Made by a program: the position numbers and the translations under genes
Part shown: piece by piece, positions 1-64,000 of the stretch
Layout of the letters: every line of letters begins with the position of its first letter
Numbering within the stretch: position 1 is the stretch's first letter
The notes under the pieces: generated by a model
The model's input: only the letters and a program-made list of their open reading frames with translations
The model's database searches: none
What the model was told of the DNA's origin: nothing
NCBI RefSeq assembly: GCF_030846775.1
Contig: NZ_CP132910.1
Coordinates: forward strand, 3,723,001-3,787,000
Source of the DNA: Geothrix sp. 21YS21S-2
GTDB lineage: Bacteria; Acidobacteriota; Holophagae; Holophagales; Holophagaceae
Length of the DNA: 64,000 nt
Direction of reading: 5' to 3'

Positions 1-645
1 GGGGCCGGGGTCCAGGGGTTCCAGGGAGCCGGCGTGGCGTTCCTGCACCCGGTCCCGCAGCAGGAGGATGCTTTTCAGGGCCCCCCGCAGGGCCAGCCAC
101 ACCAGGACGGCCACCAGGGACAGGGTGAGCAGCTCCTGGCGGATGTTGCCGAGCCAGACCCGCTGGGCCAGGCTGTCGTGGGCCTGGAAGGTCTCGGCCA
201 CCTCGATGACCACCGGGCCTTCGCCGGGTGCCCCGAAGACCGGCTGGGCGTAGGCCACCACGCGCACGGGCTCGTTTCGGACCCGGGTGGTGAAGTGCAG
301 GGACTCCTCGGGACGCAGGTCCCCGGGGGGCGCGGGCACCTCCGCGTAGCCCGACAGGAGCACGCCCCGGCTGGAGGCGATGCGGTAGTAGACCCGGTCG
401 CCGGTGTCGCCCTGGAAGAGCTCCAGGGCCGAGGGGGGGATGGCCACCTCGATGATGCCGTCCTCGTAGCTGATCTGCTGGGCGATGGTGCGGGCGGAGC
501 CCAGGAGCAGGCGGTCCTGCACGACCGTGGCCATGGCCGCGGCGTCCCGGCGGGACAGGAGGATGCCCAGGCCCGCGCTTCCCGCCAGGGGCACCAGGAG
601 CCACGCCAGGATGCGGCTGCGCAGGCTGGTCAGTCTAATCGACAT
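1..645 (-). CDS. Sensor histidine kinase, N-terminal part (runs off the window)
   Basis: Only the first 215 residues are present; the kinase core lies beyond base 1. The protein starts MSIRLTSLRSRILAWLLVPLAG, with one membrane segment at about residues 10-30. An extracytoplasmic domain of about 130 residues follows, then a second membrane segment near 170-190 (LLTLSLVAVLVWLALRGAL) that leads into a HAMP-like start. This layout is that of TctE-type kinases with a 2CSK_N sensor domain. Its ATG lies inside the last codons of the upstream response regulator (11-base overlap), so the two are translationally coupled. The binding-protein gene further upstream suggests that a periplasmic solute receptor passes information to this kinase. 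The TctE-type call rests on domain layout and neighbours, because the H-box and ATPase domains cannot be seen. Confidence 0.85.
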   Translation of the reverse strand, partial: MSIRLTSLRSRILAWLLVPLAGSAGLGILLSRRDAAAMATVVQDRLLLGSARTIAQQISYEDGIIEVAIPPSALELFQGDTGDRVYYRIASSRGVLLSGYAEVPAPPGDLRPEESLHFTTRVRNEPVRVVAYAQPVFGAPGEGPVVIEVAETFQAHDSLAQRVWLGNIRQELLTLSLVAVLVWLALRGALKSILLLRDRVQERHAGSLEPLDPGP

Positions 646-1309
646 GGCGCGGCTTCAGCAGGTAGCCCAGCCCCCGCAGGGTCACGATCACGGCGTCGCC
701 GGGCTCGAGCTTGCGGCGCACCCGGTGCACGTAGATCTCGATGGCGTCGGGGTTGACGTCCTCGTCCAGGGAGAAGAGGCTCTCGGCCAGCCCGCGCTTG
801 CTCACGGTCTTGCCGGCCTTCATCATCAGCATCTCGAGCACCGAGTGCTCCCGGGGCGTGAGCGAAAGGGGCGCGCCCGCCAGGGTGAACACCCGGGAAT
901 TGGTGTCGTAGGCCAGGGAGGCGCAGGTGAGGACGGGGTTCTTCTGCTGGTTGGAGCGCCGCAGCAGGGCCCGCATGCGGGCCTCCAGCTCGTGGACCTC
1001 GAAGGGCTTGGCCATGTAGTCGTCCGCGCCGATGTCCAGGCCGTCCACGCGGTCCCTGGTGCCGTCGAAGGCGGTCAGGATCAGCACGGGCACGGGGTTG
1101 CGCCGGCTCCGAAGGCGCTTGAGCACCTCCCGGCCGTGGAGGCCGGGCAGGGCCAGGTCCAGGATGACCAGGTCGTAGGTCTCGGTGGTCAGGCGCAGGT
1201 CGGCGTCGGCGCCGTCGTACGTGCACTCCACCGTGTAGCCGTCGGCGTGGAGCGTCCGGGCCAGCCATTCGGAAAGCGCGCGGTTGTCCTCGACCAGCAG
1301 GATCTTCAT
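635..1309 (-). CDS. OmpR-family response regulator (TctD-like)
   Basis: The 224-residue protein has an N-terminal receiver domain (MKILLVEDN; phospho-acceptor Asp about residue 51 in LVILDLALPG; Lys in YMAKPFEVHELEARM) and a C-terminal winged helix with the OmpR signature (EIYVHRVRRKLEPG, then TLRGLGYLLKP). It should be phosphorylated by the overlapping TctE-like kinase and act as a DNA-binding activator. It is the middle gene of a binding protein-regulator-kinase operon; the 16-base gap to the upstream gene leaves no room for its own promoter. The divergent porin and DASS carboxylate transporter at 2564-5615 are the natural targets. That is inference from position and from the known role of TctDE systems in tricarboxylate uptake. 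Confidence 0.92.
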   Translation of the reverse strand: MKILLVEDNRALSEWLARTLHADGYTVECTYDGADADLRLTTETYDLVILDLALPGLHGREVLKRLRSRRNPVPVLILTAFDGTRDRVDGLDIGADDYMAKPFEVHELEARMRALLRRSNQQKNPVLTCASLAYDTNSRVFTLAGAPLSLTPREHSVLEMLMMKAGKTVSKRGLAESLFSLDEDVNPDAIEIYVHRVRRKLEPGDAVIVTLRGLGYLLKPRHVD

Positions 1310-1325
1310 GGGGCGTCGGGCTCCT

Positions 1326-2324
1326 TCAGCGGATGGCGGTGACGAATTCGAGGGTGTAGGTGCTGGCCAGGTCGATGGTCTTGCCCTGGAGGCTCTTCTC
1401 GGTGCTTCGGAGGACCTTGAGCACGTGGGCGGGGCCGCCCTCGGGCATGCGGCCGTCGGGGATGAAGATGGCCTTGCTGCGGCCCAGGGCCTTCACGTAC
1501 GTGGCCCGGTCCCCCCCGTAGTAGTCCGCGGGCATGTGGGCGGCGATCTCCGCGGCGGTGTGGGTCTGGATGTAGCGCAGGGCCTTGACGAGGGCGTTCA
1601 CGAGCTTCTGGACCTCGGGCTTGTGGCGGGCCACCCAGGCGGTCTGCATGTAGACGCAGGCCGAGGGGTAGACGCCGCCCAGGGCCTTGATGGTGTCCTC
1701 GGGAGTGCGCAGGTCCACCAGAACCCGGGCCTGGCCGGAATTGAGCATCCGGGAGGCCGTGGGCTCCGTGGTCATCCCGGCCTGGATGGCGCCGCGGGTC
1801 ATGGCGTTGATGAAGTTGTCCCCCGTGCCCACGGGCAGGTAGTTCACCTGGCCGGCCTTGAGCCCTGCGGCCAGCACCAGGTACCGCGTCAGGAACTGGG
1901 TGGAGGAGCCCAGGCCCGTCACGCCCAGGGTGCAGCCCTTGAGGTCGGCCATGGACCGGACGCTGCCCGGGACCTTGGCCGAGACCAGCTCCACCTCGCC
2001 CGGCGCCTGGGAGAACTGGATGACGTTCACCAGGGCCTTGCCCTTGGACTGCATGTAGAGGGTATGGTCGTAGAAGCCCACCACCCCCTGCACGGCCCCC
2101 ACCAGCAGGACGTCCGCCCCGTGGATGCCGGACCACTCGCTGCGCAGCTCCACGTCCAGGCCCTCGGCCCCGAAGTAGCCCAGCTGCTCGGCCAGCTTCA
2201 CCGGCAGGTAGATGATCTTCTCGACCCCGCCCACCATCAGGGTGATGCGCTCGCCGGCCGCCGCGCGGCCCGGGCCGGCAGCCAGGGCAAGGGCGAGCAG
2301 GCACTGCAAGAATCTCGAATCCAT
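1326..2324 (-). CDS. ABC-type/solute-binding periplasmic protein (NMT1/TauA-like)
   Basis: The 332-residue protein has a signal peptide (hydrophobic stretch at residues 5-18 ending in AAAG) and then a type-2 periplasmic binding fold of the NMT1/SsuA/TauA group (GERITLMVGGVEKIIYLPVKLAEQLGYF). The start is supported by AGGAG six bases upstream. No ABC permease or ATPase gene is adjacent. The next genes downstream are a response regulator and a sensor kinase, so the protein is more likely a receptor feeding the kinase than part of a complete importer. An orphan binding protein placed with TctDE-type regulators is a known arrangement in beta-proteobacterial Bug/Tct systems, but those receptors belong to a different family. 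The ligand is unknown; a carboxylate or aromatic acid would fit the neighbours. Confidence 0.8.
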   Translation of the reverse strand: MDSRFLQCLLALALAAGPGRAAAGERITLMVGGVEKIIYLPVKLAEQLGYFGAEGLDVELRSEWSGIHGADVLLVGAVQGVVGFYDHTLYMQSKGKALVNVIQFSQAPGEVELVSAKVPGSVRSMADLKGCTLGVTGLGSSTQFLTRYLVLAAGLKAGQVNYLPVGTGDNFINAMTRGAIQAGMTTEPTASRMLNSGQARVLVDLRTPEDTIKALGGVYPSACVYMQTAWVARHKPEVQKLVNALVKALRYIQTHTAAEIAAHMPADYYGGDRATYVKALGRSKAIFIPDGRMPEGGPAHVLKVLRSTEKSLQGKTIDLASTYTLEFVTAIR

Positions 2325-2563
2325 GGCGGCTCCTGCCGGGCGGGTGGGGCGGCCGGCCCCATGCCAGGATGGCCGATTTCCGGGGGAAAGGGTCGGGTCG
2401 CGTGATGGTTGTCACAGGGACGGCCGCTGAAAGCTGACCGAAAGGTCCGGTACCTAAATTCAATACCAGAACCTGTCATCCGTCTGCCTTGAAGTCCGAC
2501 CTTCCGGCCTCCGCCGGAGGCCTGGGCTTTGTCCGAAACGCCCCCTTTCCGAAAGGAATCCCC

Positions 2564-3820
2564 ATGAACTTCACCCGGATCCTCGGCCTCTCCACCACGC
2601 TCGTGGCGGGCTGCCTCCAGGCCCAGACCGTCGACGTGCAGGCCGAGTTGGCCGCCCAGAAGGCCCGCATCGCCGAGCTGGAGAAGAAGGTCGCCCCCCA
2701 GAAGCCCGCCGCCGGTCCCCTCACCTTCCCCGAGGCCCTCACGCCCTACATCCTCATCGACCTGACCCTGGTCAACAAGACCAACGCCACCGCCGACGGC
2801 CGCAACAAGTTCGACATGGGCGAGCCCTTCTTCAGCGGCAACCGCTGGGGTCTCAAGGGCCTGCTGAAGACCAACGTCGAGGATCTCGACATCATCTACA
2901 AGCTGGAAAGCGAATACTTCCTCTTCGACGGCGAGCAGGGCAAGACCAACGTGCTCTTCAACCGGGACGCCTGGATCGGCATCAGCGGCAAGGCCATCGG
3001 CAAGCTCACCATCGGGCGCCAGAACACCCTGGCCCGGGACTTCTCCGTGATCTACTGCGACCCCTTCAACCACGCCGAAGTGAACTACGACGAGGGCGGC
3101 TGGACCAACAACTCCTTCTTCAAGTCCCTGGTGTACTACGCCGGCGCCGTCAGCCTCAGCCCCACCACCGGCGGCCCCGCCCAGACGCGCCAGGACAAGG
3201 GCATCGTCTGGAAGAAGATGAACGACGAGGGCCTGTGCTTCGGCGCCTCCTACAACCTCAACTACGAGACCAACACCACCGTGAAGAACTCCACCGGGGC
3301 CGTGGCCCTGGGCTGGAACGCCAGGAACTGGCACATGTCCGCCTTCTACACCCAGGCCAACAACGCCGGCTTCACCCAGAAGTCCATGTCCGTGGGCGGC
3401 AACGTCCTCTTCACCCCGGCCCTCAAGGTCAACGCGGGCTACTTCCACTACACCGCCGAACAGGGCGGCGCGCATCCCGACCGCTCCGACAACGCCTACA
3501 CCCTGTCCGCTTCCTACAAGGTGAACCCCAAGTGGACCCTGTATGCGGGCGTCCAGACCATCAAGGTCGACCACGCGGGCATGGCCACCGCCATCGGCAC
3601 CATCCCCAACGCCTTCGCCAACGGCGCGAACCTGGCCTTCTACACCACCGGCAGCAAGGACTCCTACTACGCCGGCGTGCGGCGCCACCTGAGCAGGAAG
3701 ATCGAAGCCTACGCCATCTACGACTACCAGAAGCTGCACGACGCCTACAAGCTGTCCACGACCATCCTCAAGGACAACCAGGCCGAGTACGGCGTCGGCC
3801 TCCGGATTTCCGCGCTGTAG
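2564..3820 (+). CDS. Outer-membrane porin with N-terminal coiled coil
   Basis: The protein has 418 residues. A signal peptide (MNFTRILGLSTTLVAGCLQAQ) is followed by a short coiled coil (residues about 22-45, VQAELAAQKARIAELEKKV) and then alternating aromatic beta-strand sequence typical of Gram-negative porins. It ends in ...EYGVGLRISAL, lacking the usual final aromatic residue. ATG 2564 is chosen over an in-frame ATG 75 bases upstream because GAAAGGA lies just before it and the signal peptide then sits at the N-terminus. The gene is 22 bases from the DASS transporter, which suggests a two-gene uptake unit: porin for the outer membrane, carrier for the inner membrane. A paralogous porin lies at 9931-11184. 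Substrate is not visible from sequence. Confidence 0.85.
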   Translation: MNFTRILGLSTTLVAGCLQAQTVDVQAELAAQKARIAELEKKVAPQKPAAGPLTFPEALTPYILIDLTLVNKTNATADGRNKFDMGEPFFSGNRWGLKGLLKTNVEDLDIIYKLESEYFLFDGEQGKTNVLFNRDAWIGISGKAIGKLTIGRQNTLARDFSVIYCDPFNHAEVNYDEGGWTNNSFFKSLVYYAGAVSLSPTTGGPAQTRQDKGIVWKKMNDEGLCFGASYNLNYETNTTVKNSTGAVALGWNARNWHMSAFYTQANNAGFTQKSMSVGGNVLFTPALKVNAGYFHYTAEQGGAHPDRSDNAYTLSASYKVNPKWTLYAGVQTIKVDHAGMATAIGTIPNAFANGANLAFYTTGSKDSYYAGVRRHLSRKIEAYAIYDYQKLHDAYKLSTTILKDNQAEYGVGLRISAL

Positions 3821-3842
3821 CGCCGGTCGAAAGGAAACCCAC

Positions 3843-5615
3843 ATGTCGAATCCAACGCCCGAAAAGAGCGGATGGCAGGGCGCAAAACCCTTCCAGCTGC
3901 TGGCGACCGTCCTGGTCGGCTGCCTCCTCTATTTCGTCCTGCCCCGGTTCGCTCCGGTGCCGGACGCCAAGCTCTTCGCGGGTTCCGCGGGAGCCAAGGC
4001 CGCTTCCGCCAAGAAGGACAAGGCTCCCGCCAAGCCCGCCGGCGACAAGACCGTCGCGCCCGCTCCGGCCGACAAGGCGGCCAAGGTTCCGGCCGCTGCC
4101 CCGGTGGCCGACAAGGCGGTCAAGAAGCCCGCACCCTCCGCCAAGGAGCTGGCCGCCGCCCAGATCGAGGCCGAAGTGAAGGCCAAGGTGGAGGCCGGCC
4201 TCAAGGCCAAGGCCGACGCCGAAACCAAGGTCAAGGCCGAGGCCGACGCCAAGGCCAAGGCGGCCGCCGAGAAGCTGCGCCAGGAGGACTGGGTCCGGGC
4301 CCTGCACCTCTTCGCCATCTTCGTGGCCACCATCCTGGGCATCATCCTGCGGCCCCTGCCCATGGGCGCCGTGGCCATCATCGGCGTGGGCCTCACGGCC
4401 ATCACCGGCACCCTGTCCATCGGGGACAGCCTCAGCGGGTTCTCCGAGAAGACCCTCTGGCTGATCATCGTGGCCTTCATGTTCGCCCGGGGCTTCATCA
4501 AGACGGGCCTGGGCACGCGCATCGCCTACTTCTTCATGAAGCTCCTGGGCAGGCGCACCCTGGGCCTGGCCTACGGCCTCGCCGCCACGGAGTTCTGCCT
4601 GGCCCCCGTGGTGCCCAGCAACACGGCCCGCACCGCCGGCATCATCATGCCGATCATGCGCAGCCTGGCCCGGGCCTACGGCTCCAACCCAGGGGACGGC
4701 ACCGAGCGCAAGATGGGCGCCTATCTCACCATGACCTGCTTCAACATCGACCTCATCGTCAGCGCCATGTTCCTCACCGCCATGGCCGCCAACCCCATGG
4801 CGCAAAAATTCGCGGCCGACTTCGGGATCACCATCACCTGGAGCAGCTGGTTCGTGGCGGCCATCGTGCCCGGCCTCGTGGGCCTGCTGGTCATTCCCTA
4901 CGTGTTCTACAAGCTCTACAAGCCCGAGATCACCGAGACCCCCGAGGCCGTGGAGATGGCCACCAGCAAGCTCAGGGAGATGGGCCGCCTGTCCATGTCC
5001 GAGTGGCTGATGACCGGCGTCTTCGCCATCGTCCTCCTCCTGTGGGTCTTCGGCGACAAGTACCTGGGCATGGACGGCACCACCGCCGCCCTGCTGGGCC
5101 TGGGCCTCCTGCTGCTCACCGGCGTCCTGCACTGGACCGACGTGCTGGCCGAGCACAACGCCTGGGACGTGCTGATCTGGACCGGCGGCCTCATCATGAT
5201 GGCGGGCTTCCTCAACAAGCTGGGCATGATCCCCTGGTTCAGCAAGGTCGTGGGCGCGTCCATGGCCGGCCACGGCTGGATCTTCGGGTTCCTGGTGCTC
5301 TGCCTCACCTACTTCTACGCCCACTACTTCTTCGCGAGCATGACCGCCCACGTGGGCGCCATGTATGCCGCGTTCCTGGGCGTGTCGATCACCCTGGGCG
5401 CTCCGCCCATGCTGGCCGCGCTGGTGCTGTGCTTCTTCTCGAACCTGCACGCCAGCATGACCCACTACGGCACCGGCCCCGCCGCGGCCATGTTCGGCAT
5501 GGGCTACGTGCCCATCGGGACCTGGTGGCGCCTGGGCTTCATCATCAGCCTCGTGAACATCGCCATCTGGGTGTTCGTGGGCGGCGCCTGGTGGAAGGTG
5601 CTGGGCCTCTGGTAG
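3843..5615 (+). CDS. DASS-family carboxylate:cation/antiport carrier with Lys/Ala-rich linker
   Basis: A 590-residue inner-membrane protein. The C-terminal ~450 residues match the CitT/TtdT/YbhI type of divalent anion:sodium symporters, with SNTARTAGIIMPIM and ATGPAAAMFG (here YGTGPAAAMFG) at the family's two substrate loops and about 12 membrane segments. The N-terminus is unusual. One membrane segment (about residues 14-34) is followed by about 100 residues made almost only of Lys, Ala, Pro, Asp and Glu (residues 45-150), predicted to be extended then helical, before the transporter core begins. Known relatives exchange citrate, tartrate or C4-dicarboxylates. A tartrate dehydratase lies at 49208-50709, so L-tartrate is one candidate substrate. 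A clear terminator follows the gene. Confidence 0.88.
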   Translation: MSNPTPEKSGWQGAKPFQLLATVLVGCLLYFVLPRFAPVPDAKLFAGSAGAKAASAKKDKAPAKPAGDKTVAPAPADKAAKVPAAAPVADKAVKKPAPSAKELAAAQIEAEVKAKVEAGLKAKADAETKVKAEADAKAKAAAEKLRQEDWVRALHLFAIFVATILGIILRPLPMGAVAIIGVGLTAITGTLSIGDSLSGFSEKTLWLIIVAFMFARGFIKTGLGTRIAYFFMKLLGRRTLGLAYGLAATEFCLAPVVPSNTARTAGIIMPIMRSLARAYGSNPGDGTERKMGAYLTMTCFNIDLIVSAMFLTAMAANPMAQKFAADFGITITWSSWFVAAIVPGLVGLLVIPYVFYKLYKPEITETPEAVEMATSKLREMGRLSMSEWLMTGVFAIVLLLWVFGDKYLGMDGTTAALLGLGLLLLTGVLHWTDVLAEHNAWDVLIWTGGLIMMAGFLNKLGMIPWFSKVVGASMAGHGWIFGFLVLCLTYFYAHYFFASMTAHVGAMYAAFLGVSITLGAPPMLAALVLCFFSNLHASMTHYGTGPAAAMFGMGYVPIGTWWRLGFIISLVNIAIWVFVGGAWWKVLGLW

Positions 5616-5636
5616 CCCCGGAACCTCGGGAACGGG

Positions 5637-5660
5637 AACGGGCCGCGCAAGCGGCCCGTT
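5637..5660 (+). terminator. Rho-independent terminator after the DASS transporter
   Basis: A perfect 10-bp stem (AACGGGCCGC / GCGGCCCGTT) with a GCAA tetraloop begins 21 bases after the stop codon and is followed by TTGTG. It isolates the porin-transporter unit from the sigma-54 controlled genes downstream. Confidence 0.9.
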
Positions 5661-5674
5661 TTGTGTAACGAAAC

Positions 5675-5701
5675 TGGACAATGGTCGTTTACGTTCGTCC
5701 A
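5675..5701. promoter_or_regulatory. Enhancer-type dyad (UAS) for sigma-54 activator, module 1
   Basis: TGGACA-N16-GTCCA spans 27 bases; the 7-bp arms ACTGGAC and GTCCAGT (5673-5703) are perfect inverted repeats. Its near edge is 87 bases upstream of the -24 box at 5788. The same 27-base layout at the same distance occurs at 9584, 35915 and 38895. AATCAA at 5748-5753, between dyad and promoter, is a possible IHF core. The activator encoded at 8122-9516 or its paralogue at 35996-37390 is the expected ligand. Confidence 0.75.
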
Positions 5702-5787
5702 GTCCTGGCACCCGCCGGCCGGGGCGGGGCCGGGGGGCGGATGGCGTAATCAAAGGATAAGAAGGTAGTTATATCCAGTGCGAGAAC

Positions 5788-5803
5788 TGGCAAGGCTATT
5801 GCT
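5788..5803 (+). promoter_or_regulatory. Sigma-54 promoter (-24/-12) for the MFS carrier/flavoprotein pair
   Basis: TGGCAAGGCTATTGCT fits the sigma-54 consensus TGGCAC-N5-TTGCW with one mismatch and correct GG-GC spacing. The predicted start of transcription is about 5812, giving a leader of roughly 75 bases before the ATG at 5886. Confidence 0.85.
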
Positions 5804-5885
5804 AAGTATATGTGAAACCAAGAGCAGAGCCTGAACAGTCCCCCGGACGGGGCGGAGGCCTGCCCACCCTTCGGCGAGGACGTCC

Positions 5886-7160
5886 ATGGCAGAGATCATC
5901 TATACGAAGTACCGCTGGTTCGTCCTGGTGACGATGTTCATCGTGACGGCGGCCTCCCTCTCCATCATGATCGCGCCCACGCCCTTCGCCGGCGAGATCG
6001 CCCGGGACCTGCACGTGGACCTGGGCGTGGTGCTGGCCTCGACGATGCTGGTCTTCGTGTTGTGCACGGCCATCTCGGCCCTCGTCGGCGGGTTCATCAT
6101 CGACCGCATCGGGCTGGTGCCCATGTGGATCATCTGCTCGGTGGTGGCCATCGTGGCCACCCTCCTGATCCCCGTATTCGGCAAGACGATCGGGGGCCTC
6201 ATCGCCCTGCGGGCGGTGCAGGGCCTGGTGAACGGGCCCGTCTCCAGCTCCATCACCACGTGCTGCGCCCAGTGGTTCAAGTACGAGGAGCGCACCTACG
6301 TGGCCGGCGTGCAGGGCTTCTCGGTGTCCATCGGCATCGCCATGGGGGTGGTCTACGCCCCGGCCGTGTTCAACGTCACCCACAGCTGGCAGCTGGCCCT
6401 GGCGGCCACGGCCCTGCTGCCGGCCATCGGGCTGGTGTTCGCCCTCATCGTCCACTTCGGCCCCAAGGCGCCCAACAGCGCGGCCTGCGAAGGACGCGAC
6501 AGCCAGCAGGCCTCCTCCGCCGACTTCAGGAAGGCCGTCACCTACATCACCTTCTACGTCCTCTGCCTCATGGGCTTCATCGACTCCTGGTGCCAGCAGG
6601 CCTACAACGACATGGCCAACGGCTTCTACGCCGTCGCCCAGCCGGTGGGCCTGGGCCTGGGGCCCATGGGCGCCGGTTCGAAGCTGGTCTACGCCTCGTA
6701 CGCCATGGCCATCGGCACCCTCCTCGCGCCGGTGATCACCGAGAAGATCTTCAAGGGGAACCCCAAGCCGACCATCTTCTTCGGCTGCGGCATCGCCGGC
6801 CTGCTGGTGCTGACGGTGCGGAGCCTCCACCCCGCCAACACGGCCCTGCTCATCCTGGTGCCCTGCGGGATCCTCTTCTTCTCGTCCTTCGTGAACCCCA
6901 CCGTCTACGGCTACATCGCCAAGCATTATCCCGCCAACATCTCGGGGCGCCTCGGCGGCCTGGTGATGGGGCTGACCATCTTCGGGGCCACCGTGGGCCT
7001 GGGGGTCAGCTCGGCGCTGCTGCACAAGACCGGCTACTACTGGGCGTCCATGAACGTCCTGGCCGGCGTCACGCTGTTCGGGGCGGCGGCCGTGCTGGCC
7101 CTGCGGCTCCCGAAGGGCTTCAACGTGGCCGCCGAAGCGTCCCAGGCTGAGAAACAGTAA
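5886..7160 (+). CDS. MFS transporter (organic/aromatic acid carrier candidate)
   Basis: A 424-residue protein with 12 predicted membrane helices. The first loop reads GGFIIDRIGLVPMW, a variant of the MFS GxxxDRxGRR motif, and a cytoplasmic loop lies near residues 195-215. It belongs to the oxalate:formate antiporter/hydroxybenzoate carrier side of the superfamily by general look; the exact subfamily is not certain. It resembles the second MFS carrier at 11276-12562 (both begin ...YRWFVL and share VGGF..DR.G.VP), so they are probably duplicates with different substrates. It is the first gene behind the sigma-54 promoter at 5788 and is followed 20 bases later by a flavoprotein gene. Confidence 0.85.
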   Translation: MAEIIYTKYRWFVLVTMFIVTAASLSIMIAPTPFAGEIARDLHVDLGVVLASTMLVFVLCTAISALVGGFIIDRIGLVPMWIICSVVAIVATLLIPVFGKTIGGLIALRAVQGLVNGPVSSSITTCCAQWFKYEERTYVAGVQGFSVSIGIAMGVVYAPAVFNVTHSWQLALAATALLPAIGLVFALIVHFGPKAPNSAACEGRDSQQASSADFRKAVTYITFYVLCLMGFIDSWCQQAYNDMANGFYAVAQPVGLGLGPMGAGSKLVYASYAMAIGTLLAPVITEKIFKGNPKPTIFFGCGIAGLLVLTVRSLHPANTALLILVPCGILFFSSFVNPTVYGYIAKHYPANISGRLGGLVMGLTIFGATVGLGVSSALLHKTGYYWASMNVLAGVTLFGAAAVLALRLPKGFNVAAEASQAEKQ

Positions 7161-7180
7161 CCTAACTCAAGGAGTGACCC

Positions 7181-8121
7181 ATGAAAGTACTGGCGGTCCT
7201 GGCAGGACGGCGCGGCGGCAACGGCGAGATCCTCGCCAAGGAGGCCCTGATGCGGGCCGAGGAGCTCGGCGCGGAGGTCAAGATCCTCAACCTGCACGAC
7301 TACGACATTCGCCCCTGCACCGGGTGCGAGTCCTGCACGGTGAAGTTCACCCAGAAGCACGAGGCCCCCGAGTGCGTGAACAAGGACAAGGACGACATGG
7401 ACGCGATCATGAAGGAGTGGCTGGAGGCCGACGGCGTCATCGTCGCCGTGCCCGCGTACTCCTTCATGCCCGCGGGCATCTGGCGGGTCTTCTCGGACCG
7501 CTTCCTGGCCTATGAGCCCAACTTCCATAAGCAGGTGGGCAACCAGGCCTACTTCCGGCACCGGGTGGGCGCCATCATCGGCAACGGCGGTTCCACCCGC
7601 AGCTGGATGTCCCTGACCCTGGAGTGCATCAACATCAACATGCTGAGCCAGGACATCAAGGTGGTGGACCAGATGATGGCCAACCGCGCGCCCCGCCCCG
7701 GCCAGATCCTGCTGGACGACGAGGCCCTCCTCCGGGCCCGCCAGCTGGGCGAGAACGTCGTGAAGGGGATCAAGGACTACGAGGGCACGGGCTTTTTGGG
7801 CGATCCCGGCCTGGGCTGGTGCCCCGAGTGCCACTCCAACGTGCTGTCCCTGGGCCAGCCGCTCTGGAACGGCGGCGGCTTCCCCATCGAGTGCCCCATC
7901 TGCCACTGCGGCGGGGACCTGGAGAAGGGCGCCGACGGACGCTGGACCTTCGTGCTGCAGGCCAACGGGCGCGAGCGCTCCATGCTCAACGGCATGGGCG
8001 CCAAGGACCACTTCTTCGAGATCAAGGAAACCATGCAGAAGTTCTTCATGAACATGGAGACCATCAACGGGAGGCGCAAGAAGTACGTGGACTACAAGCC
8101 CGAGCGGGTGAAGGCCAAGGT

Positions 8122-8125
<4 letters not shown>
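7181..8125 (+). CDS. Flavodoxin-fold NAD(P)H/FMN reductase with Fe-S/zinc-type cysteine clusters
   Basis: A 314-residue protein. Residues 1-200 form an NADPH-dependent FMN reductase/iron-sulfur flavoprotein fold with C46-x2-C49-x2-C52-x12-C65 followed by the family's DDMD. The N-terminal phosphate loop reads AGRRGGNGEILA. The C-terminal third carries a second cysteine set (C214-x2-C217 ... C238-x2-C241-x-C243) that looks like a zinc ribbon or a further cluster site, not part of the usual short flavoprotein. AAGGAGTGACCC precedes the ATG. It is cotranscribed with the MFS carrier, so it may reduce the imported compound or supply electrons to it. Its stop overlaps the stop of the convergent activator gene by four bases. 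Confidence 0.78.
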
Positions 8126-9516
<1,391 letters not shown>

Positions 9517-9583
9517 CGGATGCGTCTCTCCATGGGGGCTGCCATCCGCTCACGCCGATAAGACGATGAGATGGTAAAGAATG

Positions 9584-9610
9584 TGAACACGTGCGGTGAA
9601 CGATTGTCCA
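9584..9610. promoter_or_regulatory. Enhancer-type dyad (UAS), module 2
   Basis: TGAACA-N15-TGTCCA spans 27 bases, with its near edge 85 bases upstream of the -24 box at 9695. It lies 67 bases from the start of the activator gene at 9516, so it could also act in autoregulation. The stretch between dyad and promoter (about 9650-9690) is AT-rich with TTGATT repeats, as expected for a bend or IHF site. Confidence 0.72.
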
Positions 9611-9694
9611 CTGTTGGTCCGGCGGCCGATTCGCGTGTGGGCCCATCCAATTTGTAAATATTGATTTTGATTGATTTTTGGATATGCAAACACT

Positions 9695-9710
9695 TGGCAT
9701 AGTTGCTGCA
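9695..9710 (+). promoter_or_regulatory. Sigma-54 promoter for the porin/MFS/reductase operon
   Basis: TGGCATAGTTGCTGCA has a full -24 TGGCA and -12 TGC with correct spacing. The identical 16 bases, extended on the 5' side by one T and on the 3' side by NNGTCAA, occur on the minus strand at 35816-35831. Transcription should start near 9720, leaving a leader of about 210 bases before the porin ATG. Confidence 0.82.
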
Positions 9711-9879
9711 TTGTCAATGTGAAATCTGAACACGGGGATTGTCAACCCCTCCTCAAGACCCAGGAATTCGAAGGCCTGCCGCCCTCGATTCGGCGTAGCC
9801 CTGCCGGCTATGGCCTTCCGGCCTCGGGAGGAGCACCACCCCAGTCCGCCTTGGAATCCCCGCACCCTTCCCAACTCAT

Positions 9880-9896
9880 CCGGACAGCCTGTCCGG
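9880..9896. promoter_or_regulatory. 17-bp palindrome in the porin leader
   Basis: CCGGACAG-C-CTGTCCGG is a perfect 8-bp inverted repeat with a single central base, 35 bases before the porin start codon and inside the predicted long leader. It could be an operator for a second regulator or a small RNA hairpin near the ribosome binding site. No protein can be assigned. The rest of 9517-9930 holds the dyad at 9584, the AT-rich stretch and the promoter at 9695. Confidence 0.45.
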
Positions 9897-9930
9897 CCCT
9901 CCCCACTCAATTTCAACCAACGAGGTTGTA

Positions 9931-11184
9931 ATGAACAGAACCCTCACTGCCCTGACCGCGCTCGGCTTCGCCGCCATCGGCATGGCCCAGGCTCCCCCCG
10001 CGGAAGCGCCCGGTCTCAAGTTCACGGGCTTCATGCAGTTCCGCTACGAGTCCATCGAGAATCCCCGCGTGACGGCTTCCGAGGCCGGCCTCGCCCAGGT
10101 CGCCAACTACGGCCCGGCCTACAACAAGAGCGAGACCCGCGAGCTGGTGTGGTTCAACGTCGACAACCAGTTCGACGGCAAGACCCGCTTCCACGCCATC
10201 GTCGCAGCCGAGCACCTGGGCGGCCGCACCACCAAGACCGACCTCCAGATCAAGGAAGGGTACGTGGCCGCCAAGTTCGGCGCATCCGAGATCGCCCTGG
10301 GCCGGTTCTTCTTCGACGTGGGTCTGGGCACCCTGGGCGGCGCGCCCTTCATGGACGGCGTGCACCTCTCCACCGGCAACAAATACGTCAAGGCCCAGGC
10401 GTTCCTCACCCGCTTCGGCAACCCCGGCGAGCGCACCACCGCCGTGGCCGACAAGAGCTCCTACACGTACCTCGCCGGCGACGTCAAGCTCACGCCCGTG
10501 GCCGGCCTGACCCTGTCCGCCGCCTACTTCGGAGAGACCAGCGACCAGACCGTGGCCTCCGACCACCTGGGCGGCGCGCTCTACAAGTCCACCGCCTTCG
10601 GGTTCCAGTACAAGTACGAGACGAACCACACCCCCTGGTTCACGCTCACCGGCGAGTACGCCACCAACAACGGCGCCATGGCCAAGAAGATCAACTGCAC
10701 CTACACCCCCGTCGCGGGCGTGGGCAACCCCTTGAGCCCCACCATCGAGGGCGACGCCCCCAAGGCCTACTTCGTCAAGGCCCAGGTGCTCGGCGCCAAT
10801 CCCTTCATGCCCGGCACCGGCGGCCTCTACGTGCAGTTCCGCAAGGCCGACGCGGGCTTCGACGCCATGGGCATGGCCTCCCCCACGACCTGGAACGCCC
10901 CCTTCAACTGGACCACCCCCGCCGGCGGCGGCAGCGCCGACAACCACAAGGGCATCGAAGTGGGCGCCGAGATCTGCGTGCTCCCCCGCCTCATCCTCAA
11001 GGCCCAGGCCGGCTACATGAAGCTCGTGAACATGAGGTCCACCCTGGACCTGGGGTCGCCGGCCCTGATGGCGGTCGCCTCCGTGACCCCCACCAACGCC
11101 GCTCCGGTGGTCGAGATGGTGACCGGGGCCAAGAACAGGGAAAGCCAGAAGTACTTCACCTGCGCCGCGTTCTACATCTTCTAG
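9931..11184 (+). CDS. Outer-membrane porin, first gene of the sigma-54 operon
   Basis: A 417-residue protein with a signal peptide (MNRTLTALTALGFAAIGMAQ) and porin-type strands (LKFTGFMQFRYESIEN...), ending in a C-terminal aromatic (QKYFTCAAFYIF), the usual assembly signal for outer-membrane barrels. It resembles in plan the porin at 2564-3820 but lacks the coiled coil. As first gene after the sigma-54 promoter at 9695 it probably provides the outer-membrane pathway for the compound carried by the MFS protein that follows. ACGAGG precedes the ATG. Confidence 0.85.
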   Translation: MNRTLTALTALGFAAIGMAQAPPAEAPGLKFTGFMQFRYESIENPRVTASEAGLAQVANYGPAYNKSETRELVWFNVDNQFDGKTRFHAIVAAEHLGGRTTKTDLQIKEGYVAAKFGASEIALGRFFFDVGLGTLGGAPFMDGVHLSTGNKYVKAQAFLTRFGNPGERTTAVADKSSYTYLAGDVKLTPVAGLTLSAAYFGETSDQTVASDHLGGALYKSTAFGFQYKYETNHTPWFTLTGEYATNNGAMAKKINCTYTPVAGVGNPLSPTIEGDAPKAYFVKAQVLGANPFMPGTGGLYVQFRKADAGFDAMGMASPTTWNAPFNWTTPAGGGSADNHKGIEVGAEICVLPRLILKAQAGYMKLVNMRSTLDLGSPALMAVASVTPTNAAPVVEMVTGAKNRESQKYFTCAAFYIF

Positions 11185-11238
11185 GGAAACGCGGGCGCCT
11201 GCGCGGGGAGGAACCCTCCCCTGCGGGCGCCCTTTCCC
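11184..11238 (+). terminator. Large stem-loop between porin and MFS genes
   Basis: Starting at the last base of the porin stop codon, GGGAAA...GGGCGCC.GC..GGGGAGG pairs with CCTCCCC.GC.GGGCGCCC.TTTCCC. There is no U-run after it, so it probably lowers read-through or protects the porin mRNA instead of ending the operon. Confidence 0.6.
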
Positions 11239-11275
11239 TGGACTCCCCGAACCTCCTTCCGAGAAAGGAAGAAAC

Positions 11276-12562
11276 ATGTCCGATCGCGCGTATCCCGCAT
11301 ACCGCTGGTTCGTCCTCTTCGTACTGGTCTTCGTGACCGTCGCCCAGGGCGTGGTGCTCATCTGGCCCGCCCCCCTCCTCGAGCAGATCGCCAAGCACTA
11401 CGCCATGAGCCTGGGCGCGGCCACGGGCGCGCTCATGGTGGCCTTCACGCTCTTCGTCACCCTCGGCGCCGTCGTCGGCGGCTTCTGCTGCGACCGGTTC
11501 GGCTGGGTGCCGACCCTGATCGTGAGCGTGGTGCTCCTGTCCCTCTCCACCCTGCTGGTGCCCCTGTTCGGCAACGGCTTCGGGACGCTGGTGCTGGCCC
11601 GCATCCTCGAAGGCGCCGGCGCCGGGCCCATCATGGCCTCGGTGGGCGCGGTGAGCGTCGAGTGGTTCTCCCACGAGGAACGCGGCATCGTCATGGGCGT
11701 GCAGGGCATGGGCGTCTCCCTGGGCATCGCCCTGGGCTTCGTCTTCGTGCCCATGGCCTTCGTCAAGACCGGTTCCTTCCTGGCCGCGGCCTCCTGGATG
11801 TCGGCCTTCCCCATCGTGGGCGTGCTCCTCCTGGCCGTGATCGCCTTCGGCCGGAAGCCCCCCGTCAAAGCCGCCCGGCAGGTCGCCGCGGAAGCCGCCG
11901 GGGGCGGCCACGAGTTCGCCGTCGCGGCCAAGCTCCCCGTGTTCTACATGGGCCTCCTTTGCGTCTTCTTCCTCAGCTGGGTCATGCAGGCCTTCAATGA
12001 CCTGACGCCGGTGTACCTTTCCGCTCCGTCGCCCCTGGGCGCCGGGCACGGCGTGCTCCTGGCCGGCAAGTTCATGGGCCTGGTGCAGGTTTCCTTCATG
12101 ATCGGCTCCGTGGCCAGCGGCTTCCTGCTGACCAAGGTCTTCAAGGAGAAGAACAAGCTCGTGGTCGGCCTGGGCTTCATCGGCGCCGCCGTGTTCTCCA
12201 TTTCGGTGCGCTCGCCCCTGGTCTACGGGAACCTCGGCATCCTTCCCGTCTGCCTCGTGCTGGTGGGCTTCTTCCAGGGCATGGTCATCCCCACCACCCT
12301 CGCCTTCATCGCCATGCACTTCCCCAGCAACATCGTGGGCAAGATGACGGGCATCTGGATGGGCGTGGGCATCTTCGGCGGCACCGCCGGCGTCGTGGTC
12401 GGCGCCACCCTGCTCCACAAGACCGGCCTCTACCACGCCTCCATCGCCGCGGTCTCCCTGGTGGCCCTCTGCGGCTTCCTCTTCTCGCTGTTCCTCAACC
12501 CCCCCGAGATCTTCAGGAACTCGGTCAAGGGCGAACGGGGCCTCGCCCTGGGCGGTCACTAG
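11276..12562 (+). CDS. MFS transporter, second paralogue
   Basis: A 428-residue, 12-helix major facilitator. The N-terminus (YPAYRWFVLFVLVFVTVAQGVVLIWPAPLLEQIAKHY) and loop GGFCCDRFGWVP align with the carrier at 5886-7160. GAAAGGAAGAAAC precedes the ATG. The gene stands between a porin and redox enzymes, so it most likely imports the substrate of the enoate reductase/fumarate-reductase-like enzymes downstream. Substrate identity is not visible. A hairpin 8 bases after its stop separates it from those genes. Confidence 0.85.
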   Translation: MSDRAYPAYRWFVLFVLVFVTVAQGVVLIWPAPLLEQIAKHYAMSLGAATGALMVAFTLFVTLGAVVGGFCCDRFGWVPTLIVSVVLLSLSTLLVPLFGNGFGTLVLARILEGAGAGPIMASVGAVSVEWFSHEERGIVMGVQGMGVSLGIALGFVFVPMAFVKTGSFLAAASWMSAFPIVGVLLLAVIAFGRKPPVKAARQVAAEAAGGGHEFAVAAKLPVFYMGLLCVFFLSWVMQAFNDLTPVYLSAPSPLGAGHGVLLAGKFMGLVQVSFMIGSVASGFLLTKVFKEKNKLVVGLGFIGAAVFSISVRSPLVYGNLGILPVCLVLVGFFQGMVIPTTLAFIAMHFPSNIVGKMTGIWMGVGIFGGTAGVVVGATLLHKTGLYHASIAAVSLVALCGFLFSLFLNPPEIFRNSVKGERGLALGGH

Positions 12563-12569
12563 CACTTCC

Positions 12570-12595
12570 GGGAGCGGGCCTCCGGGCCCGCTCCC
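12570..12595 (+). terminator. Stem-loop between MFS and reductase genes
   Basis: A perfect 10-bp stem (GGGAGCGGGC / GCCCGCTCCC) with a 6-base loop, followed by CCCCTTTCAATC. It is a partial terminator or mRNA processing site inside the putative operon; only 63 bases separate the two genes. Confidence 0.65.
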
Positions 12596-12625
12596 CCCCT
12601 TTCAATCTTCCGGCGCGTGTGAACC

Positions 12626-14656
12626 ATGATCGAACTCACCATTGACGGACTTCGCGTGGAAGCCGAGGCGGGCACGTCCCTCCTCAAGGCCTCCCTCGAC
12701 GCCGGCATCTACATCCCCCACCTGTGCTCCCACCCGGATCTCGAACCGCTGGGGGCCTGCGGCCTGTGCATCGTGGAGGAGGGCGGCGCCCAATGCGCCT
12801 CCTGCACCACCCCGGTCCGGGAGGGAATGGTCGTGACCACCCGCTCCGAGGGCCTGAAGCAAAAGCGCCGCCTCTCCATCGAGCTGATGCTCTCGGGGCA
12901 CCCCGCGGACTGCACCGGTTGCCCCGTATACGGAAGCTGCGAGCTGCAGTCCCTCATCCAGTATCTGGAAGTCTCCGACCAGCGCCTGCGCAGGCGCCCC
13001 AACCTCGTGGCCGCCAACAAGGCCAATCCCCTGGTCATGCACGACATGACCCGCTGCATCCTGTGCGCCCGCTGCGTGCGGGTCTGCGAGGACGTCCGCG
13101 GCGTCGGGGCCCTCACCTTCGTGAAGAAGGACGGCCGCCTCCGGGTGGGCGTGCGGGACGGCCTGTCGCTGGTGGACGCGAACTGCCGCTTCTGCGGAAG
13201 CTGCATCGAAGTGTGCCCCACGGGCGCCATCCGGGACCAGGAGGGCCTCCTGGACGGACACGTGAACCGCAAGCTGGCCATCGTCCCCTGCCGCACGGCG
13301 TGTCCCGCGGGCATCGACATCCCCCGCTACGTGCGCCTGGTGCACGAGGGCAAGCCCGGAGAGGCCCTGGCGGTCATTCGGGAGAAGGTGCCCTTCCCGG
13401 GCGTGCTGGGCCTCATCTGCGACCACCTCTGCGAGGGCGCCTGCCGGCGCAGCGAGCTGAGCGAGTCCATCTCCATCCGCGCCCTCAAGCGCTACGCCGT
13501 CGAGCACGGCGACGACGGCTGGAAGGCCGGCTCCCGCCACCTTCCGCCCACAGGCCGGAAGGCCGCCGTGGTGGGTTCCGGCCCCGCGGGCCTCACCGCC
13601 GCGTACTACCTGGCCAAGCAGGGCCACGCCGTCACGGTGCTGGAGGCCCTGCCGGAGGCGGGGGGCATGATGCGGGTGGGGATCCCGGCCTACAGGCTGA
13701 CCCCGGGCGTCCTGGACGCCGAGATCGAGGAGATCCGCGCCGCCGGGGTGGACATCCGCACCGGCTGCAGGGTCGAGTCCGTGGATGGGCTCCTGGACGA
13801 CTACGACGCCGTACTGGTCGCCGCCGGCGCCCACCAGGGCATCCAGCTCCCCATCACCCGTTCCGGCCTGGAGGGCATCCTCCTGAACACCGACTTCCTG
13901 CGGGCCGCCGCCCTGGGCGGACCGCTGCCCGTGGGCGAGAAGGTGGTGGTCCTGGGCGGCGGCAACGTGGCCTTCGACTGCGCCGGCGTCGCGCGGCGCC
14001 TGGGAGCGAAGGAGGTGCGCATCGTGTGCCTGGAGGCCCGCGAAGCCATGCGCGCCAGCGCCGAGGAGATCATCGAGGCCCTGGAGGAGGGCACGGAGAT
14101 CCACACGTCGGTGAACGTCCGCGAACTCGTGGGGCAGAACGGCCGGATCGCCGGCGTGCGCTGCGAGGCGATCAGCGCCTTCCGCTTCGGCCCCGGCGGC
14201 CAGGTGGAGGTGGACGTCCTGCCGGAGTCCGGGTTCGTCCTGGCCGCCGACACCCTCATCACGGCCGTGGGCCAGCGCCCCGACCTTTCCGAGGGCTTCG
14301 GCCTGCCCCTGGAGCATGGCAACCGGATCAAGGTGGACGACGCCACCCTGGCCACCGCCAGGCCCGGCGTCTTCGCGGCGGGCGACGTGGTCTACGGCAC
14401 GAGGTCCGTCATCGCCGCCATAGCGGCGGGCCGCGCCGCCGCGGCGTCCATGGACCGCTTCCTGGGAGGCGACGGGCGCATCGAGGAGGTCCTCGCGCCC
14501 GTGGCCGAGGCCGGATCCGTCCTGGGCCACAAGGACGGCTTCGCCCCGGCGGGGCGCTGCGAGGAGGCCCTGGAGGAATCCGGGCGGTGCCTCCAGTGCG
14601 ACCTCCGCCTGACCCTCTCCGAGCCCCGGTTCTGGAGCTCCTATCCCCACCACTGA
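12626..14656 (+). CDS. Fe-S/FAD oxidoreductase: 2Fe-2S ferredoxin, HydA/NuoG-type clusters and GltD-like NAD(P)H module
   Basis: A 676-residue multi-domain protein. Residues 1-75 are a plant-type 2Fe-2S ferredoxin (C34, C45, C48, C60). Next comes the His/Cys cluster of NuoG/HydA (SGHPADCTGCPVYGSC) and a two-cluster ferredoxin (CILCARCVRVC, CRFCGSCIEVCPTGAI). From about residue 225 it is a GltD/NfnB-type module with a double-cysteine helical part, the FAD motif GSGPAGLTAAYYLAKQG and the NAD(P) motif GGGNVAFDCAGVARRLG. It should take electrons from NAD(P)H and pass them through Fe-S clusters. The next gene, 7 bases on, is a NuoF-like partner. Together they look like a soluble electron-input complex for the reductases downstream. 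Confidence 0.85.
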   Translation: MIELTIDGLRVEAEAGTSLLKASLDAGIYIPHLCSHPDLEPLGACGLCIVEEGGAQCASCTTPVREGMVVTTRSEGLKQKRRLSIELMLSGHPADCTGCPVYGSCELQSLIQYLEVSDQRLRRRPNLVAANKANPLVMHDMTRCILCARCVRVCEDVRGVGALTFVKKDGRLRVGVRDGLSLVDANCRFCGSCIEVCPTGAIRDQEGLLDGHVNRKLAIVPCRTACPAGIDIPRYVRLVHEGKPGEALAVIREKVPFPGVLGLICDHLCEGACRRSELSESISIRALKRYAVEHGDDGWKAGSRHLPPTGRKAAVVGSGPAGLTAAYYLAKQGHAVTVLEALPEAGGMMRVGIPAYRLTPGVLDAEIEEIRAAGVDIRTGCRVESVDGLLDDYDAVLVAAGAHQGIQLPITRSGLEGILLNTDFLRAAALGGPLPVGEKVVVLGGGNVAFDCAGVARRLGAKEVRIVCLEAREAMRASAEEIIEALEEGTEIHTSVNVRELVGQNGRIAGVRCEAISAFRFGPGGQVEVDVLPESGFVLAADTLITAVGQRPDLSEGFGLPLEHGNRIKVDDATLATARPGVFAAGDVVYGTRSVIAAIAAGRAAAASMDRFLGGDGRIEEVLAPVAEAGSVLGHKDGFAPAGRCEEALEESGRCLQCDLRLTLSEPRFWSSYPHH

Positions 14657-14663
14657 TCGAGGT

Positions 14664-15953
14664 ATGGACGTGTCGCTGGAAATAAGCATCCCGGGCTCCG
14701 GCTCGACCCTCTTCTCCGGGGAGAGCCTGGAGTTCCCCGGCGCCCTGGCGGCCCTGGCCCTGGGGCCCGAAGCCACCCGGACGCGGGTGGGCGGCGGGGC
14801 CGCGGACATCGTGGTGGCCCGGGCCCTGGACACCCTGCCGGGCGCCGCCGTGCGCTCCGCGCTGCTGGAGCGCGCGCCCCTGGCGTTCCTGGAGGGCCTG
14901 TGGCTCGCCGCCTTCGCCGCGGGGGCCGCCGAGGCCGTGGCTGCCGTGGAGACGGAAGCCGGACTGGCGGAAGGGATCGCCGCCCTGGAGCGCCTCGGGG
15001 GGCCCGCCCTGCGGGTGGCGGTGGTGCCGCGCGCCTTCATGGCCTCAGAGGACACGGCGCTGATTCGCCTCCTGGAAGGGCGGCCCGCCCTGGCGTCGGC
15101 GCCCCGGGTGGAACTGGGCGGCAAGGCCGCGGCCGTCTTCTCCATCGAGGACCTGGTCGCGCTCTCGCACCGCTTCGCCGGGAGGGAGGCCGGTTCGCTG
15201 GTGCAGGTGCGGGGCGCCGTGAACCGGCCCGGCCTGCTGGAGGTTCCGCCCGGAACGACGCTGCGTTCGGTGATCTTCGAACGGTGCGGCGGGATGAGGG
15301 GCGCCAAGGCCTTCAAGTTCGCGCTGGCGGAGGGAAGCTTCATCCCCGCGGACGGCCTGGATGTTCCGGCCACCGGCCTGATCACCGTGGGGGATGAAGG
15401 GGACTGCGTGGTGGACCAGGCCCGCCGCGCCCTCGCCCTCACCGCCTACGAGAACTGCGGGATCTGCACCATCTGCCGGGAGGGGAGCCACCAGCTCGAG
15501 GAACTCCTGGCCGACGCGTCCTCGGGGGAGACCCGGGGCACCGACGAGGCCCTGATCCAGGAACTCGGCGCCGCCCTGCGGGAGGGGTCCCTCTGCGCCA
15601 TCGGGCGCCGGGCCCCCGATCCGCTCCTCTCCGGCCTCCGGCACTTCGCCGGGGACTTCGACGCGCACCTGAAGCGCAAGCGCTGCCCGGCCCTCGTCTG
15701 CAGGGCCTACGTCACCTTCCACATCCTGGGCGAGACCTGCACGGGCTGCGGCAAGTGCCTGGCGGTCTGCCCCGAGGGCGCCATCGAAGGCGAGGAGGAC
15801 TACATCCATGTCATCGACCCGGGGGCCTGCACCAGGTGCGGTCTCTGCCTCGACGTCTGTCCCCCGGAGGCGGCCGCCGTGGCCAAGGCCGGCGCACTGA
15901 AACCCCGAACCCCCAGGGAGCCCATTCCCGTGGGCACCTGGAAGAAGCGTTAA
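14664..15953 (+). CDS. NuoF-like Fe-S protein lacking the FMN/NADH signature, with C-terminal 2x4Fe-4S domain
   Basis: A 429-residue protein. The middle matches the NuoF SLBB region (VRGAVNRPGLLEVPPGTTLRSVI), then the NuoF 4Fe-4S motif NCGICTICREG with the distant SLCAIG. The C-terminus adds a two-cluster ferredoxin (CTGCGKCLAVCPEGAI, CTRCGLCLDVCPPEA). In normal NuoF the N-terminal half binds FMN and NADH through GRGGAGFP and GAGAYICGEETAL. Here the first is absent and the second is reduced to VPRAFMASEDTALIRLLEG. NADH binding was probably lost and moved to the upstream FAD/NAD(P) protein, leaving an electron-transfer subunit. This reading is inference from missing motifs. Confidence 0.8.
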   Translation: MDVSLEISIPGSGSTLFSGESLEFPGALAALALGPEATRTRVGGGAADIVVARALDTLPGAAVRSALLERAPLAFLEGLWLAAFAAGAAEAVAAVETEAGLAEGIAALERLGGPALRVAVVPRAFMASEDTALIRLLEGRPALASAPRVELGGKAAAVFSIEDLVALSHRFAGREAGSLVQVRGAVNRPGLLEVPPGTTLRSVIFERCGGMRGAKAFKFALAEGSFIPADGLDVPATGLITVGDEGDCVVDQARRALALTAYENCGICTICREGSHQLEELLADASSGETRGTDEALIQELGAALREGSLCAIGRRAPDPLLSGLRHFAGDFDAHLKRKRCPALVCRAYVTFHILGETCTGCGKCLAVCPEGAIEGEEDYIHVIDPGACTRCGLCLDVCPPEAAAVAKAGALKPRTPREPIPVGTWKKR

Positions 15954-15977
15954 CGCACACCTCCAAGGAGCAACCCC

Positions 15978-17456
15978 ATGAAGCAGATCGAAACGGACGT
16001 CATCGTCGTCGCCGCGGGCCTCTCGGGCCTGGCTGCGGCCATCTCCGCCGCCGAGAACGGCGCCAGGGTCGTCGCCTTCGAGAAGGCCGGCACCACCGGC
16101 GGCGCGGCCAACATGGGCATGGGCCCCCTGGGCATCGGCTCCAGCGTCCAGAAGCACCAGATGGTGAGCATCACGCCCTTCGAGGCCTTCCGCAAGCACA
16201 TGAACTTCACCCACTGGAAGGTGGACGCGCGCCTGGTGCGGGACTACTACATGAAGTCCGGCGAGACCATCGGCTGGCTGCAGGAGATGGGCGTCGAGTT
16301 CGTGGGGGTGTCCCCCGCCTACGCCGCGCCCGAGACCGTGAAGGGCTACGCGACCTCCGAGGCCGTGTGGCACCTCGTGAAGCCCATCGGCGGCGGCATG
16401 CCGGGCCCCCGCGCCGCCGGCGCCATGATCAAGTGCATGACGGAGCGGGCCAGGGAACTGGGCGTCGAGATCCTGCTGGAGACCCCCGCGAAGAAGATCC
16501 TCGTGGAGGACGGCAGGATCGTGGGCGTCCTCGGCGTGGACAAGAACGGCGAGGAGATCGAGGCCAGGGGCAGGGCCGTCATCGTCGCCACCGGCGGCTT
16601 CGGCGCCAACCCCAGGATGATCCAGGAGGCCACGGGCTACGAGTGGGGCAAGAACCTCTTCTCCTTCGCCGTTCCGGGCATGGTGGGCGAGGGCATCCGC
16701 ATGGCCTGGGAAGCCGGCGCGGGCAGGACGGACATGAACCTGGAGCTGATGTACCAGATTCCCGACAACATGAACCACTTCGTCCTGGACGGCGCCTTCC
16801 GCCAGCCCTGCCTCTGGGTGAACAAGCTGGGCGAGCGCTTCATGAACGAGGACGGCATCCCCAACACCACCTTCACCGGCAACGCCATCGCCACCCAGCC
16901 CGACCACATCGCCTATTCCATCTTCGACGCCAAACTGCTCAAGCACTACAAGAAGGACGGTCCGGACATCCAGTCCCACGTCCATCCCCACGACCTCTAC
17001 AAGCAGTTCGACAACGCCATGAAGGCCGCGGCCGACGAGGGCTACAGCCACGTCTGCGAGGCGGACTCCATCGAGGAGCTGGCGGAGAAGATGGGCATCG
17101 ACCCCGCGGGCCTGGCCCGGACGGTCGAAGAGTACAACGCCTCATGCGCCAAGAACTTCGACCCCCTCTTCGACAAGGACCGGCAGTTCATGCAGCCCAT
17201 CGGTTCGCCGAAGTACTATGCCTGCCGGCAGTTCGTGGGCGCCTACGGCACCCTGGGCGGCATCAGGATCAACCACCGGACCGAAGTCATGACCGACGAC
17301 CACAAGGTGATCCCCGGCCTCTACGCCGTGGGCGTGGACGCCTGCGCCATCTACGGCCAGAGCTACCCCTTCATCCTCCCCGGCAACACCATGGGCTTCT
17401 GCCTCAATTCCGGCCGCATCGCCGGCGAGAACGCGGCCGTCGCCGCCAACGCCTAG
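15978..17456 (+). CDS. FAD-dependent fumarate-reductase-like oxidoreductase
   Basis: A 492-residue member of FAD_binding_2 (fumarate/urocanate reductase, ketosteroid dehydrogenase group). The dinucleotide motif is VVAAGLSGLAAAISAAENGARVVAFEK, with Ala in place of the first Gly. The C-terminus has the flavin-tail binding sequence YPFILPGNTMGFCLNSGRIAGENAA. No N-terminal FMN/flavocytochrome domain and no signal peptide are present, so it is a cytoplasmic protein that needs an external electron donor; the two Fe-S genes upstream supply one. Reduction of a C=C bond of an imported unsaturated acid or enone is the likely role. CAAGGAGCAACCCC precedes the ATG. Confidence 0.82.
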   Translation: MKQIETDVIVVAAGLSGLAAAISAAENGARVVAFEKAGTTGGAANMGMGPLGIGSSVQKHQMVSITPFEAFRKHMNFTHWKVDARLVRDYYMKSGETIGWLQEMGVEFVGVSPAYAAPETVKGYATSEAVWHLVKPIGGGMPGPRAAGAMIKCMTERARELGVEILLETPAKKILVEDGRIVGVLGVDKNGEEIEARGRAVIVATGGFGANPRMIQEATGYEWGKNLFSFAVPGMVGEGIRMAWEAGAGRTDMNLELMYQIPDNMNHFVLDGAFRQPCLWVNKLGERFMNEDGIPNTTFTGNAIATQPDHIAYSIFDAKLLKHYKKDGPDIQSHVHPHDLYKQFDNAMKAAADEGYSHVCEADSIEELAEKMGIDPAGLARTVEEYNASCAKNFDPLFDKDRQFMQPIGSPKYYACRQFVGAYGTLGGIRINHRTEVMTDDHKVIPGLYAVGVDACAIYGQSYPFILPGNTMGFCLNSGRIAGENAAVAANA

Positions 17457-17466
17457 GACCGACACC

Positions 17467-19491
17467 ATGACGACGTACCCGCACCTCACGAGTCCCATCA
17501 GGATCGGCAAGCACACGTTCCGCAACCGCATCGAGTCCGCGCCGACGATCTTCTCGTCCCTGACCCTGGTGCCGTTCCTGTCGGCGCGCGTGCTCCGCAT
17601 GATCGAGGACCGCGCCAGGGGCGGGTGCGCCAGCGTGGTGCACGGGGAGATCTCCGTGAACTTCGACGACTCCCTCCGGCCCATCGTGGCCGGCGAGGGG
17701 AAGATGATCCGCCTCACGGTCGATTTCAAGGACCATGAGGCCCCGGCCTTCGCCACCTTCCGGAAGAACGCCGACGTCATCAAGCGCCACGGCGCGGTGG
17801 CCATGGCCGAGTTCTCCCACTTCGGCATCGAGAAGCCGCTCCTGGAGGACGGCATCCAGCCCCTGGGGCCTGTGGCCTTCACCCGGCCCGACGGCACCCC
17901 GGTGCGGGCCTTCGACGCCGGGACCATGGCCAAGGTCCAGGACGACTTCGCCACCGCCGCGGCCTTCATGCAGGCCGCCGGGTTCGACGGCGTCTTCGTG
18001 CACTGCGGCCACGGCTGGATGATCGGGCAGTTCCTGTCCCCCCGGAACAACACCCGCACCGACGAATTCGGCGGCAGCATCGCCAACCGGGGGCGGTTTC
18101 CCATGGCCATCCTCCGGGCCATCCGCGAGCGCTGCGGGCCGGACTTCCTCATCGAGATCCGGCTCAGCGGGCAGGAGAACCTGCCCGGAGGCATCACCCT
18201 CGAGGACACCGTGGGCTTCTGCAGGCTGCTGGAAGGCACGGGCCTGGTGGATCTGATCCACATCTCCGCCGGGCACTACTACAGCCCGGCCCGCTCCAAC
18301 GAGTTCTCCACCATCTTCCGGCCCCACGGCCTGAACGCGGACTACGCCGCGGCCGTCAAGAAGGCCGTGACCATCCCCGTGGCCGTGGTGGGGGGCATCA
18401 CCACCGCCGCCGACGCCGAGCGCATCATCGCCGAAGGCAAGGCGGACATCGTATCCATGGGCCGGCAGATGATCGCCGACCCCGACTTCGCCATGAAGGC
18501 CGTGAAGGGCAAGGGCGACGAGATCCGCGAGTGCCTGCGCTGCTGCGTGTGCTACCCCGGCCCCTCCGGCGAGCACGAGACGGACCCTCCGGGCCGCCAC
18601 TTCCCCGGCCTGGGTTCCTGTACCATCAATCCCTACAGCGTGAATTCCTTCTCCCACCACAAGGTGCTGCCCGAGGACCGGCCCCGGCCCGAGGGGTCCC
18701 GCAGGCTCCTGGTGGTCGGCGGCGGCCCCGGCGGCATGCAGGCCGCCATCGACGCCCACGACCGCGGCCACAAGGTGATCCTCATGGACGAGGCGGACCG
18801 CCTGGGCGGGACCCTGCGCCTCACCGACCACGACGTCTACAAGAAGGACCTCTTCCACTTCAAGGAACTCCTGGTGCGGGAGGTGGGCAGGCGCGCCATC
18901 TCCGTGCGCCTGAACACCCGGGTCACCCCCGAGGTGGTCCGGGAGATGGCCCCCGACGCCCTGGTCCTGGCCCTGGGCGCCGAGGCCGCCGTGCCCCCCA
19001 TCCCGGGGGTGGAGCGGGCCCTGAAGGCCTTCGACACCTACTTCCTGCCCGATGAGCGGATCGGCAGGCGCGTGGTCATGGTCGGCGGCGGACTCGTGGG
19101 CTGCGAGGTGGGCCTGGAACTGGCCCACAAGGGCCACGAGGTCGTGGTCGTGGAAATGAAGGAGCGCCTGGTGGCCGAGTTCATCGGCATCCACCGCACG
19201 GCCCTCCTGGACCGCATGGACGAGGTCGGCATCCGCAACCTGGTGCGCACCACCTGCAGGGAGATTCGGGAGGACGGTGTCGCGGCCGTCGACGCCGAAG
19301 GCAGGGAGACCTTCCTCCCGGCCGACACCGTGGTCCTCGGCCTGGGCTACACGGCCAGGAGCGAGAGCGCCCGGCTCCTGAGGGAGGCCGCGGGCAAGGC
19401 CCAGGTGTTCGAGGTGGGCGACTGCGTCCGCCCCGGGAAGGTGGGCGAGGCGGTGCAGGACGGCTACACGGCCGCCATGTCCATCGTCTGA
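17467..19491 (+). CDS. Old-Yellow-Enzyme-type 2-enoate/2,4-dienoyl-CoA reductase family protein
   Basis: A 674-residue protein. Residues 1-370 form the FMN TIM barrel (LTSPIRIGKHTFRNRIESAPT; GHGWMIGQFLSPRNNTRTDEFGGSIANRGRF). Next is the 4Fe-4S site (CLRCCVCY ... SCTINPYS), an FAD domain (GGGPGGMQAAIDAHDRGHKVILMDEADRLGG) and an NAD(P) domain (GGGLVGCEVGLELAHKGHEVVVVE). This is the layout of FadH, cinnamate/2-enoate reductases, BaiCD and the gut flavone ene-reductase group. It reduces an activated C=C bond with NAD(P)H. It begins 10 bases after the fumarate-reductase-like gene; two unrelated ene-reductases in a row suggest two double bonds or two pathway stages. Confidence 0.88.
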   Translation: MTTYPHLTSPIRIGKHTFRNRIESAPTIFSSLTLVPFLSARVLRMIEDRARGGCASVVHGEISVNFDDSLRPIVAGEGKMIRLTVDFKDHEAPAFATFRKNADVIKRHGAVAMAEFSHFGIEKPLLEDGIQPLGPVAFTRPDGTPVRAFDAGTMAKVQDDFATAAAFMQAAGFDGVFVHCGHGWMIGQFLSPRNNTRTDEFGGSIANRGRFPMAILRAIRERCGPDFLIEIRLSGQENLPGGITLEDTVGFCRLLEGTGLVDLIHISAGHYYSPARSNEFSTIFRPHGLNADYAAAVKKAVTIPVAVVGGITTAADAERIIAEGKADIVSMGRQMIADPDFAMKAVKGKGDEIRECLRCCVCYPGPSGEHETDPPGRHFPGLGSCTINPYSVNSFSHHKVLPEDRPRPEGSRRLLVVGGGPGGMQAAIDAHDRGHKVILMDEADRLGGTLRLTDHDVYKKDLFHFKELLVREVGRRAISVRLNTRVTPEVVREMAPDALVLALGAEAAVPPIPGVERALKAFDTYFLPDERIGRRVVMVGGGLVGCEVGLELAHKGHEVVVVEMKERLVAEFIGIHRTALLDRMDEVGIRNLVRTTCREIREDGVAAVDAEGRETFLPADTVVLGLGYTARSESARLLREAAGKAQVFEVGDCVRPGKVGEAVQDGYTAAMSIV

Positions 19492-19580
19492 CCCGCAACG
19501 AACAGGCTCCGGGTCGCCGCCGTGCGCTGGGAATAGTTGAAGTTGAACGGCACCAACCTGAATCGACACTGGAGTCCCGA

Positions 19581-20300
19581 ATGATAGGTCCCTACCTCAA
19601 CCTTGCCACGGTGGTCGTCGGCAGTTCCACCGGCGCCTTCCTGGGCGACAGGATCAGCCAGAACCTGCGCACCCGCCTTCCCATGGTCTTCGGCCTCTCG
19701 GCCATGGGCCTGGGCATCGCCACCATCATCCGCGTGAAGTACTTCCCCGCGGTCATCCTGGCCCTGCTGGTGGGCACCACCCTGGGCGAACTCCTCCACC
19801 TGGAGGACTGGATCATCAAGCTGTCCACCCACACCCGAACCCTGGTGGACCGCATCGCCAAGCCGAGGAACCAGGCCCTCTCCCACGAGGAGTTCCTGAA
19901 CCAGTTCGTGGCCATCCTGGTGCTCATCTGCTCCAGCGGTACGGGGATCTTCGGGACCATGAACGAGGCCATGACCGGGGACACCTCCCTGATCATCGTC
20001 AAGTCGGTCCTGGACCTGTTCTCGGTGGGGATCTTCGCCACGGCCCTGGGGTATTCCCTGGTGGCGGTGGCCATCCCCAACTTCCTCATCCAGGTGGCCC
20101 TGTTCTTCCTGTCCATCTGGATCCTGCCCCTGGTGTCCCCGGCCATGATCGCGGACTTCTCGGCCGCCGGGGGGCTCATCATGGTGGCCACGGGGTTCCG
20201 CATCGCCGGCATCAAGCACTTCCACGTGGCCAACATGCTGCCGGCCCTGCTGCTGATCATGCCCATTTCCTTCCTCTGGGCGCGGTATCTTGTGCACTAG
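19581..20300 (+). CDS. DUF554 family membrane protein
   Basis: A 239-residue protein with about six membrane segments and the family opening NLATVVVGSSTGAFLGDRISQNLR...P. The later sequence KSVLDLFSVGIFATALGYSLVAVAIPN is also typical. The family (YdfK/YqgA type) has no proven function and is often near regulators. It sits 8 bases before the LysR gene, so the two are likely cotranscribed. Nothing in the sequence identifies a transported substrate. Confidence 0.85.
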   Translation: MIGPYLNLATVVVGSSTGAFLGDRISQNLRTRLPMVFGLSAMGLGIATIIRVKYFPAVILALLVGTTLGELLHLEDWIIKLSTHTRTLVDRIAKPRNQALSHEEFLNQFVAILVLICSSGTGIFGTMNEAMTGDTSLIIVKSVLDLFSVGIFATALGYSLVAVAIPNFLIQVALFFLSIWILPLVSPAMIADFSAAGGLIMVATGFRIAGIKHFHVANMLPALLLIMPISFLWARYLVH

Positions 20301-20308
20301 GTGAATCC

Positions 20309-21223
20309 GTGAACCTCAACCAGATCAGCATGCGGCAGATCGACTACTTCCTGGCCGTGGCCCGCCACCTGAACTTCACCGAGGCGGCCAAGAGCCTCTA
20401 CGTGTCCCAGCCCGCCATCAGCAAGCAGGTGGCGCAGCTCGAGCACGACATCGGCGTGCCGCTTTTCCTGCGCACGAAGCGCTCGGTGCGCATGACCCCT
20501 GCGGGAATCGTGCTCCTGAAGGAGCTCTCCTCCATCCAGGAGCGCATCGAGGCGGCCGTGGCCAAGGCCCAGCACCCGGACCTGGGCCAGGACGCCAGCA
20601 TCACCATCGGCTGCCTGGAGGCCATGGAGATCGGCGTTTTCATGCGCCGGGCCATCAACGACTTCAAGAGCAGCTATCCGGGCGTCAAGGTGGTGCTGGA
20701 GCGCCACTCCTTCAAGACCCTGCGCCAGAAGCTGATCCACGGGGATCTGGACCTGGTGTTCACCCTCTCCTTCGAGATCGCGGACTGCCTGGGGATCCTC
20801 TCCGACTTCATCCAGCAGGCCAGGCCCGTGGTGCTGATGGCGGCCTCCCACCCCATGGCCTCCCGGGAACGGCTCACCCTGGCGGACCTCAAGGACGAGA
20901 ACTTCGTCACCATCTCCCGGGAGGAATCGCCCAGGGCCTTCGACGGGACCATCGACATGTGCCGGCGCCACGGCTTCACCCCCAACATCGTCAAGCAGCT
21001 GCCCAACGTGGAATCCATGCTGATGTGCGTGGAATCCGGCCTGGGGGTGTGCCTTTTCGACTCCACGATCCGGATCTACAACAGCGAGGACTTCCGGGTC
21101 TGCGAGCTGGACGAGAGGCCCATCGACGTGGTCATGGCCTGGAAGCGGGAGAACCTGAACCACGTGGTGCCGCTGTTCACCAACAGGGTCTCGGGCGTCC
21201 CGGGTGATAACCGGAACGAATGA
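20309..21223 (+). CDS. LysR-family transcriptional regulator
   Basis: A 304-residue protein with an N-terminal winged helix-turn-helix (MRQIDYFLAVARHLNFTEAAKSLYVSQPAISKQVAQLEHDIGVPLF) and a C-terminal effector-binding domain. The start is a GTG after CTAGGTGA; a later ATG eight codons in would also leave the domain intact. It follows the DUF554 gene by 8 bases and precedes the acyl carrier protein-hydrolase-acyl kinase genes in the same direction, which it may control. The inducer is unknown. Confidence 0.9.
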   Translation: MNLNQISMRQIDYFLAVARHLNFTEAAKSLYVSQPAISKQVAQLEHDIGVPLFLRTKRSVRMTPAGIVLLKELSSIQERIEAAVAKAQHPDLGQDASITIGCLEAMEIGVFMRRAINDFKSSYPGVKVVLERHSFKTLRQKLIHGDLDLVFTLSFEIADCLGILSDFIQQARPVVLMAASHPMASRERLTLADLKDENFVTISREESPRAFDGTIDMCRRHGFTPNIVKQLPNVESMLMCVESGLGVCLFDSTIRIYNSEDFRVCELDERPIDVVMAWKRENLNHVVPLFTNRVSGVPGDNRNE

Positions 21224-21324
21224 TTCTGATGTCCAGACGGTATTTCCGCCCTGGGGAGCGGGGACCGAGACTTGAGGCATAAGACCGCGCGATGACCACG
21301 CGGTTCCACTTCGAGGGACTCGTC

Positions 21325-21573
21325 ATGGACGTTAGAGACAAAGCACTGGCCGTGATCATCAAGCGCGCCGCCGACGTATTCAAGGTCGATCCGGCCACCC
21401 TTTCCGCCGGCACGTCGTTCGAGACCGACCTGCAGGCCAAATCCGCCAACTACGTCCAGATCACCACCGTGCTCGAGGACGAATTCGACGTGGAGATCCC
21501 CTACATGGAATTCAAGCGCAAGAAGACGTTTGGCGAGGCCGCCGGCTACGTCGAACAGCTCGTCGAAGGCTGA
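21325..21573 (+). CDS. Acyl carrier protein (dedicated, non-housekeeping)
   Basis: An 82-residue PP-binding protein, helical and acidic, with Ser40 in DLQAKSANYV as the expected phosphopantetheine site. Ordinary fatty-acid ACPs read DSLD here; the sequence K-S-A-N is divergent, which argues for a special ACP. GAGGGACTCGTC precedes the chosen ATG; an in-frame ATG 33 bases upstream lacks a ribosome site. No ketosynthase or other fatty-acid gene is nearby. Instead it is followed by a CocE/NonD hydrolase, an acyltransferase, an acyl kinase and an AcpS-type transferase that could load this ACP. Confidence 0.85.
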   Translation: MDVRDKALAVIIKRAADVFKVDPATLSAGTSFETDLQAKSANYVQITTVLEDEFDVEIPYMEFKRKKTFGEAAGYVEQLVEG

Positions 21574-21605
21574 TTCAAACCCCCACCCAACCAGGAGCAT
21601 TCCGC

Positions 21606-23369
21606 ATGCACGAACAGCGTCCGGCACCGCAGTTGTTCTCCAAGAAGATCGTCTTCGACGGCGAGGAGATCGAGGTCTTCTACCGCAAGGCCCGCGAGCC
21701 CATCGACCCCGCCGAGGGCCTCGACCTCTCCAAGGAGAAGGGCCTGGCCGCCACGGCCCACGGCTTCTGCGCCAAGTTCAACCAGCGCACCTACAAGAAC
21801 GAGGACGGCATCCTCTGCGAGCAGGACATCCCCGTGACCCTGCGTGACGGGACGGTGATCTACTGCGACATCTACCGCAAGGAAGGCGAGGATAACATCC
21901 CCGTCCTGGTGTCCTGGAGCGCCTACGGCAAGCGCCCCGGCGACGGCATGTCGGAATGGCAGGTCATGGGCGTTCCCCCCGGCACCATCTCCACCATGAG
22001 CAAGTTCGAGTCCGCCGATCCCGGCTACTGGTGCCACCAGGGCTACGCGGTGGCCAACGTGGACCCCCGCGGCGTGGGCCACTCCCAGGGCGACATCTGC
22101 ATCATGGGCACCCAGGACGCACGGGACGGGTACGACTTCATCGAGTGGGTCGCCAAGCAGCACTGGTGCAACGGCAAGGTGGGCATGGCGGGCAACTCCT
22201 TCGTGGCCATGACCCAGATCCGCATCGCCGCCCAGCAACCCCCCAGCCTCGCCTGCATCGCCCCCTGGGAAGCCACCTGCGACATCTTCCGCGAGTCCAT
22301 CTACGAGGGCGGCATCCCTGCGCTCGGCTTCAACGAGTTCGTCGTGGCGTCCCTGACCGGGCCTTCCCTGGTGGAGGACATGGTGGCCAACGCCAAGGCC
22401 TACCCCTTCATGAACAAGTACTGGGAAGACAAGATTCCCAACTTCGCCAACGTCAAGATCCCCGTCTACGCCTGCGCCTCCTGGAGCCACTTCCACCTGC
22501 ACGGCGCCTTCAACTCCTTCCGCAAGATGAAGTCCACCCGGAAGTGGCTGCGCGCCCACCGGGAACAGGAATGGCCCGACGCCAGCACCCCGGCCAACAT
22601 CGAGGACCTCAAGCGCTTTTTCGACCGGTACCTGAAGAACATCCACAACGGCTGGGAGCTGACCCCCCGCTACCGCCTGGAGGTCATGGACGCCTACGAC
22701 TTCGACTACCAGACCTACCGCGGGGAGAAGGAATTCCCCCTGGCCCGCACCGAATACAAGCGCTTCTACCTGGATGCCGCCAAGGGCGCCCTAGCCCTGG
22801 AGCCCGTGCCGGTCAAGTCCAGCGTCTCCTATGACCCCGCCACCGAGCAGGCCAATTTCGACCTGGCCTTCGACGAGGACACCGAGATCACCGGGTACCT
22901 GTCGCTGCGCCTCTGGGTGGAGGCCGACGGCCACGACGAGATGGACATCATGGTCAACGTCCAGAAGCTCGACGAGGACGGCAACTGGCTGCCCACCAGC
23001 ATCCTCGGCGAGCCCCATCCCGGCCCCTGGGGCAAGATGCGGGTATCACGCCGCGCCCTGGACGAGAAGCTCACCACCAAGTTCGAGCCCGTGCAGTCCC
23101 AGTTGAAGGAAGAAAAGCTCGCCAAGGGTCAGATCGTCCCCGTTGACATCGCCATCGTGCCGGTCTCGAAGCTCTACCACAAGGGCCAGCAGCTGCGGGT
23201 CCAGGTGGCGGGCCGCTACATCCGCGAAGGCTGGTTCGAGCCCCTGATCTGGGAGACCGACAACAAGGGCAGGCACATCATCCACACCGGCGGGGAATAC
23301 GAGTCCTACCTGCAGGCCCCCGTCATCCCGGCCCGCTACAAGACCAAGAGCGGGTACACCCGGCGCTAG
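21606..23369 (+). CDS. CocE/NonD-type serine hydrolase (peptidase S15 family)
   Basis: A 587-residue alpha/beta hydrolase. The catalytic core has the oxyanion/strand sequence VLVSWSAYGKRPGDG, NVDPRGVGHSQG, and the nucleophile elbow GNSFVAM (Ser about 208). The C-terminal part is the beta-rich X-Pro dipeptidyl-peptidase C domain (LRVQVAGRYIREGWFEP). Family members cleave esters, amides or peptides. No signal peptide is present, so it is cytoplasmic. It starts 33 bases after the ACP gene. A role in releasing an acyl group that then passes to ACP or CoA, and on to the acyl phosphate enzymes downstream, is a hypothesis from gene order only. Confidence 0.83.
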   Translation: MHEQRPAPQLFSKKIVFDGEEIEVFYRKAREPIDPAEGLDLSKEKGLAATAHGFCAKFNQRTYKNEDGILCEQDIPVTLRDGTVIYCDIYRKEGEDNIPVLVSWSAYGKRPGDGMSEWQVMGVPPGTISTMSKFESADPGYWCHQGYAVANVDPRGVGHSQGDICIMGTQDARDGYDFIEWVAKQHWCNGKVGMAGNSFVAMTQIRIAAQQPPSLACIAPWEATCDIFRESIYEGGIPALGFNEFVVASLTGPSLVEDMVANAKAYPFMNKYWEDKIPNFANVKIPVYACASWSHFHLHGAFNSFRKMKSTRKWLRAHREQEWPDASTPANIEDLKRFFDRYLKNIHNGWELTPRYRLEVMDAYDFDYQTYRGEKEFPLARTEYKRFYLDAAKGALALEPVPVKSSVSYDPATEQANFDLAFDEDTEITGYLSLRLWVEADGHDEMDIMVNVQKLDEDGNWLPTSILGEPHPGPWGKMRVSRRALDEKLTTKFEPVQSQLKEEKLAKGQIVPVDIAIVPVSKLYHKGQQLRVQVAGRYIREGWFEPLIWETDNKGRHIIHTGGEYESYLQAPVIPARYKTKSGYTRR

Positions 23370-23375
23370 TCCCGC

Positions 23376-23490
23376 TTTTCCCAGCGCCTCTGCGTTTGGC
23401 TCCTTGCCTGGATTGGCCAGAGCGCCTGTCCATTGCCCCATCGTCGGGAATGCATTGGCAAGGAAATCAAACGCAGAGGCGCCGGGGAAA
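23376..23490. repeat. Long imperfect inverted repeat between hydrolase and acyltransferase genes
   Basis: The arms are about 23376-23408 and 23457-23490. The best block pairs GCGCCTCTGCGTTTG (23384-23398) with CAAACGCAGAGGCGC (23468-23482), flanked by TTTCCC/GGGGAAA outside and CTCCTTGCC/GGCAAGGA inside. The loop is about 50 bases. It is the only long intergenic dyad of this kind I see in the window. It has no U-run, so it is not a simple terminator; it could be a REP/MITE-like element or an mRNA stabiliser. It ends just before the acyltransferase ribosome site. Confidence 0.75.
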
Positions 23491-23512
23491 ATTCATGAAA
23501 AGGAATCCTGGT

Positions 23513-24511
23513 ATGAGCAGTGAATTCATCGCCCAATTGACCGCCCGGGCCGTCCAGAATCCGAAGACCATCATCTTCCCGGAATCCGGAAGCGAGAAGG
23601 TCCTCCAGGCTTCCGAGCGGCTCCTGAAGGCCGGGATCGCCCGGCCCATCCTCGTCGGGAAGAGGGACGCCATCGAGGCCAGGGCCGCTGAACTCCAGGT
23701 GTCCACCAAGGGCTTCGACTACGTGGACAACGAGGACGAGGCCGTCCTGGCCTACCTCATCCCGGCCTTCCTGGCCGTGAACCAGGACTTCTCCGAGAAG
23801 GCCCTGAACCGGAAGTTCAGGAACCCGCTCAATTTCGCAGCCGCCTGGGTGAAGCTGGGCCGGGCCGACTGCCTCGCGGCGGGCATCGACTGCTCCACGG
23901 GCGACGTGGTCCTGGCCAGCCAGCTCTTCATCGGGCTCCAGGACGGCATCTCCACCGTCTCCAGCTTCGGGGTCGTGGAGGCGCCCGGTTTCGAGACCTC
24001 GGAGGGGAACCTCTTCGCCATCGCGGACTGCGCGGTGTGCCAGAACCCCACCGCCTCGGAACTGTCGGACATCGCCTGCACCACCGCAGACACCATGAAG
24101 AGCCTCCTGGGGTGGGAACCCCGCGCGGCCCTGGTGTGCTTCTCCACGGACGGCAGCGGCCAGCACGAGATCACCGACAAGGTGAAGGAGGGCGTCCGGA
24201 TCGCCAACGAGCGCAGGCCGGACCTGGCCATCGACGGCGAGTTCCAGATCGACACGGCCCTCAAGCCGGCCGTGGCCGCCAAGAAGGTCCGGCGCCCCAG
24301 CCGGGTCGCGGGCCGCGCCAACATCATCGTGTTCCCGGACCTCAACGCGGGAAACATCGGCGTCAAGCTGATCCAGATGTTCGGCGGCGCCCTGGCCCAC
24401 GGGCCCCTCCTGCAGGGGTTCGCCAGGCCGGTGACGGACTTTTCACGCAGCGCGCCCATCGACGAAATCGTCGGCAACCTGACCATCCTCGTGGTCCGGG
24501 CCGGGGAATAG
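23513..24511 (+). CDS. Phosphate acetyltransferase-family acyltransferase (Pta type)
   Basis: A 332-residue protein of the PTA/PTB family, closest to the short phosphate acetyltransferase form (KTIIFPESGSEKVLQASERLLKAG; IDGEFQIDTALKPAV; IIVFPDLNAGNIGVKLIQMFGGALAHGPLLQGFARPVTDFSR). It converts acyl-CoA plus phosphate to acyl phosphate. ATG 23513 is chosen because AAAGGA lies 9 bases before it; an upstream in-frame ATG at 23495 is possible. The kinase gene begins 8 bases on. The kinase is of the butyrate type rather than AckA, so the true acyl group (acetyl, propionyl, butyryl or an aromatic-derived acid) is open. Confidence 0.88.
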   Translation: MSSEFIAQLTARAVQNPKTIIFPESGSEKVLQASERLLKAGIARPILVGKRDAIEARAAELQVSTKGFDYVDNEDEAVLAYLIPAFLAVNQDFSEKALNRKFRNPLNFAAAWVKLGRADCLAAGIDCSTGDVVLASQLFIGLQDGISTVSSFGVVEAPGFETSEGNLFAIADCAVCQNPTASELSDIACTTADTMKSLLGWEPRAALVCFSTDGSGQHEITDKVKEGVRIANERRPDLAIDGEFQIDTALKPAVAAKKVRRPSRVAGRANIIVFPDLNAGNIGVKLIQMFGGALAHGPLLQGFARPVTDFSRSAPIDEIVGNLTILVVRAGE

Positions 24512-24519
24512 GGGAAGAC

Positions 24520-25626
24520 ATGGACAAGGTCTACACCATCTTCGTAATCAATCCCGGGTCCACCTCCACCAAGATCGGCCTCTTCCGGAACGAGACCGAG
24601 GTGTTCTCGGTCAACGTCACCCACGATGCCGCCGAACTGAAGAAGTTCGCCCAGATCAGCGACCAGTTCGACTATCGCCGGGACACCATCCTGGCGGAGA
24701 TGGCCAGGCGCGGCCTGGCCATGGCGTCCGTGGACGTCTTCGTGGGCCGGGGCGGGGGCCTGGTGGGCCTCGAGGGCGGCACCTACCCGGTGAACGACAT
24801 CCTCCTCGAGCACGCCCGGGTGGGGTTCACCGTGAAGCACCCCGCCACCCTCGGGAGCCAGCTGGCCCACGCCTTCGCCACCCAGTACGGCGGCCGGGCC
24901 TTCGTGGTCAACCCCCCCGACGTGGACGAGATGGACGAGGTGGCCCGGGTCTGCGGGTTCGCCGACCTGGCCCGGGAGAGCCGGGGCCACCCGCTCAACC
25001 AGAAGGAGGTCGGGATCCGGCACGGGAAGCGGGTGGGAACCCCCTACGAGGACCTCAACCTCGTCATCGCCCACATCGGCGGCGGGGTCTCCGTGACGGC
25101 CCACAGGAAGGGCCGCATGGTGGACACCGTGGACGTGATCAACGGCGACGGGCCCATGGCCCCGACCCGGTGCGGCGCCGTCCCCGCCAGCGGCGTGGTG
25201 AAGCTCTGCTTCTCCGGGAAGTTCACCGAGCGCGAGATGTACGACCGCATCACCAAGAACGGCGGTCTCGTGGACCACCTCGGCACCTCGGACGTCCTGG
25301 AGATCCTGGAGCGCATCGGGAAGGGGGACGCCTACGCGAAGCTGGTGTACGACGCCATGATCTACCAGATCGCCAAGTACATCGGCGCCTACGCGACGGT
25401 CCTGAGCGGCGAGGTGGACGCCATCCTCCTCACCGGCGGCATCGCCCGTGAGAACTACCTCGTGGGCGAGATCCGGAGTAGGGTGAACTACATCGCCCCC
25501 GTCCACGCCTATCCGGGCGAGTTCGAGATGGAGGCCCTGGCCAGCGGCGCCTACCGCGTCATGACCGGCCAGGAGCAGGCCAAGACCTACACGGGTGTCC
25601 CGGTATGGAGCCACTTCTCACGTTGA
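24520..25626 (+). CDS. buk: Butyrate/branched-chain acid kinase, copy 1
   Basis: A 368-residue acetokinase-superfamily protein with the phosphate motif VINPGSTSTKIGLFRNE, the butyrate kinase signature VGRGGGLVGLEGGTYPVND, and HIGGGVSVTAHRKGRMVDTVD. It makes ATP from acyl phosphate supplied by the upstream transferase. The family includes butyrate, isobutyrate and 2-methyl acid kinases, and specificity is not readable. A second copy lies at 58410-59468 with a different transferase partner. The start GAAGACATG directly follows the transferase stop. Confidence 0.9.
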   Translation: MDKVYTIFVINPGSTSTKIGLFRNETEVFSVNVTHDAAELKKFAQISDQFDYRRDTILAEMARRGLAMASVDVFVGRGGGLVGLEGGTYPVNDILLEHARVGFTVKHPATLGSQLAHAFATQYGGRAFVVNPPDVDEMDEVARVCGFADLARESRGHPLNQKEVGIRHGKRVGTPYEDLNLVIAHIGGGVSVTAHRKGRMVDTVDVINGDGPMAPTRCGAVPASGVVKLCFSGKFTEREMYDRITKNGGLVDHLGTSDVLEILERIGKGDAYAKLVYDAMIYQIAKYIGAYATVLSGEVDAILLTGGIARENYLVGEIRSRVNYIAPVHAYPGEFEMEALASGAYRVMTGQEQAKTYTGVPVWSHFSR

Positions 25627-25643
25627 TCCGCCCCGGCTCGGCC

Positions 25644-26129
25644 ATGAAGGTGGCCGGGGTGGGCGTGGACCTGCTCCTTCTGGAGCGGTTCAGGTGCCTG
25701 GGGAGGGACCTGGACGACCCGTTCTACCGGAAGACCTTCACGGAAGGGGAACGGGTGCAGGCGGGCGAGCATGGGGATCCCGTCCTCATGCTCGCCTTTT
25801 CGTTTGCCGGGAAGGAAGCGGTGTTCAAGTGCCTTGGGATGGACGGGAACCGGGTCCGCCTGAACGAGATCGAGGTGCTTGGCAATCAAGCCGGAGCCTC
25901 CGCGAGCCTCCGGGGGCACCTGGCGCGCCAGGCCTGGGCGAAGGGTATCGGCGGGACCCACCTCCAACTCTGGCATGAGGGTGCTTTCATCCGGGCACTG
26001 GCCGTGGCCGAGCGCATGCCTGCCCGCCCCGATCCTCTGGCTGCGCCTGAAACGGAAGCCGAAAGCCCGGAACGACTCGATGGCCACCCCCACGCCACCG
26101 CATCCGAACACCGGGTGGGGTCAGGATGA
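25644..26129 (+). CDS. AcpS-type 4'-phosphopantetheinyl transferase
   Basis: A 161-residue protein with the two family motifs: VGVDLLLLERF (Asp9) and FSFAGKEAVFKCLGM (Lys57-Glu58). These bind magnesium and CoA, so the enzyme should attach phosphopantetheine to a carrier protein; the divergent ACP at 21325 is the obvious client. An in-frame ATG at 25605, inside the end of the kinase gene, would add 13 residues; the AcpS fold normally starts right at MKVAGVGVD. The last 35 residues (rich in Pro, Glu, His) have no counterpart in normal AcpS and overlap the convergent GNAT gene by 9 bases. Confidence 0.8.
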   Translation: MKVAGVGVDLLLLERFRCLGRDLDDPFYRKTFTEGERVQAGEHGDPVLMLAFSFAGKEAVFKCLGMDGNRVRLNEIEVLGNQAGASASLRGHLARQAWAKGIGGTHLQLWHEGAFIRALAVAERMPARPDPLAAPETEAESPERLDGHPHATASEHRVGSG

Positions 26130-26996
26130 GATGGACGGCAGCCAGGCCCCGTTGGGCTCGTGGTACAAGCCCACGCTCATGAGGGTCAGGGGTTGCACCA
26201 CCCGCAGCCCTTCGGCCAGGCACCATCGGAACAGCCCGGCGTTCCGGGTCGGCACCAGCACCCCCGGGCCCTGGAAGCCGTCGGCGGATGCGAGCAGGGC
26301 CTTCAGGTCGGTGGTCTCCTCCGCCGCCGCGTGGCCGAAGAAGGCGAGGGCGCTGGCGTAGCCGGTGATCCGGCCGGCGCGCGAAACCAGCCGGGCCTCA
26401 CCGGCGCGGATCATCTGCTCCAGCTCACCCCGGCGTTCAAAGCCGTGAACCCGCTGGGCCACAGCGCAGCAGGCGTCCAGGTCCTCCGCCCGCGCCGGCC
26501 GCACGGTGCAGCCGGGAAGGCTGCGGGTCCGGGTCCGCCCCTGCATGCAGGAAAGCGGCTCCCGCACATCGAAGCCCAGACTCGCGTAGAGCGCCATGGT
26601 GCGGTTGTGGAAGGCGGCCTGGACCAGCCGCACCCCGGCGGCGCCTCGCCCGCGCTCGCGCTCCAGGGCCGCCTCCATCAGCAGGCGTCCCGCCCCGGCG
26701 TTCTGGGCCCCGGGATCGACGGTGATGGGCCCCAGGCAGACGACGGGTGCGCGTTCGTCCAAGCAGATGCTGCCGATGATCCGTCCCTCCCGGAGCGCGA
26801 CCATGCAGTGGAAGCCCGGGTCCGCGAACGGCACGCCGAGCATGCCGATTGCGGCCTCGGGGCTCGGGAAGTCGGAGGGAAAGTTGTGGGCGCGGCTGAG
26901 GGCGGCGAAGGCCTCGTAGCAGATCCGGCCGCAGGCGGGCACATCCCCGGGCGTTGCCTTGCGCAGGTCCAGACGGGTTGCGAGGTTCAAGGTCAT
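26121..26996 (-). CDS. GNAT acetyltransferase with two tandem domains
   Basis: A 291-residue protein. The N-terminal GNAT domain has the acetyl-CoA loop VDPGAQNAGAGRLLMEAALE (about residues 110-130). The second half (TVRPARAEDLDACCAVAQRVHGFERRGELEQMI) is a second, weaker GNAT-like domain without a clear Q/RxxGxG/A loop, so probably one active site. CTCCTGGAGAACCCC precedes the ATG at 26996; longer in-frame starts have no signal. Acetylation target unknown. It faces the AcpS gene tail to tail. Confidence 0.82.
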   Translation of the reverse strand: MTLNLATRLDLRKATPGDVPACGRICYEAFAALSRAHNFPSDFPSPEAAIGMLGVPFADPGFHCMVALREGRIIGSICLDERAPVVCLGPITVDPGAQNAGAGRLLMEAALERERGRGAAGVRLVQAAFHNRTMALYASLGFDVREPLSCMQGRTRTRSLPGCTVRPARAEDLDACCAVAQRVHGFERRGELEQMIRAGEARLVSRAGRITGYASALAFFGHAAAEETTDLKALLASADGFQGPGVLVPTRNAGLFRWCLAEGLRVVQPLTLMSVGLYHEPNGAWLPSISS

Positions 26997-27353
26997 GGGG
27001 TTCTCCAGGAGGGATGGCCATGGCAAGAGCAAGATAAGGGCCAATTCCTTTGGAGATCGTCGGGATGCTCCAGAACCCCCCAAACATGGGGATCCCAGGG
27101 AAGGAGGTGCCCGACCGGAACCCGGACCGGGATCCCGATCGTAACGGAAGGGACACCGTCCAACGGCGGCCCCGAGGATCCGGAGGGGCCGTGGCCGGTG
27201 GGTAAGCTAAAGCAAACAATTGGTTTGACCCTGATGCGGGAGGGCCTGCCGACGCTGTCACGGATCCTGACACCTATGCCCGGAACCATTACACCCGCCG
27301 GCGGCCCATGGGCAGGAACAGGTACCCAGGAATTGGCCTATTGACTACAAGGG
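26997..27353. other. Intergenic region with no supported gene
   Basis: This 357-base stretch separates two minus-strand genes. It contains short GC-rich dyads (for example GGAACCCGGACCGGGATCCC around 27117) and the GNAT ribosome site at its left edge. Open frames on both strands here have no recognisable product and no ribosome sites. I see no strong terminator for the gene ending at 27354. Confidence 0.6.
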
Positions 27354-30080
27354 TTACACCTTGCCCAAATACCGGTGCATGGCCTCGGCCGCACGGCGGC
27401 CCTGGCCCATGGCGAGGATCACCGTCGCCCCGCCCGTGATGACGTCGCCGCCGGCGAAGACGCCCGGCACCGTGGTCTCCCCGGTGGCCTCGTCCACCCG
27501 CACCACGCCGCCCTTGAGGGTCTCGAGGCGGTTCTCGGTCTGGGCGATCAGCGGGTTCACGGAGAAGCCCAGGGCCACCACCAGGGTGTCGCAGGGCAGG
27601 GTCACGGTCCCGGCGGTGGCGCGCACGCCCCGGCGGCCGTCGGGGCCGGGTTCGGTGAGCTCCATGACGGCGCACTCGATGTGGGTGATCCAGCCCTTGT
27701 CGTTGCCGATGCAGCGCAGGGGGTTGGTGAGGAAGTGGAAGTGGACGCCCTCCTCCCCGGTGTGCTCCAGCTCCTCCTTGCGGGCGGTGGATTCCTTGAT
27801 GGTGCGGCGGTAGACGATCGAGACCGATTCGGGGCCCAGGCGCCGCGCGGCGCGGGAGGCGTCCATGGCGGTGTTGCCGCAGCCCACGATGACCACGTGC
27901 CTGCCGACCGTCACCGGCGTGCCGGATTCGGGGAAGAGGTCGGCGCGCATGAGGTTGATGCGGGTGAGGAACTCGTTGGCGGTGTAGATGCCCTTGAAGT
28001 CCTCGCCCGGGATCCCCAGCATGCCGGGCAGGCCCGCGCCGGTGCCCATGAACACGGCGTCGTTTTCGGACCGGAGCTCGGCCAGGGTCATGGAGCGGCC
28101 CACCAGGGTGTTCAGGACGAACTTCACGCCCATGCGGCGCAGCGTGTCCACTTCCTTCTCCACGATGGCGTTGGGCAGGCGGAACTCGGGAATGCCGTAG
28201 AGCAGCACCCCTCCGGGGCGGTGCAGGGCGTCGTAGACCGTGACGTCGTGGCCCTTCCCGGCCAGCTCGCCGGCGACGGTGAGGCCCGCGGGGCCCGCGC
28301 CCACCACGGCCACCTTGCGGCCCGTGGCCGGCGCCATGGGCGGCGTCTCGGGCTCGGCGGCCAGCAGCGCGTCGGCGGCGAAGCGCTCCAGGCGCCCGAT
28401 GCCCACGGCCTCGCCCTTGATGCCCACCACGCACTTGGCCTCGCACTGCTTCTCCTGCGGGCACACCCGGCCGCACACGGCGGGCAGGCTCGAGGACTGC
28501 TTGAGGATGCGGGCGGCGCCCAGGGGATCGCCGGCCTCGATGCGCTTGACGAAGGCCGGGATGTCGATGTTGACCGGGCACCCCTCGATGCACTTGGGCA
28601 CCTTGCAGTCCAGGCAGCGCGCGGCCTCCAGCCGGGCCTGCTCGGCGTTCAGCGCCAGGGTCACTTCCGAGAAGTTGCCCACGCGGATGGCCGGATCCTG
28701 GCAGGCCGCCACCTGGCGGGAGATCTTCATGCGCTGGGCGGGCTTGAGGGAGGGCAGGTCCAGGTTCTGCCAGTCCAGGTCGGCCACCGGCGCGATGAAG
28801 GGCATGTCCGCGTCCGTCACCGGGTGGCTGGACAGGCCCAGGTTGCACACGTGGTCCTGGGCGGCGGTCTCGTCCTCCTTGTACCAGTTCTGGCGCATGC
28901 GGAGCATGTTGAAGTCGACCTTGTGGCCGTCGAAGTCGGGGCCGTCGAAGCACGCGAACTTCATCTCGCCGCCCACCGACACTCGGCAGCCGCCGCACAT
29001 GCCCGTACCGTCGACCATGAGGGCGTTGAGGCTCACCAGCGTGAAGATGCCGCGCTCCCGGGTGGCCTCGGAGACCGCCTGCATCATGGGCATGGGGCCC
29101 ACGGCCACCACCTCGGCCACGGGTTCGCGCTCCAGGATCTCGGCCAGGGGATGGGTGACGATGCCCTTGCGGCCCAGGGTGCCGTCGTCGGTGGTGACGA
29201 TGAGCTCGTCGGAGGCCAGCTCCAGCTCCTTGGCCAGCAGCACGCGCTCCCTGGACCTGCCGCCCAGGATGGTGATCACCCGCTGGCCCCTGGCCTTGAG
29301 GGCCTTGGCCGCGGGCAGGATGGCCGCGCTGCCGTAGCCGCCGGCCACCAGCACCACGGTGCCCTCCTCGACCAGCTCGCTGGGCTCCCCCATGGGGCCC
29401 GCCACCGCGTACAGAAGGTCGCCGGCGCTCAGCCTGCCCATGGCCCGGGTGGTGGCGCCCACCTCCACCATGATGAAGCGGATCCAGCCCTCGCGGGCAT
29501 CGCCGTCGGCCAGGGTCAGGGGGATGCGCTCGCTCTTCTCGAAGGGGGCCACCATGAGGAACTGGCCGGGCCTGCGGCCCCGCGCCACCATGGGGGCCTG
29601 GACGATGAAGCTCCAGGTCTCCGGGGCCAGGAGGCGCTTCTCCAGGATCCGGTAGCCCTCGGCGTCCACGTCGGCGCGCCCGTTGAGGGATTTCCCCCGC
29701 AGCAGGGGGAGCATGAGGTGCTCCTCGGTGCCGATGTGCTGCCGGATCAGGCCCAGCAGTTCGCGCGCGAGCTCCGGGAAAATGCGGGCGCCGCCGGTGG
29801 CCAGGAGGCTTTCCGCGCGCTCCCGGATCTCCTGGTGGTCGGACAGGAGCTGCTCGCACAGGGCCTCGGCCCCCACCTCCTCCAGGAGGGGCAGGAGCTC
29901 CAGCTCCTCGGCCCGGTTGTGGGCGCACAGGTCGGTGGCCACCCAGCGCAGGAGGCCGGTCAGGTTCGGCCAGTCCCGGGAGGCCAGGGCCTCCTCCAGG
30001 TGATCCAGGCGGTCCAGGGCCGCGGCATGGAAGGCATGCCACGGGGCCATGCTGGTTTCGTCGAAGGGGGAAAGGGGCAT
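27354..30080 (-). CDS. Fusion: hemerythrin domain + NfnA-like ferredoxin/NAD reductase + NfnB-like NADPH oxidoreductase
   Basis: A 908-residue protein with three parts. Residues 1-160 are a hemerythrin HHE four-helix domain (HAFHAAALDRLDHLEEAL; CAHNRAEELELLPLLEE; SDHQEIRERAESLL; RQHIGTEEHLMLPLL), which binds a di-iron site. About 165-430 is an NfnA/SudB-like flavodoxin reductase with FAD motif RRPGQFLMVAP, the NAD(P) loop VAGGYGSAAILPAAKALKARG and the 2Fe-2S motif MCGGCRVSVGGEMKFACFDGP. From about 450 it is NfnB/SudA/GltD-like, with double cysteine clusters (CLDCKVPKCIEGCPVNIDIP; CGRVCPQEKQCEAKC), FAD motif GAGPAGLTVAGELAGKG and NADPH motif VGCGNTAMDASRAARRLG. Nfn enzymes couple ferredoxin and NADH to NADP by electron bifurcation. 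ATG 30080 is chosen because the hemerythrin fold starts there. Confidence 0.9.
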   Translation of the reverse strand: MPLSPFDETSMAPWHAFHAAALDRLDHLEEALASRDWPNLTGLLRWVATDLCAHNRAEELELLPLLEEVGAEALCEQLLSDHQEIRERAESLLATGGARIFPELARELLGLIRQHIGTEEHLMLPLLRGKSLNGRADVDAEGYRILEKRLLAPETWSFIVQAPMVARGRRPGQFLMVAPFEKSERIPLTLADGDAREGWIRFIMVEVGATTRAMGRLSAGDLLYAVAGPMGEPSELVEEGTVVLVAGGYGSAAILPAAKALKARGQRVITILGGRSRERVLLAKELELASDELIVTTDDGTLGRKGIVTHPLAEILEREPVAEVVAVGPMPMMQAVSEATRERGIFTLVSLNALMVDGTGMCGGCRVSVGGEMKFACFDGPDFDGHKVDFNMLRMRQNWYKEDETAAQDHVCNLGLSSHPVTDADMPFIAPVADLDWQNLDLPSLKPAQRMKISRQVAACQDPAIRVGNFSEVTLALNAEQARLEAARCLDCKVPKCIEGCPVNIDIPAFVKRIEAGDPLGAARILKQSSSLPAVCGRVCPQEKQCEAKCVVGIKGEAVGIGRLERFAADALLAAEPETPPMAPATGRKVAVVGAGPAGLTVAGELAGKGHDVTVYDALHRPGGVLLYGIPEFRLPNAIVEKEVDTLRRMGVKFVLNTLVGRSMTLAELRSENDAVFMGTGAGLPGMLGIPGEDFKGIYTANEFLTRINLMRADLFPESGTPVTVGRHVVIVGCGNTAMDASRAARRLGPESVSIVYRRTIKESTARKEELEHTGEEGVHFHFLTNPLRCIGNDKGWITHIECAVMELTEPGPDGRRGVRATAGTVTLPCDTLVVALGFSVNPLIAQTENRLETLKGGVVRVDEATGETTVPGVFAGGDVITGGATVILAMGQGRRAAEAMHRYLGKV

Positions 30081-30107
30081 TCGGGGCTCCGGTCGTTGGA
30101 ATGGATC

Positions 30108-30153
30108 GGGGATGGGAAGGGGCGGCGCGGACGGCGCCAGCCTTCCCATCCCC
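30108..30153. terminator. Strong stem-loop between the phloroglucinol-type operon and the Nfn fusion
   Basis: GGGGATGGGAAGG (30108-30120) pairs perfectly with CCTTCCCATCCCC (30141-30153) around a 20-base loop that can fold further. No T-run follows on the minus strand. It lies in the 93-base gap between two minus-strand genes, so it may attenuate read-through into the fusion gene. Confidence 0.6.
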
Positions 30154-30173
30154 GGGGCGGAACGTTCGCCTTG

Positions 30174-31016
30174 CTAGGCCTTGGCGGGCAGGCCAAGAAT
30201 GGCCCGCGCCTCGGCGGGGGTGGCGATCTCCTTGTTGAGCTCGGCGACGATGCGCCTGGTGCGGTCGACGAACTCCACGTTGGACCTGGCCAGCACGCCC
30301 TTGGAGTAGAGGATGTTGTCCTCCATGCCCACCCGGACGTGCCCGCCCAGGGCGAGGGCGGCGTACATGATGGGCAGGTGGCCCTTGCCGATGCCCAGGG
30401 CGCCCCAGGTGCAGCCGGCGGGGAGCAGGCTCTTGAGGAACACGAGGTTCTCGACCGTGGCGTCCATGCCGCCGGCGGCGCCCAGCACGAACTGGAAGTG
30501 CAGGGGGGCCTTCAGGAAGCCCTTCTTGAGGTAGTGGACGGCGTTGCTGATCATGCCGGCGTCGAAGATCTCGATCTCCGGCTTGACCCCGTTCTCCTGC
30601 ATGCAGGTGCCCAGCTTCTCAAGGAAGCGGGGGCTGTTCTCGAAGACCGAGGTGTGCAGCCAGTTCATGGAACCGCAGTCGTAGGAGGCCAGCTCGGGCT
30701 TCAGGGCGATGAGGTGCCTCATGCGGTCCTCGTCGGCCAGTCCCAGCTGGCCCGAGGTGGTCAGGTTCAGGACGATGTCGCAGTCCGTGGCCCGGATGAG
30801 GTTCACGGTCTCGGTGAACTTCTCGAAGCTCATGGAGGACTTGTTGTTGTCATCCCGCACGTGGATGTGGGCGATGGAGGCGCCGGCCTTCCAGCAGGCG
30901 TAGACCTCCTCGGCGATCTCCCCGGGCTGGAGCGGGACGTGGGGCGTGTCCTCCTTGGAGGGCCAGGCGCCGGTGGGGGCGACGGTCAGGATGACCTTGC
31001 TGCTGAGATCGGACAT
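30174..31016 (-). CDS. Beta-keto acid cleavage enzyme (BKACE, DUF849); triacetate-lyase candidate
   Basis: A 280-residue TIM-barrel protein of the BKACE/3-keto-5-aminohexanoate cleavage family: KVILTVAPTGAWPSKEDTPHVPLQPGEIAEEVYACWKAGASIAHIHVRDD, where H50 and H52 are the zinc ligands. The family condenses a beta-keto acid with acetyl-CoA and cleaves it to acetoacetate plus a new CoA ester. The lysine-fermentation form sits with kamA/kamDE/kal, none of which is here. In this operon (CoA transferase, cupin, SDR, HCDH, thiolase) triacetate (3,5-dioxohexanoate) is a better substrate. GGAGG six bases upstream supports the start. Confidence 0.88.
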   Translation of the reverse strand: MSDLSSKVILTVAPTGAWPSKEDTPHVPLQPGEIAEEVYACWKAGASIAHIHVRDDNNKSSMSFEKFTETVNLIRATDCDIVLNLTTSGQLGLADEDRMRHLIALKPELASYDCGSMNWLHTSVFENSPRFLEKLGTCMQENGVKPEIEIFDAGMISNAVHYLKKGFLKAPLHFQFVLGAAGGMDATVENLVFLKSLLPAGCTWGALGIGKGHLPIMYAALALGGHVRVGMEDNILYSKGVLARSNVEFVDRTRRIVAELNKEIATPAEARAILGLPAKA

Positions 31017-31030
31017 GGCGTCCTCCGGGG

Positions 31031-32215
31031 CTACTGCAGGTTCTCTACGATCAGGGCCGTGCCCATGCCGCCGCCGATGCAGAGGGTGGCCAGGCCGAAC
31101 CGGGCGTTCCTGCGCTTCAGTTCATGGATGAGGGTGGTGGCGATGCGCGCGCCCGAGGCCCCGATGGGGTGGCCCAGGGCGATGGCGCCGCCGTTGACGT
31201 TGGTGAAGGCGGGGTCCAGGTCCAGTCCGGCGCTGACGGCCAGGGCCTGGGCCGCGAAGGCCTCGTTGGCCTCCACGAGGCCCAGGTCCTTTACGGTGAG
31301 GCCGGCCTTGGCCAGGGCCTTCCGGGACGCGGGCACGGGGCCGTAGCCCATGACGGAGGGATCCACGCCGGCCGAGGCATGGGAGACGATGCGGGCCAGG
31401 GGCTTGAGGCCCAGCTCCCGGGCCTTTTCGGCGGACATGACGAGGGTCATGGCGGCGCCGTCGTTGATGCCCGAGGCGTTGCCGGCGGTGACGGTGCCGT
31501 CCTTCCTGAACGCCGGGCGGAGCCTGGCGAAGCCTTCCAGGGAGGAGCCGAAGCGGGGGAATTCGTCCGTGTCGAAGACCTTGGGTTCGCCCTTCTTCTG
31601 GGGCATGACCACGGGAACGATCTCGTCCTTGAACCGGCCCTCCTTGACGGCGGCCTCGGCGCGCTGCTGGCTGACCAGGGCGAAGGCGTCCTGGGCCTCG
31701 CGGCTGATGCCGTACTGCGCGGCGACGTTCTCGGCCGTGATGCCCATGTGGTAGTCGTTGTAGATGTCCCACAGGCCGTCGCAGATCATGGAATCGACCA
31801 GGGTGTCGTTGCCCATCTTGTAGCCGAAACGGGCCTTGTTGAGCAGGTAGGGGGAGTTGCTCATGCTCTCCGTGCCGCCGGCCAGGACCACGTCGGCGTC
31901 CCCGGCCTTGATGAGCTGGGCGGCGAGGCTGATGGCCCGCAGTCCGGAGCCGCATACCTTGTTGATGCTGAAGCAGCTCACCGTCCCGGGCAGGCCGGCC
32001 TTCAGGGCCACCTGCCGGGCCACGTTCTGGCCCAGGCCGGCGGACAGGACGTTGCCGATGATCACTTCATCCACGGCGGAGGGGTCGACCCCGGCCCTCT
32101 GGAGAGCCTCCTTGGCGGCGATGCTGCCCATTTCCACGGCGGATAGGCCGGCCAGGGAACCACCGAAGGTTCCGATGGCCGTTCGGACGGCACTGACGAT
32201 GACTGCTTCACGCAT
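31031..32215 (-). CDS. atoB: Acetyl-CoA C-acetyltransferase (thiolase)
   Basis: A 394-residue thiolase. The acylated Cys is C88 in [11 protein letters not shown]; the catalytic His is in [15 protein letters not shown] and the second Cys in [12 protein letters not shown] near the C-terminus. It splits acetoacetyl-CoA into two acetyl-CoA. The [15 protein letters not shown] start follows GAGG at good distance; an in-frame ATG 12 bases earlier lacks that spacing. Its 15-base gap to the BKACE gene indicates one transcript. Acetoacetyl-CoA would come from the CoA transferase encoded in the same operon. Confidence 0.93.
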
Positions 32216-32260
32216 GGTTAACCTCAAACGGAGTAAAGGACTTGATCAGGCGGAGGGGGG

Positions 32261-33196
32261 CTAGTTCTTCTGGTACAGCACGTCGATCAGATAGTTGATC
32301 AGGCGCTTCCGGGAGGCTTCGATGTCCTGGGGGGACCAGGTCTGGAACCCCTGGCCGGACTTGAAGCCCAGTTCCCCCTTCCGCACCCGCTCCACGAGTA
32401 GAGGCGACGGGCTGGGGGCGTTCTCCAGGTGGGGGAGGATGTAGGTGTGGATGGCCAGGGTGAGGTCCGTGCCCACCATGTCGGCGTTCTCCATGGGGCC
32501 CAGGATCGGCAGGCGCAGGCCGAAGCCCAGCCGGATCGCCTCGTCCACGGAGGCCGCGTCGGCGATTCCGTTCTCGACGATGGAGATCGCCTCCCGCCAG
32601 AGGGCGTGCTGGAGGCGGTTGGCGAGGAAGCCCGGAACGTCGCGGTTGACGCGCACGGGGTGCTTGCCGCACCTGCGGAGCACCTCCATGGTGGCGTCCA
32701 CCACGGCGGGGTCCGTGTATTCCGACCGGACGACTTCCACCAGGGGGATCAGGTAGGGCGGGTTCCAGAAGTGGGTGCCCACCAGCCGGTGCCGCGAGCG
32801 CACCTTCGCGCCGATCTCGGTGACGCTCATCACCGAGGTTCCGGTGGCGAAGATGGTCTCCGGGCCGCAGAGCCTCTCCAGTTCGGCGAAGAGGTCCTGC
32901 TTGAGTTCCATCTGCTCGGGGATGCACTCCACCACCAGGTCGGCTGCGGCCACCGCCTGCGCCAGGGTCTCGCAGGGCGCGACCCGGGCCAGGATGGCGG
33001 TGATCTCCTCCTCGGTCATGACGCCCTTGGCCTCCAGGAGGTTCAGGTTGCCCAGGATGCGCTCCAGGGCGGCCTTGCCGGGGGTGAAACTGTCGTAGAG
33101 CGTCACGGCGTGGTCCGCGCGGGAGGCGAACACCTGGGCGATGCCGCAGCCCATGAGCCCCGAGCCGATGACGGCCACGTTCCGGATTTCCTTCAT
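32261..33196 (-). CDS. 3-hydroxyacyl-CoA dehydrogenase family; 3-hydroxy-5-oxohexanoate dehydrogenase candidate
   Basis: A 311-residue protein with the Rossmann motif VIGSGLMGCGIAQVFA and the catalytic His in VGTHFWNPPYLIPLVEVVRS, a member of the HCDH/L-gulonate dehydrogenase-like group. The catalytic context is FWNPP, which also occurs in members that act on free hydroxy acids instead of CoA esters. In the phloroglucinol scheme the third step is NAD-dependent oxidation of 3-hydroxy-5-oxohexanoate to triacetate by a protein of this family. The alternative is ordinary 3-hydroxybutyryl-CoA dehydrogenase. AAGGAG upstream supports the start. Confidence 0.85.
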   Translation of the reverse strand: MKEIRNVAVIGSGLMGCGIAQVFASRADHAVTLYDSFTPGKAALERILGNLNLLEAKGVMTEEEITAILARVAPCETLAQAVAAADLVVECIPEQMELKQDLFAELERLCGPETIFATGTSVMSVTEIGAKVRSRHRLVGTHFWNPPYLIPLVEVVRSEYTDPAVVDATMEVLRRCGKHPVRVNRDVPGFLANRLQHALWREAISIVENGIADAASVDEAIRLGFGLRLPILGPMENADMVGTDLTLAIHTYILPHLENAPSPSPLLVERVRKGELGFKSGQGFQTWSPQDIEASRKRLINYLIDVLYQKN

Positions 33197-33218
33197 GGTG
33201 GTGCTCCTTTCTCTGCCT

Positions 33219-34007
33219 TCAGCCCGCGGTGAGCCCGCCGTCCACGTAGAGGATCTGGCCGCTGATGAAGTCCGAGGCCGCCGAGGCGAAGTAGACGGAG
33301 ATGCCCACCATGTCCGCGGGCATGGCGGCGCGGCCGAGGGGGATGCGGTCCAGGAAGATCTTCTTGAGCTTCTCGTCCTGCAGGACCTGCTGGGTGAGGG
33401 GGGTCCAGAAGATGGTGGGGGCGATGGCGTTGACGGTGATGCCGTACTTCGCCCATTCGGTGCTCAATTGCTTGGTCATGCCGTCCACCGCCGCCTTGGA
33501 GGGGCCGTAGGCGACGTAGCCGCCGGGGTGGCCCGCGAACCCGCGCACGGAGGAGATGGTGACGATCTTGCCGGACTTCTGTTCCTTCATGACCCGGCCC
33601 ACATGCTTGCAGGCCAGGAAGGTGCCGCGGACATTGATGTTCATGACCTGGTCGAACTCCTCGACCGGGAAGTCCTCGGCCGCGTAGCGCTTGGCGATGC
33701 CGGCGACGGTGAACAGGATGTCGATCTTCCCGAACTTCTCCATGACGGTGGCGACCATCCGGACGACGTCCTCCTCCCTCGAAACGTCGCAGGGGATGGC
33801 CACGGCCTTGCGGCCGTACTTCTCGATCCTGGCCACGGCCTCGTCGAGGGTCTTGAGGGTGCGTCCCGTGACGACGATGTCGGCGCCGTAGGCGGCCAGG
33901 CCTTCGCAGATGCTCTCGCCCAGGGCCCCGGCGCCGCCGGTGACGATGGCGACCTTGCCCTCGAGGTTGAACAGGTTCTTGATGAAATCCTCGGTCATTT
34001 CGCTCAT
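33219..34007 (-). CDS. Short-chain dehydrogenase/reductase; phloroglucinol reductase candidate
   Basis: A 262-residue classical SDR: cofactor loop TGGAGALGESI (23-33), Asn124 (NINVRG), Ser152-153 (ISSVRG) and Y167-x3-K171 (YGPSK). Such enzymes reduce ketones with NAD(P)H. Known anaerobic phloroglucinol reductases are SDR proteins that add hydride to the trihydroxybenzene ring in its keto form, so the operon context fits that job. Relatives also include gluconate and 3-oxoacyl reductases, which cannot be excluded by motif. It is 17 bases from the cupin gene and 23 from the dehydrogenase gene. Confidence 0.85.
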   Translation of the reverse strand: MSEMTEDFIKNLFNLEGKVAIVTGGAGALGESICEGLAAYGADIVVTGRTLKTLDEAVARIEKYGRKAVAIPCDVSREEDVVRMVATVMEKFGKIDILFTVAGIAKRYAAEDFPVEEFDQVMNINVRGTFLACKHVGRVMKEQKSGKIVTISSVRGFAGHPGGYVAYGPSKAAVDGMTKQLSTEWAKYGITVNAIAPTIFWTPLTQQVLQDEKLKKIFLDRIPLGRAAMPADMVGISVYFASAASDFISGQILYVDGGLTAG

Positions 34008-34023
34008 GGCGCTCGGTCCTCGA

Positions 34024-34365
34024 TCAGGCGGGGTAGTTGATGACGACCAGCATGGAAGCCGGCAGGTTGGACTCGTTCAGGATCGACCGGCCCTCGTCGG
34101 GTCCGATGCGGATGGAGTCGGTCCTGCGCAGGACGATCTTCTCGCCGTTGCCGGTGGTGACGACGACCTCGCCCTCGACCACGAAGTAGATCTTCTCGGC
34201 CGGGGTGGCCTCGAACTCGGCGCCTCCGCCGGGGAGGAAGTGGGACAGGCCCATCCAGAACTTCTCGCAGCCGGACTCCTCCTTGCCCTGCAGGCGCAGG
34301 GCGGCCATCTTGAAGTGCCTGGGGGGATCGTAGGACGTGCAGTCCTTGAGTTCGCGCTTTTTCAT
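34024..34365 (-). CDS. Small cupin protein; ring-opening (dihydrophloroglucinol cyclohydrolase) candidate
   Basis: A 113-residue single-domain cupin (EKFWMGLSHFLPGGGAEFEATPAEKIYFVVEGEVVVTTGNGEKIVLRRTDSIRIGPDEGRSILNESNLPASMLVV). The usual metal-binding HxH of cupin motif 1 is not obvious; GGGAEFEATPAEKIYFVVEGE keeps only the Glu positions. Gene order places it between the CoA transferase and the SDR, and every other step of the proposed pathway has another candidate, so by elimination it would open the ring of dihydrophloroglucinol. That is inference. The start has GGAG at 8 bases. Confidence 0.78.
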   Translation of the reverse strand: MKKRELKDCTSYDPPRHFKMAALRLQGKEESGCEKFWMGLSHFLPGGGAEFEATPAEKIYFVVEGEVVVTTGNGEKIVLRRTDSIRIGPDEGRSILNESNLPASMLVVINYPA

Positions 34366-34401
34366 GGTGGATTCTCCAGAGGCTGGCAGGTCGCCGGCGG
34401 A

Positions 34402-35049
34402 CTACGTGAGGTGATCGGCGAGGATGAGGTCCGCGCCCGTGCTGGCCACGACGTCCTCGAGGGAGGAGCCCGGCATGATTTCCTTGAGGAGCAGGCCCGC
34501 GGGTGTGACCTCGAGCACCGCCTTCTCCGTGACGATGAGGTTGACCTTGGCCTTGGCGGTGAGCGGCAGGGTGCAGCTCTTGAGGATCTTGTGGGCGCCC
34601 TTGGAGGTGTGCAGCATGGCCACGATCACCTTGCGGGCCCCGGCCACCAGGTCCATGGCGCCGCCCATGCCGGGCACCATCCTGCCGGGCACCATGTGGC
34701 TGGCGATGTTGCCCTGCTCGTCCACCTGGAGCGCGCCCAGGACCGTCATGTTCACGTGCCCGCCACGGATCATGGCGAAGGACATGGCGCTGTCGAAGAA
34801 GGCCGCGCCCTTGCCGTAGGTCACGAACTGGTTGCCGGCGTTGATGACGTCCGGGTCCTCCTCGCCGGGGGCGCAGAGGGCGCCCATGCCCAGCAGCCCG
34901 TTCTCGGCCTGGAGGGTGATGTGGATCCCCTCGGGCACGAAGTTGGCCACCAGGGTTGGCAGGCCGATGCCCAGGTTGACGACGAAGCCGTCCTCCAGTT
35001 CCCGGGCCACGCGGCTGGCGATGAGGTCCTTCTCGTTGAGCTCGCTCAC
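34402..35049 (-). CDS. atoA: Acetoacetate/3-oxoacid CoA-transferase, subunit B
   Basis: A 215-residue CoA-transferase family-I beta subunit: VVNLGIGLPTLVANFVPEGIHITLQAENGLLGMG, with Glu49 as the residue that forms the enzyme-CoA thioester, and GGAMDLVAGARKVIVAMLHTSKGAHKILKSCTLPLTAK. Start is GTG, overlapping the stop of the subunit A gene by four bases (GTGA), with GGAGG six bases before. It activates acetoacetate with CoA from acetyl-, butyryl- or succinyl-CoA. Confidence 0.93.
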   Translation of the reverse strand: MSELNEKDLIASRVARELEDGFVVNLGIGLPTLVANFVPEGIHITLQAENGLLGMGALCAPGEEDPDVINAGNQFVTYGKGAAFFDSAMSFAMIRGGHVNMTVLGALQVDEQGNIASHMVPGRMVPGMGGAMDLVAGARKVIVAMLHTSKGAHKILKSCTLPLTAKAKVNLIVTEKAVLEVTPAGLLLKEIMPGSSLEDVVASTGADLILADHLT

Positions 35050-35705
35050 AGGGCACCTCCGGCGACGACGATGTGGTCCACGAAGAGGCTGGGGGTCATC
35101 ACAAGGTCCGGGTCCAGGTCGCCGGGCTCCACGAGCTTCTCGGCCTCGGCGATGACCAGGTCGGCCGCCATGGCCATCACGATGCTGAAGTTCTTGGTGG
35201 TGCCCCGGTAGTACACGTTGCCCAGGGTGTCCACCACCGAGCCCCGCAGGAGGGTGACGTCCGCGCGCAGGGGCTTCTCCAGGAGGTACTCCCGGCCGTC
35301 CACCACGAGCTTCTCCTTGCCCTCCTCCACGGAGGTGCCGACCCCGGTGGGCGTCAGGACGCCGCCCAGCCCGGAGCCGCCGCAGCGGATGCGCTCGGCC
35401 AGGGTGCCCTGGGGGATCAGTTCGACTTCCAGATTGCCGGCGTGCATGCGGGTGGCGGCTTCGGGGTTCAGCCCGATGTGGGAGGCCACCAGCTTGCGGA
35501 TCAGGCCCGCGGAAAGCAGCTTGCCGACGCCCTTGCCCTGGACCGAGGCGTCGTTGGAGATGACCGTGAGGGAGCCGGTGCCCTGGGCCACCAGGCCGTC
35601 GATGAGGGTCTCGGGCGTCTTGACGGCCATGAAGCCGTTGATCATCACGGTGGCGCCTTCCTTCACCAGGGCCACCGCCTGCTCTAGGGGTATGACTTTG
35701 TTCAC
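35046..35705 (-). CDS. atoD: Acetoacetate/3-oxoacid CoA-transferase, subunit A
   Basis: A 219-residue alpha subunit (VKEGATVMINGFMAVKTPETLIDGL; LRGSVVDTLGNVYYRGTTKNFSIVMAMAADLVIAEAEKLVEPG). It is the first gene of the 35705-30174 operon and starts at a GTG after AAGGAAGGCCCCC. The sigma-54 promoter on the minus strand at 35831-35816 lies 110 bases upstream. With subunit B it makes acetoacetyl-CoA for the thiolase. Confidence 0.93.
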   Translation of the reverse strand: MNKVIPLEQAVALVKEGATVMINGFMAVKTPETLIDGLVAQGTGSLTVISNDASVQGKGVGKLLSAGLIRKLVASHIGLNPEAATRMHAGNLEVELIPQGTLAERIRCGGSGLGGVLTPTGVGTSVEEGKEKLVVDGREYLLEKPLRADVTLLRGSVVDTLGNVYYRGTTKNFSIVMAMAADLVIAEAEKLVEPGDLDPDLVMTPSLFVDHIVVAGGAL

Positions 35706-35815
35706 GGGGGCCTTCCTTTACATGCGTGCAGGACGAGTCGAACCCGGAGGCGGCTGCCTTCCGAGGGATTCGGGGGAACCGGGTTCCCCCTGCGATTCAG
35801 CTTTCCCCTTGACGT

Positions 35816-35831
35816 TGCAGCAACTATGCCA
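35816..35831 (-). promoter_or_regulatory. Sigma-54 promoter for the CoA-transferase/BKACE operon
   Basis: On the minus strand the bases read TGGCATAGTTGCTGCA, the same 16-mer as the promoter at 9695-9710. Identity extends one base upstream and resumes as GTCAA two bases downstream. The predicted start of transcription is near 35807, about 100 bases before the GTG of the CoA-transferase subunit A gene. Confidence 0.85.
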
Positions 35832-35914
35832 ATGCGATCAGGAACACCAAGATCAATAATTTCAATTAATTATCCGATCGCCGCCGCGCCTTCACGCCAA
35901 CCGGGAGAAAAATA

Positions 35915-35941
35915 TGGACACGTGTCCAACGCATGTGTGCA
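35915..35941. promoter_or_regulatory. Enhancer-type dyad (UAS), module 3
   Basis: Read on the minus strand: TGCACA-N15-TGTCCA, 27 bases, near edge 84 bases upstream of the -24 box. The proximal part also contains a perfect 14-bp palindrome, TGGACACGTGTCCA (35915-35928). It lies 55 bases from the start of the divergent activator gene at 35996. AT-rich sequence (35850-35880, including GATCAATAATTTC, an IHF-like core) fills the space between dyad and promoter. Confidence 0.75.
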
Positions 35942-35995
35942 TCCTTACCCTTGCCAAATGGACAGCCACGCCTTCCGCCCCCCGGAGACCCACCC

Positions 35996-37386
<1,391 letters not shown>

Positions 37387-37390
<4 letters not shown>

Positions 37391-38292
37391 CTCGAACGCA
37401 CCTGCCTTACCGCCAGGGGCCCCACGAACACCAGGGACAGCACGATCAGCACCATGCCCAGGGCCTCGAGTCCCCGGGGGATCTCCCGCAGCTCGATGGC
37501 CGCGCTCAGGATGCCCACCAGCGGCGCCGACAGGACCACGATGCCGGCGACGCTCGCGTCCACGCGCTTGAGCAGGACGTTCCAGAGGAACCAGGCCATG
37601 GCCGTGGCCGGGAGCACCTCCCAGGCCAGGGCGAAGATGAAGTAGGGGGCGGCCCACTGGGTGGGCCTGCCGGGGAAGAGCAGGGCCACCGCGGCCAGGA
37701 CGAGGCCGCCGGCCAGCATCTGCCAGGCCGTGAGCAGCAGGGGATCCATCTTGAGCCGGGAAAGGAGGTGCTTGGAGAGCACCGTGGCGCAGGCCCAGCA
37801 GATGCCCGAGAGCAGGGCCAGCAGGGCCGCGTGGGTGCGCCCCTGGATGCCCCGGGACACGAACAGGAGGGTGATGCCCATGGATGCCGCGCCCAGGGCC
37901 ATCCACTGGGGCCGGGTGGGCCTCTCCTTCAGCAGGGGCCAGGCCATGAGGACGACCCAGAGGGGCATGGCGTAGTTCAGGAGGGCGGCGCGCCCGATGG
38001 GACCGCCCCGCAGGGCCCAGAGCACCAGGCCGATGTTGGCGGTGTACTGGAAGAGCCCCACGAGGATCACCGGGCCCGGGTGGGGCAGGGCCAGGGGCTG
38101 CCTGCGCGCGGCCAGCACGGCGAAGAGGACCGCCGCGCCCAGGATGAAGCGCAGGGCGGCGAATTCGAAGGGGCCCACATGGTCCAGCACCCGCTTCATC
38201 ACCACCCAGTTGTAGCCGAACACGAGCGGCAGAACGGCAAGGAGCAGCACGGCCCATAGGGTGGATCGGGAAGGTGCGGCGGCTCCGGTCAT
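37387..38292 (-). CDS. EamA/DMT-family transporter
   Basis: A 301-residue protein with ten predicted membrane helices in two EamA repeats (LLAVLPLVFGYNWVVMKRVLDHVGPFEFAALRFILGAAVLFAVLAA; then LLALLSGICWACATVLSKHLLSRLKMDPLLLTAWQMLAGG). Such proteins export amino acids or small metabolites; the substrate is unknown. It lies 3 bases downstream of the Rrf2 gene on the same strand and is therefore the second gene behind the sigma-54 promoter at 38813. Its end overlaps the end of the activator gene by four bases. Confidence 0.88.
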
Positions 38293-38295
38293 CCC

Positions 38296-38775
38296 TCAGG
38301 CTACCGTCTCCACCGGAAGGATGCGCCCGAATCGCCGGCGGGCCGGAGAACCCGGCCGGGCGATGCGGGTCCCGTTCCGGGCCTGGAGATCCTCGATGGT
38401 CACCCGGGCCAGGGCGTGGGCCTTCTCCGCCTGGAGGGCGTTCCAGGCCCTGCGCAGGGCGCACGGGTTGTCGCGGTGGCCGCACGCGTCCAGGCCCAGG
38501 AGGCAGCACGGTTCGGCCGGGGTCTCCTCGAAGAACGCCTCGGCGACCTCTCCCAGCGTGATGAGGCGGGCCGGCCGGGCCAGGCGCACGCCGCCCCCGG
38601 GACCGCGGGCGGAGTCGATCAGGCCCCGGGTGGCCAGCGTGTAGAGGATCTTGGCCAGGTACGGCGCCGGAACGCCCACTTCGCGCGCGATGTCGCGGGC
38701 CCTCACGTAGGGGCCCTCCACGGGCAGGACCGCAAGGGCCCGAAGCGCATATCCGGTGGGCTTGGAGAAAACCAT
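38296..38775 (-). CDS. Rrf2-family transcriptional regulator with candidate Fe-S ligands
   Basis: A 159-residue protein with the Rrf2 winged helix (MVFSKPTGYALRALAVLPVEGPYVRARDIAREVGVPAPYLAKILYTLATRGLIDSARGPGGGVRLAR). The loop PCCLLGLDACGHRDNPCALRRAW holds four Cys at the place where IscR, NsrR and RsrR bind an Fe-S cluster, so redox or NO sensing is likely. GCGGAGGCATGAC precedes the ATG. A sigma-54 promoter lies only 23 bases upstream, which is unusual for a regulator gene of this family. Confidence 0.88.
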   Translation of the reverse strand: MVFSKPTGYALRALAVLPVEGPYVRARDIAREVGVPAPYLAKILYTLATRGLIDSARGPGGGVRLARPARLITLGEVAEAFFEETPAEPCCLLGLDACGHRDNPCALRRAWNALQAEKAHALARVTIEDLQARNGTRIARPGSPARRRFGRILPVETVA

Positions 38776-38797
38776 GTCATGCCTCCGCCCCTCACCA

Positions 38798-38813
38798 AGC
38801 AGCGAGTGTGCCA
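38798..38813 (-). promoter_or_regulatory. Sigma-54 promoter for the Rrf2/EamA pair
   Basis: Minus-strand TGGCACACTCGCTGCT has a perfect -24 TGGCAC and -12 CTGCT with standard spacing. The predicted start is near 38789, leaving only about 14 bases of leader, just enough for the GGAGG ribosome site. Confidence 0.78.
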
Positions 38814-38894
38814 ATTTGCGAATTTCGCTAACCCATTTATATTGTTGATTTGAATCTTCGTGGCCCGGGACGGTGCTTCGCCCGGCCACATTAA

Positions 38895-38921
38895 TGAACA
38901 CATGCGTCGCACATGTGTTCA
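38895..38921. promoter_or_regulatory. Enhancer-type dyad (UAS), module 4
   Basis: TGAACA-N15-TGTTCA, 27 bases with perfect 6-bp outer arms, extended to GAACACATG/CATGTGTTC. Near edge 82 bases upstream of the -24 box at 38813. It overlaps the last codon and stop of the sensor kinase gene ending at 38919. This is the most symmetrical of the four sites. Confidence 0.75.
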
Positions 38922-40919
38922 GGATTCGAGGTGATTCGAAGCCGCCTTCAGCCGCGTCCTGAGGTCGTCGAAGCTGTAGGGCTTTGAGAGGAGCGTCACC
39001 TGCGGATGGGCGAGGATGAGCTCCAGGGCGGCCTGGTCAGCCCTTCCGGTGGCCAGCAGCACCGGAACCTGCGGCAGCAGCGCCCGCAGGCGGGGCAGGG
39101 TGCCGGAGCCGCCCAGTCCGGGCATGTTCATGTCCAGGATCACGAGGTCGGGCCGGAAGCCGGCCCCGATCTCGGCCAGGGCCTTCTCGCCGCTGGGGGC
39201 GACCCTCGCGGTGTGGCCCAGGAATTCCAGGATGGTGCCCGCGGAGGCGCGCACGAGCTCGTCGTCGTCCACGAGAAGGATGGCCATGGACGGCGCGTCC
39301 GGCCCGGGCGCCGGCGAAGCCCCGGGAACGGGGATCGGGGCGGCCAGGTTGCTGGCGGGGAACCGCATCTTCACCCGCGTCCCGACGCCGGGCCTGCTGA
39401 GGATCTCCAGTTCGCCTCCGTGGGCGCGGACGGTGCTGTAGGCCAGGGGCAGGCCCAGCCCGGTGCCCTTGCCCACGTCCTTGGTGGTGAAGTAGGGGTC
39501 GAGGGCCTTGGCGAGGATCTCCTTGGGCATGCCGGTGCCCGTATCCGAGACCCGGACCTCGATCCAGTCCAGACCGAGGTTGCGGGTGCGCAGCGTGAGG
39601 GTGCCGCTGCCGGGCATGGCGTCCACGGCGTTGACGCAGAGGTTCATCAGGGCGTTGCTCAGGGCGGCGGGATCCCCGCGGATGGGCCGGAGTCCCTCCG
39701 CGAGGTCCATCGCGAGGGTGACCCTGTACAGGGTCGTGCGCTCCAGGAGGGCGATCTCTCCGCGCACCAGGGCGTTCATGTCCAGGTCCAGCACCTCGAC
39801 CGGGCTGGTGCGCGCGAAGCCCAGGAGGCGCTTCATCATGGCTCCACCCCTCGTGGCGGCCTGGGAGATGATCTCGAAGGCCTGGTGCACGGGGCTGCCG
39901 GGGGCCTGGATCTCCAGGTGCACGGTGGCCAGGCTGAGGATGGCGGCAAGGACGTTGTTCATGTCGTGGGCGACGCCCCCGGCGAGGCTGCCCAGGCTCT
40001 CCATGCGGTTGGCCTGCAGCAGCTGGTCCTGAAGGCGGGCCCCTTCGGTTTCGGCCCGCTTGCGTTCGGTGATGTCCTGGAGCGTGCCGCGCAGGCCCTG
40101 GATGGCGCCGGACGCATCCCGGTGGACCTCGCCTCGGCCCAGGACCCAGCGGGTCCCGGTGGCGGGGGCGGCGACCTCGAGGATGATCTCGTAGGGCTCC
40201 CCGGTCAGCATCGAACGGGTCGAGAGGGCGTCGAGGGCTTCACCCGCCGAGGGGACGTAGAGCAGGAGGCTCTCCTCCCGGGTCATGGACGTCCGCCCCG
40301 GGGGGAGGCCGAGAATGTGGGCGAACTCCTCGGACCAGTTCATCTCGTCCCTGGCGGCGTCCCACTCCCACCCCGCGATGTGCGCGAGGCCCTGGGATTC
40401 CTTCAGGTCGGTCTCGCTCCTCAGAAGGAGGGTCTCGCTGCGCTTCTGGTCGGAGATGTCCAGGACCACCACGCGCCACACCTGGGCACCTTCCTCGTCC
40501 AGGGCCCCGATGGTGGTCATGTGGGCCCAGAAGTTCGAGCCGTCGGGGCGCCTCATCCGGATCTCGAAGGGTCCGGACTGCCCGTCCCTCAGCGCCTGGA
40601 TCCTCTGTCTTTCATAGAGGTCCTGGTCCGGTTCGAGAATGAAACGGGTTATGGGCTGGAGGATCAGGGTGCTGCGCAGGACGCCCAGAAGGGCCGCCGA
40701 GGTCAGGTTGGCCTCCAGGACCCGCCCCTTCGCGTCGAGGATCAGGTAGCACACGGGGGCCAGGTCGTAGCACTCGATGTAGCGGGCGCGGGCCGTGTTG
40801 AGGTCGGCCTCGGCCCTGCGGAAGACCTCGTTCTGCGCCTCGAGGGTCGCCTGGCGGAGCCGAAGCTCCTGAACGAGTTCCAGGGTCGCCTTGAGGGTGG
40901 GTTCCTCCGCATGCGTCAT
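38919..40919 (-). CDS. Hybrid sensor histidine kinase (PAS-PAS-HisKA-HATPase-receiver)
   Basis: A 666-residue protein without membrane segments. Two PAS domains (about residues 45-160 and 175-290), an H-box with His318 (LAGGVAHDMNNVLAAIL), ATPase motifs (DTGTGMPKEILAKALDPYFTTKDVGKGTGLGLPLAYS) and a C-terminal receiver (ILLVDDDELVRAS ... DLVILDMNMPG ... LLSKPYSFDDL). The H-box VAHDMNN is of the HisKA_4/NtrB-like kind. It starts 9 bases after the small envelope protein gene upstream, so both share a transcript. Its output partner is unknown; the receiver at 41561 is one candidate. Confidence 0.92.
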   Translation of the reverse strand: MTHAEEPTLKATLELVQELRLRQATLEAQNEVFRRAEADLNTARARYIECYDLAPVCYLILDAKGRVLEANLTSAALLGVLRSTLILQPITRFILEPDQDLYERQRIQALRDGQSGPFEIRMRRPDGSNFWAHMTTIGALDEEGAQVWRVVVLDISDQKRSETLLLRSETDLKESQGLAHIAGWEWDAARDEMNWSEEFAHILGLPPGRTSMTREESLLLYVPSAGEALDALSTRSMLTGEPYEIILEVAAPATGTRWVLGRGEVHRDASGAIQGLRGTLQDITERKRAETEGARLQDQLLQANRMESLGSLAGGVAHDMNNVLAAILSLATVHLEIQAPGSPVHQAFEIISQAATRGGAMMKRLLGFARTSPVEVLDLDMNALVRGEIALLERTTLYRVTLAMDLAEGLRPIRGDPAALSNALMNLCVNAVDAMPGSGTLTLRTRNLGLDWIEVRVSDTGTGMPKEILAKALDPYFTTKDVGKGTGLGLPLAYSTVRAHGGELEILSRPGVGTRVKMRFPASNLAAPIPVPGASPAPGPDAPSMAILLVDDDELVRASAGTILEFLGHTARVAPSGEKALAEIGAGFRPDLVILDMNMPGLGGSGTLPRLRALLPQVPVLLATGRADQAALELILAHPQVTLLSKPYSFDDLRTRLKAASNHLES

Positions 40920-40928
40920 CGAAAACCT

Positions 40929-41387
40929 CTAGTGATGGCCGTGGCCGCCCTCGTTCTTCCTGCCGCGCTCGTCGTGGCGCTCCTCCTGCCTGCGCTGGCC
41001 CCGGTTCTCGCCGCGCGCGTCGTGACGCTCCTCCTGCCCGCGCTGGTCGCGGCTCTCGCCGCGATCCCAGCCCTCATGGTGCCAGTTGCGATAGTGCCCC
41101 TGGGGCATCCGCACGAGGCCACGGGGCACGCGGCGGCCTTCCACGTAGTCGTAGCTGCCCCGCCCGTTGCGCGAGCGGTACCAGCCGTCGGACCTGCGGG
41201 CCCAGTACCAGCCTCCCTGGAGGAACACTTCCTCCTCGAACCCCGTGACCACCTGGATGCCGGGGGAGATGATCTCCATTCGCGGGGCCACGGGCAGGCC
41301 GATGGAGATGCCGAGGCGGACCTGGGCCCGAGCCGGGGACGGACTCAGAAGGAGCAGTGCGGTGAAGGGGAGGAGGTGCAATTTCAT
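40929..41387 (-). CDS. Small secreted protein with WYW-type motif and Arg/Glu/His-rich repeat tail
   Basis: A 152-residue protein. A signal peptide (MKLHLLPFTALLLLSPSPARA, cleavage after ARA) is followed by a short beta-rich part ending in GGWYWARRSDGWYRSRNGRGSYDYV and RRVPRGLVRMPQGHYRNWHHEG, as in small periplasmic proteins with a YXWGXW-like core. The last 45 residues are imperfect repeats of RGQ(E/R)RQEERHD.RG, very hydrophilic. GGAG six bases before the ATG supports this start. Function unknown. Possible sigma-54 promoter at 41482. Confidence 0.72.
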   Translation of the reverse strand: MKLHLLPFTALLLLSPSPARAQVRLGISIGLPVAPRMEIISPGIQVVTGFEEEVFLQGGWYWARRSDGWYRSRNGRGSYDYVEGRRVPRGLVRMPQGHYRNWHHEGWDRGESRDQRGQEERHDARGENRGQRRQEERHDERGRKNEGGHGHH

Positions 41388-41466
41388 GGTCGATCTCCGG
41401 GAACGGCTGCGGGGGGATCCGGGCAGCCTCCAACGGGAAGGAGCATTTCCCGGGCCATTCGCCGGA

Positions 41467-41482
41467 TGCAGGGACAGTGCCC
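41467..41482 (-). promoter_or_regulatory. Candidate sigma-54 promoter for the small secreted protein/kinase pair
   Basis: Minus-strand GGGCACTGTCCCTGCA keeps GGCAC at -24 and CTGCA at -12 but lacks the first T. It is 80 bases before the start at 41387. TTCAAAATGAAAG at 41524-41536 also occurs near the sigma-54-like promoter at 45179. Confidence 0.5.
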
Positions 41483-41560
41483 CTTGGCGCCACCCGGCTC
41501 CGCCGCGGTCCCGGTCGGCCCATTCAAAATGAAAGGGCGCTTCATTCACTTCGGGGGAGC

Positions 41561-42361
41561 TCAGGTCGGGGCGGCGTCCAGCCCCATGCGCAGGGCGAGC
41601 CGGTAGGGATTGTGCCCATTGAACCGGCCCACGGCCTCCACCAGTTCCCGGGCGTCGCCCGTCGCGGCCATGGCACGGTCCGCGCGGGGCCCGGGGAGGC
41701 CGGGGGCAGGGGGGCAGGCCTGGTCGAAGTCGCTGGACACGCCGTCCAGGACCGCCTTCAGCACCTTCCCGCCGGCCCCTTCGGCGAAGGCGGTGAATGC
41801 CTGGAGGTTGGCGAAGAGCATCGTCACTTCCGCGATCCGCTCGCGGATGGCGGCTTCGGGACCGCCGGCAGGGGCGGCCGGGACGCCTGGGGGCAGCAGG
41901 GCCGCCAGGAGGTGCCCGGACACGTCCTTCTGGGTCTGGATGCGCTCGCAGAGCTCCCTCGCCTCCCTCTGCAGGAGGCGCACCTCCAGCAGGTTGTGGA
42001 CCCGGATCAGGACCTCGGCCAGGTCGAAGGGCTTGCTGACGAAGTCCCTGGCGCCGGCCTGAAGGGCCCGGAGCTTGTGGCCGGACTGGGCGGTGACCAC
42101 CAGGACGGGAAGGTAGCCCTCCGTCTCGATGGTCGCGAGGTTCTCCATGACCTGGAAACCGTCCATGCCCGGCATCAGGAGATCCAGGAGGATCAGGTCG
42201 TAGCGGTTCAGGAGGTGGAGTTCGCAGACCCGGGAGGGATCCCTTGTGGAGCTTACCGACGTGTAGCCCGCGCCCTTGAGCATCTCCTCCAGCAGGATGA
42301 CGTTGGCTTCCAGGTCGTCAACGATGAGGATCCTGCCGAGGAGGATGTCCGAAGGTTTCAT
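41561..42361 (-). CDS. Response regulator fused to a degenerate class III cyclase-like domain
   Basis: A 266-residue protein. Residues 10-130 are a receiver (RILIVDDLEANVILLEEMLKGAG; DLILLDLLMPGMDG; VTAQSGHKLRALQAGARDFVSKPFDLAEV). The C-terminal part, from about 175, resembles the start and middle of a class III adenylate cyclase: IAEVTMLFANLQAFTAFAEGAGG..LKAVLDGV and LALRMGLDAAPT, matching the families' VLFADIRGFT and RIGIHTGP. The metal-binding Asp of FADI is Asn here and the rest of the domain is missing, so catalysis is unlikely. It may be a pseudo-enzyme output or dimer module. Its start overlaps the stop of the upstream hybrid kinase gene by four bases. Confidence 0.78.
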   Translation of the reverse strand: MKPSDILLGRILIVDDLEANVILLEEMLKGAGYTSVSSTRDPSRVCELHLLNRYDLILLDLLMPGMDGFQVMENLATIETEGYLPVLVVTAQSGHKLRALQAGARDFVSKPFDLAEVLIRVHNLLEVRLLQREARELCERIQTQKDVSGHLLAALLPPGVPAAPAGGPEAAIRERIAEVTMLFANLQAFTAFAEGAGGKVLKAVLDGVSSDFDQACPPAPGLPGPRADRAMAATGDARELVEAVGRFNGHNPYRLALRMGLDAAPT

Positions 42362-44460
42362 CCGACCGTCCCGAGGCCCCGGTCCGGTTCGATGGCCAGA
42401 GCGAGGTCCAATGCTTCCATGAATTCAGTGACGTTGATGGGCTTGGTGAGGTAGCGGAAGAACCCCAGGGCCAGCCCCTTCTGCACATCGCTGAGCATGG
42501 CGTTGGCGCTGACGGCCATGACGGGAATGCCCGCGGTGGCCGGGTCCTCGCGCAGCCGCAGCAGCGCCTGGATGCCGGACATCCCCGGCAGGTTGATGTC
42601 CATGAGGATCACCTCGGGGTGGTGGATCCGGGCCATCTCGATGCCCCGGGCCCCGGTGCCCGCGCTGATGAGGCGCAGGTCCGGGCGGCGCTCGATGAGC
42701 TGTTCCACCAGGGCGAGGTTGGCCGAGTTGTCCTCCACATAGAGGAGGGTGCGCGGGGCCGCGTCCGCGGAAACCGCCTGGGTGGCGCCCGGGATGGGGT
42801 CGGCTCCCTCCTCGGCCAGGCGCGGGGGCTGGGCTGAACCCAGTTCGAACCAGAATTCGCAGCCGGCGCCGGGCATGGATTCCACGCCGATCCGCCCGCC
42901 CATGAGTTCCACCAGGACCTTGCACATCACCAGGCCGATGCCTGTGCCCTCCTCGGCGCTGCCTTCCCTGCCCAGGCGGTTGAAGGGCTGGAAGAGCTGT
43001 TCCACGAGTTCGGGCGACAGGCCCGAGCCGGTGTCCCGGACGCTGAGGCGCAGATGGCTTCCGATCAGGGTGGAGGCCACGGTGACGCTGCCCCCCTTGC
43101 GGTTGTACTTGATGGCGTTGGACAGGAGGTTGAGCAGGACCTGCTTCAGCCGCACCCGGTCGGCCTGCACGAAGCAGGGCCGGTCCAGCACGGGGAAGGC
43201 CATGGCCAGGGAGCGCTTCATGGCCTCGGGTTCCATCATGGCCCTGCACTCGAGGAGCACTTCCTCGAGGGAGACAGGTTCCACCGAGATGCAGAGGGTT
43301 CCCGACTCGATCACCGCCAGGTCGAGGATCTCGTTGACCAGCTTCAGGAGGTACCAGCCGGCGTTCAGGATCTGCTTGAGGCTGGCCTTCTGGGAGGCGC
43401 TCGGATGGGGCGTGGCGGTGTCCATCAGCTGGGCGAACCCGAGGATGGCGTTCAGGGGCGAGCGCAGCTCGTGGCTCATGCCGGAGAGGAACTCGGATTT
43501 GGCGAGGTTCGCCTTCTCGGCCACGGACCGGGCGATCTCCAGTTCCGTGTTCTTGGCCTGGAGGAGCTCATCCATGCGCTTGCTTTCCGTGATGTCCCGC
43601 GCCGCCGCGAAGACGCCCTGCAGGGTGCGGTCCCGGTCGTAGAGCGTGGTCGCGTTGAAGGAGACCACGGTCTCCCTGCCGTCCAGGGCACGCGCCGTGA
43701 GCTCGTAGTTGGTGATGTTCTTCTCGCTGAGGACGCGCTTGATGCTGGCGTCGGCCCGGTCCGGATCCGTGAAGAACTTCCGGAAGGGTGCGCCTATCAG
43801 CTCGTCGCGGGTGCAGTTGGTGAGGGCCTCCATCTGCTTGTTGACGTCCGTGATGATGCCGGACGGGTCCGTGGTGATCAGCGCGTCGATGTTGGATTCG
43901 AAGAGGGAGCGCGTGTAGAACTGGTGGTCCCGAAGGCGCTGGGCGAGCTTTTCCTGGTCGGCCTCGATCTGCTTGCGGGCGGTGTTGTCGGTGCCGATGA
44001 GCAGGTAGCCGATGATGCCGCCCTGGGCGTCACGCAGCGCGGTGACCGACACCACGGCCGGGAAACGGGTCCCGTCCTTGCGGATGTAGGTCAGCTCGTA
44101 GATGTCCTCGATGCCCCGGGACGCCTTGAACACCAGGGCCTCGAAGCCCGGGGTGATGTCCGTGTCCAGCTCCAGGCTCAGGGCCCGGGCCCGCAGGATG
44201 ACTTCCCGGGGATCGGAGATGTCGGCGGGGGTGATCTTGTTCATCACTTCCGCGGCGGCATAGCCGAGCATGCGCTCCGCGCCCACGTTGAAGATCTGGA
44301 TGACGCCCCTGGCGTCCGTAGCGATGCTCGAGAAGTTGGCGCTGTTGAAGATCGCTTTCTGGAGGGCCCCCGTCTTGAGCAGGCTGCCCCGGGGGCGCGC
44401 GCCCACCGGGTTCTTGCCTGCCCCTGCGGGCCTGGGACGGTCTTCTGCGATTCCGGACAT
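42358..44460 (-). CDS. Hybrid sensor histidine kinase (PAS-PAS-HisKA-HATPase-receiver)
   Basis: A 700-residue soluble kinase. Two PAS domains (about residues 35-165 and 180-295), H-box His330 (FLSGMSHELRSPLNAILGFAQLMD), N-box NLLSNAIKYNRKGG, G-boxes DTGSGLSPELVEQLF and GTGIGLVMCKVLVELMGG, and a C-terminal receiver (RTLLYVEDNSANLALVEQL; VILMDINLPGMSG; YLTKPINVTEFMEAL). The start at 44460 has GAGG 8 bases before it; an in-frame start 90 bases upstream would add a sequence without similarity to known domains. It is probably cotranslated with the receiver-cyclase-like protein, which may be its phosphotransfer target. Confidence 0.92.
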   Translation of the reverse strand: MSGIAEDRPRPAGAGKNPVGARPRGSLLKTGALQKAIFNSANFSSIATDARGVIQIFNVGAERMLGYAAAEVMNKITPADISDPREVILRARALSLELDTDITPGFEALVFKASRGIEDIYELTYIRKDGTRFPAVVSVTALRDAQGGIIGYLLIGTDNTARKQIEADQEKLAQRLRDHQFYTRSLFESNIDALITTDPSGIITDVNKQMEALTNCTRDELIGAPFRKFFTDPDRADASIKRVLSEKNITNYELTARALDGRETVVSFNATTLYDRDRTLQGVFAAARDITESKRMDELLQAKNTELEIARSVAEKANLAKSEFLSGMSHELRSPLNAILGFAQLMDTATPHPSASQKASLKQILNAGWYLLKLVNEILDLAVIESGTLCISVEPVSLEEVLLECRAMMEPEAMKRSLAMAFPVLDRPCFVQADRVRLKQVLLNLLSNAIKYNRKGGSVTVASTLIGSHLRLSVRDTGSGLSPELVEQLFQPFNRLGREGSAEEGTGIGLVMCKVLVELMGGRIGVESMPGAGCEFWFELGSAQPPRLAEEGADPIPGATQAVSADAAPRTLLYVEDNSANLALVEQLIERRPDLRLISAGTGARGIEMARIHHPEVILMDINLPGMSGIQALLRLREDPATAGIPVMAVSANAMLSDVQKGLALGFFRYLTKPINVTEFMEALDLALAIEPDRGLGTVG

Positions 44461-44616
44461 CGGCCACCTCGTTGAAGTCGCGGGTATGCTTGCGGATCGC
44501 GAGGCCGAGGGGCTGAGATCGTCCCGCCCAAGTATAGGTCCCTTCCGCATGGGCGCTCCCTTTATTTGTAAAAATGCTGCATTTCATGCATTCAGGCACA
44601 AGGCCCGGCGCCCGGG

Positions 44617-45120
44617 TCAGAAGGTGTAGGTGACGCCGAGGCAGAGCGCCGTCAGGGTGTCGTGCCCGGCGTTGACCGACGTGAACCGGGCCTGCAGGCC
44701 GAGGTTCCGGTCCAGGTCGTAGCCGGCGCCCAGGTCGATGCCCAGGCCGCTGTCGCGCGAGGTGCCGTCGGGGAAGTCCCGGCTGTAGTTCTGGGCGGAG
44801 AGCCCGGCGAGGACGTACACGCCGCGCCGGGCGCGGTCGAAGTGGTAGGTGTAGTCGGCCCCAATGCCCAGGCTGGAGGACCCGTAGCCGTCCTTGCGGC
44901 CGAAGGAGGTCAGGTCGGCCCGGGCCATGAGGCCGTGGCCGCGGCCGAAATCCCACCGGGCGTGCCCGCCGACCTGGAGGCCGAGGGACGCGGAATCGGA
45001 CAGGTCGCCCGAGGGCAGGACAAGCCCGCCCTGGACTCCCAGGCGGAAGTCCTGGGCCGCGAGGGAACCGCCCGCGAGGCAGGTGAGGAGGATGGGAAGC
45101 GTGAACAGGTTGGAACGCAC
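44617..45120 (-). CDS. Outer-membrane beta-barrel protein, small (8-stranded type)
   Basis: A 167-residue protein starting at GTG after AAGGAGACCTC. Signal peptide MRSNLFTLPILLTCLAGGSLAA, then alternating beta strands with glycines and aromatics (FRLGVQGGLVLPSGDLSDSASLGLQVGGHARWDFGRGHGLMARADLTSF; GIGADYTYHFDR) ending in the barrel-type C-terminal CLGVTYTF. This is the size and plan of OmpW/OmpX-like or porin-family opacity proteins. Function unknown; a sigma-54-like promoter lies 59 bases before it. Confidence 0.85.
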   Translation of the reverse strand: MRSNLFTLPILLTCLAGGSLAAQDFRLGVQGGLVLPSGDLSDSASLGLQVGGHARWDFGRGHGLMARADLTSFGRKDGYGSSSLGIGADYTYHFDRARRGVYVLAGLSAQNYSRDFPDGTSRDSGLGIDLGAGYDLDRNLGLQARFTSVNAGHDTLTALCLGVTYTF

Positions 45121-45178
45121 GAGGTCTCCTTGGCGTGTGGAAGATGAGCCCAGGGCTTTGGGCCTGGGAGGCTAAGAG

Positions 45179-45194
45179 TGCACAGGGCGTGCCA
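45179..45194 (-). promoter_or_regulatory. Sigma-54-like promoter for the small outer-membrane protein
   Basis: Minus-strand TGGCACGCCCTGTGCA has a perfect TGGCACG at -24 and TGCA at -12, lacking only one T of the -12 box. No dyad of the 27-base type lies upstream. A different inverted repeat, TTTGAA-N11-TTCAAA (45264-45286), lies 70 bases upstream of the -24 box and may be the enhancer for another activator. Confidence 0.65.
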
Positions 45195-45467
45195 TTCCGT
45201 TAGTAAACGAATCGTTGAAGATAAATTAATTCGTTGAGATATGGGCTTTCCTGCCTCATCCAATTTGAATGGGCCTATGCTTCAAAATGAAAGCTGGGTA
45301 TCCGCTGTGCGCGCCACCGATCTGGACCTTGAGGAACTGTTGGAACGGGATCCGGGGCACGGGGTCATCAGGTTGGCCGGGCCGGCGAACCGGTGCCGCA
45401 CCTTGAAGGCCCACCGGATGATCGGCTGCGTCCGCAAGGGCGGGCCGGAGCGAAAGGAAGGCACGTG
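45195..45467. other. Intergenic region with dyad TTTGAA-N11-TTCAAA
   Basis: AT-rich spacer between divergent genes. It holds the inverted repeat at 45264-45286, overlapped by TTCAAAATGAAAG (45281-45293), a 13-mer also found at 41524-41536. A short open frame from 45241 to 45468 has no ribosome site and no recognisable protein. The glycosyltransferase ribosome site GAAAGGAAGG lies at the right edge. Confidence 0.55.
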
Positions 45468-47753
45468 ATGTCAGACTCCACCCCGCTGGAGCGGATCGCA
45501 TTCCTGGGCGGCTACCTGCCGCGCCTGTGCGGGATCGCCACCTTCACCACCGACGTCTGCGAGGCGGTCGCCGGCGCGGCGCCCGATGCGGACTGCTTCA
45601 CGGGGGCCGTGAACGACCGGATCGAAGGGTACGAGTATCCTCCGCGCGTGCGATTCGAGCTGGCCCAGAAGGACCTGAACTCCTACCGGCGGGCAGCGGA
45701 CTTCCTGAACTTCAGCAACGCCGGCGTCCTCTGCGTGCAGCACGAGTTCGGCATCTACGGGGGCCCAGCGGGAAGCCATCTCCTGGCCCTCCTCAAGGAA
45801 GTGCGCATGCCGGTGGTGACCACGCTCCACACCATCCTGCGGGACCCCAACGAGGCCCAGCGCAAGGTGATGGACGAGCTCATCCAGCGCAGCGACCGGC
45901 TCGTGGTGATGTCGGGCAAGGGCCGGGAGATCCTGCTGGAGACGTACCGCGCGCCCGACGCCAAGATCGACATCATCGCCCACGGCATCCCGGACATGCC
46001 CTTCGTCGACTCGGGGTTCTACAAGGAGCAGTTCGGCGTGGAGGGACGCCAGGTGCTGCTCACCTTCGGGCTCCTGGGCCCGGGCAAGGGCATCGAGTAC
46101 GTCATCGAGGCGCTGCCGGAGATCGTGAAGGAGCACCCCGACGTGGTCTACCTCGTGCTGGGCGCAACGCACCCGCACCTGGTGGCCCGGGAGGGGGAGA
46201 CCTACCGGCTGGGCCTCGAGCGGCTCGCCGAGGACCTGGGGGTCAAGGAGAACGTGATCTTCTACAACCGGTTCGTCTCGCTGGAGGACCTGAAGGAGTT
46301 CATCGGCGCCACGGACATCTACCTGACCACCTACGTCAACGAGGCGCAGATCACCTCGGGCACCCTGGCCTACGTCTTCGGCGCGGGCAAGGCGGTGGTC
46401 TCCACCCCCTACTGGCACGCCCAGGAACTGCTCGCCGACGACCGGGGCACCCTGGTGCCCTTCCGCGATCCCCCGGCCATCGCCAAGGCCGTCTGCGCCT
46501 ACCTGGACGACCCGGAGCGCCTGCTGGCCACCCGGGAGCGGGCCTACGCGCTGGGACGGGAGATGCTCTGGCCCGTCGTGGGGCGGAAGTACCTGGATTC
46601 CTTCATGCGCGCCCGCAGGGAGCGGCGGACCAAGCCCCGCTCGGCCTTCGCCCAATGGACCCTGGCCACCCGCCCCTACGACCTGCCCCCGGTCCGCCTG
46701 GACCACCTGGTGCGCATGAGCGACGGCACCGGCATGCTCCAGCACGCCACCTTCAACGTCCCCAACTACGACGAGGGCTACTGCACGGACGACAACGCCC
46801 GGGCCTACATCCTCTGCGACCTGCTGGACGAGAGCGGCGGCGGGTCCCCCTCCGACAAGCTGGACCACCTGGCCACCAGCTACCTGGCGTTCCTCTCCGC
46901 GGCGCTGAACCGGGAGACGGGCCGGTTCCGGAACTTCATGAGCCACGGCCGGGTCTGGCTGGAGGCCCACGGCAGCGAGGACAGCCATGGCCGGGCCCTG
47001 TGGGCCCTGGGCACCGGAGCGGGCCGGTCCCGGAACCCGGGCCACCGCAAGCTGGCGTCGCTCCTCTTCGACCGGGGCCTGGGCGCGGTGGGCGGCTTCA
47101 TCTCGCCCCGGGCCTGGGCGTTCACGCTGCTGGGCATCCACGAATACCTGCTGGGCAATCCCCACAAGGCCCAGGCCAGGGAGATGCGCACCCTCCTTAC
47201 GGAAAGGCTCCTGACCCTCTGGCGGGAGTGCGCCACCGACAACTGGCCCTGGTTCGAGCCCTGCGCCACCTACGACAACGCGCGGATCTGCCAGGCGCTC
47301 ATCCTCAGCGCCCAGGGCGAGGCCGCTTCCGGGGCCATGGAGGTGGGCCTCAAGTCCCTGAGCTGGCTCGCCTCGGTGCAGAAGGCCCCGGCCGGCCACT
47401 TCCGGCCCATCGGAAGCAACGGCTTCTATGCCCGGGACGGCGCCCACGCCGATTTCGACCAGCAGCCGGTGGAGGCCCAGGCCATGGTCTCGGCCTGTCT
47501 TGACGCCTTCCGGGCCACCCAGGACCCGGCCTGGCTCCGGGAGGCCAAGCGGGCCTTCGAATGGTTCCTGGGCCGCAACGATCTCCGGCTCCCGGTGTAC
47601 GACGCCAGCACCGGAGGCTGCGGGGACGGCCTGCACGTGGACCGCATCAGCGAGAACCAGGGGGCCGAATCCACCCTGGCCTTCCACCTGGCCCTGGCGG
47701 AGATGAGCGAATCCGAGTTCGTGGTCCGGCACACGGTGGGCGGCGGGCTATGA
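45468..47753 (+). CDS. GT4-type glycosyltransferase fused to a C-terminal alpha/alpha-barrel-like domain
   Basis: A 761-residue protein. Residues 10-390 form a GT-B glycosyltransferase: FLGGYLPRLCGIATFTTDV at the acceptor side, LLTFGLLGPGKGIEYVIEALPEIVKEHPDVVYLVLGATHP at the hinge, and EAQITSGTLAYVFGAGKAVVSTPYWHAQELLAD at the donor site. About 400-755 is all-helical (PNYDEGYCTDDNARAYILCDLL; FMSHGRVWLEAHGSEDSHGRALWALGTG; DNWPWFEPCATYDNARICQALIL), like six-hairpin glycosidase-type domains. The next gene overlaps by four bases and is a GH130 phosphorylase, so both should act on one beta-mannoside or related glycan. Donor and product are unknown. Confidence 0.85.
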   Translation: MSDSTPLERIAFLGGYLPRLCGIATFTTDVCEAVAGAAPDADCFTGAVNDRIEGYEYPPRVRFELAQKDLNSYRRAADFLNFSNAGVLCVQHEFGIYGGPAGSHLLALLKEVRMPVVTTLHTILRDPNEAQRKVMDELIQRSDRLVVMSGKGREILLETYRAPDAKIDIIAHGIPDMPFVDSGFYKEQFGVEGRQVLLTFGLLGPGKGIEYVIEALPEIVKEHPDVVYLVLGATHPHLVAREGETYRLGLERLAEDLGVKENVIFYNRFVSLEDLKEFIGATDIYLTTYVNEAQITSGTLAYVFGAGKAVVSTPYWHAQELLADDRGTLVPFRDPPAIAKAVCAYLDDPERLLATRERAYALGREMLWPVVGRKYLDSFMRARRERRTKPRSAFAQWTLATRPYDLPPVRLDHLVRMSDGTGMLQHATFNVPNYDEGYCTDDNARAYILCDLLDESGGGSPSDKLDHLATSYLAFLSAALNRETGRFRNFMSHGRVWLEAHGSEDSHGRALWALGTGAGRSRNPGHRKLASLLFDRGLGAVGGFISPRAWAFTLLGIHEYLLGNPHKAQAREMRTLLTERLLTLWRECATDNWPWFEPCATYDNARICQALILSAQGEAASGAMEVGLKSLSWLASVQKAPAGHFRPIGSNGFYARDGAHADFDQQPVEAQAMVSACLDAFRATQDPAWLREAKRAFEWFLGRNDLRLPVYDASTGGCGDGLHVDRISENQGAESTLAFHLALAEMSESEFVVRHTVGGGL

Positions 47754-49207
47754 GCCGGGTCAAGGTCCGCGCCCACGACATCACGCTGGTCCCCCAGAGC
47801 GCCCGCGTCATCATCCGTCCCTTCATCCCCTCCAACGTCAACCGCGTCCTCGCCATCCTCGGCCGGGCCCTGGCGCTGCGCGAGGAGGAGGTGGGCCGGG
47901 ACCTGGAGGCCGTGCTGAAGGAGTTCGAGAGCCGCCACTTCGACATGGAGGCGGCCCTGCTTGCCAACTTCCGGCGGGTGGCCCCGCACCTGTTCACGGA
48001 CCAGCCCCTCTCCCGGGACCGCAAGCTCCTCATCGGTTCCCTGTTCTCGGGTGAATACGCCCTGGAATCGGCGGCCCTCTTCAACCCCTCCATCGTCGCC
48101 CACCCGGACCAGTTCGGGGTTCCCGAAGGCGGCCTGCGGTTCATCATGAGCCTCCGGGCAACGGGGGAAGGGCACATCTCGTCCATCGAATTCCGCACCG
48201 GGGGCATCGCCCCGGGCGGCGGCATCGCCCTGGATCCCGTCTCCCGGATGGTGACCGAGCCCGACATCGACCCCGACCCCAGCTACCGGAAGGGCCCCTT
48301 CCTGATCAAGCTCCACGAGATGGGCTTCGACAACGAACACGCCCACGCCGTGATGGAGGTCCTTCCCGAGGGCCTCACCCGCGGTCTCCTGGCCACGAGC
48401 CTGCAGCGGGTCCGGCGGGAGACCCGGCCCCACGGCAAGGACCTGGACGCCACCCTGCGTTGCATCCAGTGGCTGGCGGACTCCAACTACGAGATGAACT
48501 TCTCCGGCCGGCACACCCTCGGGGAGCGGGTCATCTTCCCCGTATCGGCCAACGAGAGCAACGGCATCGAGGACGCCCGGTTCGTGCGGTTCACCGACGA
48601 CGACGGGACGGTGACGTACTACGCGACCTACACCGCCTACAACGGGCACGCCATCCTGCCCCAGCTGATCGAGACCCAGGACTTCCTCCATTTCCGCGTC
48701 CTCACCCTCAACGGGTCCGCCGTGCAGAACAAGGGCATGGCCCTCTTCCCCAGGCGCATCGACGGGAACTACGCGATGCTGAGCCGCCAGGACGACGAGA
48801 ACCTCCTTCTCATGTTCTCGGACAACCCGCACTACTGGAGCGACCCCCGGGTGATCATGCGGCCCGCGGAGATGTGGGAGGGGGTGAAGGTGGGCAACTG
48901 CGGCTCTCCCATCGAGACCGAGGCCGGCTGGATCGTCCTCACCCACGGGGTGGGGCCCATGCGGAAGTACTGCATCGGCGCCATCCTGCTCGACCTGCAG
49001 GACCCCTCGAAGGTGATCGGGCGCCTTCGGGAACCGCTGCTGGCGCCCGAGGGCAGCGGACGGGAGGGGTACGTGCCCAACGTGGTCTACAGCTGCGGCT
49101 CGCTGCGCCACGGGCGGGACCTGATCCTGCCCTACGCCATGAGCGACCGGGCCTCGACCATCGTGACGGTGAACCTCGACGAGCTGCTGGGGGCCTTGGG
49201 GGACTGA
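47750..49207 (+). CDS. Glycoside hydrolase family 130 (beta-mannoside phosphorylase/mannosidase)
   Basis: A 485-residue protein with the five-bladed propeller motifs of GH130: ALFNPSIVAHPDQ, SANESNGIEDARFVRFTDDDGTVTYYATYTAYNG, NKGMALFPRRIDGNYAMLSRQD and GNCGSPIETEAGWIVLTHGVGPMRKYCIGAILLDL. Family members cleave beta-1,4- or beta-1,2-mannosides, usually with phosphate. The N-terminal ~90 residues precede the propeller and belong to the longer subgroup. The ATG overlaps the stop of the glycosyltransferase gene (ATGA), so the pair is translationally coupled, combining synthesis and phosphorolysis on the same glycan. Confidence 0.9.
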   Translation: MSRVKVRAHDITLVPQSARVIIRPFIPSNVNRVLAILGRALALREEEVGRDLEAVLKEFESRHFDMEAALLANFRRVAPHLFTDQPLSRDRKLLIGSLFSGEYALESAALFNPSIVAHPDQFGVPEGGLRFIMSLRATGEGHISSIEFRTGGIAPGGGIALDPVSRMVTEPDIDPDPSYRKGPFLIKLHEMGFDNEHAHAVMEVLPEGLTRGLLATSLQRVRRETRPHGKDLDATLRCIQWLADSNYEMNFSGRHTLGERVIFPVSANESNGIEDARFVRFTDDDGTVTYYATYTAYNGHAILPQLIETQDFLHFRVLTLNGSAVQNKGMALFPRRIDGNYAMLSRQDDENLLLMFSDNPHYWSDPRVIMRPAEMWEGVKVGNCGSPIETEAGWIVLTHGVGPMRKYCIGAILLDLQDPSKVIGRLREPLLAPEGSGREGYVPNVVYSCGSLRHGRDLILPYAMSDRASTIVTVNLDELLGALGD

Positions 49208-49813
49208 CTATTTGATGAACCGGACCTGGGCCGAGATCTCCTTGACGATGGGGATCTTGCGCTCATTGAACGTGGCCTTGTTGGTGTCGATGAGGTTGTT
49301 GCCCTTGGTGTCGATGGTGATGATGAGCGGGCCGAATTCCTTCACCCGGGACACCCAGAGGGCCTCGGGCATCCCCAGGTCGAGCCACTCCACGCGCTCG
49401 ATCTCCTCCACCTGGGTGGCCGCGAGCACGGCGCAGCCGCCGGGGAAGATGGCGTGGACGGCCTTGGATTCGCGGCAGCCCTCCAGGGTCTGGGGGCCCA
49501 TGCCGCCCTTGCCGATGACGAGCTTGACCCCGGTCTGCCGGATGAATTCGCGCTCGTAGCCTTCCATGCGCATGCTGGTGGTGGGGCCGATGGAGACCAT
49601 CTCCCAGCCTTCGCCCGCCCTGCGGACGATGGGCCCCGCGTGCAGGATCGCGCCGCCCTGGAGGTCCACGGGCAGCGGGATGCCCAGCTCGATGAGCCGG
49701 CGGTGGCCCATGTCCCGGCAGGTGACCATCTGGCCGGTGAGGTAGACGATGTCGCCGGCGGTGAGGGACGCGAGGTCCTCGTTGCTGATGGGGGTGGTGA
49801 GGATCTTTTTCAC
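49208..49813 (-). CDS. ttdB: L(+)-tartrate dehydratase, beta subunit
   Basis: A 201-residue protein that matches the E. coli TtdB subunit in length and throughout its sequence as I recall it ([110 protein letters not shown]). With subunit alpha it dehydrates L-tartrate to oxaloacetate. The start is GTG, overlapping the TGA stop of the alpha gene by four bases. Class I fumarase beta subunits are related, but the whole-length match favours tartrate dehydratase. Confidence 0.9.
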
Positions 49814-50709
49814 AGCTGGGCCCCTTTGTGGGAAATGATTTCGAAGGAGAGGTCGCCGTTGATGCGGATCGTGCCCCGCCGGTGCGCCCAGCATCCGGTG
49901 GAGATGGCCGCGCTGATGGTGGACGGATGGCGGGCCGCGCTCTCGATGTGGACGCCCATGACGGAATTCCGGCCGGAGACCCCCTGGGGGCCGAGGCCGA
50001 TGCCGTTGAGCCCCTTTTCCATGAGCCGCTCCATCTCCGCGCCCCGGGCATCCGGGTTGCGGGAGCCGATGGGGCGGAACAGGGCCTTCTTGGAGAGGTT
50101 CGCCGCCACCTCGATGGAACCGGCGATGCCCACGCCCACGAGGATCGGAGGGCAGGCGTTGATGCCGTACGAGGTCATCACGTCGAACACGAACTCCACC
50201 ACCCCTTCGTAGCCGGCCGCGGGCATGAGGGTCCGGCCCTGCCCGGGCAGGCTGCAGCCGCCGCCGGCCATGTAGACCTCGATGGTGATGCCGCTGTCGG
50301 CGGGAACGATGTCCCAGTCGATCCAGGGGATCTTGTCGCCGGTGTTGTCGCCTGTGTTCTTCTCCTGGAAGATCTGCACCGCGTTGTGGCGCAGGGGGGC
50401 CGACCGGGTGGCGTTCAGGGTGGCCTCGCGCAGGATCGCGCGCACCTCGCCCAGCAGGGGGAACTGCGCCCCGGCCTTCACGAAGTACTGGATGACGCCC
50501 GTGTCCTGGCAGGCCGGGCGGTTCAGCTCCCCGGCCTTGGCCAGGTTGTCGAACATGGAGTCGTAGACCACCGTCGCGAGGGGGCTGTCCTCCTGGGCGC
50601 GGAGCTCCTTCAGCTTGGCGAGGACATCATCGGGAAGGTGCTTGCCGACGTAGTCCGTGAAGGCGGACATGGTGTCCGTCATGGACTTCACTGCCTGCTC
50701 GTGGTTCAT
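49810..50709 (-). CDS. ttdA: L(+)-tartrate dehydratase, alpha subunit
   Basis: A 299-residue Fe-S hydro-lyase subunit (TtdA is 303). The three cluster cysteines are in [30 protein letters not shown] and [15 protein letters not shown]. Also typical are [26 protein letters not shown] and [37 protein letters not shown] before MNHEQAV sets the start. It is divergent from a TtdR-like regulator, exactly as in the known ttdR-ttdAB arrangement. The DASS carrier at 3843, in the TtdT family, could supply tartrate, though it is not adjacent. Confidence 0.92.
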
Positions 50710-50803
50710 GGGCAACTCCATTCCTGATGTCGGGGTAGTCAAAAGATAATCCCTTGCGAAACGAAAACTATTGGATAATTCATGAAGACTTGGAACACGA
50801 ATC

Positions 50804-51694
50804 GTGAACAATCTGCCCCCCCTCGACGACCTCCGCCTGTTCTGCTTCGTGGTGCGCAACAGCAGCTTCCTGGCCACCGCCACGGAGCTGGGGGTCTCCC
50901 CGGCCTACGTGAGCAAGCGCATCGCCCTGCTGGAGGGGCTCCTGAACGTGCGCCTGCTGCACCGGACCACGCGCCGGGTGACCCTCAGCGAGGACGGCGA
51001 GACCGTCCACCGGTGGGCCCAGCGCATCATCGAGGATGCCGAGCAGATGACGGAGGCGGTCACCAGCCTCAAGACCGCCCCGCGCGGCGTGCTCAAGATC
51101 AGCACCAGTTCAGGCTTCGGCCGCAAGCGCATCGGGCCGGCCCTGTCGGAGCTGGCCCGGCTGCATCCCCAGCTGCGCATCCAGCTGGAGCTGCTCAGCC
51201 GCCCCGTGGACCTCATCGGCGAGGGCTTCGACATCGACATCCGCATCGGCGGCGAATCGGATCCCAGCCTGATCGTCAAGCGCATCGCCGCCAACGCCCG
51301 GGTCCTCTGCGCCGCCCCCGCCTACCTCGCGCGCCGCGGCGCGCCGGCCACCCTCCGGGACCTTGGCAGGCACGACTGCATCGTGGTGCGCGAAAGGGAC
51401 CAGAGCTTCGGCATCTGGAAGCTGGCCGGTCCGAAGGGGACGGAGGCCGTCCGCGCCGCGGGCCCCCTGTCCTGCAACAACGGCGAGGTGGCCCACCAGT
51501 GGGCCCTGGACGGCCACGGGATCATCCTCCGGTCCGACTGGGACGTGGAGGCCGGGCTGCGGGAGGGCAGCCTGGTGCGGGTGCTGCCGGAGTACCGCCA
51601 GGACGCGCCCATCTGCGCGGTGTACCCCATGCGCCTCACGGAGTCCGCCAAGGTGCGGGTGTGCGTGGAATTCCTGCAGTCGAAGTTCCGGTAG
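50804..51694 (+). CDS. LysR-family regulator, TtdR/DmlR-like
   Basis: A 296-residue LysR protein (DDLRLFCFVVRNSSFLATATELGVSPAYVSKRIALLEGLLNVRLLHRTTRRVTLSEDG; effector domain with FGRKRIGPALSELARLHPQLRIQLELLSRPVDLIGEGFDIDIRIG and HQWALDGHGIILRSDWDVEAGLREGSLVRVLPEY). These segments follow the E. coli TtdR pattern closely. The start is GTG. It is divergent from ttdAB across a 94-base gap that holds both start regions and must contain its operator. Probably activates ttdAB with tartrate or a related hydroxy acid. Confidence 0.88.
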   Translation: MNNLPPLDDLRLFCFVVRNSSFLATATELGVSPAYVSKRIALLEGLLNVRLLHRTTRRVTLSEDGETVHRWAQRIIEDAEQMTEAVTSLKTAPRGVLKISTSSGFGRKRIGPALSELARLHPQLRIQLELLSRPVDLIGEGFDIDIRIGGESDPSLIVKRIAANARVLCAAPAYLARRGAPATLRDLGRHDCIVVRERDQSFGIWKLAGPKGTEAVRAAGPLSCNNGEVAHQWALDGHGIILRSDWDVEAGLREGSLVRVLPEYRQDAPICAVYPMRLTESAKVRVCVEFLQSKFR

Positions 51695-51705
51695 ACTGGA
51701 GCCTC

Positions 51706-52320
51706 ATGGTCCCCTCCCCGAACACCTTCGCCTCCGCCCTCATCCTGCTGGTCCTGGTCACCGATCCCCTGGGCAACATCCCGCCCTTCATCGGCATCCT
51801 GCGCCAGGTGGACCCGGCGCGCCGCCGGCGGGTGATCATCCGGGAAGTGCTCCTGGCCACGGCCATCCTGGTGTTCTTCGCCCTGTTCGGCCAGGGCGTC
51901 CTGCGGCTCATGCACCTGTCGGACACCTCCCTGGGCATCGCCGGCGGCGTGATCCTCTTCCTCATCGCCCTGAAGATGGTGTTCCCCCACCCCGAGGGCC
52001 ACGCCGAGTCCGCCCGCAAGGGCGAACCGTTCCTGGTGCCCCTGGCCATCCCCCTCATCGCGGGCCCCAGCGCCATCGCCACGGTCCTGCTGCTGGTGTC
52101 GGGCGACCCGGCCCGCCTCTGGGAGTGGCTCGCCGCCATCGGGGTGGCCATGGCCATCTCGGCCGTGGTGCTGGTGTTCGCCGAACGCATCGCCGCCTTC
52201 CTGGGCGAGCAGGTGACGATGGCCTTCGAGCGGCTCATGGGGCTGGTGCTCACGGCGATGGCCGTGGAGATGCTGCTGTCGGGCATCCAGAAATTCGCGC
52301 GCCAGGTGATGGCGGGCTAG
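51706..52320 (+). CDS. MarC-family (UPF0056) membrane protein
   Basis: A 204-residue protein with six membrane helices and the family sequence LVTDPLGNIPPFIGILRQVDPARRRRVIIRE...FGQGVLRLMHLSDTSLGIAGGVILFLIALKMVFP and PLAIPLIAGPSAIATVLLL. The family's role is not established. It begins 11 bases after the LysR gene in the same direction and ends overlapping the convergent ferritin-like gene by four bases. Confidence 0.9.
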   Translation: MVPSPNTFASALILLVLVTDPLGNIPPFIGILRQVDPARRRRVIIREVLLATAILVFFALFGQGVLRLMHLSDTSLGIAGGVILFLIALKMVFPHPEGHAESARKGEPFLVPLAIPLIAGPSAIATVLLLVSGDPARLWEWLAAIGVAMAISAVVLVFAERIAAFLGEQVTMAFERLMGLVLTAMAVEMLLSGIQKFARQVMAG

Positions 52321-52844
52321 TCCACTCCCGCGGGGGGATCCACGAAGTCCTCGTCGTCCAGGCCGCTGTCGGGGGGCAGCTTGGCCAGTTCGGCCCTGAC
52401 CAGGGCCTGGTGCTGGAGCTCCTCGTCCCGCAGCTCCAGGAACAGGGCGGCCACCGTGGGGTCCTGGATGGAGGCCAGGGCCCCCTCGAAGAAGGCATGG
52501 GCCTTGATCTCGGAGGCGAGGGCGGCCTCCATGGCGCGGCGCGGGGTCATGAAGGCGCGGGCCGCGTCGTAGTCGGGGGCTTCCACGTCCCAGATCATGG
52601 CCGAGGTGACCCGGGAGGGCTCGTCCCGGAAGTCCAGGGCCCTGCGGGCCCTCAGGTCGCGGCCGTGCTTGGCCTCGTTCTCGATCATGTACCGGAAGAA
52701 CTTCGCGGCCTCGGGGGTGCGGTGCTGCTCCATCTGGAACGCGAACTCCTCGTAGCGCTCCATGGCCTCGTCCTCCACCAGGATGGCGAGGTCGAGGGCG
52801 TCCTTCAGGGACAGCGCGGCCAGGTCAATGCCTCGGATCGTCAT
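52317..52844 (-). CDS. Ferritin-like/rubrerythrin-type di-iron protein (no rubredoxin domain)
   Basis: A 175-residue four-helix protein with the di-iron ligand pattern of the rubrerythrin group: ILVEDEAMERYEEF, MIENEAKHGRDL, ALASEIKAHAFFEGAL and ELRDEELQHQALV. There is no C-terminal rubredoxin. It likely protects against peroxide or stores iron in an anaerobe. It lies 12 bases downstream of the KorB gene on the same strand, which fits protection of the oxygen-sensitive ferredoxin oxidoreductase made from the same transcript. Confidence 0.85.
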   Translation of the reverse strand: MTIRGIDLAALSLKDALDLAILVEDEAMERYEEFAFQMEQHRTPEAAKFFRYMIENEAKHGRDLRARRALDFRDEPSRVTSAMIWDVEAPDYDAARAFMTPRRAMEAALASEIKAHAFFEGALASIQDPTVAALFLELRDEELQHQALVRAELAKLPPDSGLDDEDFVDPPAGVD

Positions 52845-52856
52845 GGGGGCTCCCGT

Positions 52857-53738
52857 TCACTTCTTGATGAAGAGGTCCAGGATGCGCTCCACCGGGAGGG
52901 CATTCTTCGACAGTTCCTCCTGCCGCGCCTTGACCAGGTCGCCGTAGGTGGGCGGCGGCTCGGGGTTGCGGTAGAAGACGCCCAGGTGGAGCTTCCTGCC
53001 GTAGTGCTGGGCCAGGTCCATGGCCGCGAGGCGGTCGGTGGAGTCGTGGCCCAGGCCCTCCAGGCTCTCCTGCATGGCCTTGAGGCCCTTGAGCTGCTGC
53101 TCCTCCATGCCGTACGTCACGCAGGGGGACTGGATGTTCACGAAGGCGAAGCCGGGGTAGCGGATGGCCGCCTCGATGATCGCGGCCATGCCCGGCAGGT
53201 CCGTGGGGGCGGCCTGGGCGACGAAGCCCGCGCCGTAGGCCAGCATGTACAGGAGCGGGTTCACCGGCTCCTCGAGGCTGCCGTGCCGGGAGGTGCAGGT
53301 GGTCAGGCCCTTGTGGGAGGTGGGCGAGAGCTGGCCCTTGGTGAGGCCGTAGATCTGGTTGTCCATCACGATGTAGGCGATGTCCATGTTGCGCCGCACC
53401 ATGTGGGCCAGGTGGCCGCCGCCGATGGAGAAGCCGTCGCCGTCGCCGCCGGCGGCCAGCACCAGCAGGTCGGGGTTGGCCATCTTGATGCCCTGGGCGA
53501 TGGGCAGGCTGCGGCCGTGCACGCTGTTGAAGCCGTACGCCGTGGTGTAGCCGGGGATGCGGCTGGAGCAGCCGATGCCGGACACGAAGGCGATCTCGTG
53601 GGGGGGCCTGCCGATGGCCGCCAGGGCCCGGTAGATGCCCTGCAGCACGCCGAAGTCGCCGCAGCCGGGGCACCAGATGGGCTTGAGGTCGCTCTTGTAG
53701 TCCTTGGGCTGGAAATCGCAGGTGGCGGTACCGTTCAT
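52857..53738 (-). CDS. korB: 2-oxoacid:ferredoxin oxidoreductase, beta subunit
   Basis: A 293-residue thiamine diphosphate-binding subunit: IWCPGCGDFGVLQGIYRAL, SGIGCSSRIPGYTTAYGFNSVHGRSLPIAQGIKMANPDLLVLAAGGDGDGFSIGGGHLAHMVRRNMDIAYIVMDNQIYGLTKGQLSPTS (GDGD...N is the ThDP/Mg motif). It lacks its own ferredoxin domain, as KorB does. With the alpha subunit it oxidises 2-oxoglutarate or another 2-oxoacid to the acyl-CoA, reducing ferredoxin. Confidence 0.92.
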   Translation of the reverse strand: MNGTATCDFQPKDYKSDLKPIWCPGCGDFGVLQGIYRALAAIGRPPHEIAFVSGIGCSSRIPGYTTAYGFNSVHGRSLPIAQGIKMANPDLLVLAAGGDGDGFSIGGGHLAHMVRRNMDIAYIVMDNQIYGLTKGQLSPTSHKGLTTCTSRHGSLEEPVNPLLYMLAYGAGFVAQAAPTDLPGMAAIIEAAIRYPGFAFVNIQSPCVTYGMEEQQLKGLKAMQESLEGLGHDSTDRLAAMDLAQHYGRKLHLGVFYRNPEPPPTYGDLVKARQEELSKNALPVERILDLFIKK

Positions 53739-53746
53739 GGTCGACC

Positions 53747-55552
53747 TCACTCCTGGGGCTGAAGTTTGCCCTCGTGCCTGCGCTGCAGTTCCGAGAGGAG
53801 ATTGTGGAGGGCCGCGACGATCTCGCCGGGCAGGAAGGGGTTGGCGCCGCTGCGCGCCAGGGGGCGCACGCCCGCGGGCAGGTCCAGGTGCATCCGAAGG
53901 AGCTTGTGGAACTGGGCCAGGTGGGTCTGCTCGATGATCAGGCCCTTGCGCACGGAGGCGAAGAACTCCCGGTAGGCGCCCTCGGCCACGGGGTAGAGCA
54001 GGTAGGGCACCATCAGCTTGACGTTCAGGCCCTCGTCCAGGGCCATCTGGAGGGCCTCGCGGCAGACGCCGGCGACGCTGCCCCAGGCCACCATGGCCAG
54101 GGGGGCGCTGGGGTTGCCCAGCACCTCGAAGAGGTCCTTGCGGTCCTTGAGGGGATCGAACTTCCGGGTGCGCTTGTCGTTCATGCGGGCGTGGACGGTG
54201 CCGCTGTTGGTGGGGGCCCCGCCCTCGGTGTGCTCGATGCCCGAGGCCAGGTACGTGCCGCCCAGCATGCCGGGGTGGCTGATGGGGCTGATGAAGTTCT
54301 CGGTCTGGGCGAAGCGCTTGTAGTCCTTCAGGTCGTGGGCGTTGGGCTGCAGGCGCTCGATGATCTCGAACTGGCTGACGTCGATGGGGTCCAGGGTCTC
54401 CTTGCGCTGGCTGATCTCCTGGTCGGACAGGATGATCACCGGGGTCTGGTAGTACTCGGCGATGTTGAACGCCTCGACCGTGATCCGGAAGGTGTCGGCC
54501 ACGCAGGTGGGGGCCAGCACCGGGCGGATCACGTCGCCGTGGGCCGAGAAGCACGCCGCGAAGAGGTCGGACTGCTCGTTCTTGGTGGGCAGGCCCGTGG
54601 AGGGGCCGCCGCGCTGCACGTCCACGATCACCAGGGGCAGCTCGGCGATGGTGGCCAGGCCCATCATCTCGGTCTTCAGCGAGAGGCCGGGGCCGCTGGT
54701 GGCGGTCATGGCCTTGACCCCCGCGAAGGAGGCCCCCACGGCCGCGCCGATGCCGGCGATCTCGTCCTCGGCCTGGAGGACCGAGCCGCCGTACTTCCAG
54801 ACGTGGTCCGTGAAGAACTGCATGATCTCGGTGGAGGGCGTGATGGGGTAGCCGCCGAAGAACCGGCAGCCCGCGAAGATCGCCGCCGCCGCGCACATGT
54901 CGTTGCCGTCGGTGATGAGCTTGAGGGCGCCCTTGGTCTCGGAGGGAACGATGTTCATGTTGACCCGGAGCGGGTTCGCCATGGCGAAGGCCCGGCCCGC
55001 GTCGAAGGCGCGCTGGTTGGCTTCCACCAGCTCCTCGCCCTTCTTGGCCAGCTTCTTCCGGATGCCCTTCATCACCGCCACGGCGCCGATTCCGAACCAG
55101 CCCGCGATGAGTCCGAGCACCACGGTGTTCTTGGCGCGCTCGGTGCCCGCGGTGTCCTTGGCCATCTGGGTCATGGGCACGGGGATCACCTGGCGGGGCA
55201 CCACGCCCACCAGGGGGATGCGGTCGGGGGGGATCAGGGTGGCGGCCTCGTAGATCACCACCGTGTTGCCGCTCACGGGCAGCTCGGCGCCGAACTTGAG
55301 GAAGTCCTCCCAGTTCAGGGCCACGGCCACGTCCAGGTTGCCGCCGGGGTTGAGGATGGGCTCGGTGCTGATGCGCACGCGGCAGCTGGATTCGCCGCCC
55401 CGGATCTGGGAGCCGAAGCTCTTGGTCATGACGCCGTGGTAGCCCTCGGCGGCCGCTGCCTGCAGGAGGGAGTCCCCCGCGGAGACGATGCCGTCGCCGC
55501 CGGAGCCGGCCATGCCGAATACGAGATTGTGCGCCGGACTCTGGTCGCTCAT
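53747..55552 (-). CDS. korA: 2-oxoacid:ferredoxin oxidoreductase, fused gamma-alpha subunit
   Basis: A 601-residue protein. The N-terminal ~190 residues are the gamma domain (LVFGMAGSGGDGIVSAGDSLLQAAAAEGYHGVMTKSFGSQIRGGESSCRVRIS). From about 205 comes the alpha pyrimidine-binding domain (GNDMCAAAAIFAGCRFFGGYPITPSTEIMQFFTDHVWKYGGSVLQAEDEIAGIGAAVGASFAGVKAMTATSGPGLSLKTEMMGLA). The gamma-alpha fusion is the usual KorA form of many anaerobes. Substrate choice between 2-oxoglutarate and other 2-oxoacids is not certain. Starts 8 bases before nothing but the divergent region that also serves the IorAB gene. Confidence 0.92.
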   Translation of the reverse strand: MSDQSPAHNLVFGMAGSGGDGIVSAGDSLLQAAAAEGYHGVMTKSFGSQIRGGESSCRVRISTEPILNPGGNLDVAVALNWEDFLKFGAELPVSGNTVVIYEAATLIPPDRIPLVGVVPRQVIPVPMTQMAKDTAGTERAKNTVVLGLIAGWFGIGAVAVMKGIRKKLAKKGEELVEANQRAFDAGRAFAMANPLRVNMNIVPSETKGALKLITDGNDMCAAAAIFAGCRFFGGYPITPSTEIMQFFTDHVWKYGGSVLQAEDEIAGIGAAVGASFAGVKAMTATSGPGLSLKTEMMGLATIAELPLVIVDVQRGGPSTGLPTKNEQSDLFAACFSAHGDVIRPVLAPTCVADTFRITVEAFNIAEYYQTPVIILSDQEISQRKETLDPIDVSQFEIIERLQPNAHDLKDYKRFAQTENFISPISHPGMLGGTYLASGIEHTEGGAPTNSGTVHARMNDKRTRKFDPLKDRKDLFEVLGNPSAPLAMVAWGSVAGVCREALQMALDEGLNVKLMVPYLLYPVAEGAYREFFASVRKGLIIEQTHLAQFHKLLRMHLDLPAGVRPLARSGANPFLPGEIVAALHNLLSELQRRHEGKLQPQE

Positions 55553-55898
55553 GGCTAATGCCCTTCAGAAAGGGGGTGTCGGATCGGTTGCGGATTTTCC
55601 ATGCGTCCGACCCATGGTATCCAGCGGAGGCGGCCGGGGAAATGGCCATCTGGGCAGGGACGGGCAAATCCGGGGAAGCCGGGCCGGAGGGGCGGAATTC
55701 GGCATGGAGAAAGCAGATTGAAAGGCGTTTGTGCCTGAAGCCGAGGGCCTGGCGCAGAAATCAAAGGATCGTCCGGTCATCTATGAGTGACCTACGTCAC
55801 GAGATGGCCATTTTCCGTTGTTTTTCAGCGTTTAGTAGCCCCAGCTACGTTTTGCCCGGGCGTCCTGGCCAAGAATCACTTATCGCCAGGAGAACCCC
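55553..55898. other. Divergent control region between KorAB and IorAB
   Basis: 346 bases without a gene. It contains the Crp-like dyad at 55787-55800 and an AT-rich stretch (55800-55850) next to the IorAB start, where a promoter is likely, though no clear -35/-10 pair stands out. No sigma-54 element is present. The left half is GC-rich and I see nothing specific in it. Confidence 0.6.
55787..55800. promoter_or_regulatory. Crp/Fnr-type half-site pair
   Basis: GTGA-CCTACG-TCAC has the spacing and inner bases of a Crp-family operator (TGTGA-N6-TCACA). It lies 99 bases upstream of the IorAB start. A Crp-family gene is present at 61649-62356. One site of this size can arise by chance. Confidence 0.45.
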
Positions 55899-58406
55899 AT
55901 GTCCGATTCCATCCGCCAGCTCTGCCAGGCACCCGAAGGCCGCGCCGAGGTGCTTCAGGGCAACATCGCCTTCGCCGTCGGCTGCGTGCGCAGCGGCGTC
56001 CACAGCGCCGACGGCTACCCCGGCACCCCCAGCTCCGAGGTCATCGACCGCGGGCTCTCCCAGGTACAGGACCTGATCACCGTGGGCTGGTCCGTGAACG
56101 AGGCCGCCGCCGCGGCGGTGGGCTTCGGCCACACCCTGGCGGGCCGGGACTGCGTGGTGACCATGAAGATCCCGGGCCTCTTCCAGGCCGGCGACATCTT
56201 CACCAGCGGCTCGGGCATCATCAAGGAGCGGGGGGCCCTGGTCTACTTCATCGCCAGCGACTTCACCCCCAGCTCCACCCAGCACCTGGTGGACCCGCGC
56301 CCGCTCTTCAAGAGCTGCTTCGTGCCGGTGCTCGAGCCCCGCAACCACCAGGAGATGCTGGAGGCGCCCCGCCTGGCCGTGGACGTTGCGCGGGCCTTCA
56401 ACACCCAGGTGGTCGTCATGCCCAGCGGCGGCCTGTGCCACAGCGAGGGCCTGGTGCGCCTGAACCCGGTCACCACCCGCGAGCCCGTGAAGATGCCCGC
56501 CGACCTCCACGGCTTCAATGTCCTGCCCAGCATCTGCAGCAAGTCGTACCTCGACGTCATGGCCAACCGCATGCCCGGCCTGGTGGCGATGGTGGAGAAC
56601 AGCCCCCTCAACCGCTGGGACAAGGGCGCCGGAAGGACCGGCGTGGTCACCTACGGCGTCTGCGACCTCTACCTGCGCGAAGTCATCGAGGCCAGGGGCC
56701 TGGACCTGGACGTCCTGAGCCTGGCCTTCTCCAACCCGCTGCCCCTGGAGCTCATCAAGCGCTTCGCCGCCACCGTCGAAGACGTCGTGGTCATCGAGGA
56801 CGGCTACCGCCACCTGCAGGAGTCCATGGAGGCCGCGGGCCTGAAGGTGCGGGGCAAGCTGCCCTACAGCCCCGTGACCGAATGGACCCCGGCCCTGATC
56901 GCCGAACTGCTGGGCCTCGAGGTTCCCAAGGCGGACCTGCCCGTGGCCGGCGTCGTGCGGCCTCCCCTCATCTGCCCCGGCTGCCCCTACCGCCTCATGG
57001 CCCAGGAGCTGGCCTACGCCAAGAGCAAGGGCACGGTGGACGCCATCTTCGGCGACATCGGCTGCAACGCGCTCCTCTACTTCATGAACGCCATGGACAC
57101 CGGCCTGGCCATGGGCGCCAGCGAGGGCAAGCGCACCGGCTACGTCCTCTCCCGGCCCGGGCAGGCCTCGAAGTGCGTCAGCCTCATCGGCGACAGCACC
57201 GAGTGCCACTCCGGCATGGACGCCACCCGCAACGCCATCTACCGGAACGTCCCGGGCGTGAAGATCATCCTGGACAACGAGTGGACCGCCATGACCGGCG
57301 GCCAGCCCTCCCCCACCTCCCCCAACAACCTCGAAGGCCAACCCAACCGTTTCGACCTTCCCGCGTCCCTGGCCGCCCACGGCGCCAAGGTCGAGGTGAT
57401 CGGCGCCTACGAGCGCAAGACCATCCGCGCCACGCTGCGCAAGGCCCTGGCCGACGCGGCCGCCGGCACCTTCACCACCATCGTGGTGCGCGACGGCGCC
57501 TGCCTCAAGAAGATCAAGCCCAGCAAGCAGCGGGTCCAGGTGGACCCTGACGCCTGCAAGCAGTGCGACCTGTGCCTGATCTGCCCCGGCCTCGCCAAGG
57601 GCGCCAGCGGCGTGCCCGAGGTGACCAACCTCTGCTCCGGGTGCGGCGGCCACGAGCCCGCCTGCAGCCAGATGTGCCCCACCAAGGTCCTGAAGGCGGT
57701 GACCCTGGACGACCTGGGCATGGCCGCCGGCGGCAGCTTCCCCGCGGCCCCCGCGGAGATCGCCGACGCCCCCGCACCGGGCCTCCCCCAGCGCCTTTCC
57801 CTGGCCATCCGCGGCGTGGGCGGGCAGGGCAACCTGTTCTTCGGGCGCGTCCTCACCCAGCTGGCCATGGCCGCGGGCTACGGCGAGCGCAACATCGTCA
57901 AGGGCGACACCCACGGCATGGCCCAGATGGGCGGCCCCGTCATCAGCACCTTCGGCTGCGGCGACGTGGTGAGTCCCGTGCTGCTGCCGGGCACCGTGGA
58001 CTGCCTGATCGTCATGGAGAAGAGCGAAGTCCTGCGGCCCGGGTTCCTGGACCTGCTGCGGCCCGGGGGCACCGTCCTTTTGGCCAACACCCGCATCCTC
58101 CCCGAGGGCATGGCGGAGGAGGCCTACCCCACCGACGCGCAGCTCAAGGCGATCCTGAAGCCCTGCCACCTCATCGAGGTGGACCTGCTGGAGAAGGCCA
58201 TCGCGCTGGGCGACCCCACCGGCAAGATCGCCAACGTCCTACTCATGGGCATCCTCAGCACCCTTGAGCCCTTCGACCGCTTCCCGGTGGAGCTGTGGTG
58301 GAAGGCCCTGCAGAAGGTGAACCCCAAGGCCGCCGTGTGGGCCGCCAACTTCGCCGCCTTCAACGCCGGCCGGGCCTCCTCGGCCCAGCCCGCGGCAGCG
58401 AGGTAG
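55899..58406 (+). CDS. Indolepyruvate-type 2-oxoacid:ferredoxin oxidoreductase, IorA-IorB fusion
   Basis: An 835-residue protein. Residues 1-380 form the pyrimidine-binding domain (GNIAFAVGCVRSGVHSADGYPGTPSSEVI). About 350-540 is the ThDP domain (LICPGCPYRLMAQELAYAKSKGTVDAIFGDIGCNALLYF; GDSTECHSGMDATRNAIYRNVPGVKIILDNEWTAMTGGQPSP). Next is a two-cluster ferredoxin (CKQCDLCLICPG, CSGCGGHEPACSQMCPTK), and from about 630 the IorB/gamma domain (LSLAIRGVGGQGNLFFGRVLTQLAMAAGYGERNIVKGDTHGMAQMGGPV). Normally IorA and IorB are separate. It oxidises aryl pyruvates to aryl-acyl-CoA with reduced ferredoxin, or runs in reverse. The kinase gene begins 3 bases after the stop. Confidence 0.9.
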   Translation: MSDSIRQLCQAPEGRAEVLQGNIAFAVGCVRSGVHSADGYPGTPSSEVIDRGLSQVQDLITVGWSVNEAAAAAVGFGHTLAGRDCVVTMKIPGLFQAGDIFTSGSGIIKERGALVYFIASDFTPSSTQHLVDPRPLFKSCFVPVLEPRNHQEMLEAPRLAVDVARAFNTQVVVMPSGGLCHSEGLVRLNPVTTREPVKMPADLHGFNVLPSICSKSYLDVMANRMPGLVAMVENSPLNRWDKGAGRTGVVTYGVCDLYLREVIEARGLDLDVLSLAFSNPLPLELIKRFAATVEDVVVIEDGYRHLQESMEAAGLKVRGKLPYSPVTEWTPALIAELLGLEVPKADLPVAGVVRPPLICPGCPYRLMAQELAYAKSKGTVDAIFGDIGCNALLYFMNAMDTGLAMGASEGKRTGYVLSRPGQASKCVSLIGDSTECHSGMDATRNAIYRNVPGVKIILDNEWTAMTGGQPSPTSPNNLEGQPNRFDLPASLAAHGAKVEVIGAYERKTIRATLRKALADAAAGTFTTIVVRDGACLKKIKPSKQRVQVDPDACKQCDLCLICPGLAKGASGVPEVTNLCSGCGGHEPACSQMCPTKVLKAVTLDDLGMAAGGSFPAAPAEIADAPAPGLPQRLSLAIRGVGGQGNLFFGRVLTQLAMAAGYGERNIVKGDTHGMAQMGGPVISTFGCGDVVSPVLLPGTVDCLIVMEKSEVLRPGFLDLLRPGGTVLLANTRILPEGMAEEAYPTDAQLKAILKPCHLIEVDLLEKAIALGDPTGKIANVLLMGILSTLEPFDRFPVELWWKALQKVNPKAAVWAANFAAFNAGRASSAQPAAAR

Positions 58407-58409
58407 CCC

Positions 58410-59468
58410 GTGGCCCGCGTCCTCGCCCTGAACCCCGGCGCCACCTCGACCAAGCTCGCCGTCTTCGAGGATGAGACCGCCTGCTTCCGCCTCGCCGTGG
58501 AGCACCAGGGCGCTTCCCTGGAGGCCTACCCCCGGGTCATCGACCAGCTGGACTACCGGCTGGACCTCATCCTGAAGGCCCTGGCCGGGGCCGGCATCGA
58601 CCTGGCCGGCCTGGATGCGGTGGTGGGCCGCGGCGGCCTGCTCAAGCCCATCGAAGGCGGCACCTACGCCGTGAACGCCAAGCTGTTGGCTGACCTGGCG
58701 GTTGGCCGGGAGCACGCCTCCAACCTGGGGGGCATCCTTGCCGACCGGTTGGCCACCCCCAGGGGCATTCCGGCCTTCATCGTGGACCCGGTGTCCGTGG
58801 ACGAGATGGAACCCGAGGCCCGCCTGTCCGGGCTGCCCGAGCTGCCCCGCATCAGCTTCTCCCATGCCCTCAACAGCAAGGCGGTGGCCAGACGAACGGC
58901 CCAGGAACTGGGCGGCACCTACGCCGACTTCAATTTCGTGGTGGCCCACCTGGGCACCGGCGTCTCCATCACCGCCCACCGCAAGGGCCGCATGGTGGAT
59001 GTCAGCGGCGCGGACGAGGAGGGCCCCTTCTCTCCGGGCAGATCCGCCGGCCTGCCCTCCATGCTGCTGGCCAAGCTCTGCTATTCCGGGAAGTACACCG
59101 AGAAGGAGATGATGAGCCTGATGTCCGGGTCCGGCGGGCTCTACGCCCACCTGGGCACCCGGGACGTGCGCGAGGCGGAAAAGCGCGCCGCCGGCGGCGA
59201 CGCGCACGCGGACCTGGTGCTGAAGGCCATGGCCTACCGCATCGGCCGGGAGATCGGCGCCATGGCGACCGTCCTGGAAGGCCAGGTGGACCGCATCGTC
59301 ATCACGGGCGGCATCGCGTACTCGGAACGCATGGTGGCCGACGTCACCGCCCGGGTGGCCTTCATCGCCCCGGTGCGGGTCATGCCCGGGGAAGAGGAAC
59401 TGGAAGCCCTGGCGGAGGGCGCCCTGCGTGTGCTCCGGGGCCAGGAAGCGGCCAAGGTCTATAGCTGA
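58410..59468 (+). CDS. buk: Butyrate/branched-chain acid kinase, copy 2
   Basis: A 352-residue acetokinase-superfamily enzyme (LALNPGATSTKLAVFEDE; VVGRGGLLKPIEGGTYAVN; VAHLGTGVSITAHRKGRMVDVSG; DRIVITGGIAYSERMVADV). It starts at GTG right after IorAB and is followed by a phosphotransbutyrylase. The order IorAB-kinase-transferase suggests acyl-CoA from oxidised amino-acid-derived 2-oxoacids (phenylacetyl, indoleacetyl, isobutyryl) is turned into acid plus ATP. It differs from copy 1 at many positions, for example in the second motif. Confidence 0.9.
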   Translation: MARVLALNPGATSTKLAVFEDETACFRLAVEHQGASLEAYPRVIDQLDYRLDLILKALAGAGIDLAGLDAVVGRGGLLKPIEGGTYAVNAKLLADLAVGREHASNLGGILADRLATPRGIPAFIVDPVSVDEMEPEARLSGLPELPRISFSHALNSKAVARRTAQELGGTYADFNFVVAHLGTGVSITAHRKGRMVDVSGADEEGPFSPGRSAGLPSMLLAKLCYSGKYTEKEMMSLMSGSGGLYAHLGTRDVREAEKRAAGGDAHADLVLKAMAYRIGREIGAMATVLEGQVDRIVITGGIAYSERMVADVTARVAFIAPVRVMPGEEELEALAEGALRVLRGQEAAKVYS

Positions 59469-59478
59469 GGAGCTGGTC

Positions 59479-60378
59479 ATGCTGAGGAACATGGAAGAAC
59501 TGGCCGCGGCGGCCCGCACCCGCGGACCCATCCGGGTGGCGGTGGCGGCGGCCCAGGACGCGGAGCTGCTGGAGGGGATCCAGGCCGGCATCCGCGCCGG
59601 TCTCATCACCGCGGTGCTGGTGGGGGACAAGGCCCTCATCTCGCCCCTGGTGGACAAGCTGGAGATCGGCGCCCAGAGCCGGATCGTGCATGAAGCCGAC
59701 ATGGACAAGGCCTCCCTCGTGGCCGCCGGCCTCGTGCGGGACGGCGAGGCCCAGGTGCTCATGAAGGGCCTGGTGAACAGCGCCGTCTTCCTGAAGGCGG
59801 CCCTGGACCCGGTCCGGGGCCTGCGCACCGGCCGTCTCCTGAGCCACCTGGCCGCCCTGGAAGTCCCGGGCGAGAGGAAGCTGGGCTTCTACACGGACGG
59901 CGGCATGAACATCGCGCCGGACCTGGAGGCCAAGAAGCTGATCCTGGCCAACGCCCTGGACGCCCTGGCCCGCATGGGCGTGGCCACCCCCAGGGTGGCC
60001 GTCCTCACGGCCAACGAGCAGGTGAGCCCCAGGATGCCGGCGACCCTGGACGCCAGGGCCCTGGTGGAGGCCTGGGAGGCCGGCGCCTTCCCCGGTTGCG
60101 TCGTGGAGGGCCCCATCGCCATGGACGTGGCCCTGAGCCCCGAGGCGGCCCACCACAAGGGCCTCCCCAGCGCGGTCTCGGGTGACGTGGACATCTTCCT
60201 GATGCCCGGCATCGAGGCGGGCAACATGGTGACCAAGGCCCTGATCCACTACGCCAAGGCCAAGTTCGCCGGGGTGGTCCTGGGGGCCACCCATCCCATC
60301 GTCCTGGGTTCCCGGGCCGATCCGGCCGAGGCCAAGTTCAACGCCCTGGCCATGGCCGCCCTCATGGCCCGCGCCTGA
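59479..60378 (+). CDS. ptb: Phosphate butyryltransferase
   Basis: A 299-residue PTA/PTB-family enzyme of the Ptb branch (IRVAVAAAQDAELLEGIQAGIRAGLITAVLVGDKALI; GLVNSAVFLKAALDPVRGLRTGRLLSHLAALEVPG; LFTDGG-like YTDGGMNIAPDLEAKKLIL; DIFLMPGIEAGNMVTKALIHYAKAKFAGVVLGATHPIVLGSRAD). Makes acyl phosphate from acyl-CoA for the kinase encoded just upstream. GAGGAGCTGGTC precedes the chosen ATG; a second ATG four codons later is possible. It is a different branch from the Pta-type enzyme at 23513. Confidence 0.9.
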   Translation: MLRNMEELAAAARTRGPIRVAVAAAQDAELLEGIQAGIRAGLITAVLVGDKALISPLVDKLEIGAQSRIVHEADMDKASLVAAGLVRDGEAQVLMKGLVNSAVFLKAALDPVRGLRTGRLLSHLAALEVPGERKLGFYTDGGMNIAPDLEAKKLILANALDALARMGVATPRVAVLTANEQVSPRMPATLDARALVEAWEAGAFPGCVVEGPIAMDVALSPEAAHHKGLPSAVSGDVDIFLMPGIEAGNMVTKALIHYAKAKFAGVVLGATHPIVLGSRADPAEAKFNALAMAALMARA

Positions 60379-60409
60379 GAATTTCCCCTTAATAGAAGAT
60401 CAAAGGGTC

Positions 60410-60438
60410 TTGACATCCAGCGGGGTGCGCCCAAAATT
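60410..60438 (+). promoter_or_regulatory. Sigma-70-type promoter of the MarR operon
   Basis: TTGACA at 60410, 17 bases, then AAAATT at 60433. The -35 is perfect; the -10 is weak but placed correctly. The predicted start lies inside the operator that follows, giving a very short leader. Confidence 0.55.
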
Positions 60439-60456
60439 ACATGCATGGAGGCATGT
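60439..60456. promoter_or_regulatory. MarR-type operator overlapping the ribosome binding site
   Basis: ACATGC-N6-GCATGT, a perfect 6-bp inverted repeat, sits between the -10 box and the GTG start. GGAGG of the ribosome site (60447-60451) is inside it. A dimeric MarR protein bound here would block transcription of its own gene. Confidence 0.65.
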
Positions 60457-60457
60457 A

Positions 60458-60952
60458 GTGCACAGAGGCATTAGTATCGCCCAGCCCGATGAAGCCCAGG
60501 ACGAGCTGACCCAGCTGGGCCGGGCCTTCGACCTGATCCACGGCCTGGTCGACTTCCACGTGCTCCAGCGCATGGCCTACGCCCTCCAGGGCGGGGAATT
60601 CACCTTCAGCCAGCTGCACGCCCTGCACCGCATCTACCGCAACGGCCCCCAGACCATCGCCGAGCTCGCCAAGGGCCTGGCCCTGAGCCAGACGGCCGCA
60701 AGCCGCATGGTGGAGCGCCTGGTGCGCCACGGCCTGGTGGAGCGCAATGAACTCCCCACCGACCGCCGCTCCAAGGTCGTGGAACTCACCGAGGCCGGCA
60801 TCGAGCGCCTGCAGGACCTGCAGGCGTTCACGGTCAGGACCTACGCCGACCTCCTGGCGCGGGTGCCCGCGGAGTCCCGGCGGCACCTCGCCTCGGTCCT
60901 CGCGGAGATCCGCCCCCACCTCCCCACCCACCCCCTTCTGAAGCCCGAATAG
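60458..60952 (+). CDS. MarR-family transcriptional regulator
   Basis: A 164-residue winged-helix protein (FTFSQLHALHRIYRNGPQTIAELAKGLALSQTAASRMVERLVRHGLVERNELPTDRRSKVVELTEAG). GTG 60458 is chosen because GGAGG lies 6 bases before it; the frame is open further upstream but through the promoter. MarR proteins often sense phenolics. It heads a same-strand series with a PhlG-like hydrolase, a Crp regulator, a ferredoxin and a FAD reductase, which it probably represses until an aromatic ligand binds. Confidence 0.9.
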   Translation: MHRGISIAQPDEAQDELTQLGRAFDLIHGLVDFHVLQRMAYALQGGEFTFSQLHALHRIYRNGPQTIAELAKGLALSQTAASRMVERLVRHGLVERNELPTDRRSKVVELTEAGIERLQDLQAFTVRTYADLLARVPAESRRHLASVLAEIRPHLPTHPLLKPE

Positions 60953-61020
60953 ACCCACCCGGACCCGGCCGCGAACCCGCACCGCGGGGCGGGGAGGTCC
61001 TGCCCCGAGGAGTGAAAGCG

Positions 61021-61641
61021 ATGGAAGTCTCGATGGTCCAGGATGCCATGGGCACCCACCTCGACTGGAAGCACGAGGAAGTCACGGCGCGAATGATCGA
61101 CTGGTTCTGGTCCAACATGGAGAAGGGCTTCCTGCTCTGGCACCCCGCCCAGCACGAGCCCCTGAAGTGGGCCGTCCCCGTCAGGCACGGCAACCCCGTG
61201 GGCTCGATCCATATCGCCCCCCAGACCTGGAACGACGGTTCCCGCCAGAACCTCTACATCCGCTTCGAGAAGCTCGAGGACGTGCCGCCCGAGGTGCGGG
61301 ACTACATCATCTACGAGCACGTGGTGATCGTGGCGGGCCTGGGCCTGGGGGAGGAGGCCCTCCGGAAGGCCGAGCCCATGGGCTACCGCATCCACCAGTG
61401 GGAGAAGACCGACTACGGCGTCGTGGGACGGTCCTCCGCCATCGGGACCCGCAGGAAGGAGACCCGCGCCGAAGGCCTGGTCTGGGCCGAGCACTGCACC
61501 GAGGAGGTGGGCTGCTGGGGCGACTTCCTCCCCCAGCTCTACACCCTCTACAAGGTCGTCAAGAACACCGACTACAACCCCTACGCGGACCTCTCCGTGG
61601 AGGGACGCGGCCGCGAAGCCCGCTACAAGTTCATCCCCTGA
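61021..61641 (+). CDS. DAPG/phloretin-hydrolase-family protein (PhlG-like C-C hydrolase)
   Basis: A 206-residue protein similar to the PhlG domain of 2,4-diacetylphloroglucinol hydrolase: MIDWFWSNMEKGFLLWHPAQHEPLKW (H41, H45), EHVVIVAGLGLG, and WAEHCTEEVGCWGDFLPQLY, where H158-x3-E162 matches the zinc-binding HxxxE of PhlG. PhlG and the related phloretin hydrolase release phloroglucinols by cutting a C-C bond to an acyl side chain. At about two thirds of PhlG length it lacks an N-terminal part, so the substrate may be different. GAGGAG precedes the ATG. Its neighbours are a MarR regulator and redox genes, and the window has a candidate phloroglucinol pathway at 30174-35705. Confidence 0.72.
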   Translation: MEVSMVQDAMGTHLDWKHEEVTARMIDWFWSNMEKGFLLWHPAQHEPLKWAVPVRHGNPVGSIHIAPQTWNDGSRQNLYIRFEKLEDVPPEVRDYIIYEHVVIVAGLGLGEEALRKAEPMGYRIHQWEKTDYGVVGRSSAIGTRRKETRAEGLVWAEHCTEEVGCWGDFLPQLYTLYKVVKNTDYNPYADLSVEGRGREARYKFIP

Positions 61642-61648
61642 GGCCCCG

Positions 61649-62356
61649 ATGCAATTCGAGTTCCCGATCTTCGAGCACCTGTGCCCCTCCTGGGGCAAGG
61701 TGACGCACCTGGGCACGCGCCAGGCCTACGCGAAGGGCGCGCTCATCCTGGACATGGACCAGCCCGCCGACGGCGTCTACTACGTCGCGGAGGGCACCGT
61801 GGACACGGCCCTCTACACGCTCCACGGCCCCGAGAAGGTGCTCTACAGCGTGGGCGAGGGTTGCCTGTTCGGGCAGGCCTGCTGTTTTTCCACCGGCACC
61901 ACCGGGGAGGCCACGGTGTGGGCCCACACCGCCTGCACGGTCTACTTCTTCCGCAGGGAGACCATCGAGGGCCCCATCGCCCGCGAGCACCCCGAACTGC
62001 TCCTGGAGATGGCCGGGCTGCTGGGCCACATCGTGCGCATGTACGGCGTCTGGCTGCAGGACAGCCTCAGCCAGGACTTCTTCGAGCGGGTCTGCAGGAT
62101 CCTGGTCTACTACGTCCGCTGGAAGAAGGGGGCCTCGCCCATCGGCAAGGAGGTCACCATCAACGCCGACCTCACCCAGAACGACCTCGCCAAGCTCCTG
62201 GGCCTCCATCGCGTCAGCGTCAGCAAGGCGGTGGGCCGGCTCCGGGACCAGGGGATCATCCGCCGCTTCACCAAGAACGAACTCGACATCGCCGACTTCC
62301 AGGGGCTCTGCCTCCTGGGCCAGGTACCCACCCATCCACCCGGAGGAAATCCATGA
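61649..62356 (+). CDS. Crp/Fnr-family transcriptional regulator
   Basis: A 235-residue protein with an N-terminal cyclic-nucleotide-type beta barrel (QAYAKGALILDMDQPADGVYYVAEGTVDTALYTLHGPEKVLYSVGEGCLFGQACCFSTG) and a C-terminal helix-turn-helix (ADLTQNDLAKLLGLHRVSVSKAVGRLRDQGII). The N-terminal cysteine group of FNR is missing, so it is not an oxygen-sensing FNR; it resembles the CooA/HcpR/CprK side, where small ligands or aromatics are sensed. It overlaps the ferredoxin gene by four bases (ATGA). Confidence 0.88.
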   Translation: MQFEFPIFEHLCPSWGKVTHLGTRQAYAKGALILDMDQPADGVYYVAEGTVDTALYTLHGPEKVLYSVGEGCLFGQACCFSTGTTGEATVWAHTACTVYFFRRETIEGPIAREHPELLLEMAGLLGHIVRMYGVWLQDSLSQDFFERVCRILVYYVRWKKGASPIGKEVTINADLTQNDLAKLLGLHRVSVSKAVGRLRDQGIIRRFTKNELDIADFQGLCLLGQVPTHPPGGNP

Positions 62357-62586
62357 ACGCGATCCTGATCGACGAGGATCTCTGCGTCGGCTGCAAGACA
62401 TGCTACAAGGCATGCTGGGCGGACGTCATCCGTTGGGACGAGGCCCGCGGGAAGCCGGTCATCGCCTACCCGGAGGACTGCGTGGTGTGCAACTTCTGCG
62501 AGATCTCCTGCACGGAGGACGCGGTCAAGGTGGTGGTGGACTACAGCATCCCCTTCCCGTGCTCCTACATCGCCGGCCAGAGCTAG
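62353..62586 (+). CDS. 2x[4Fe-4S] ferredoxin-type small protein
   Basis: A 77-residue protein with two clusters: CVGCKTCYKACWADV (C11-x2-C-x2-C-x3-C) and CVVCNFCEISCTEDAV. The last 20 residues (VVDYSIPFPCSYIAGQS) carry one extra Cys. GGAGGAAATCC precedes the ATG. It lies 13 bases before the FAD reductase gene and is its probable electron donor or acceptor, in the manner of AprB/AprA or of FrdB-less flavoprotein pairs. Confidence 0.88.
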   Translation: MNAILIDEDLCVGCKTCYKACWADVIRWDEARGKPVIAYPEDCVVCNFCEISCTEDAVKVVVDYSIPFPCSYIAGQS

Positions 62587-62599
62587 GAAAGGGCAGACC

Positions 62600-64000
62600 A
62601 TGAACGAAGCCAACATCATCACGTCCGACGTCCTGGTGGTGGGCCACGGCCTGGCCGGGCTCGCAGCCGCCCTCACCGTCAAGGAGGACAACCCCGGCCT
62701 TCGCGTCGTCACCGTGGACAAGTGCTTCCCGGGCTACGGAGGCAAGGCCAACAAGGGCGGGGGCCACGTGGCCTTCATCCCCGAGGGCGACGAGGAGACC
62801 TACGTCCAGTACCACACGGAGAACCTGGGCGACTACCTCAACGACCAGGACATGCTGCGCATCTACGCCAACTCGACCCGGAAGACCATGGACCGCTGGG
62901 AGACCTGGGGCGTGAAGTTCAAGCTCAGCCGCGAGGACTCCCTCAACGCCCACGCGATCATCCCGTGGAAGGTCACGCTGGTGGACATCGACGTCATGAT
63001 CCCCATGGCCAGGCGCGCCGCCAAGCTGGGCATCAAGAGCCACGCCAAGGTGGCCATGACGGACCTGCTCACGGAGGGCGGCCGCGTGGTGGGCGCCTTC
63101 GGCATCAGCCTGCTCACGGGCGAGCCCTGCGTGTTCAAGGCCAAGGCCGTGGTCCTGGCCTGCGGCGACCAGAACTGGTCGATCATGAACATGTGGAACG
63201 GCAAGGGCGACGGCATCGCCGCGGCCTACCGCGCCGGCGCCAAGGTGCGCAACGCCGAGTTCGGCACGTTCGTGAACCTCATGGACCGGGCCTCCAAGAC
63301 GGTGGCCTACGGCGCCGAGGACGCCCTGGTGAACGCCAAGGGCAGGGCCTGCACCATGGAGAGCCGCGCGGACCTGCCCCCCAGCATGAAGAGCGTGGTG
63401 GGCGGCATCGACCTGGGCGGCGGCCAGTCCGTGCTCATGTATCTCGAGGTGCGCGACGGCAACGGCCCCATCTACGAGGACCTGGAGAAGAACGACTTCA
63501 TCGGCTCCTGGATCGGGCGCAACCTGTGCTGCTACGGCGGCGACGCCGACGAGGCGTACTACCGCCCCCTGGCCCAGAAGTTCTGGAACGTCATCTTCAA
63601 CAAGAACCGCATGGGCGCCCCCGTGGGCGAAGGCGCCACGCGGCGCGAAGTGGTGCCCGGCGTGGTGGGCGAGTGCAGCCCCCTCTACGTGGACCACGGC
63701 ATGGCCACCACCCTCGAGGGCCTCTTCGCCGCCGGCGACATCTGCGCCAACGGCAGCGCCTGGGCCGGCGCGGTGCCCACCCCTCCGGGCCGCAACCGCG
63801 GGTCGGGGCTCATGCACGCCGTCATGACCGGCATCATCGCCGCAGGGTCCGCCGGCGCCTACGCCAGCACCCACGAGCAGGGCGAGGTGGACCCCGGCCA
63901 GGTCGAGACCTTCGCGAAGACCGTCGCGGCCCCCCTGGCCAGCGGCGGCGACCTGAGCCCCCAGGCCTACATGTGGGAGCTCAAGAGCCTCATGCAGCCC
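62600..64000 (+). CDS. FAD-dependent fumarate/adenylylsulfate-reductase-like flavoprotein (3' end outside window)
   Basis: 467 residues are visible, with no stop before base 64000. The N-terminus is SDVLVVGHGLAGLAAALTVKEDNPGLRVVTVDKCFPGYGGKANKGGGHVAFIPEGDEE, the FAD_binding_2 fold with GHGLAG. GDGIAAAYRAGAKVRNAEFGTFVNL and LEGLFAAGDICANGSAWAGAVPTPPGRNRGSGLMHAVMTGIIAAGSAG are family blocks from FrdA/SdhA/AprA. Pairing with a ferredoxin gene just upstream resembles AprBA, but the sequence is not a clear AprA. Substrate unknown; reduction of a double bond or oxidation of an aromatic-derived intermediate fits the neighbours. Confidence 0.85.
   Translation, partial: MNEANIITSDVLVVGHGLAGLAAALTVKEDNPGLRVVTVDKCFPGYGGKANKGGGHVAFIPEGDEETYVQYHTENLGDYLNDQDMLRIYANSTRKTMDRWETWGVKFKLSREDSLNAHAIIPWKVTLVDIDVMIPMARRAAKLGIKSHAKVAMTDLLTEGGRVVGAFGISLLTGEPCVFKAKAVVLACGDQNWSIMNMWNGKGDGIAAAYRAGAKVRNAEFGTFVNLMDRASKTVAYGAEDALVNAKGRACTMESRADLPPSMKSVVGGIDLGGGQSVLMYLEVRDGNGPIYEDLEKNDFIGSWIGRNLCCYGGDADEAYYRPLAQKFWNVIFNKNRMGAPVGEGATRREVVPGVVGECSPLYVDHGMATTLEGLFAAGDICANGSAWAGAVPTPPGRNRGSGLMHAVMTGIIAAGSAGAYASTHEQGEVDPGQVETFAKTVAAPLASGGDLSPQAYMWELKSLMQP

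Follow-up and report, generated by a model that had tools for sequence, protein, structure and literature searches.

What holds an acyl carrier protein (ACP), a serine hydrolase, a phosphotransacylase, an acyl kinase and a phosphopantetheinyl transferase together in one run of genes? The question arises from the window, by which we mean the whole stretch of 64,000 nucleotides of Geothrix sp. 21YS21S-2 DNA analyzed here. The original prediction described this run as a self-contained acyl-transfer module devoid of fatty-acid or polyketide synthesis genes, and named no substrate for it.

Gene calls and family membership

The module comprises five genes:

21325..21573, plus strand: dedicated ACP (PF00550), putative PPT site Ser40 in AKSAN
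21606..23369, plus strand: CocE/NonD (S15) serine hydrolase by Pfam, NCBIfam and tree; proposed acyl-phloroglucinol:ACP acyltransferase
23495..24511, plus strand: Pta-type phosphotransacylase (PF01515), proposed to convert acyl-ACP to acyl-phosphate
24520..25626, plus strand: butyrate-kinase-family acyl kinase (Buk; TIGR02707), proposed ATP-forming step
~25644..26129, plus strand: AcpS-type phosphopantetheinyl transferase (PF01648) with catalytic Asp and KEA motif

All five open reading frames are real by curated Pfam cut-offs, as predicted, with two starts corrected. That of Pta lies at 23495, and that of AcpS is probably Met 25644, which removes an overlap with Buk. The Pfam scores are 26.9 bits for the ACP (PP-binding PF00550, cut-off 20.8), 131 (Peptidase_S15) and 106.8 (PepX_C) for the hydrolase, 292.8 for Pta (PTA_PTB PF01515), 79.6 for Buk (Acetate_kinase) and 30.5 for AcpS (ACPS PF01648). 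Among NCBIfam models, the hydrolase passes TIGR00976 CocE_NonD (220.8 bits, cut-off 66.3) and Buk passes the butyrate kinase model TIGR02707 (431 bits, cut-off 289), an assignment at the level of family and not of substrate. Pta, ACP and AcpS fall under all equivalog cut-offs and are therefore divergent members: Pta reaches 244.6 of the 311 bits required for Pta and 59 of 410 for Ptb, while the ACP scores 39 bits against the ACP equivalogs of fatty-acid synthesis, which require at least 66.

The ACP bears KSA where a fatty-acid ACP has DSL, with Lys for the usual Asp. Its Ser40 (counted from 21325) aligns with the serine of the DSL motif in B. subtilis ACP, and the KS motif is invariant in 22 ACP orthologues adjoining CocE. 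In the hydrolase alignment, the putative nucleophile Ser198 is invariant together with His318 and Asp325, the latter lying outside any evident GWxD motif. In an alignment of 11 cluster AcpS proteins, the transferase keeps the KEA motif and, close to its N terminus, the catalytic Asp; an arginine is replaced by Pro in a DPF motif, which we take to be no more than a hint about the AcpS-ACP contact. The host genome holds three ACPS-superfamily genes, of which the module AcpS is one. A hairpin between CocE and Pta was considered as a dispersed repeat and discarded, being present in a single copy in the window and matching nothing in the other loci checked.

Recurrence, fusion and descent

Far from being unlinked in all relatives, this ACP has a hydrolase of the window's subfamily as its neighbor in over 20 loci of Firmicutes. 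Pta and Buk are also present in 22-23 of 24 ACP-CocE loci; AcpS was located in just 10. In two loci, L199 and L202, two ACP domains are fused to CocE (813 and 841 aa, respectively), and these fusion genes are adjoined by AcpS, Pta and Buk. Linkage in more than 20 genomes and the fusions together bear out the expectation that the genes work as a set. Because the set recurs in this number of Firmicutes genomes, and because 60 close relatives of the host lack an orthologue of this ACP (only weak matches to housekeeping ACPs were found there), the association of the five genes is genuine and conserved, not a chance neighborhood.

ACP and AcpS are usually biosynthetic, and the run could in principle serve routine acyl metabolism of lipids or secondary metabolites and lie near catabolic genes by chance. 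We regard this as scarcely credible: the linked loci read hold no fatty-acid or polyketide synthase set, and the same genes are kept across orders in the company of polyphenol genes, a conserved neighborhood that contradicts coincidence.

The ACP-linked CocE proteins group in a single clade with 99/97 support, and the window copy nests inside it. Judged from this placement within a Firmicutes clade, the window copy was evidently acquired by lateral transfer. A search for plasmid-borne copies returned only CocE relatives less than 60% identical.

The surrounding catabolic island

The module is one part of a flavonoid/phloroglucinol catabolic island of ~32 kb (5.9-37.4 kb of the window), which also holds reductases, transporters, regulators and a phloroglucinol operon. 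Self-containment thus did not survive, the module being one step of a larger island; passage from acyl-ACP through acyl-phosphate to ATP remains the best reading of the predicted acyl transfer. Upstream of the ACP lie:

5886..7160, plus strand: MFS transporter
7181..8125, plus strand: flavone reductase (FLR) homologue; sole PDB hit, F. plautii FLR (7d38)
8122..9516, minus strand: sigma-54 activator, apparent paralogue of that at 35933-37390
11276..12562, plus strand: MFS transporter
12626..14656, plus strand: NuoG/GltD-like flavoprotein electron-input subunit
14664..15953, plus strand: NuoF-like electron-input subunit
15978..17456, plus strand: FAD_binding_2 ene-reductase related to vinyl phenol reductase (VprA), 48-70% identical in clostridial clusters
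17467..19491, plus strand: Old-yellow-enzyme (OYE) and FAD reductase of BaiCD/Fcr-like architecture, candidate flavanone C-ring-cleaving reductase
19581..20300, plus strand: DUF554 membrane protein, with a counterpart in the L107 cluster
20309..21223, plus strand: LysR regulator directly upstream of the ACP; a 60% identical LysR has the same place in L038

The FLR homologue shares 32% identity with F. plautii FLR over 280 residues (E 5.8e-29), above the full-length similarity of at least 30% applied to FLR in PMC7862272. The Fcr-like assignment of 17467..19491 is by architecture, compared with that of Fcr in PMC11868195. The island also includes an NADH-fed flavoprotein reductase set; in L218, the NuoF-like subunit is fused to a VprA-like protein. 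Besides the window island, FLR homologues occur in 14 of 24 ACP-linked loci.

Downstream, a minus-strand run contains the phloroglucinol operon:

27354..30149, minus strand: NfnAB-like NAD(P) transhydrogenase fusion, last gene of the run
30174..31016, minus strand: BKACE, candidate triacetate acetoacetate-lyase (TAL), 75% identical to the TAL of a DPGC/PGR operon
31031..32227, minus strand: thiolase, 66% identical in L111
32261..33196, minus strand: 3-hydroxyacyl-CoA-dehydrogenase-type enzyme, TfD candidate
33219..34007, minus strand: SDR known from phloroglucinol operons L117/L118, not a PGR orthologue
34024..34365, minus strand: small cupin conserved in phloroglucinol operons, 49-59% identical in L111, L112, L117, L118 and L210
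34402..35705, minus strand: CoA-transferase subunits AtoA and AtoD, 51-65% identical in phloroglucinol operons
35933..37390, plus strand: sigma-54 activator, divergent from the operon

The cyclohydrolase DPGC is missing from this operon; a 64%-identical homologue lies ~1.65 Mb away in the same genome. No PGR orthologue was seen within the window, and the SDR was rejected as phloroglucinol reductase on matching gluconate dehydrogenase-type SDRs better than 5g4k.

The association with phloroglucinol breakdown extends to other genomes. In L046, ACP-CocE lies within ~7 kb of a DPGC-family cyclase and of a phloroglucinol reductase that closely matches PDB 5g4k (E 1e-158), and G577 carries the whole set on one contig. 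DPGC is found in 13/20 genomes with CocE vs 0/57 without (Fisher 4e-10), and the two are associated in 397 Lachnospiraceae (p 1e-9), the genomes in either comparison not being phylogenetically independent. Several module genomes, G063 and G064 among them, have neither DPGC nor a close TAL; either the ring released there may be another than phloroglucinol, or these assemblies may be incomplete. A 363-aa protein in L059, considered as PhlA-like, had no PDB match.

The operon without a local DPGC, and two module genomes with TAL and no DPGC (G061, G071), lend some appeal to an energy-saving alternative to DPGC, in which CocE would act on dihydrophloroglucinol or a related cyclic diketone and the ring-opened oxoacyl group would pass to the ACP by thiolysis. 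This is improbable, since DPGC is also present in the host genome and 12 other ACP-linked genomes, L046 and G577 hold module and DPGC in one cluster, and the module swaps with phloretin hydrolase (Phy), not with DPGC. Replacement of DPGC by CocE was accordingly disfavored, as both co-occur.

Exchange with phloretin hydrolase

In G787, Phy (PF18089) sits in the module's slot beside FLR, VprA, GltD and NuoF, and in G731 and G593 it adjoins GltD-like and long VprA-like genes; none of these three genomes has CocE at the threshold used. Phy occurs in 3/23 ACP-linked genomes vs 7/7 with an ACP-less CocE (p 6e-5), and among DPGC-positive genomes in 3/12 ACP-linked ones vs 18/20 (p 3e-4), both sets of genomes being phylogenetically non-independent. 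The host genome has no match to the PF18089 domain. Strict replacement of Phy by CocE was rejected, given that Phy and the module are found together in G062, G129 and G159.

This exchange bears on two further readings. The energy-conserving design could be the same with CocE cutting a phenolic O-ester (galloyl, caffeoyl or depside), the acyl group again moving to the ACP and through Pta and Buk to ATP. The characterized CocE/S15 relatives are esterases, the nucleophile Ser198 is invariant and the polyphenol setting fits; against it, the enzyme found in the same slot beside the same reductases is by described activity a C-C hydrolase, and ester cleavage does not need FLR/Fcr-type reduction. We hold it unlikely, if worth keeping in mind. 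Alternatively, Buk and Pta, whose reactions are reversible, would spend ATP to charge an aryl acid onto the ACP for reduction by the VprA-like enzyme (present in 13/24 loci), with CocE as the releasing thioesterase. Such activation would cost fermenting anaerobes ATP. Moreover, G787, G731 and G593 pair the reductase genes with Phy and have no ACP, Pta or Buk, which argues that the reductase needs no ACP-bound substrate, and ACP-CocE-Pta-Buk clusters free of a nearby reductase exist (L105, L208); little weight falls on this scheme.

Proposed mechanism and significance

Our preferred reading, to which we give a probability of roughly 0.55, is that the module replaces Phy in anaerobic flavonoid catabolism and saves the energy of the cut as ATP. 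The gene identities, their linkage and fusion, the single clade and the gene replacement are observations; from them we infer the substrate, acyl acceptor, direction and ATP yield as follows. The FLR homologue, the Fcr-like OYE and the VprA-like/NuoF/GltD reductase would together reduce a flavonoid to a dihydrochalcone. The CocE-type hydrolase would then attack the aryl ketone of a C-acyl-phloroglucinol (a dihydrochalcone such as phloretin), freeing phloroglucinol, and Ser198 would hand the arylpropionyl group on to the pantetheine thiol of the module's own ACP, which the local AcpS would prime. The Pta homologue would exchange the ACP for phosphate, and the Buk homologue would yield ATP and arylpropionate. 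Phloroglucinol would enter the adjacent operon (SDR, TfD, TAL, thiolase and CoA transferase), with DPGC encoded outside the island. On this evidence, the likeliest substrate is a dihydrochalcone made from a flavonoid, or else some other C-acyl-phloroglucinol.

Characterized CocE enzymes hydrolyze esters, and C-C cleavage by the family is proposed here. Pta and Buk could also run in the activating direction.

Chances are about even that the module represents an undescribed class of catabolic carrier protein, in which a serine hydrolase turned acyltransferase cuts a polyphenol C-C bond with ACP as acceptor, Pta and Buk deliver ATP, and the set has reached an unrelated lineage by lateral transfer out of Firmicutes of gut and soil. 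No description of such a module was found in the literature searched. In the known pathway, the Phy cut of the dihydrochalcone is plain hydrolysis and its energy is lost. If the proposal holds, fermenters of gut and soil would draw ATP directly from flavonoids, an undescribed way to earn energy from plant polyphenols and a new kind of catabolic ACP use, with a bearing on who grows on polyphenols and on the enzyme-latch account of how carbon is stored under anoxia. The genes are now annotated as generic esterase, butyrate kinase and "acyl carrier protein"; together they provide a marker gene set for searching microbiomes.

Comparison with known systems

A close counterpart is Phy (DAPG_hydrolase PF18089) of the FLR/Fcr/Phy pathway, which shares the slot beside the same reductase genes and phloroglucinol operon, and the same proposed cut between phloroglucinol and acyl side chain. 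Phy is a single enzyme with a free acid as product, whereas the module joins an unrelated serine hydrolase to a carrier protein, a phosphotransacylase and a kinase, and would retain energy.

CocE/NonD hydrolases (TIGR00976; 3IB3 of S. aureus, cocaine esterase) resemble the module hydrolase in family score above cut-off and conserved serine; the latter differs in being paired with or fused to an ACP, and to our knowledge no characterized member has an ACP partner. PlsX/FakAB and Pta-AckA/Ptb-Buk likewise interconvert acyl-ACP or acyl-CoA and acyl-phosphate, with a kinase step to ATP, but they serve lipid synthesis or CoA esters, whereas the module would have its own carrier for polyphenol catabolism. 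A carrier protein also takes part in catabolic C-C cleavage by citrate lyase and malonate decarboxylase, as proposed here, though with another carrier family and prosthetic group and no coupling to Pta/Buk.

Finally, the known phloroglucinol degradation cluster unites PGR, DPGC, TfD and TAL (PMC10470551). The window's minus-strand operon resembles it in its TAL, TfD-type, thiolase and CoA-transferase homologues, and differs in its distant DPGC, no PGR orthologue having been seen in the window; the full cluster is present in many linked clostridial genomes.

A five-gene acyl-carrier module

The original prediction placed a carrier protein, a serine hydrolase, an acyltransferase, an acyl kinase and a phosphopantetheinyl transferase in one run, and all five genes are indeed present, each above its Pfam cut-off:

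21325-21573, plus strand: ACP
21606-23369, plus strand: CocE/NonD (S15) serine hydrolase (the hydrolase)
23495-24511, plus strand: Pta
24520-25626, plus strand: Buk
25644-26129, plus strand: AcpS

The genes are co-directional, follow a LysR gene and are separated by gaps of 32, 125, 8 and 17 bases; Pta starts at 23495 and AcpS most likely at 25644. The ACP is divergent, carrying Ser40 in AKSAN as opposed to the DSL of ordinary ACPs, and falls below every NCBIfam ACP cut-off. Its orthologue is found in none of 60 relatives of the host, five of them congeners. Two more ACPS-superfamily genes occur in the genome of the host, a single contig of 5.25 Mb. The hydrolase-Pta gap (23370-23494) is occupied by a very stable hairpin (z -8.1), single-copy in the window and unmatched in the other loci checked.

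Two POR-family 2-oxoacid oxidoreductase genes lie beside another Buk and Pta/Ptb pair at 53747-60378 of the window, a probable second energy-conserving acyl set, as in aryl- or indolepyruvate oxidation. Near 4.69 Mb in the host genome (7969-10347 of locus L094), one 792-aa ORF fuses Pta-type and acetate/butyrate-kinase-type domains.

Conservation of the module

In a scan of representative bacterial genomes that excluded records very near the window, hydrolase relatives at 68-78% identity came from Firmicutes only, and those at 48-57% mostly from Firmicutes with a few from other phyla. An ACP gene lies directly upstream of the hydrolase in all close relatives, with Pta and Buk next in most. Among 24 ACP-linked loci (ACP gene adjoining or fused), including some from later searches, contig ends make the counts lower bounds: Pta in at least 23, Buk 22, a GltD-like gene 15, a flavone-reductase homologue 14, a VprA-like gene 13, a NuoF-like gene 11 and AcpS 10. 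Two ACP domains are fused to the N-terminal side of the hydrolase in loci L199 and L202 (813 and 841 aa), where AcpS, Pta and Buk adjoin the fusion genes. The ACP-linked hydrolases group in a single well-supported clade of 28 rows, 23 with an ACP and five without one or cut by contig ends; the window hydrolase falls within it. ACP distances are correlated with hydrolase distances (r 0.68), a value that shared descent alone could produce.

Putative flavonoid and phloroglucinol genes of the island

The module lies in an island spanning about 5.9-37.4 kb, which also encodes:

7181-8125: flavodoxin-fold protein
12626-14656: NuoG/GltD-like protein
14664-15953: NuoF-like protein
15978-17456: VprA-like ene-reductase (FAD_binding_2)
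17467-19491: OYE/FAD protein
30174-35705, minus strand: genes matching the phloroglucinol operon of PMC10470551

The only PDB match of the flavodoxin-fold protein is 7d38 (E 5.8e-29, 32% identity), the Flavonifractor plautii flavone reductase (FLR); FLRs sharing 28% identity are reported to act alike (PMC11868195; PMC7862272). The OYE/FAD protein, a candidate flavanone-cleaving reductase, matches in its domain architecture the description of Fcr, the reductase of that activity (PMC11868195). A reductase set is made up of the VprA-like, NuoF-like and GltD-like proteins. In locus L218 a single protein combines NuoF and VprA, its NuoF-type and ferredoxin domains being joined to FAD_binding_2; this suggests that NuoF may deliver electrons to the VprA-like reductase. 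The VprA-like proteins of L218 (6483-9251) and L223 (9148-11937) measure 922 and 929 aa. DUF554 (19581-20300; L107) or DUF1097 membrane proteins, possible transporters, recur beside the clusters (L041, L042, L196, L218, L223).

The TAL (BKACE), thiolase, TfD-type dehydrogenase, SDR, cupin and CoA transferase of the window all occur elsewhere in operons containing DPGC, a phloroglucinol pathway enzyme. A DPGC homologue (64% identity) lies at 2.075 Mb in the host genome; none was found in the congeners G001 and G002. The small cupin (34024-34365) is kept in phloroglucinol operons (L111, L112, L117, L118, L210, L212). Beside the operon, an NfnAB-like fusion (27354-30149) has an extra N-terminal part of about 165 residues that looks, by eye, like a hemerythrin domain.

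In counts that ignore phylogeny and include some incomplete genomes, of 20 Firmicutes genomes that encode the hydrolase 13 have DPGC, versus 0 of 57 that do not (one order; p 4e-10), and, among 397 Lachnospiraceae, DPGC occurs in 9 of 14 hydrolase-bearing versus 13 of 383 other genomes. Subject to the same limits, phloretin hydrolase (Phy, PF18089) is present in 3 of 23 genomes with an ACP-linked hydrolase and in all 7 whose hydrolase lacks an ACP; among DPGC-positive genomes, 18 of the 20 lacking the module have it, versus 3 of the 12 carrying the module. One contig of genome G787 bears a phloroglucinol operon and Phy, followed by genes for FLR and for VprA-like, GltD-like and NuoF-like proteins. 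In G731 and G593 the neighbours of Phy are GltD-like genes and long VprA-like genes (922-929 aa), alongside DUF1097. At the threshold applied, the hydrolase is absent from all three genomes. Given these counts and neighbourhoods, Phy and the ACP module appear to occupy one and the same slot.

Proposed mechanism and comparison with known pathways

Sequence comparison establishes the component genes and how they are linked, the ACP-hydrolase fusion, the shared clade and the gene replacement. The hydrolase would form an acyl-serine from a dihydrochalcone and pass the acyl group to holo-ACP, and Pta and Buk would turn acyl-ACP into ATP and an arylpropionate. The main rivals are ester cleavage, in which energy would be saved in the same way; ring opening; and operation of the module in the reverse, activating direction. 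In locus L059, ACP, Pta and Buk lie close to a thiolase whose PDB matches include PhlC; next to that thiolase an OB-fold protein of ChsH2 type carries a fused ACP domain (9135-11171), and both lie within an ACP-Pta-Buk-CocE cluster. As a supporting hint, this suggests a second route for loading a module-type ACP, the pair possibly being another carrier-dependent C-C cleaving enzyme.

The literature searched, a body with few subscription papers, describes the Phy and phloroglucinol pathways and yielded no carrier-protein route. Dihydrochalcone cleavage in flavonoid catabolism is a known kind of step, of which the carrier-protein version would be new. If the chemistry holds, an energy-conserving carrier mechanism would be more novel than a variant of the dihydrochalcone-cleaving step.
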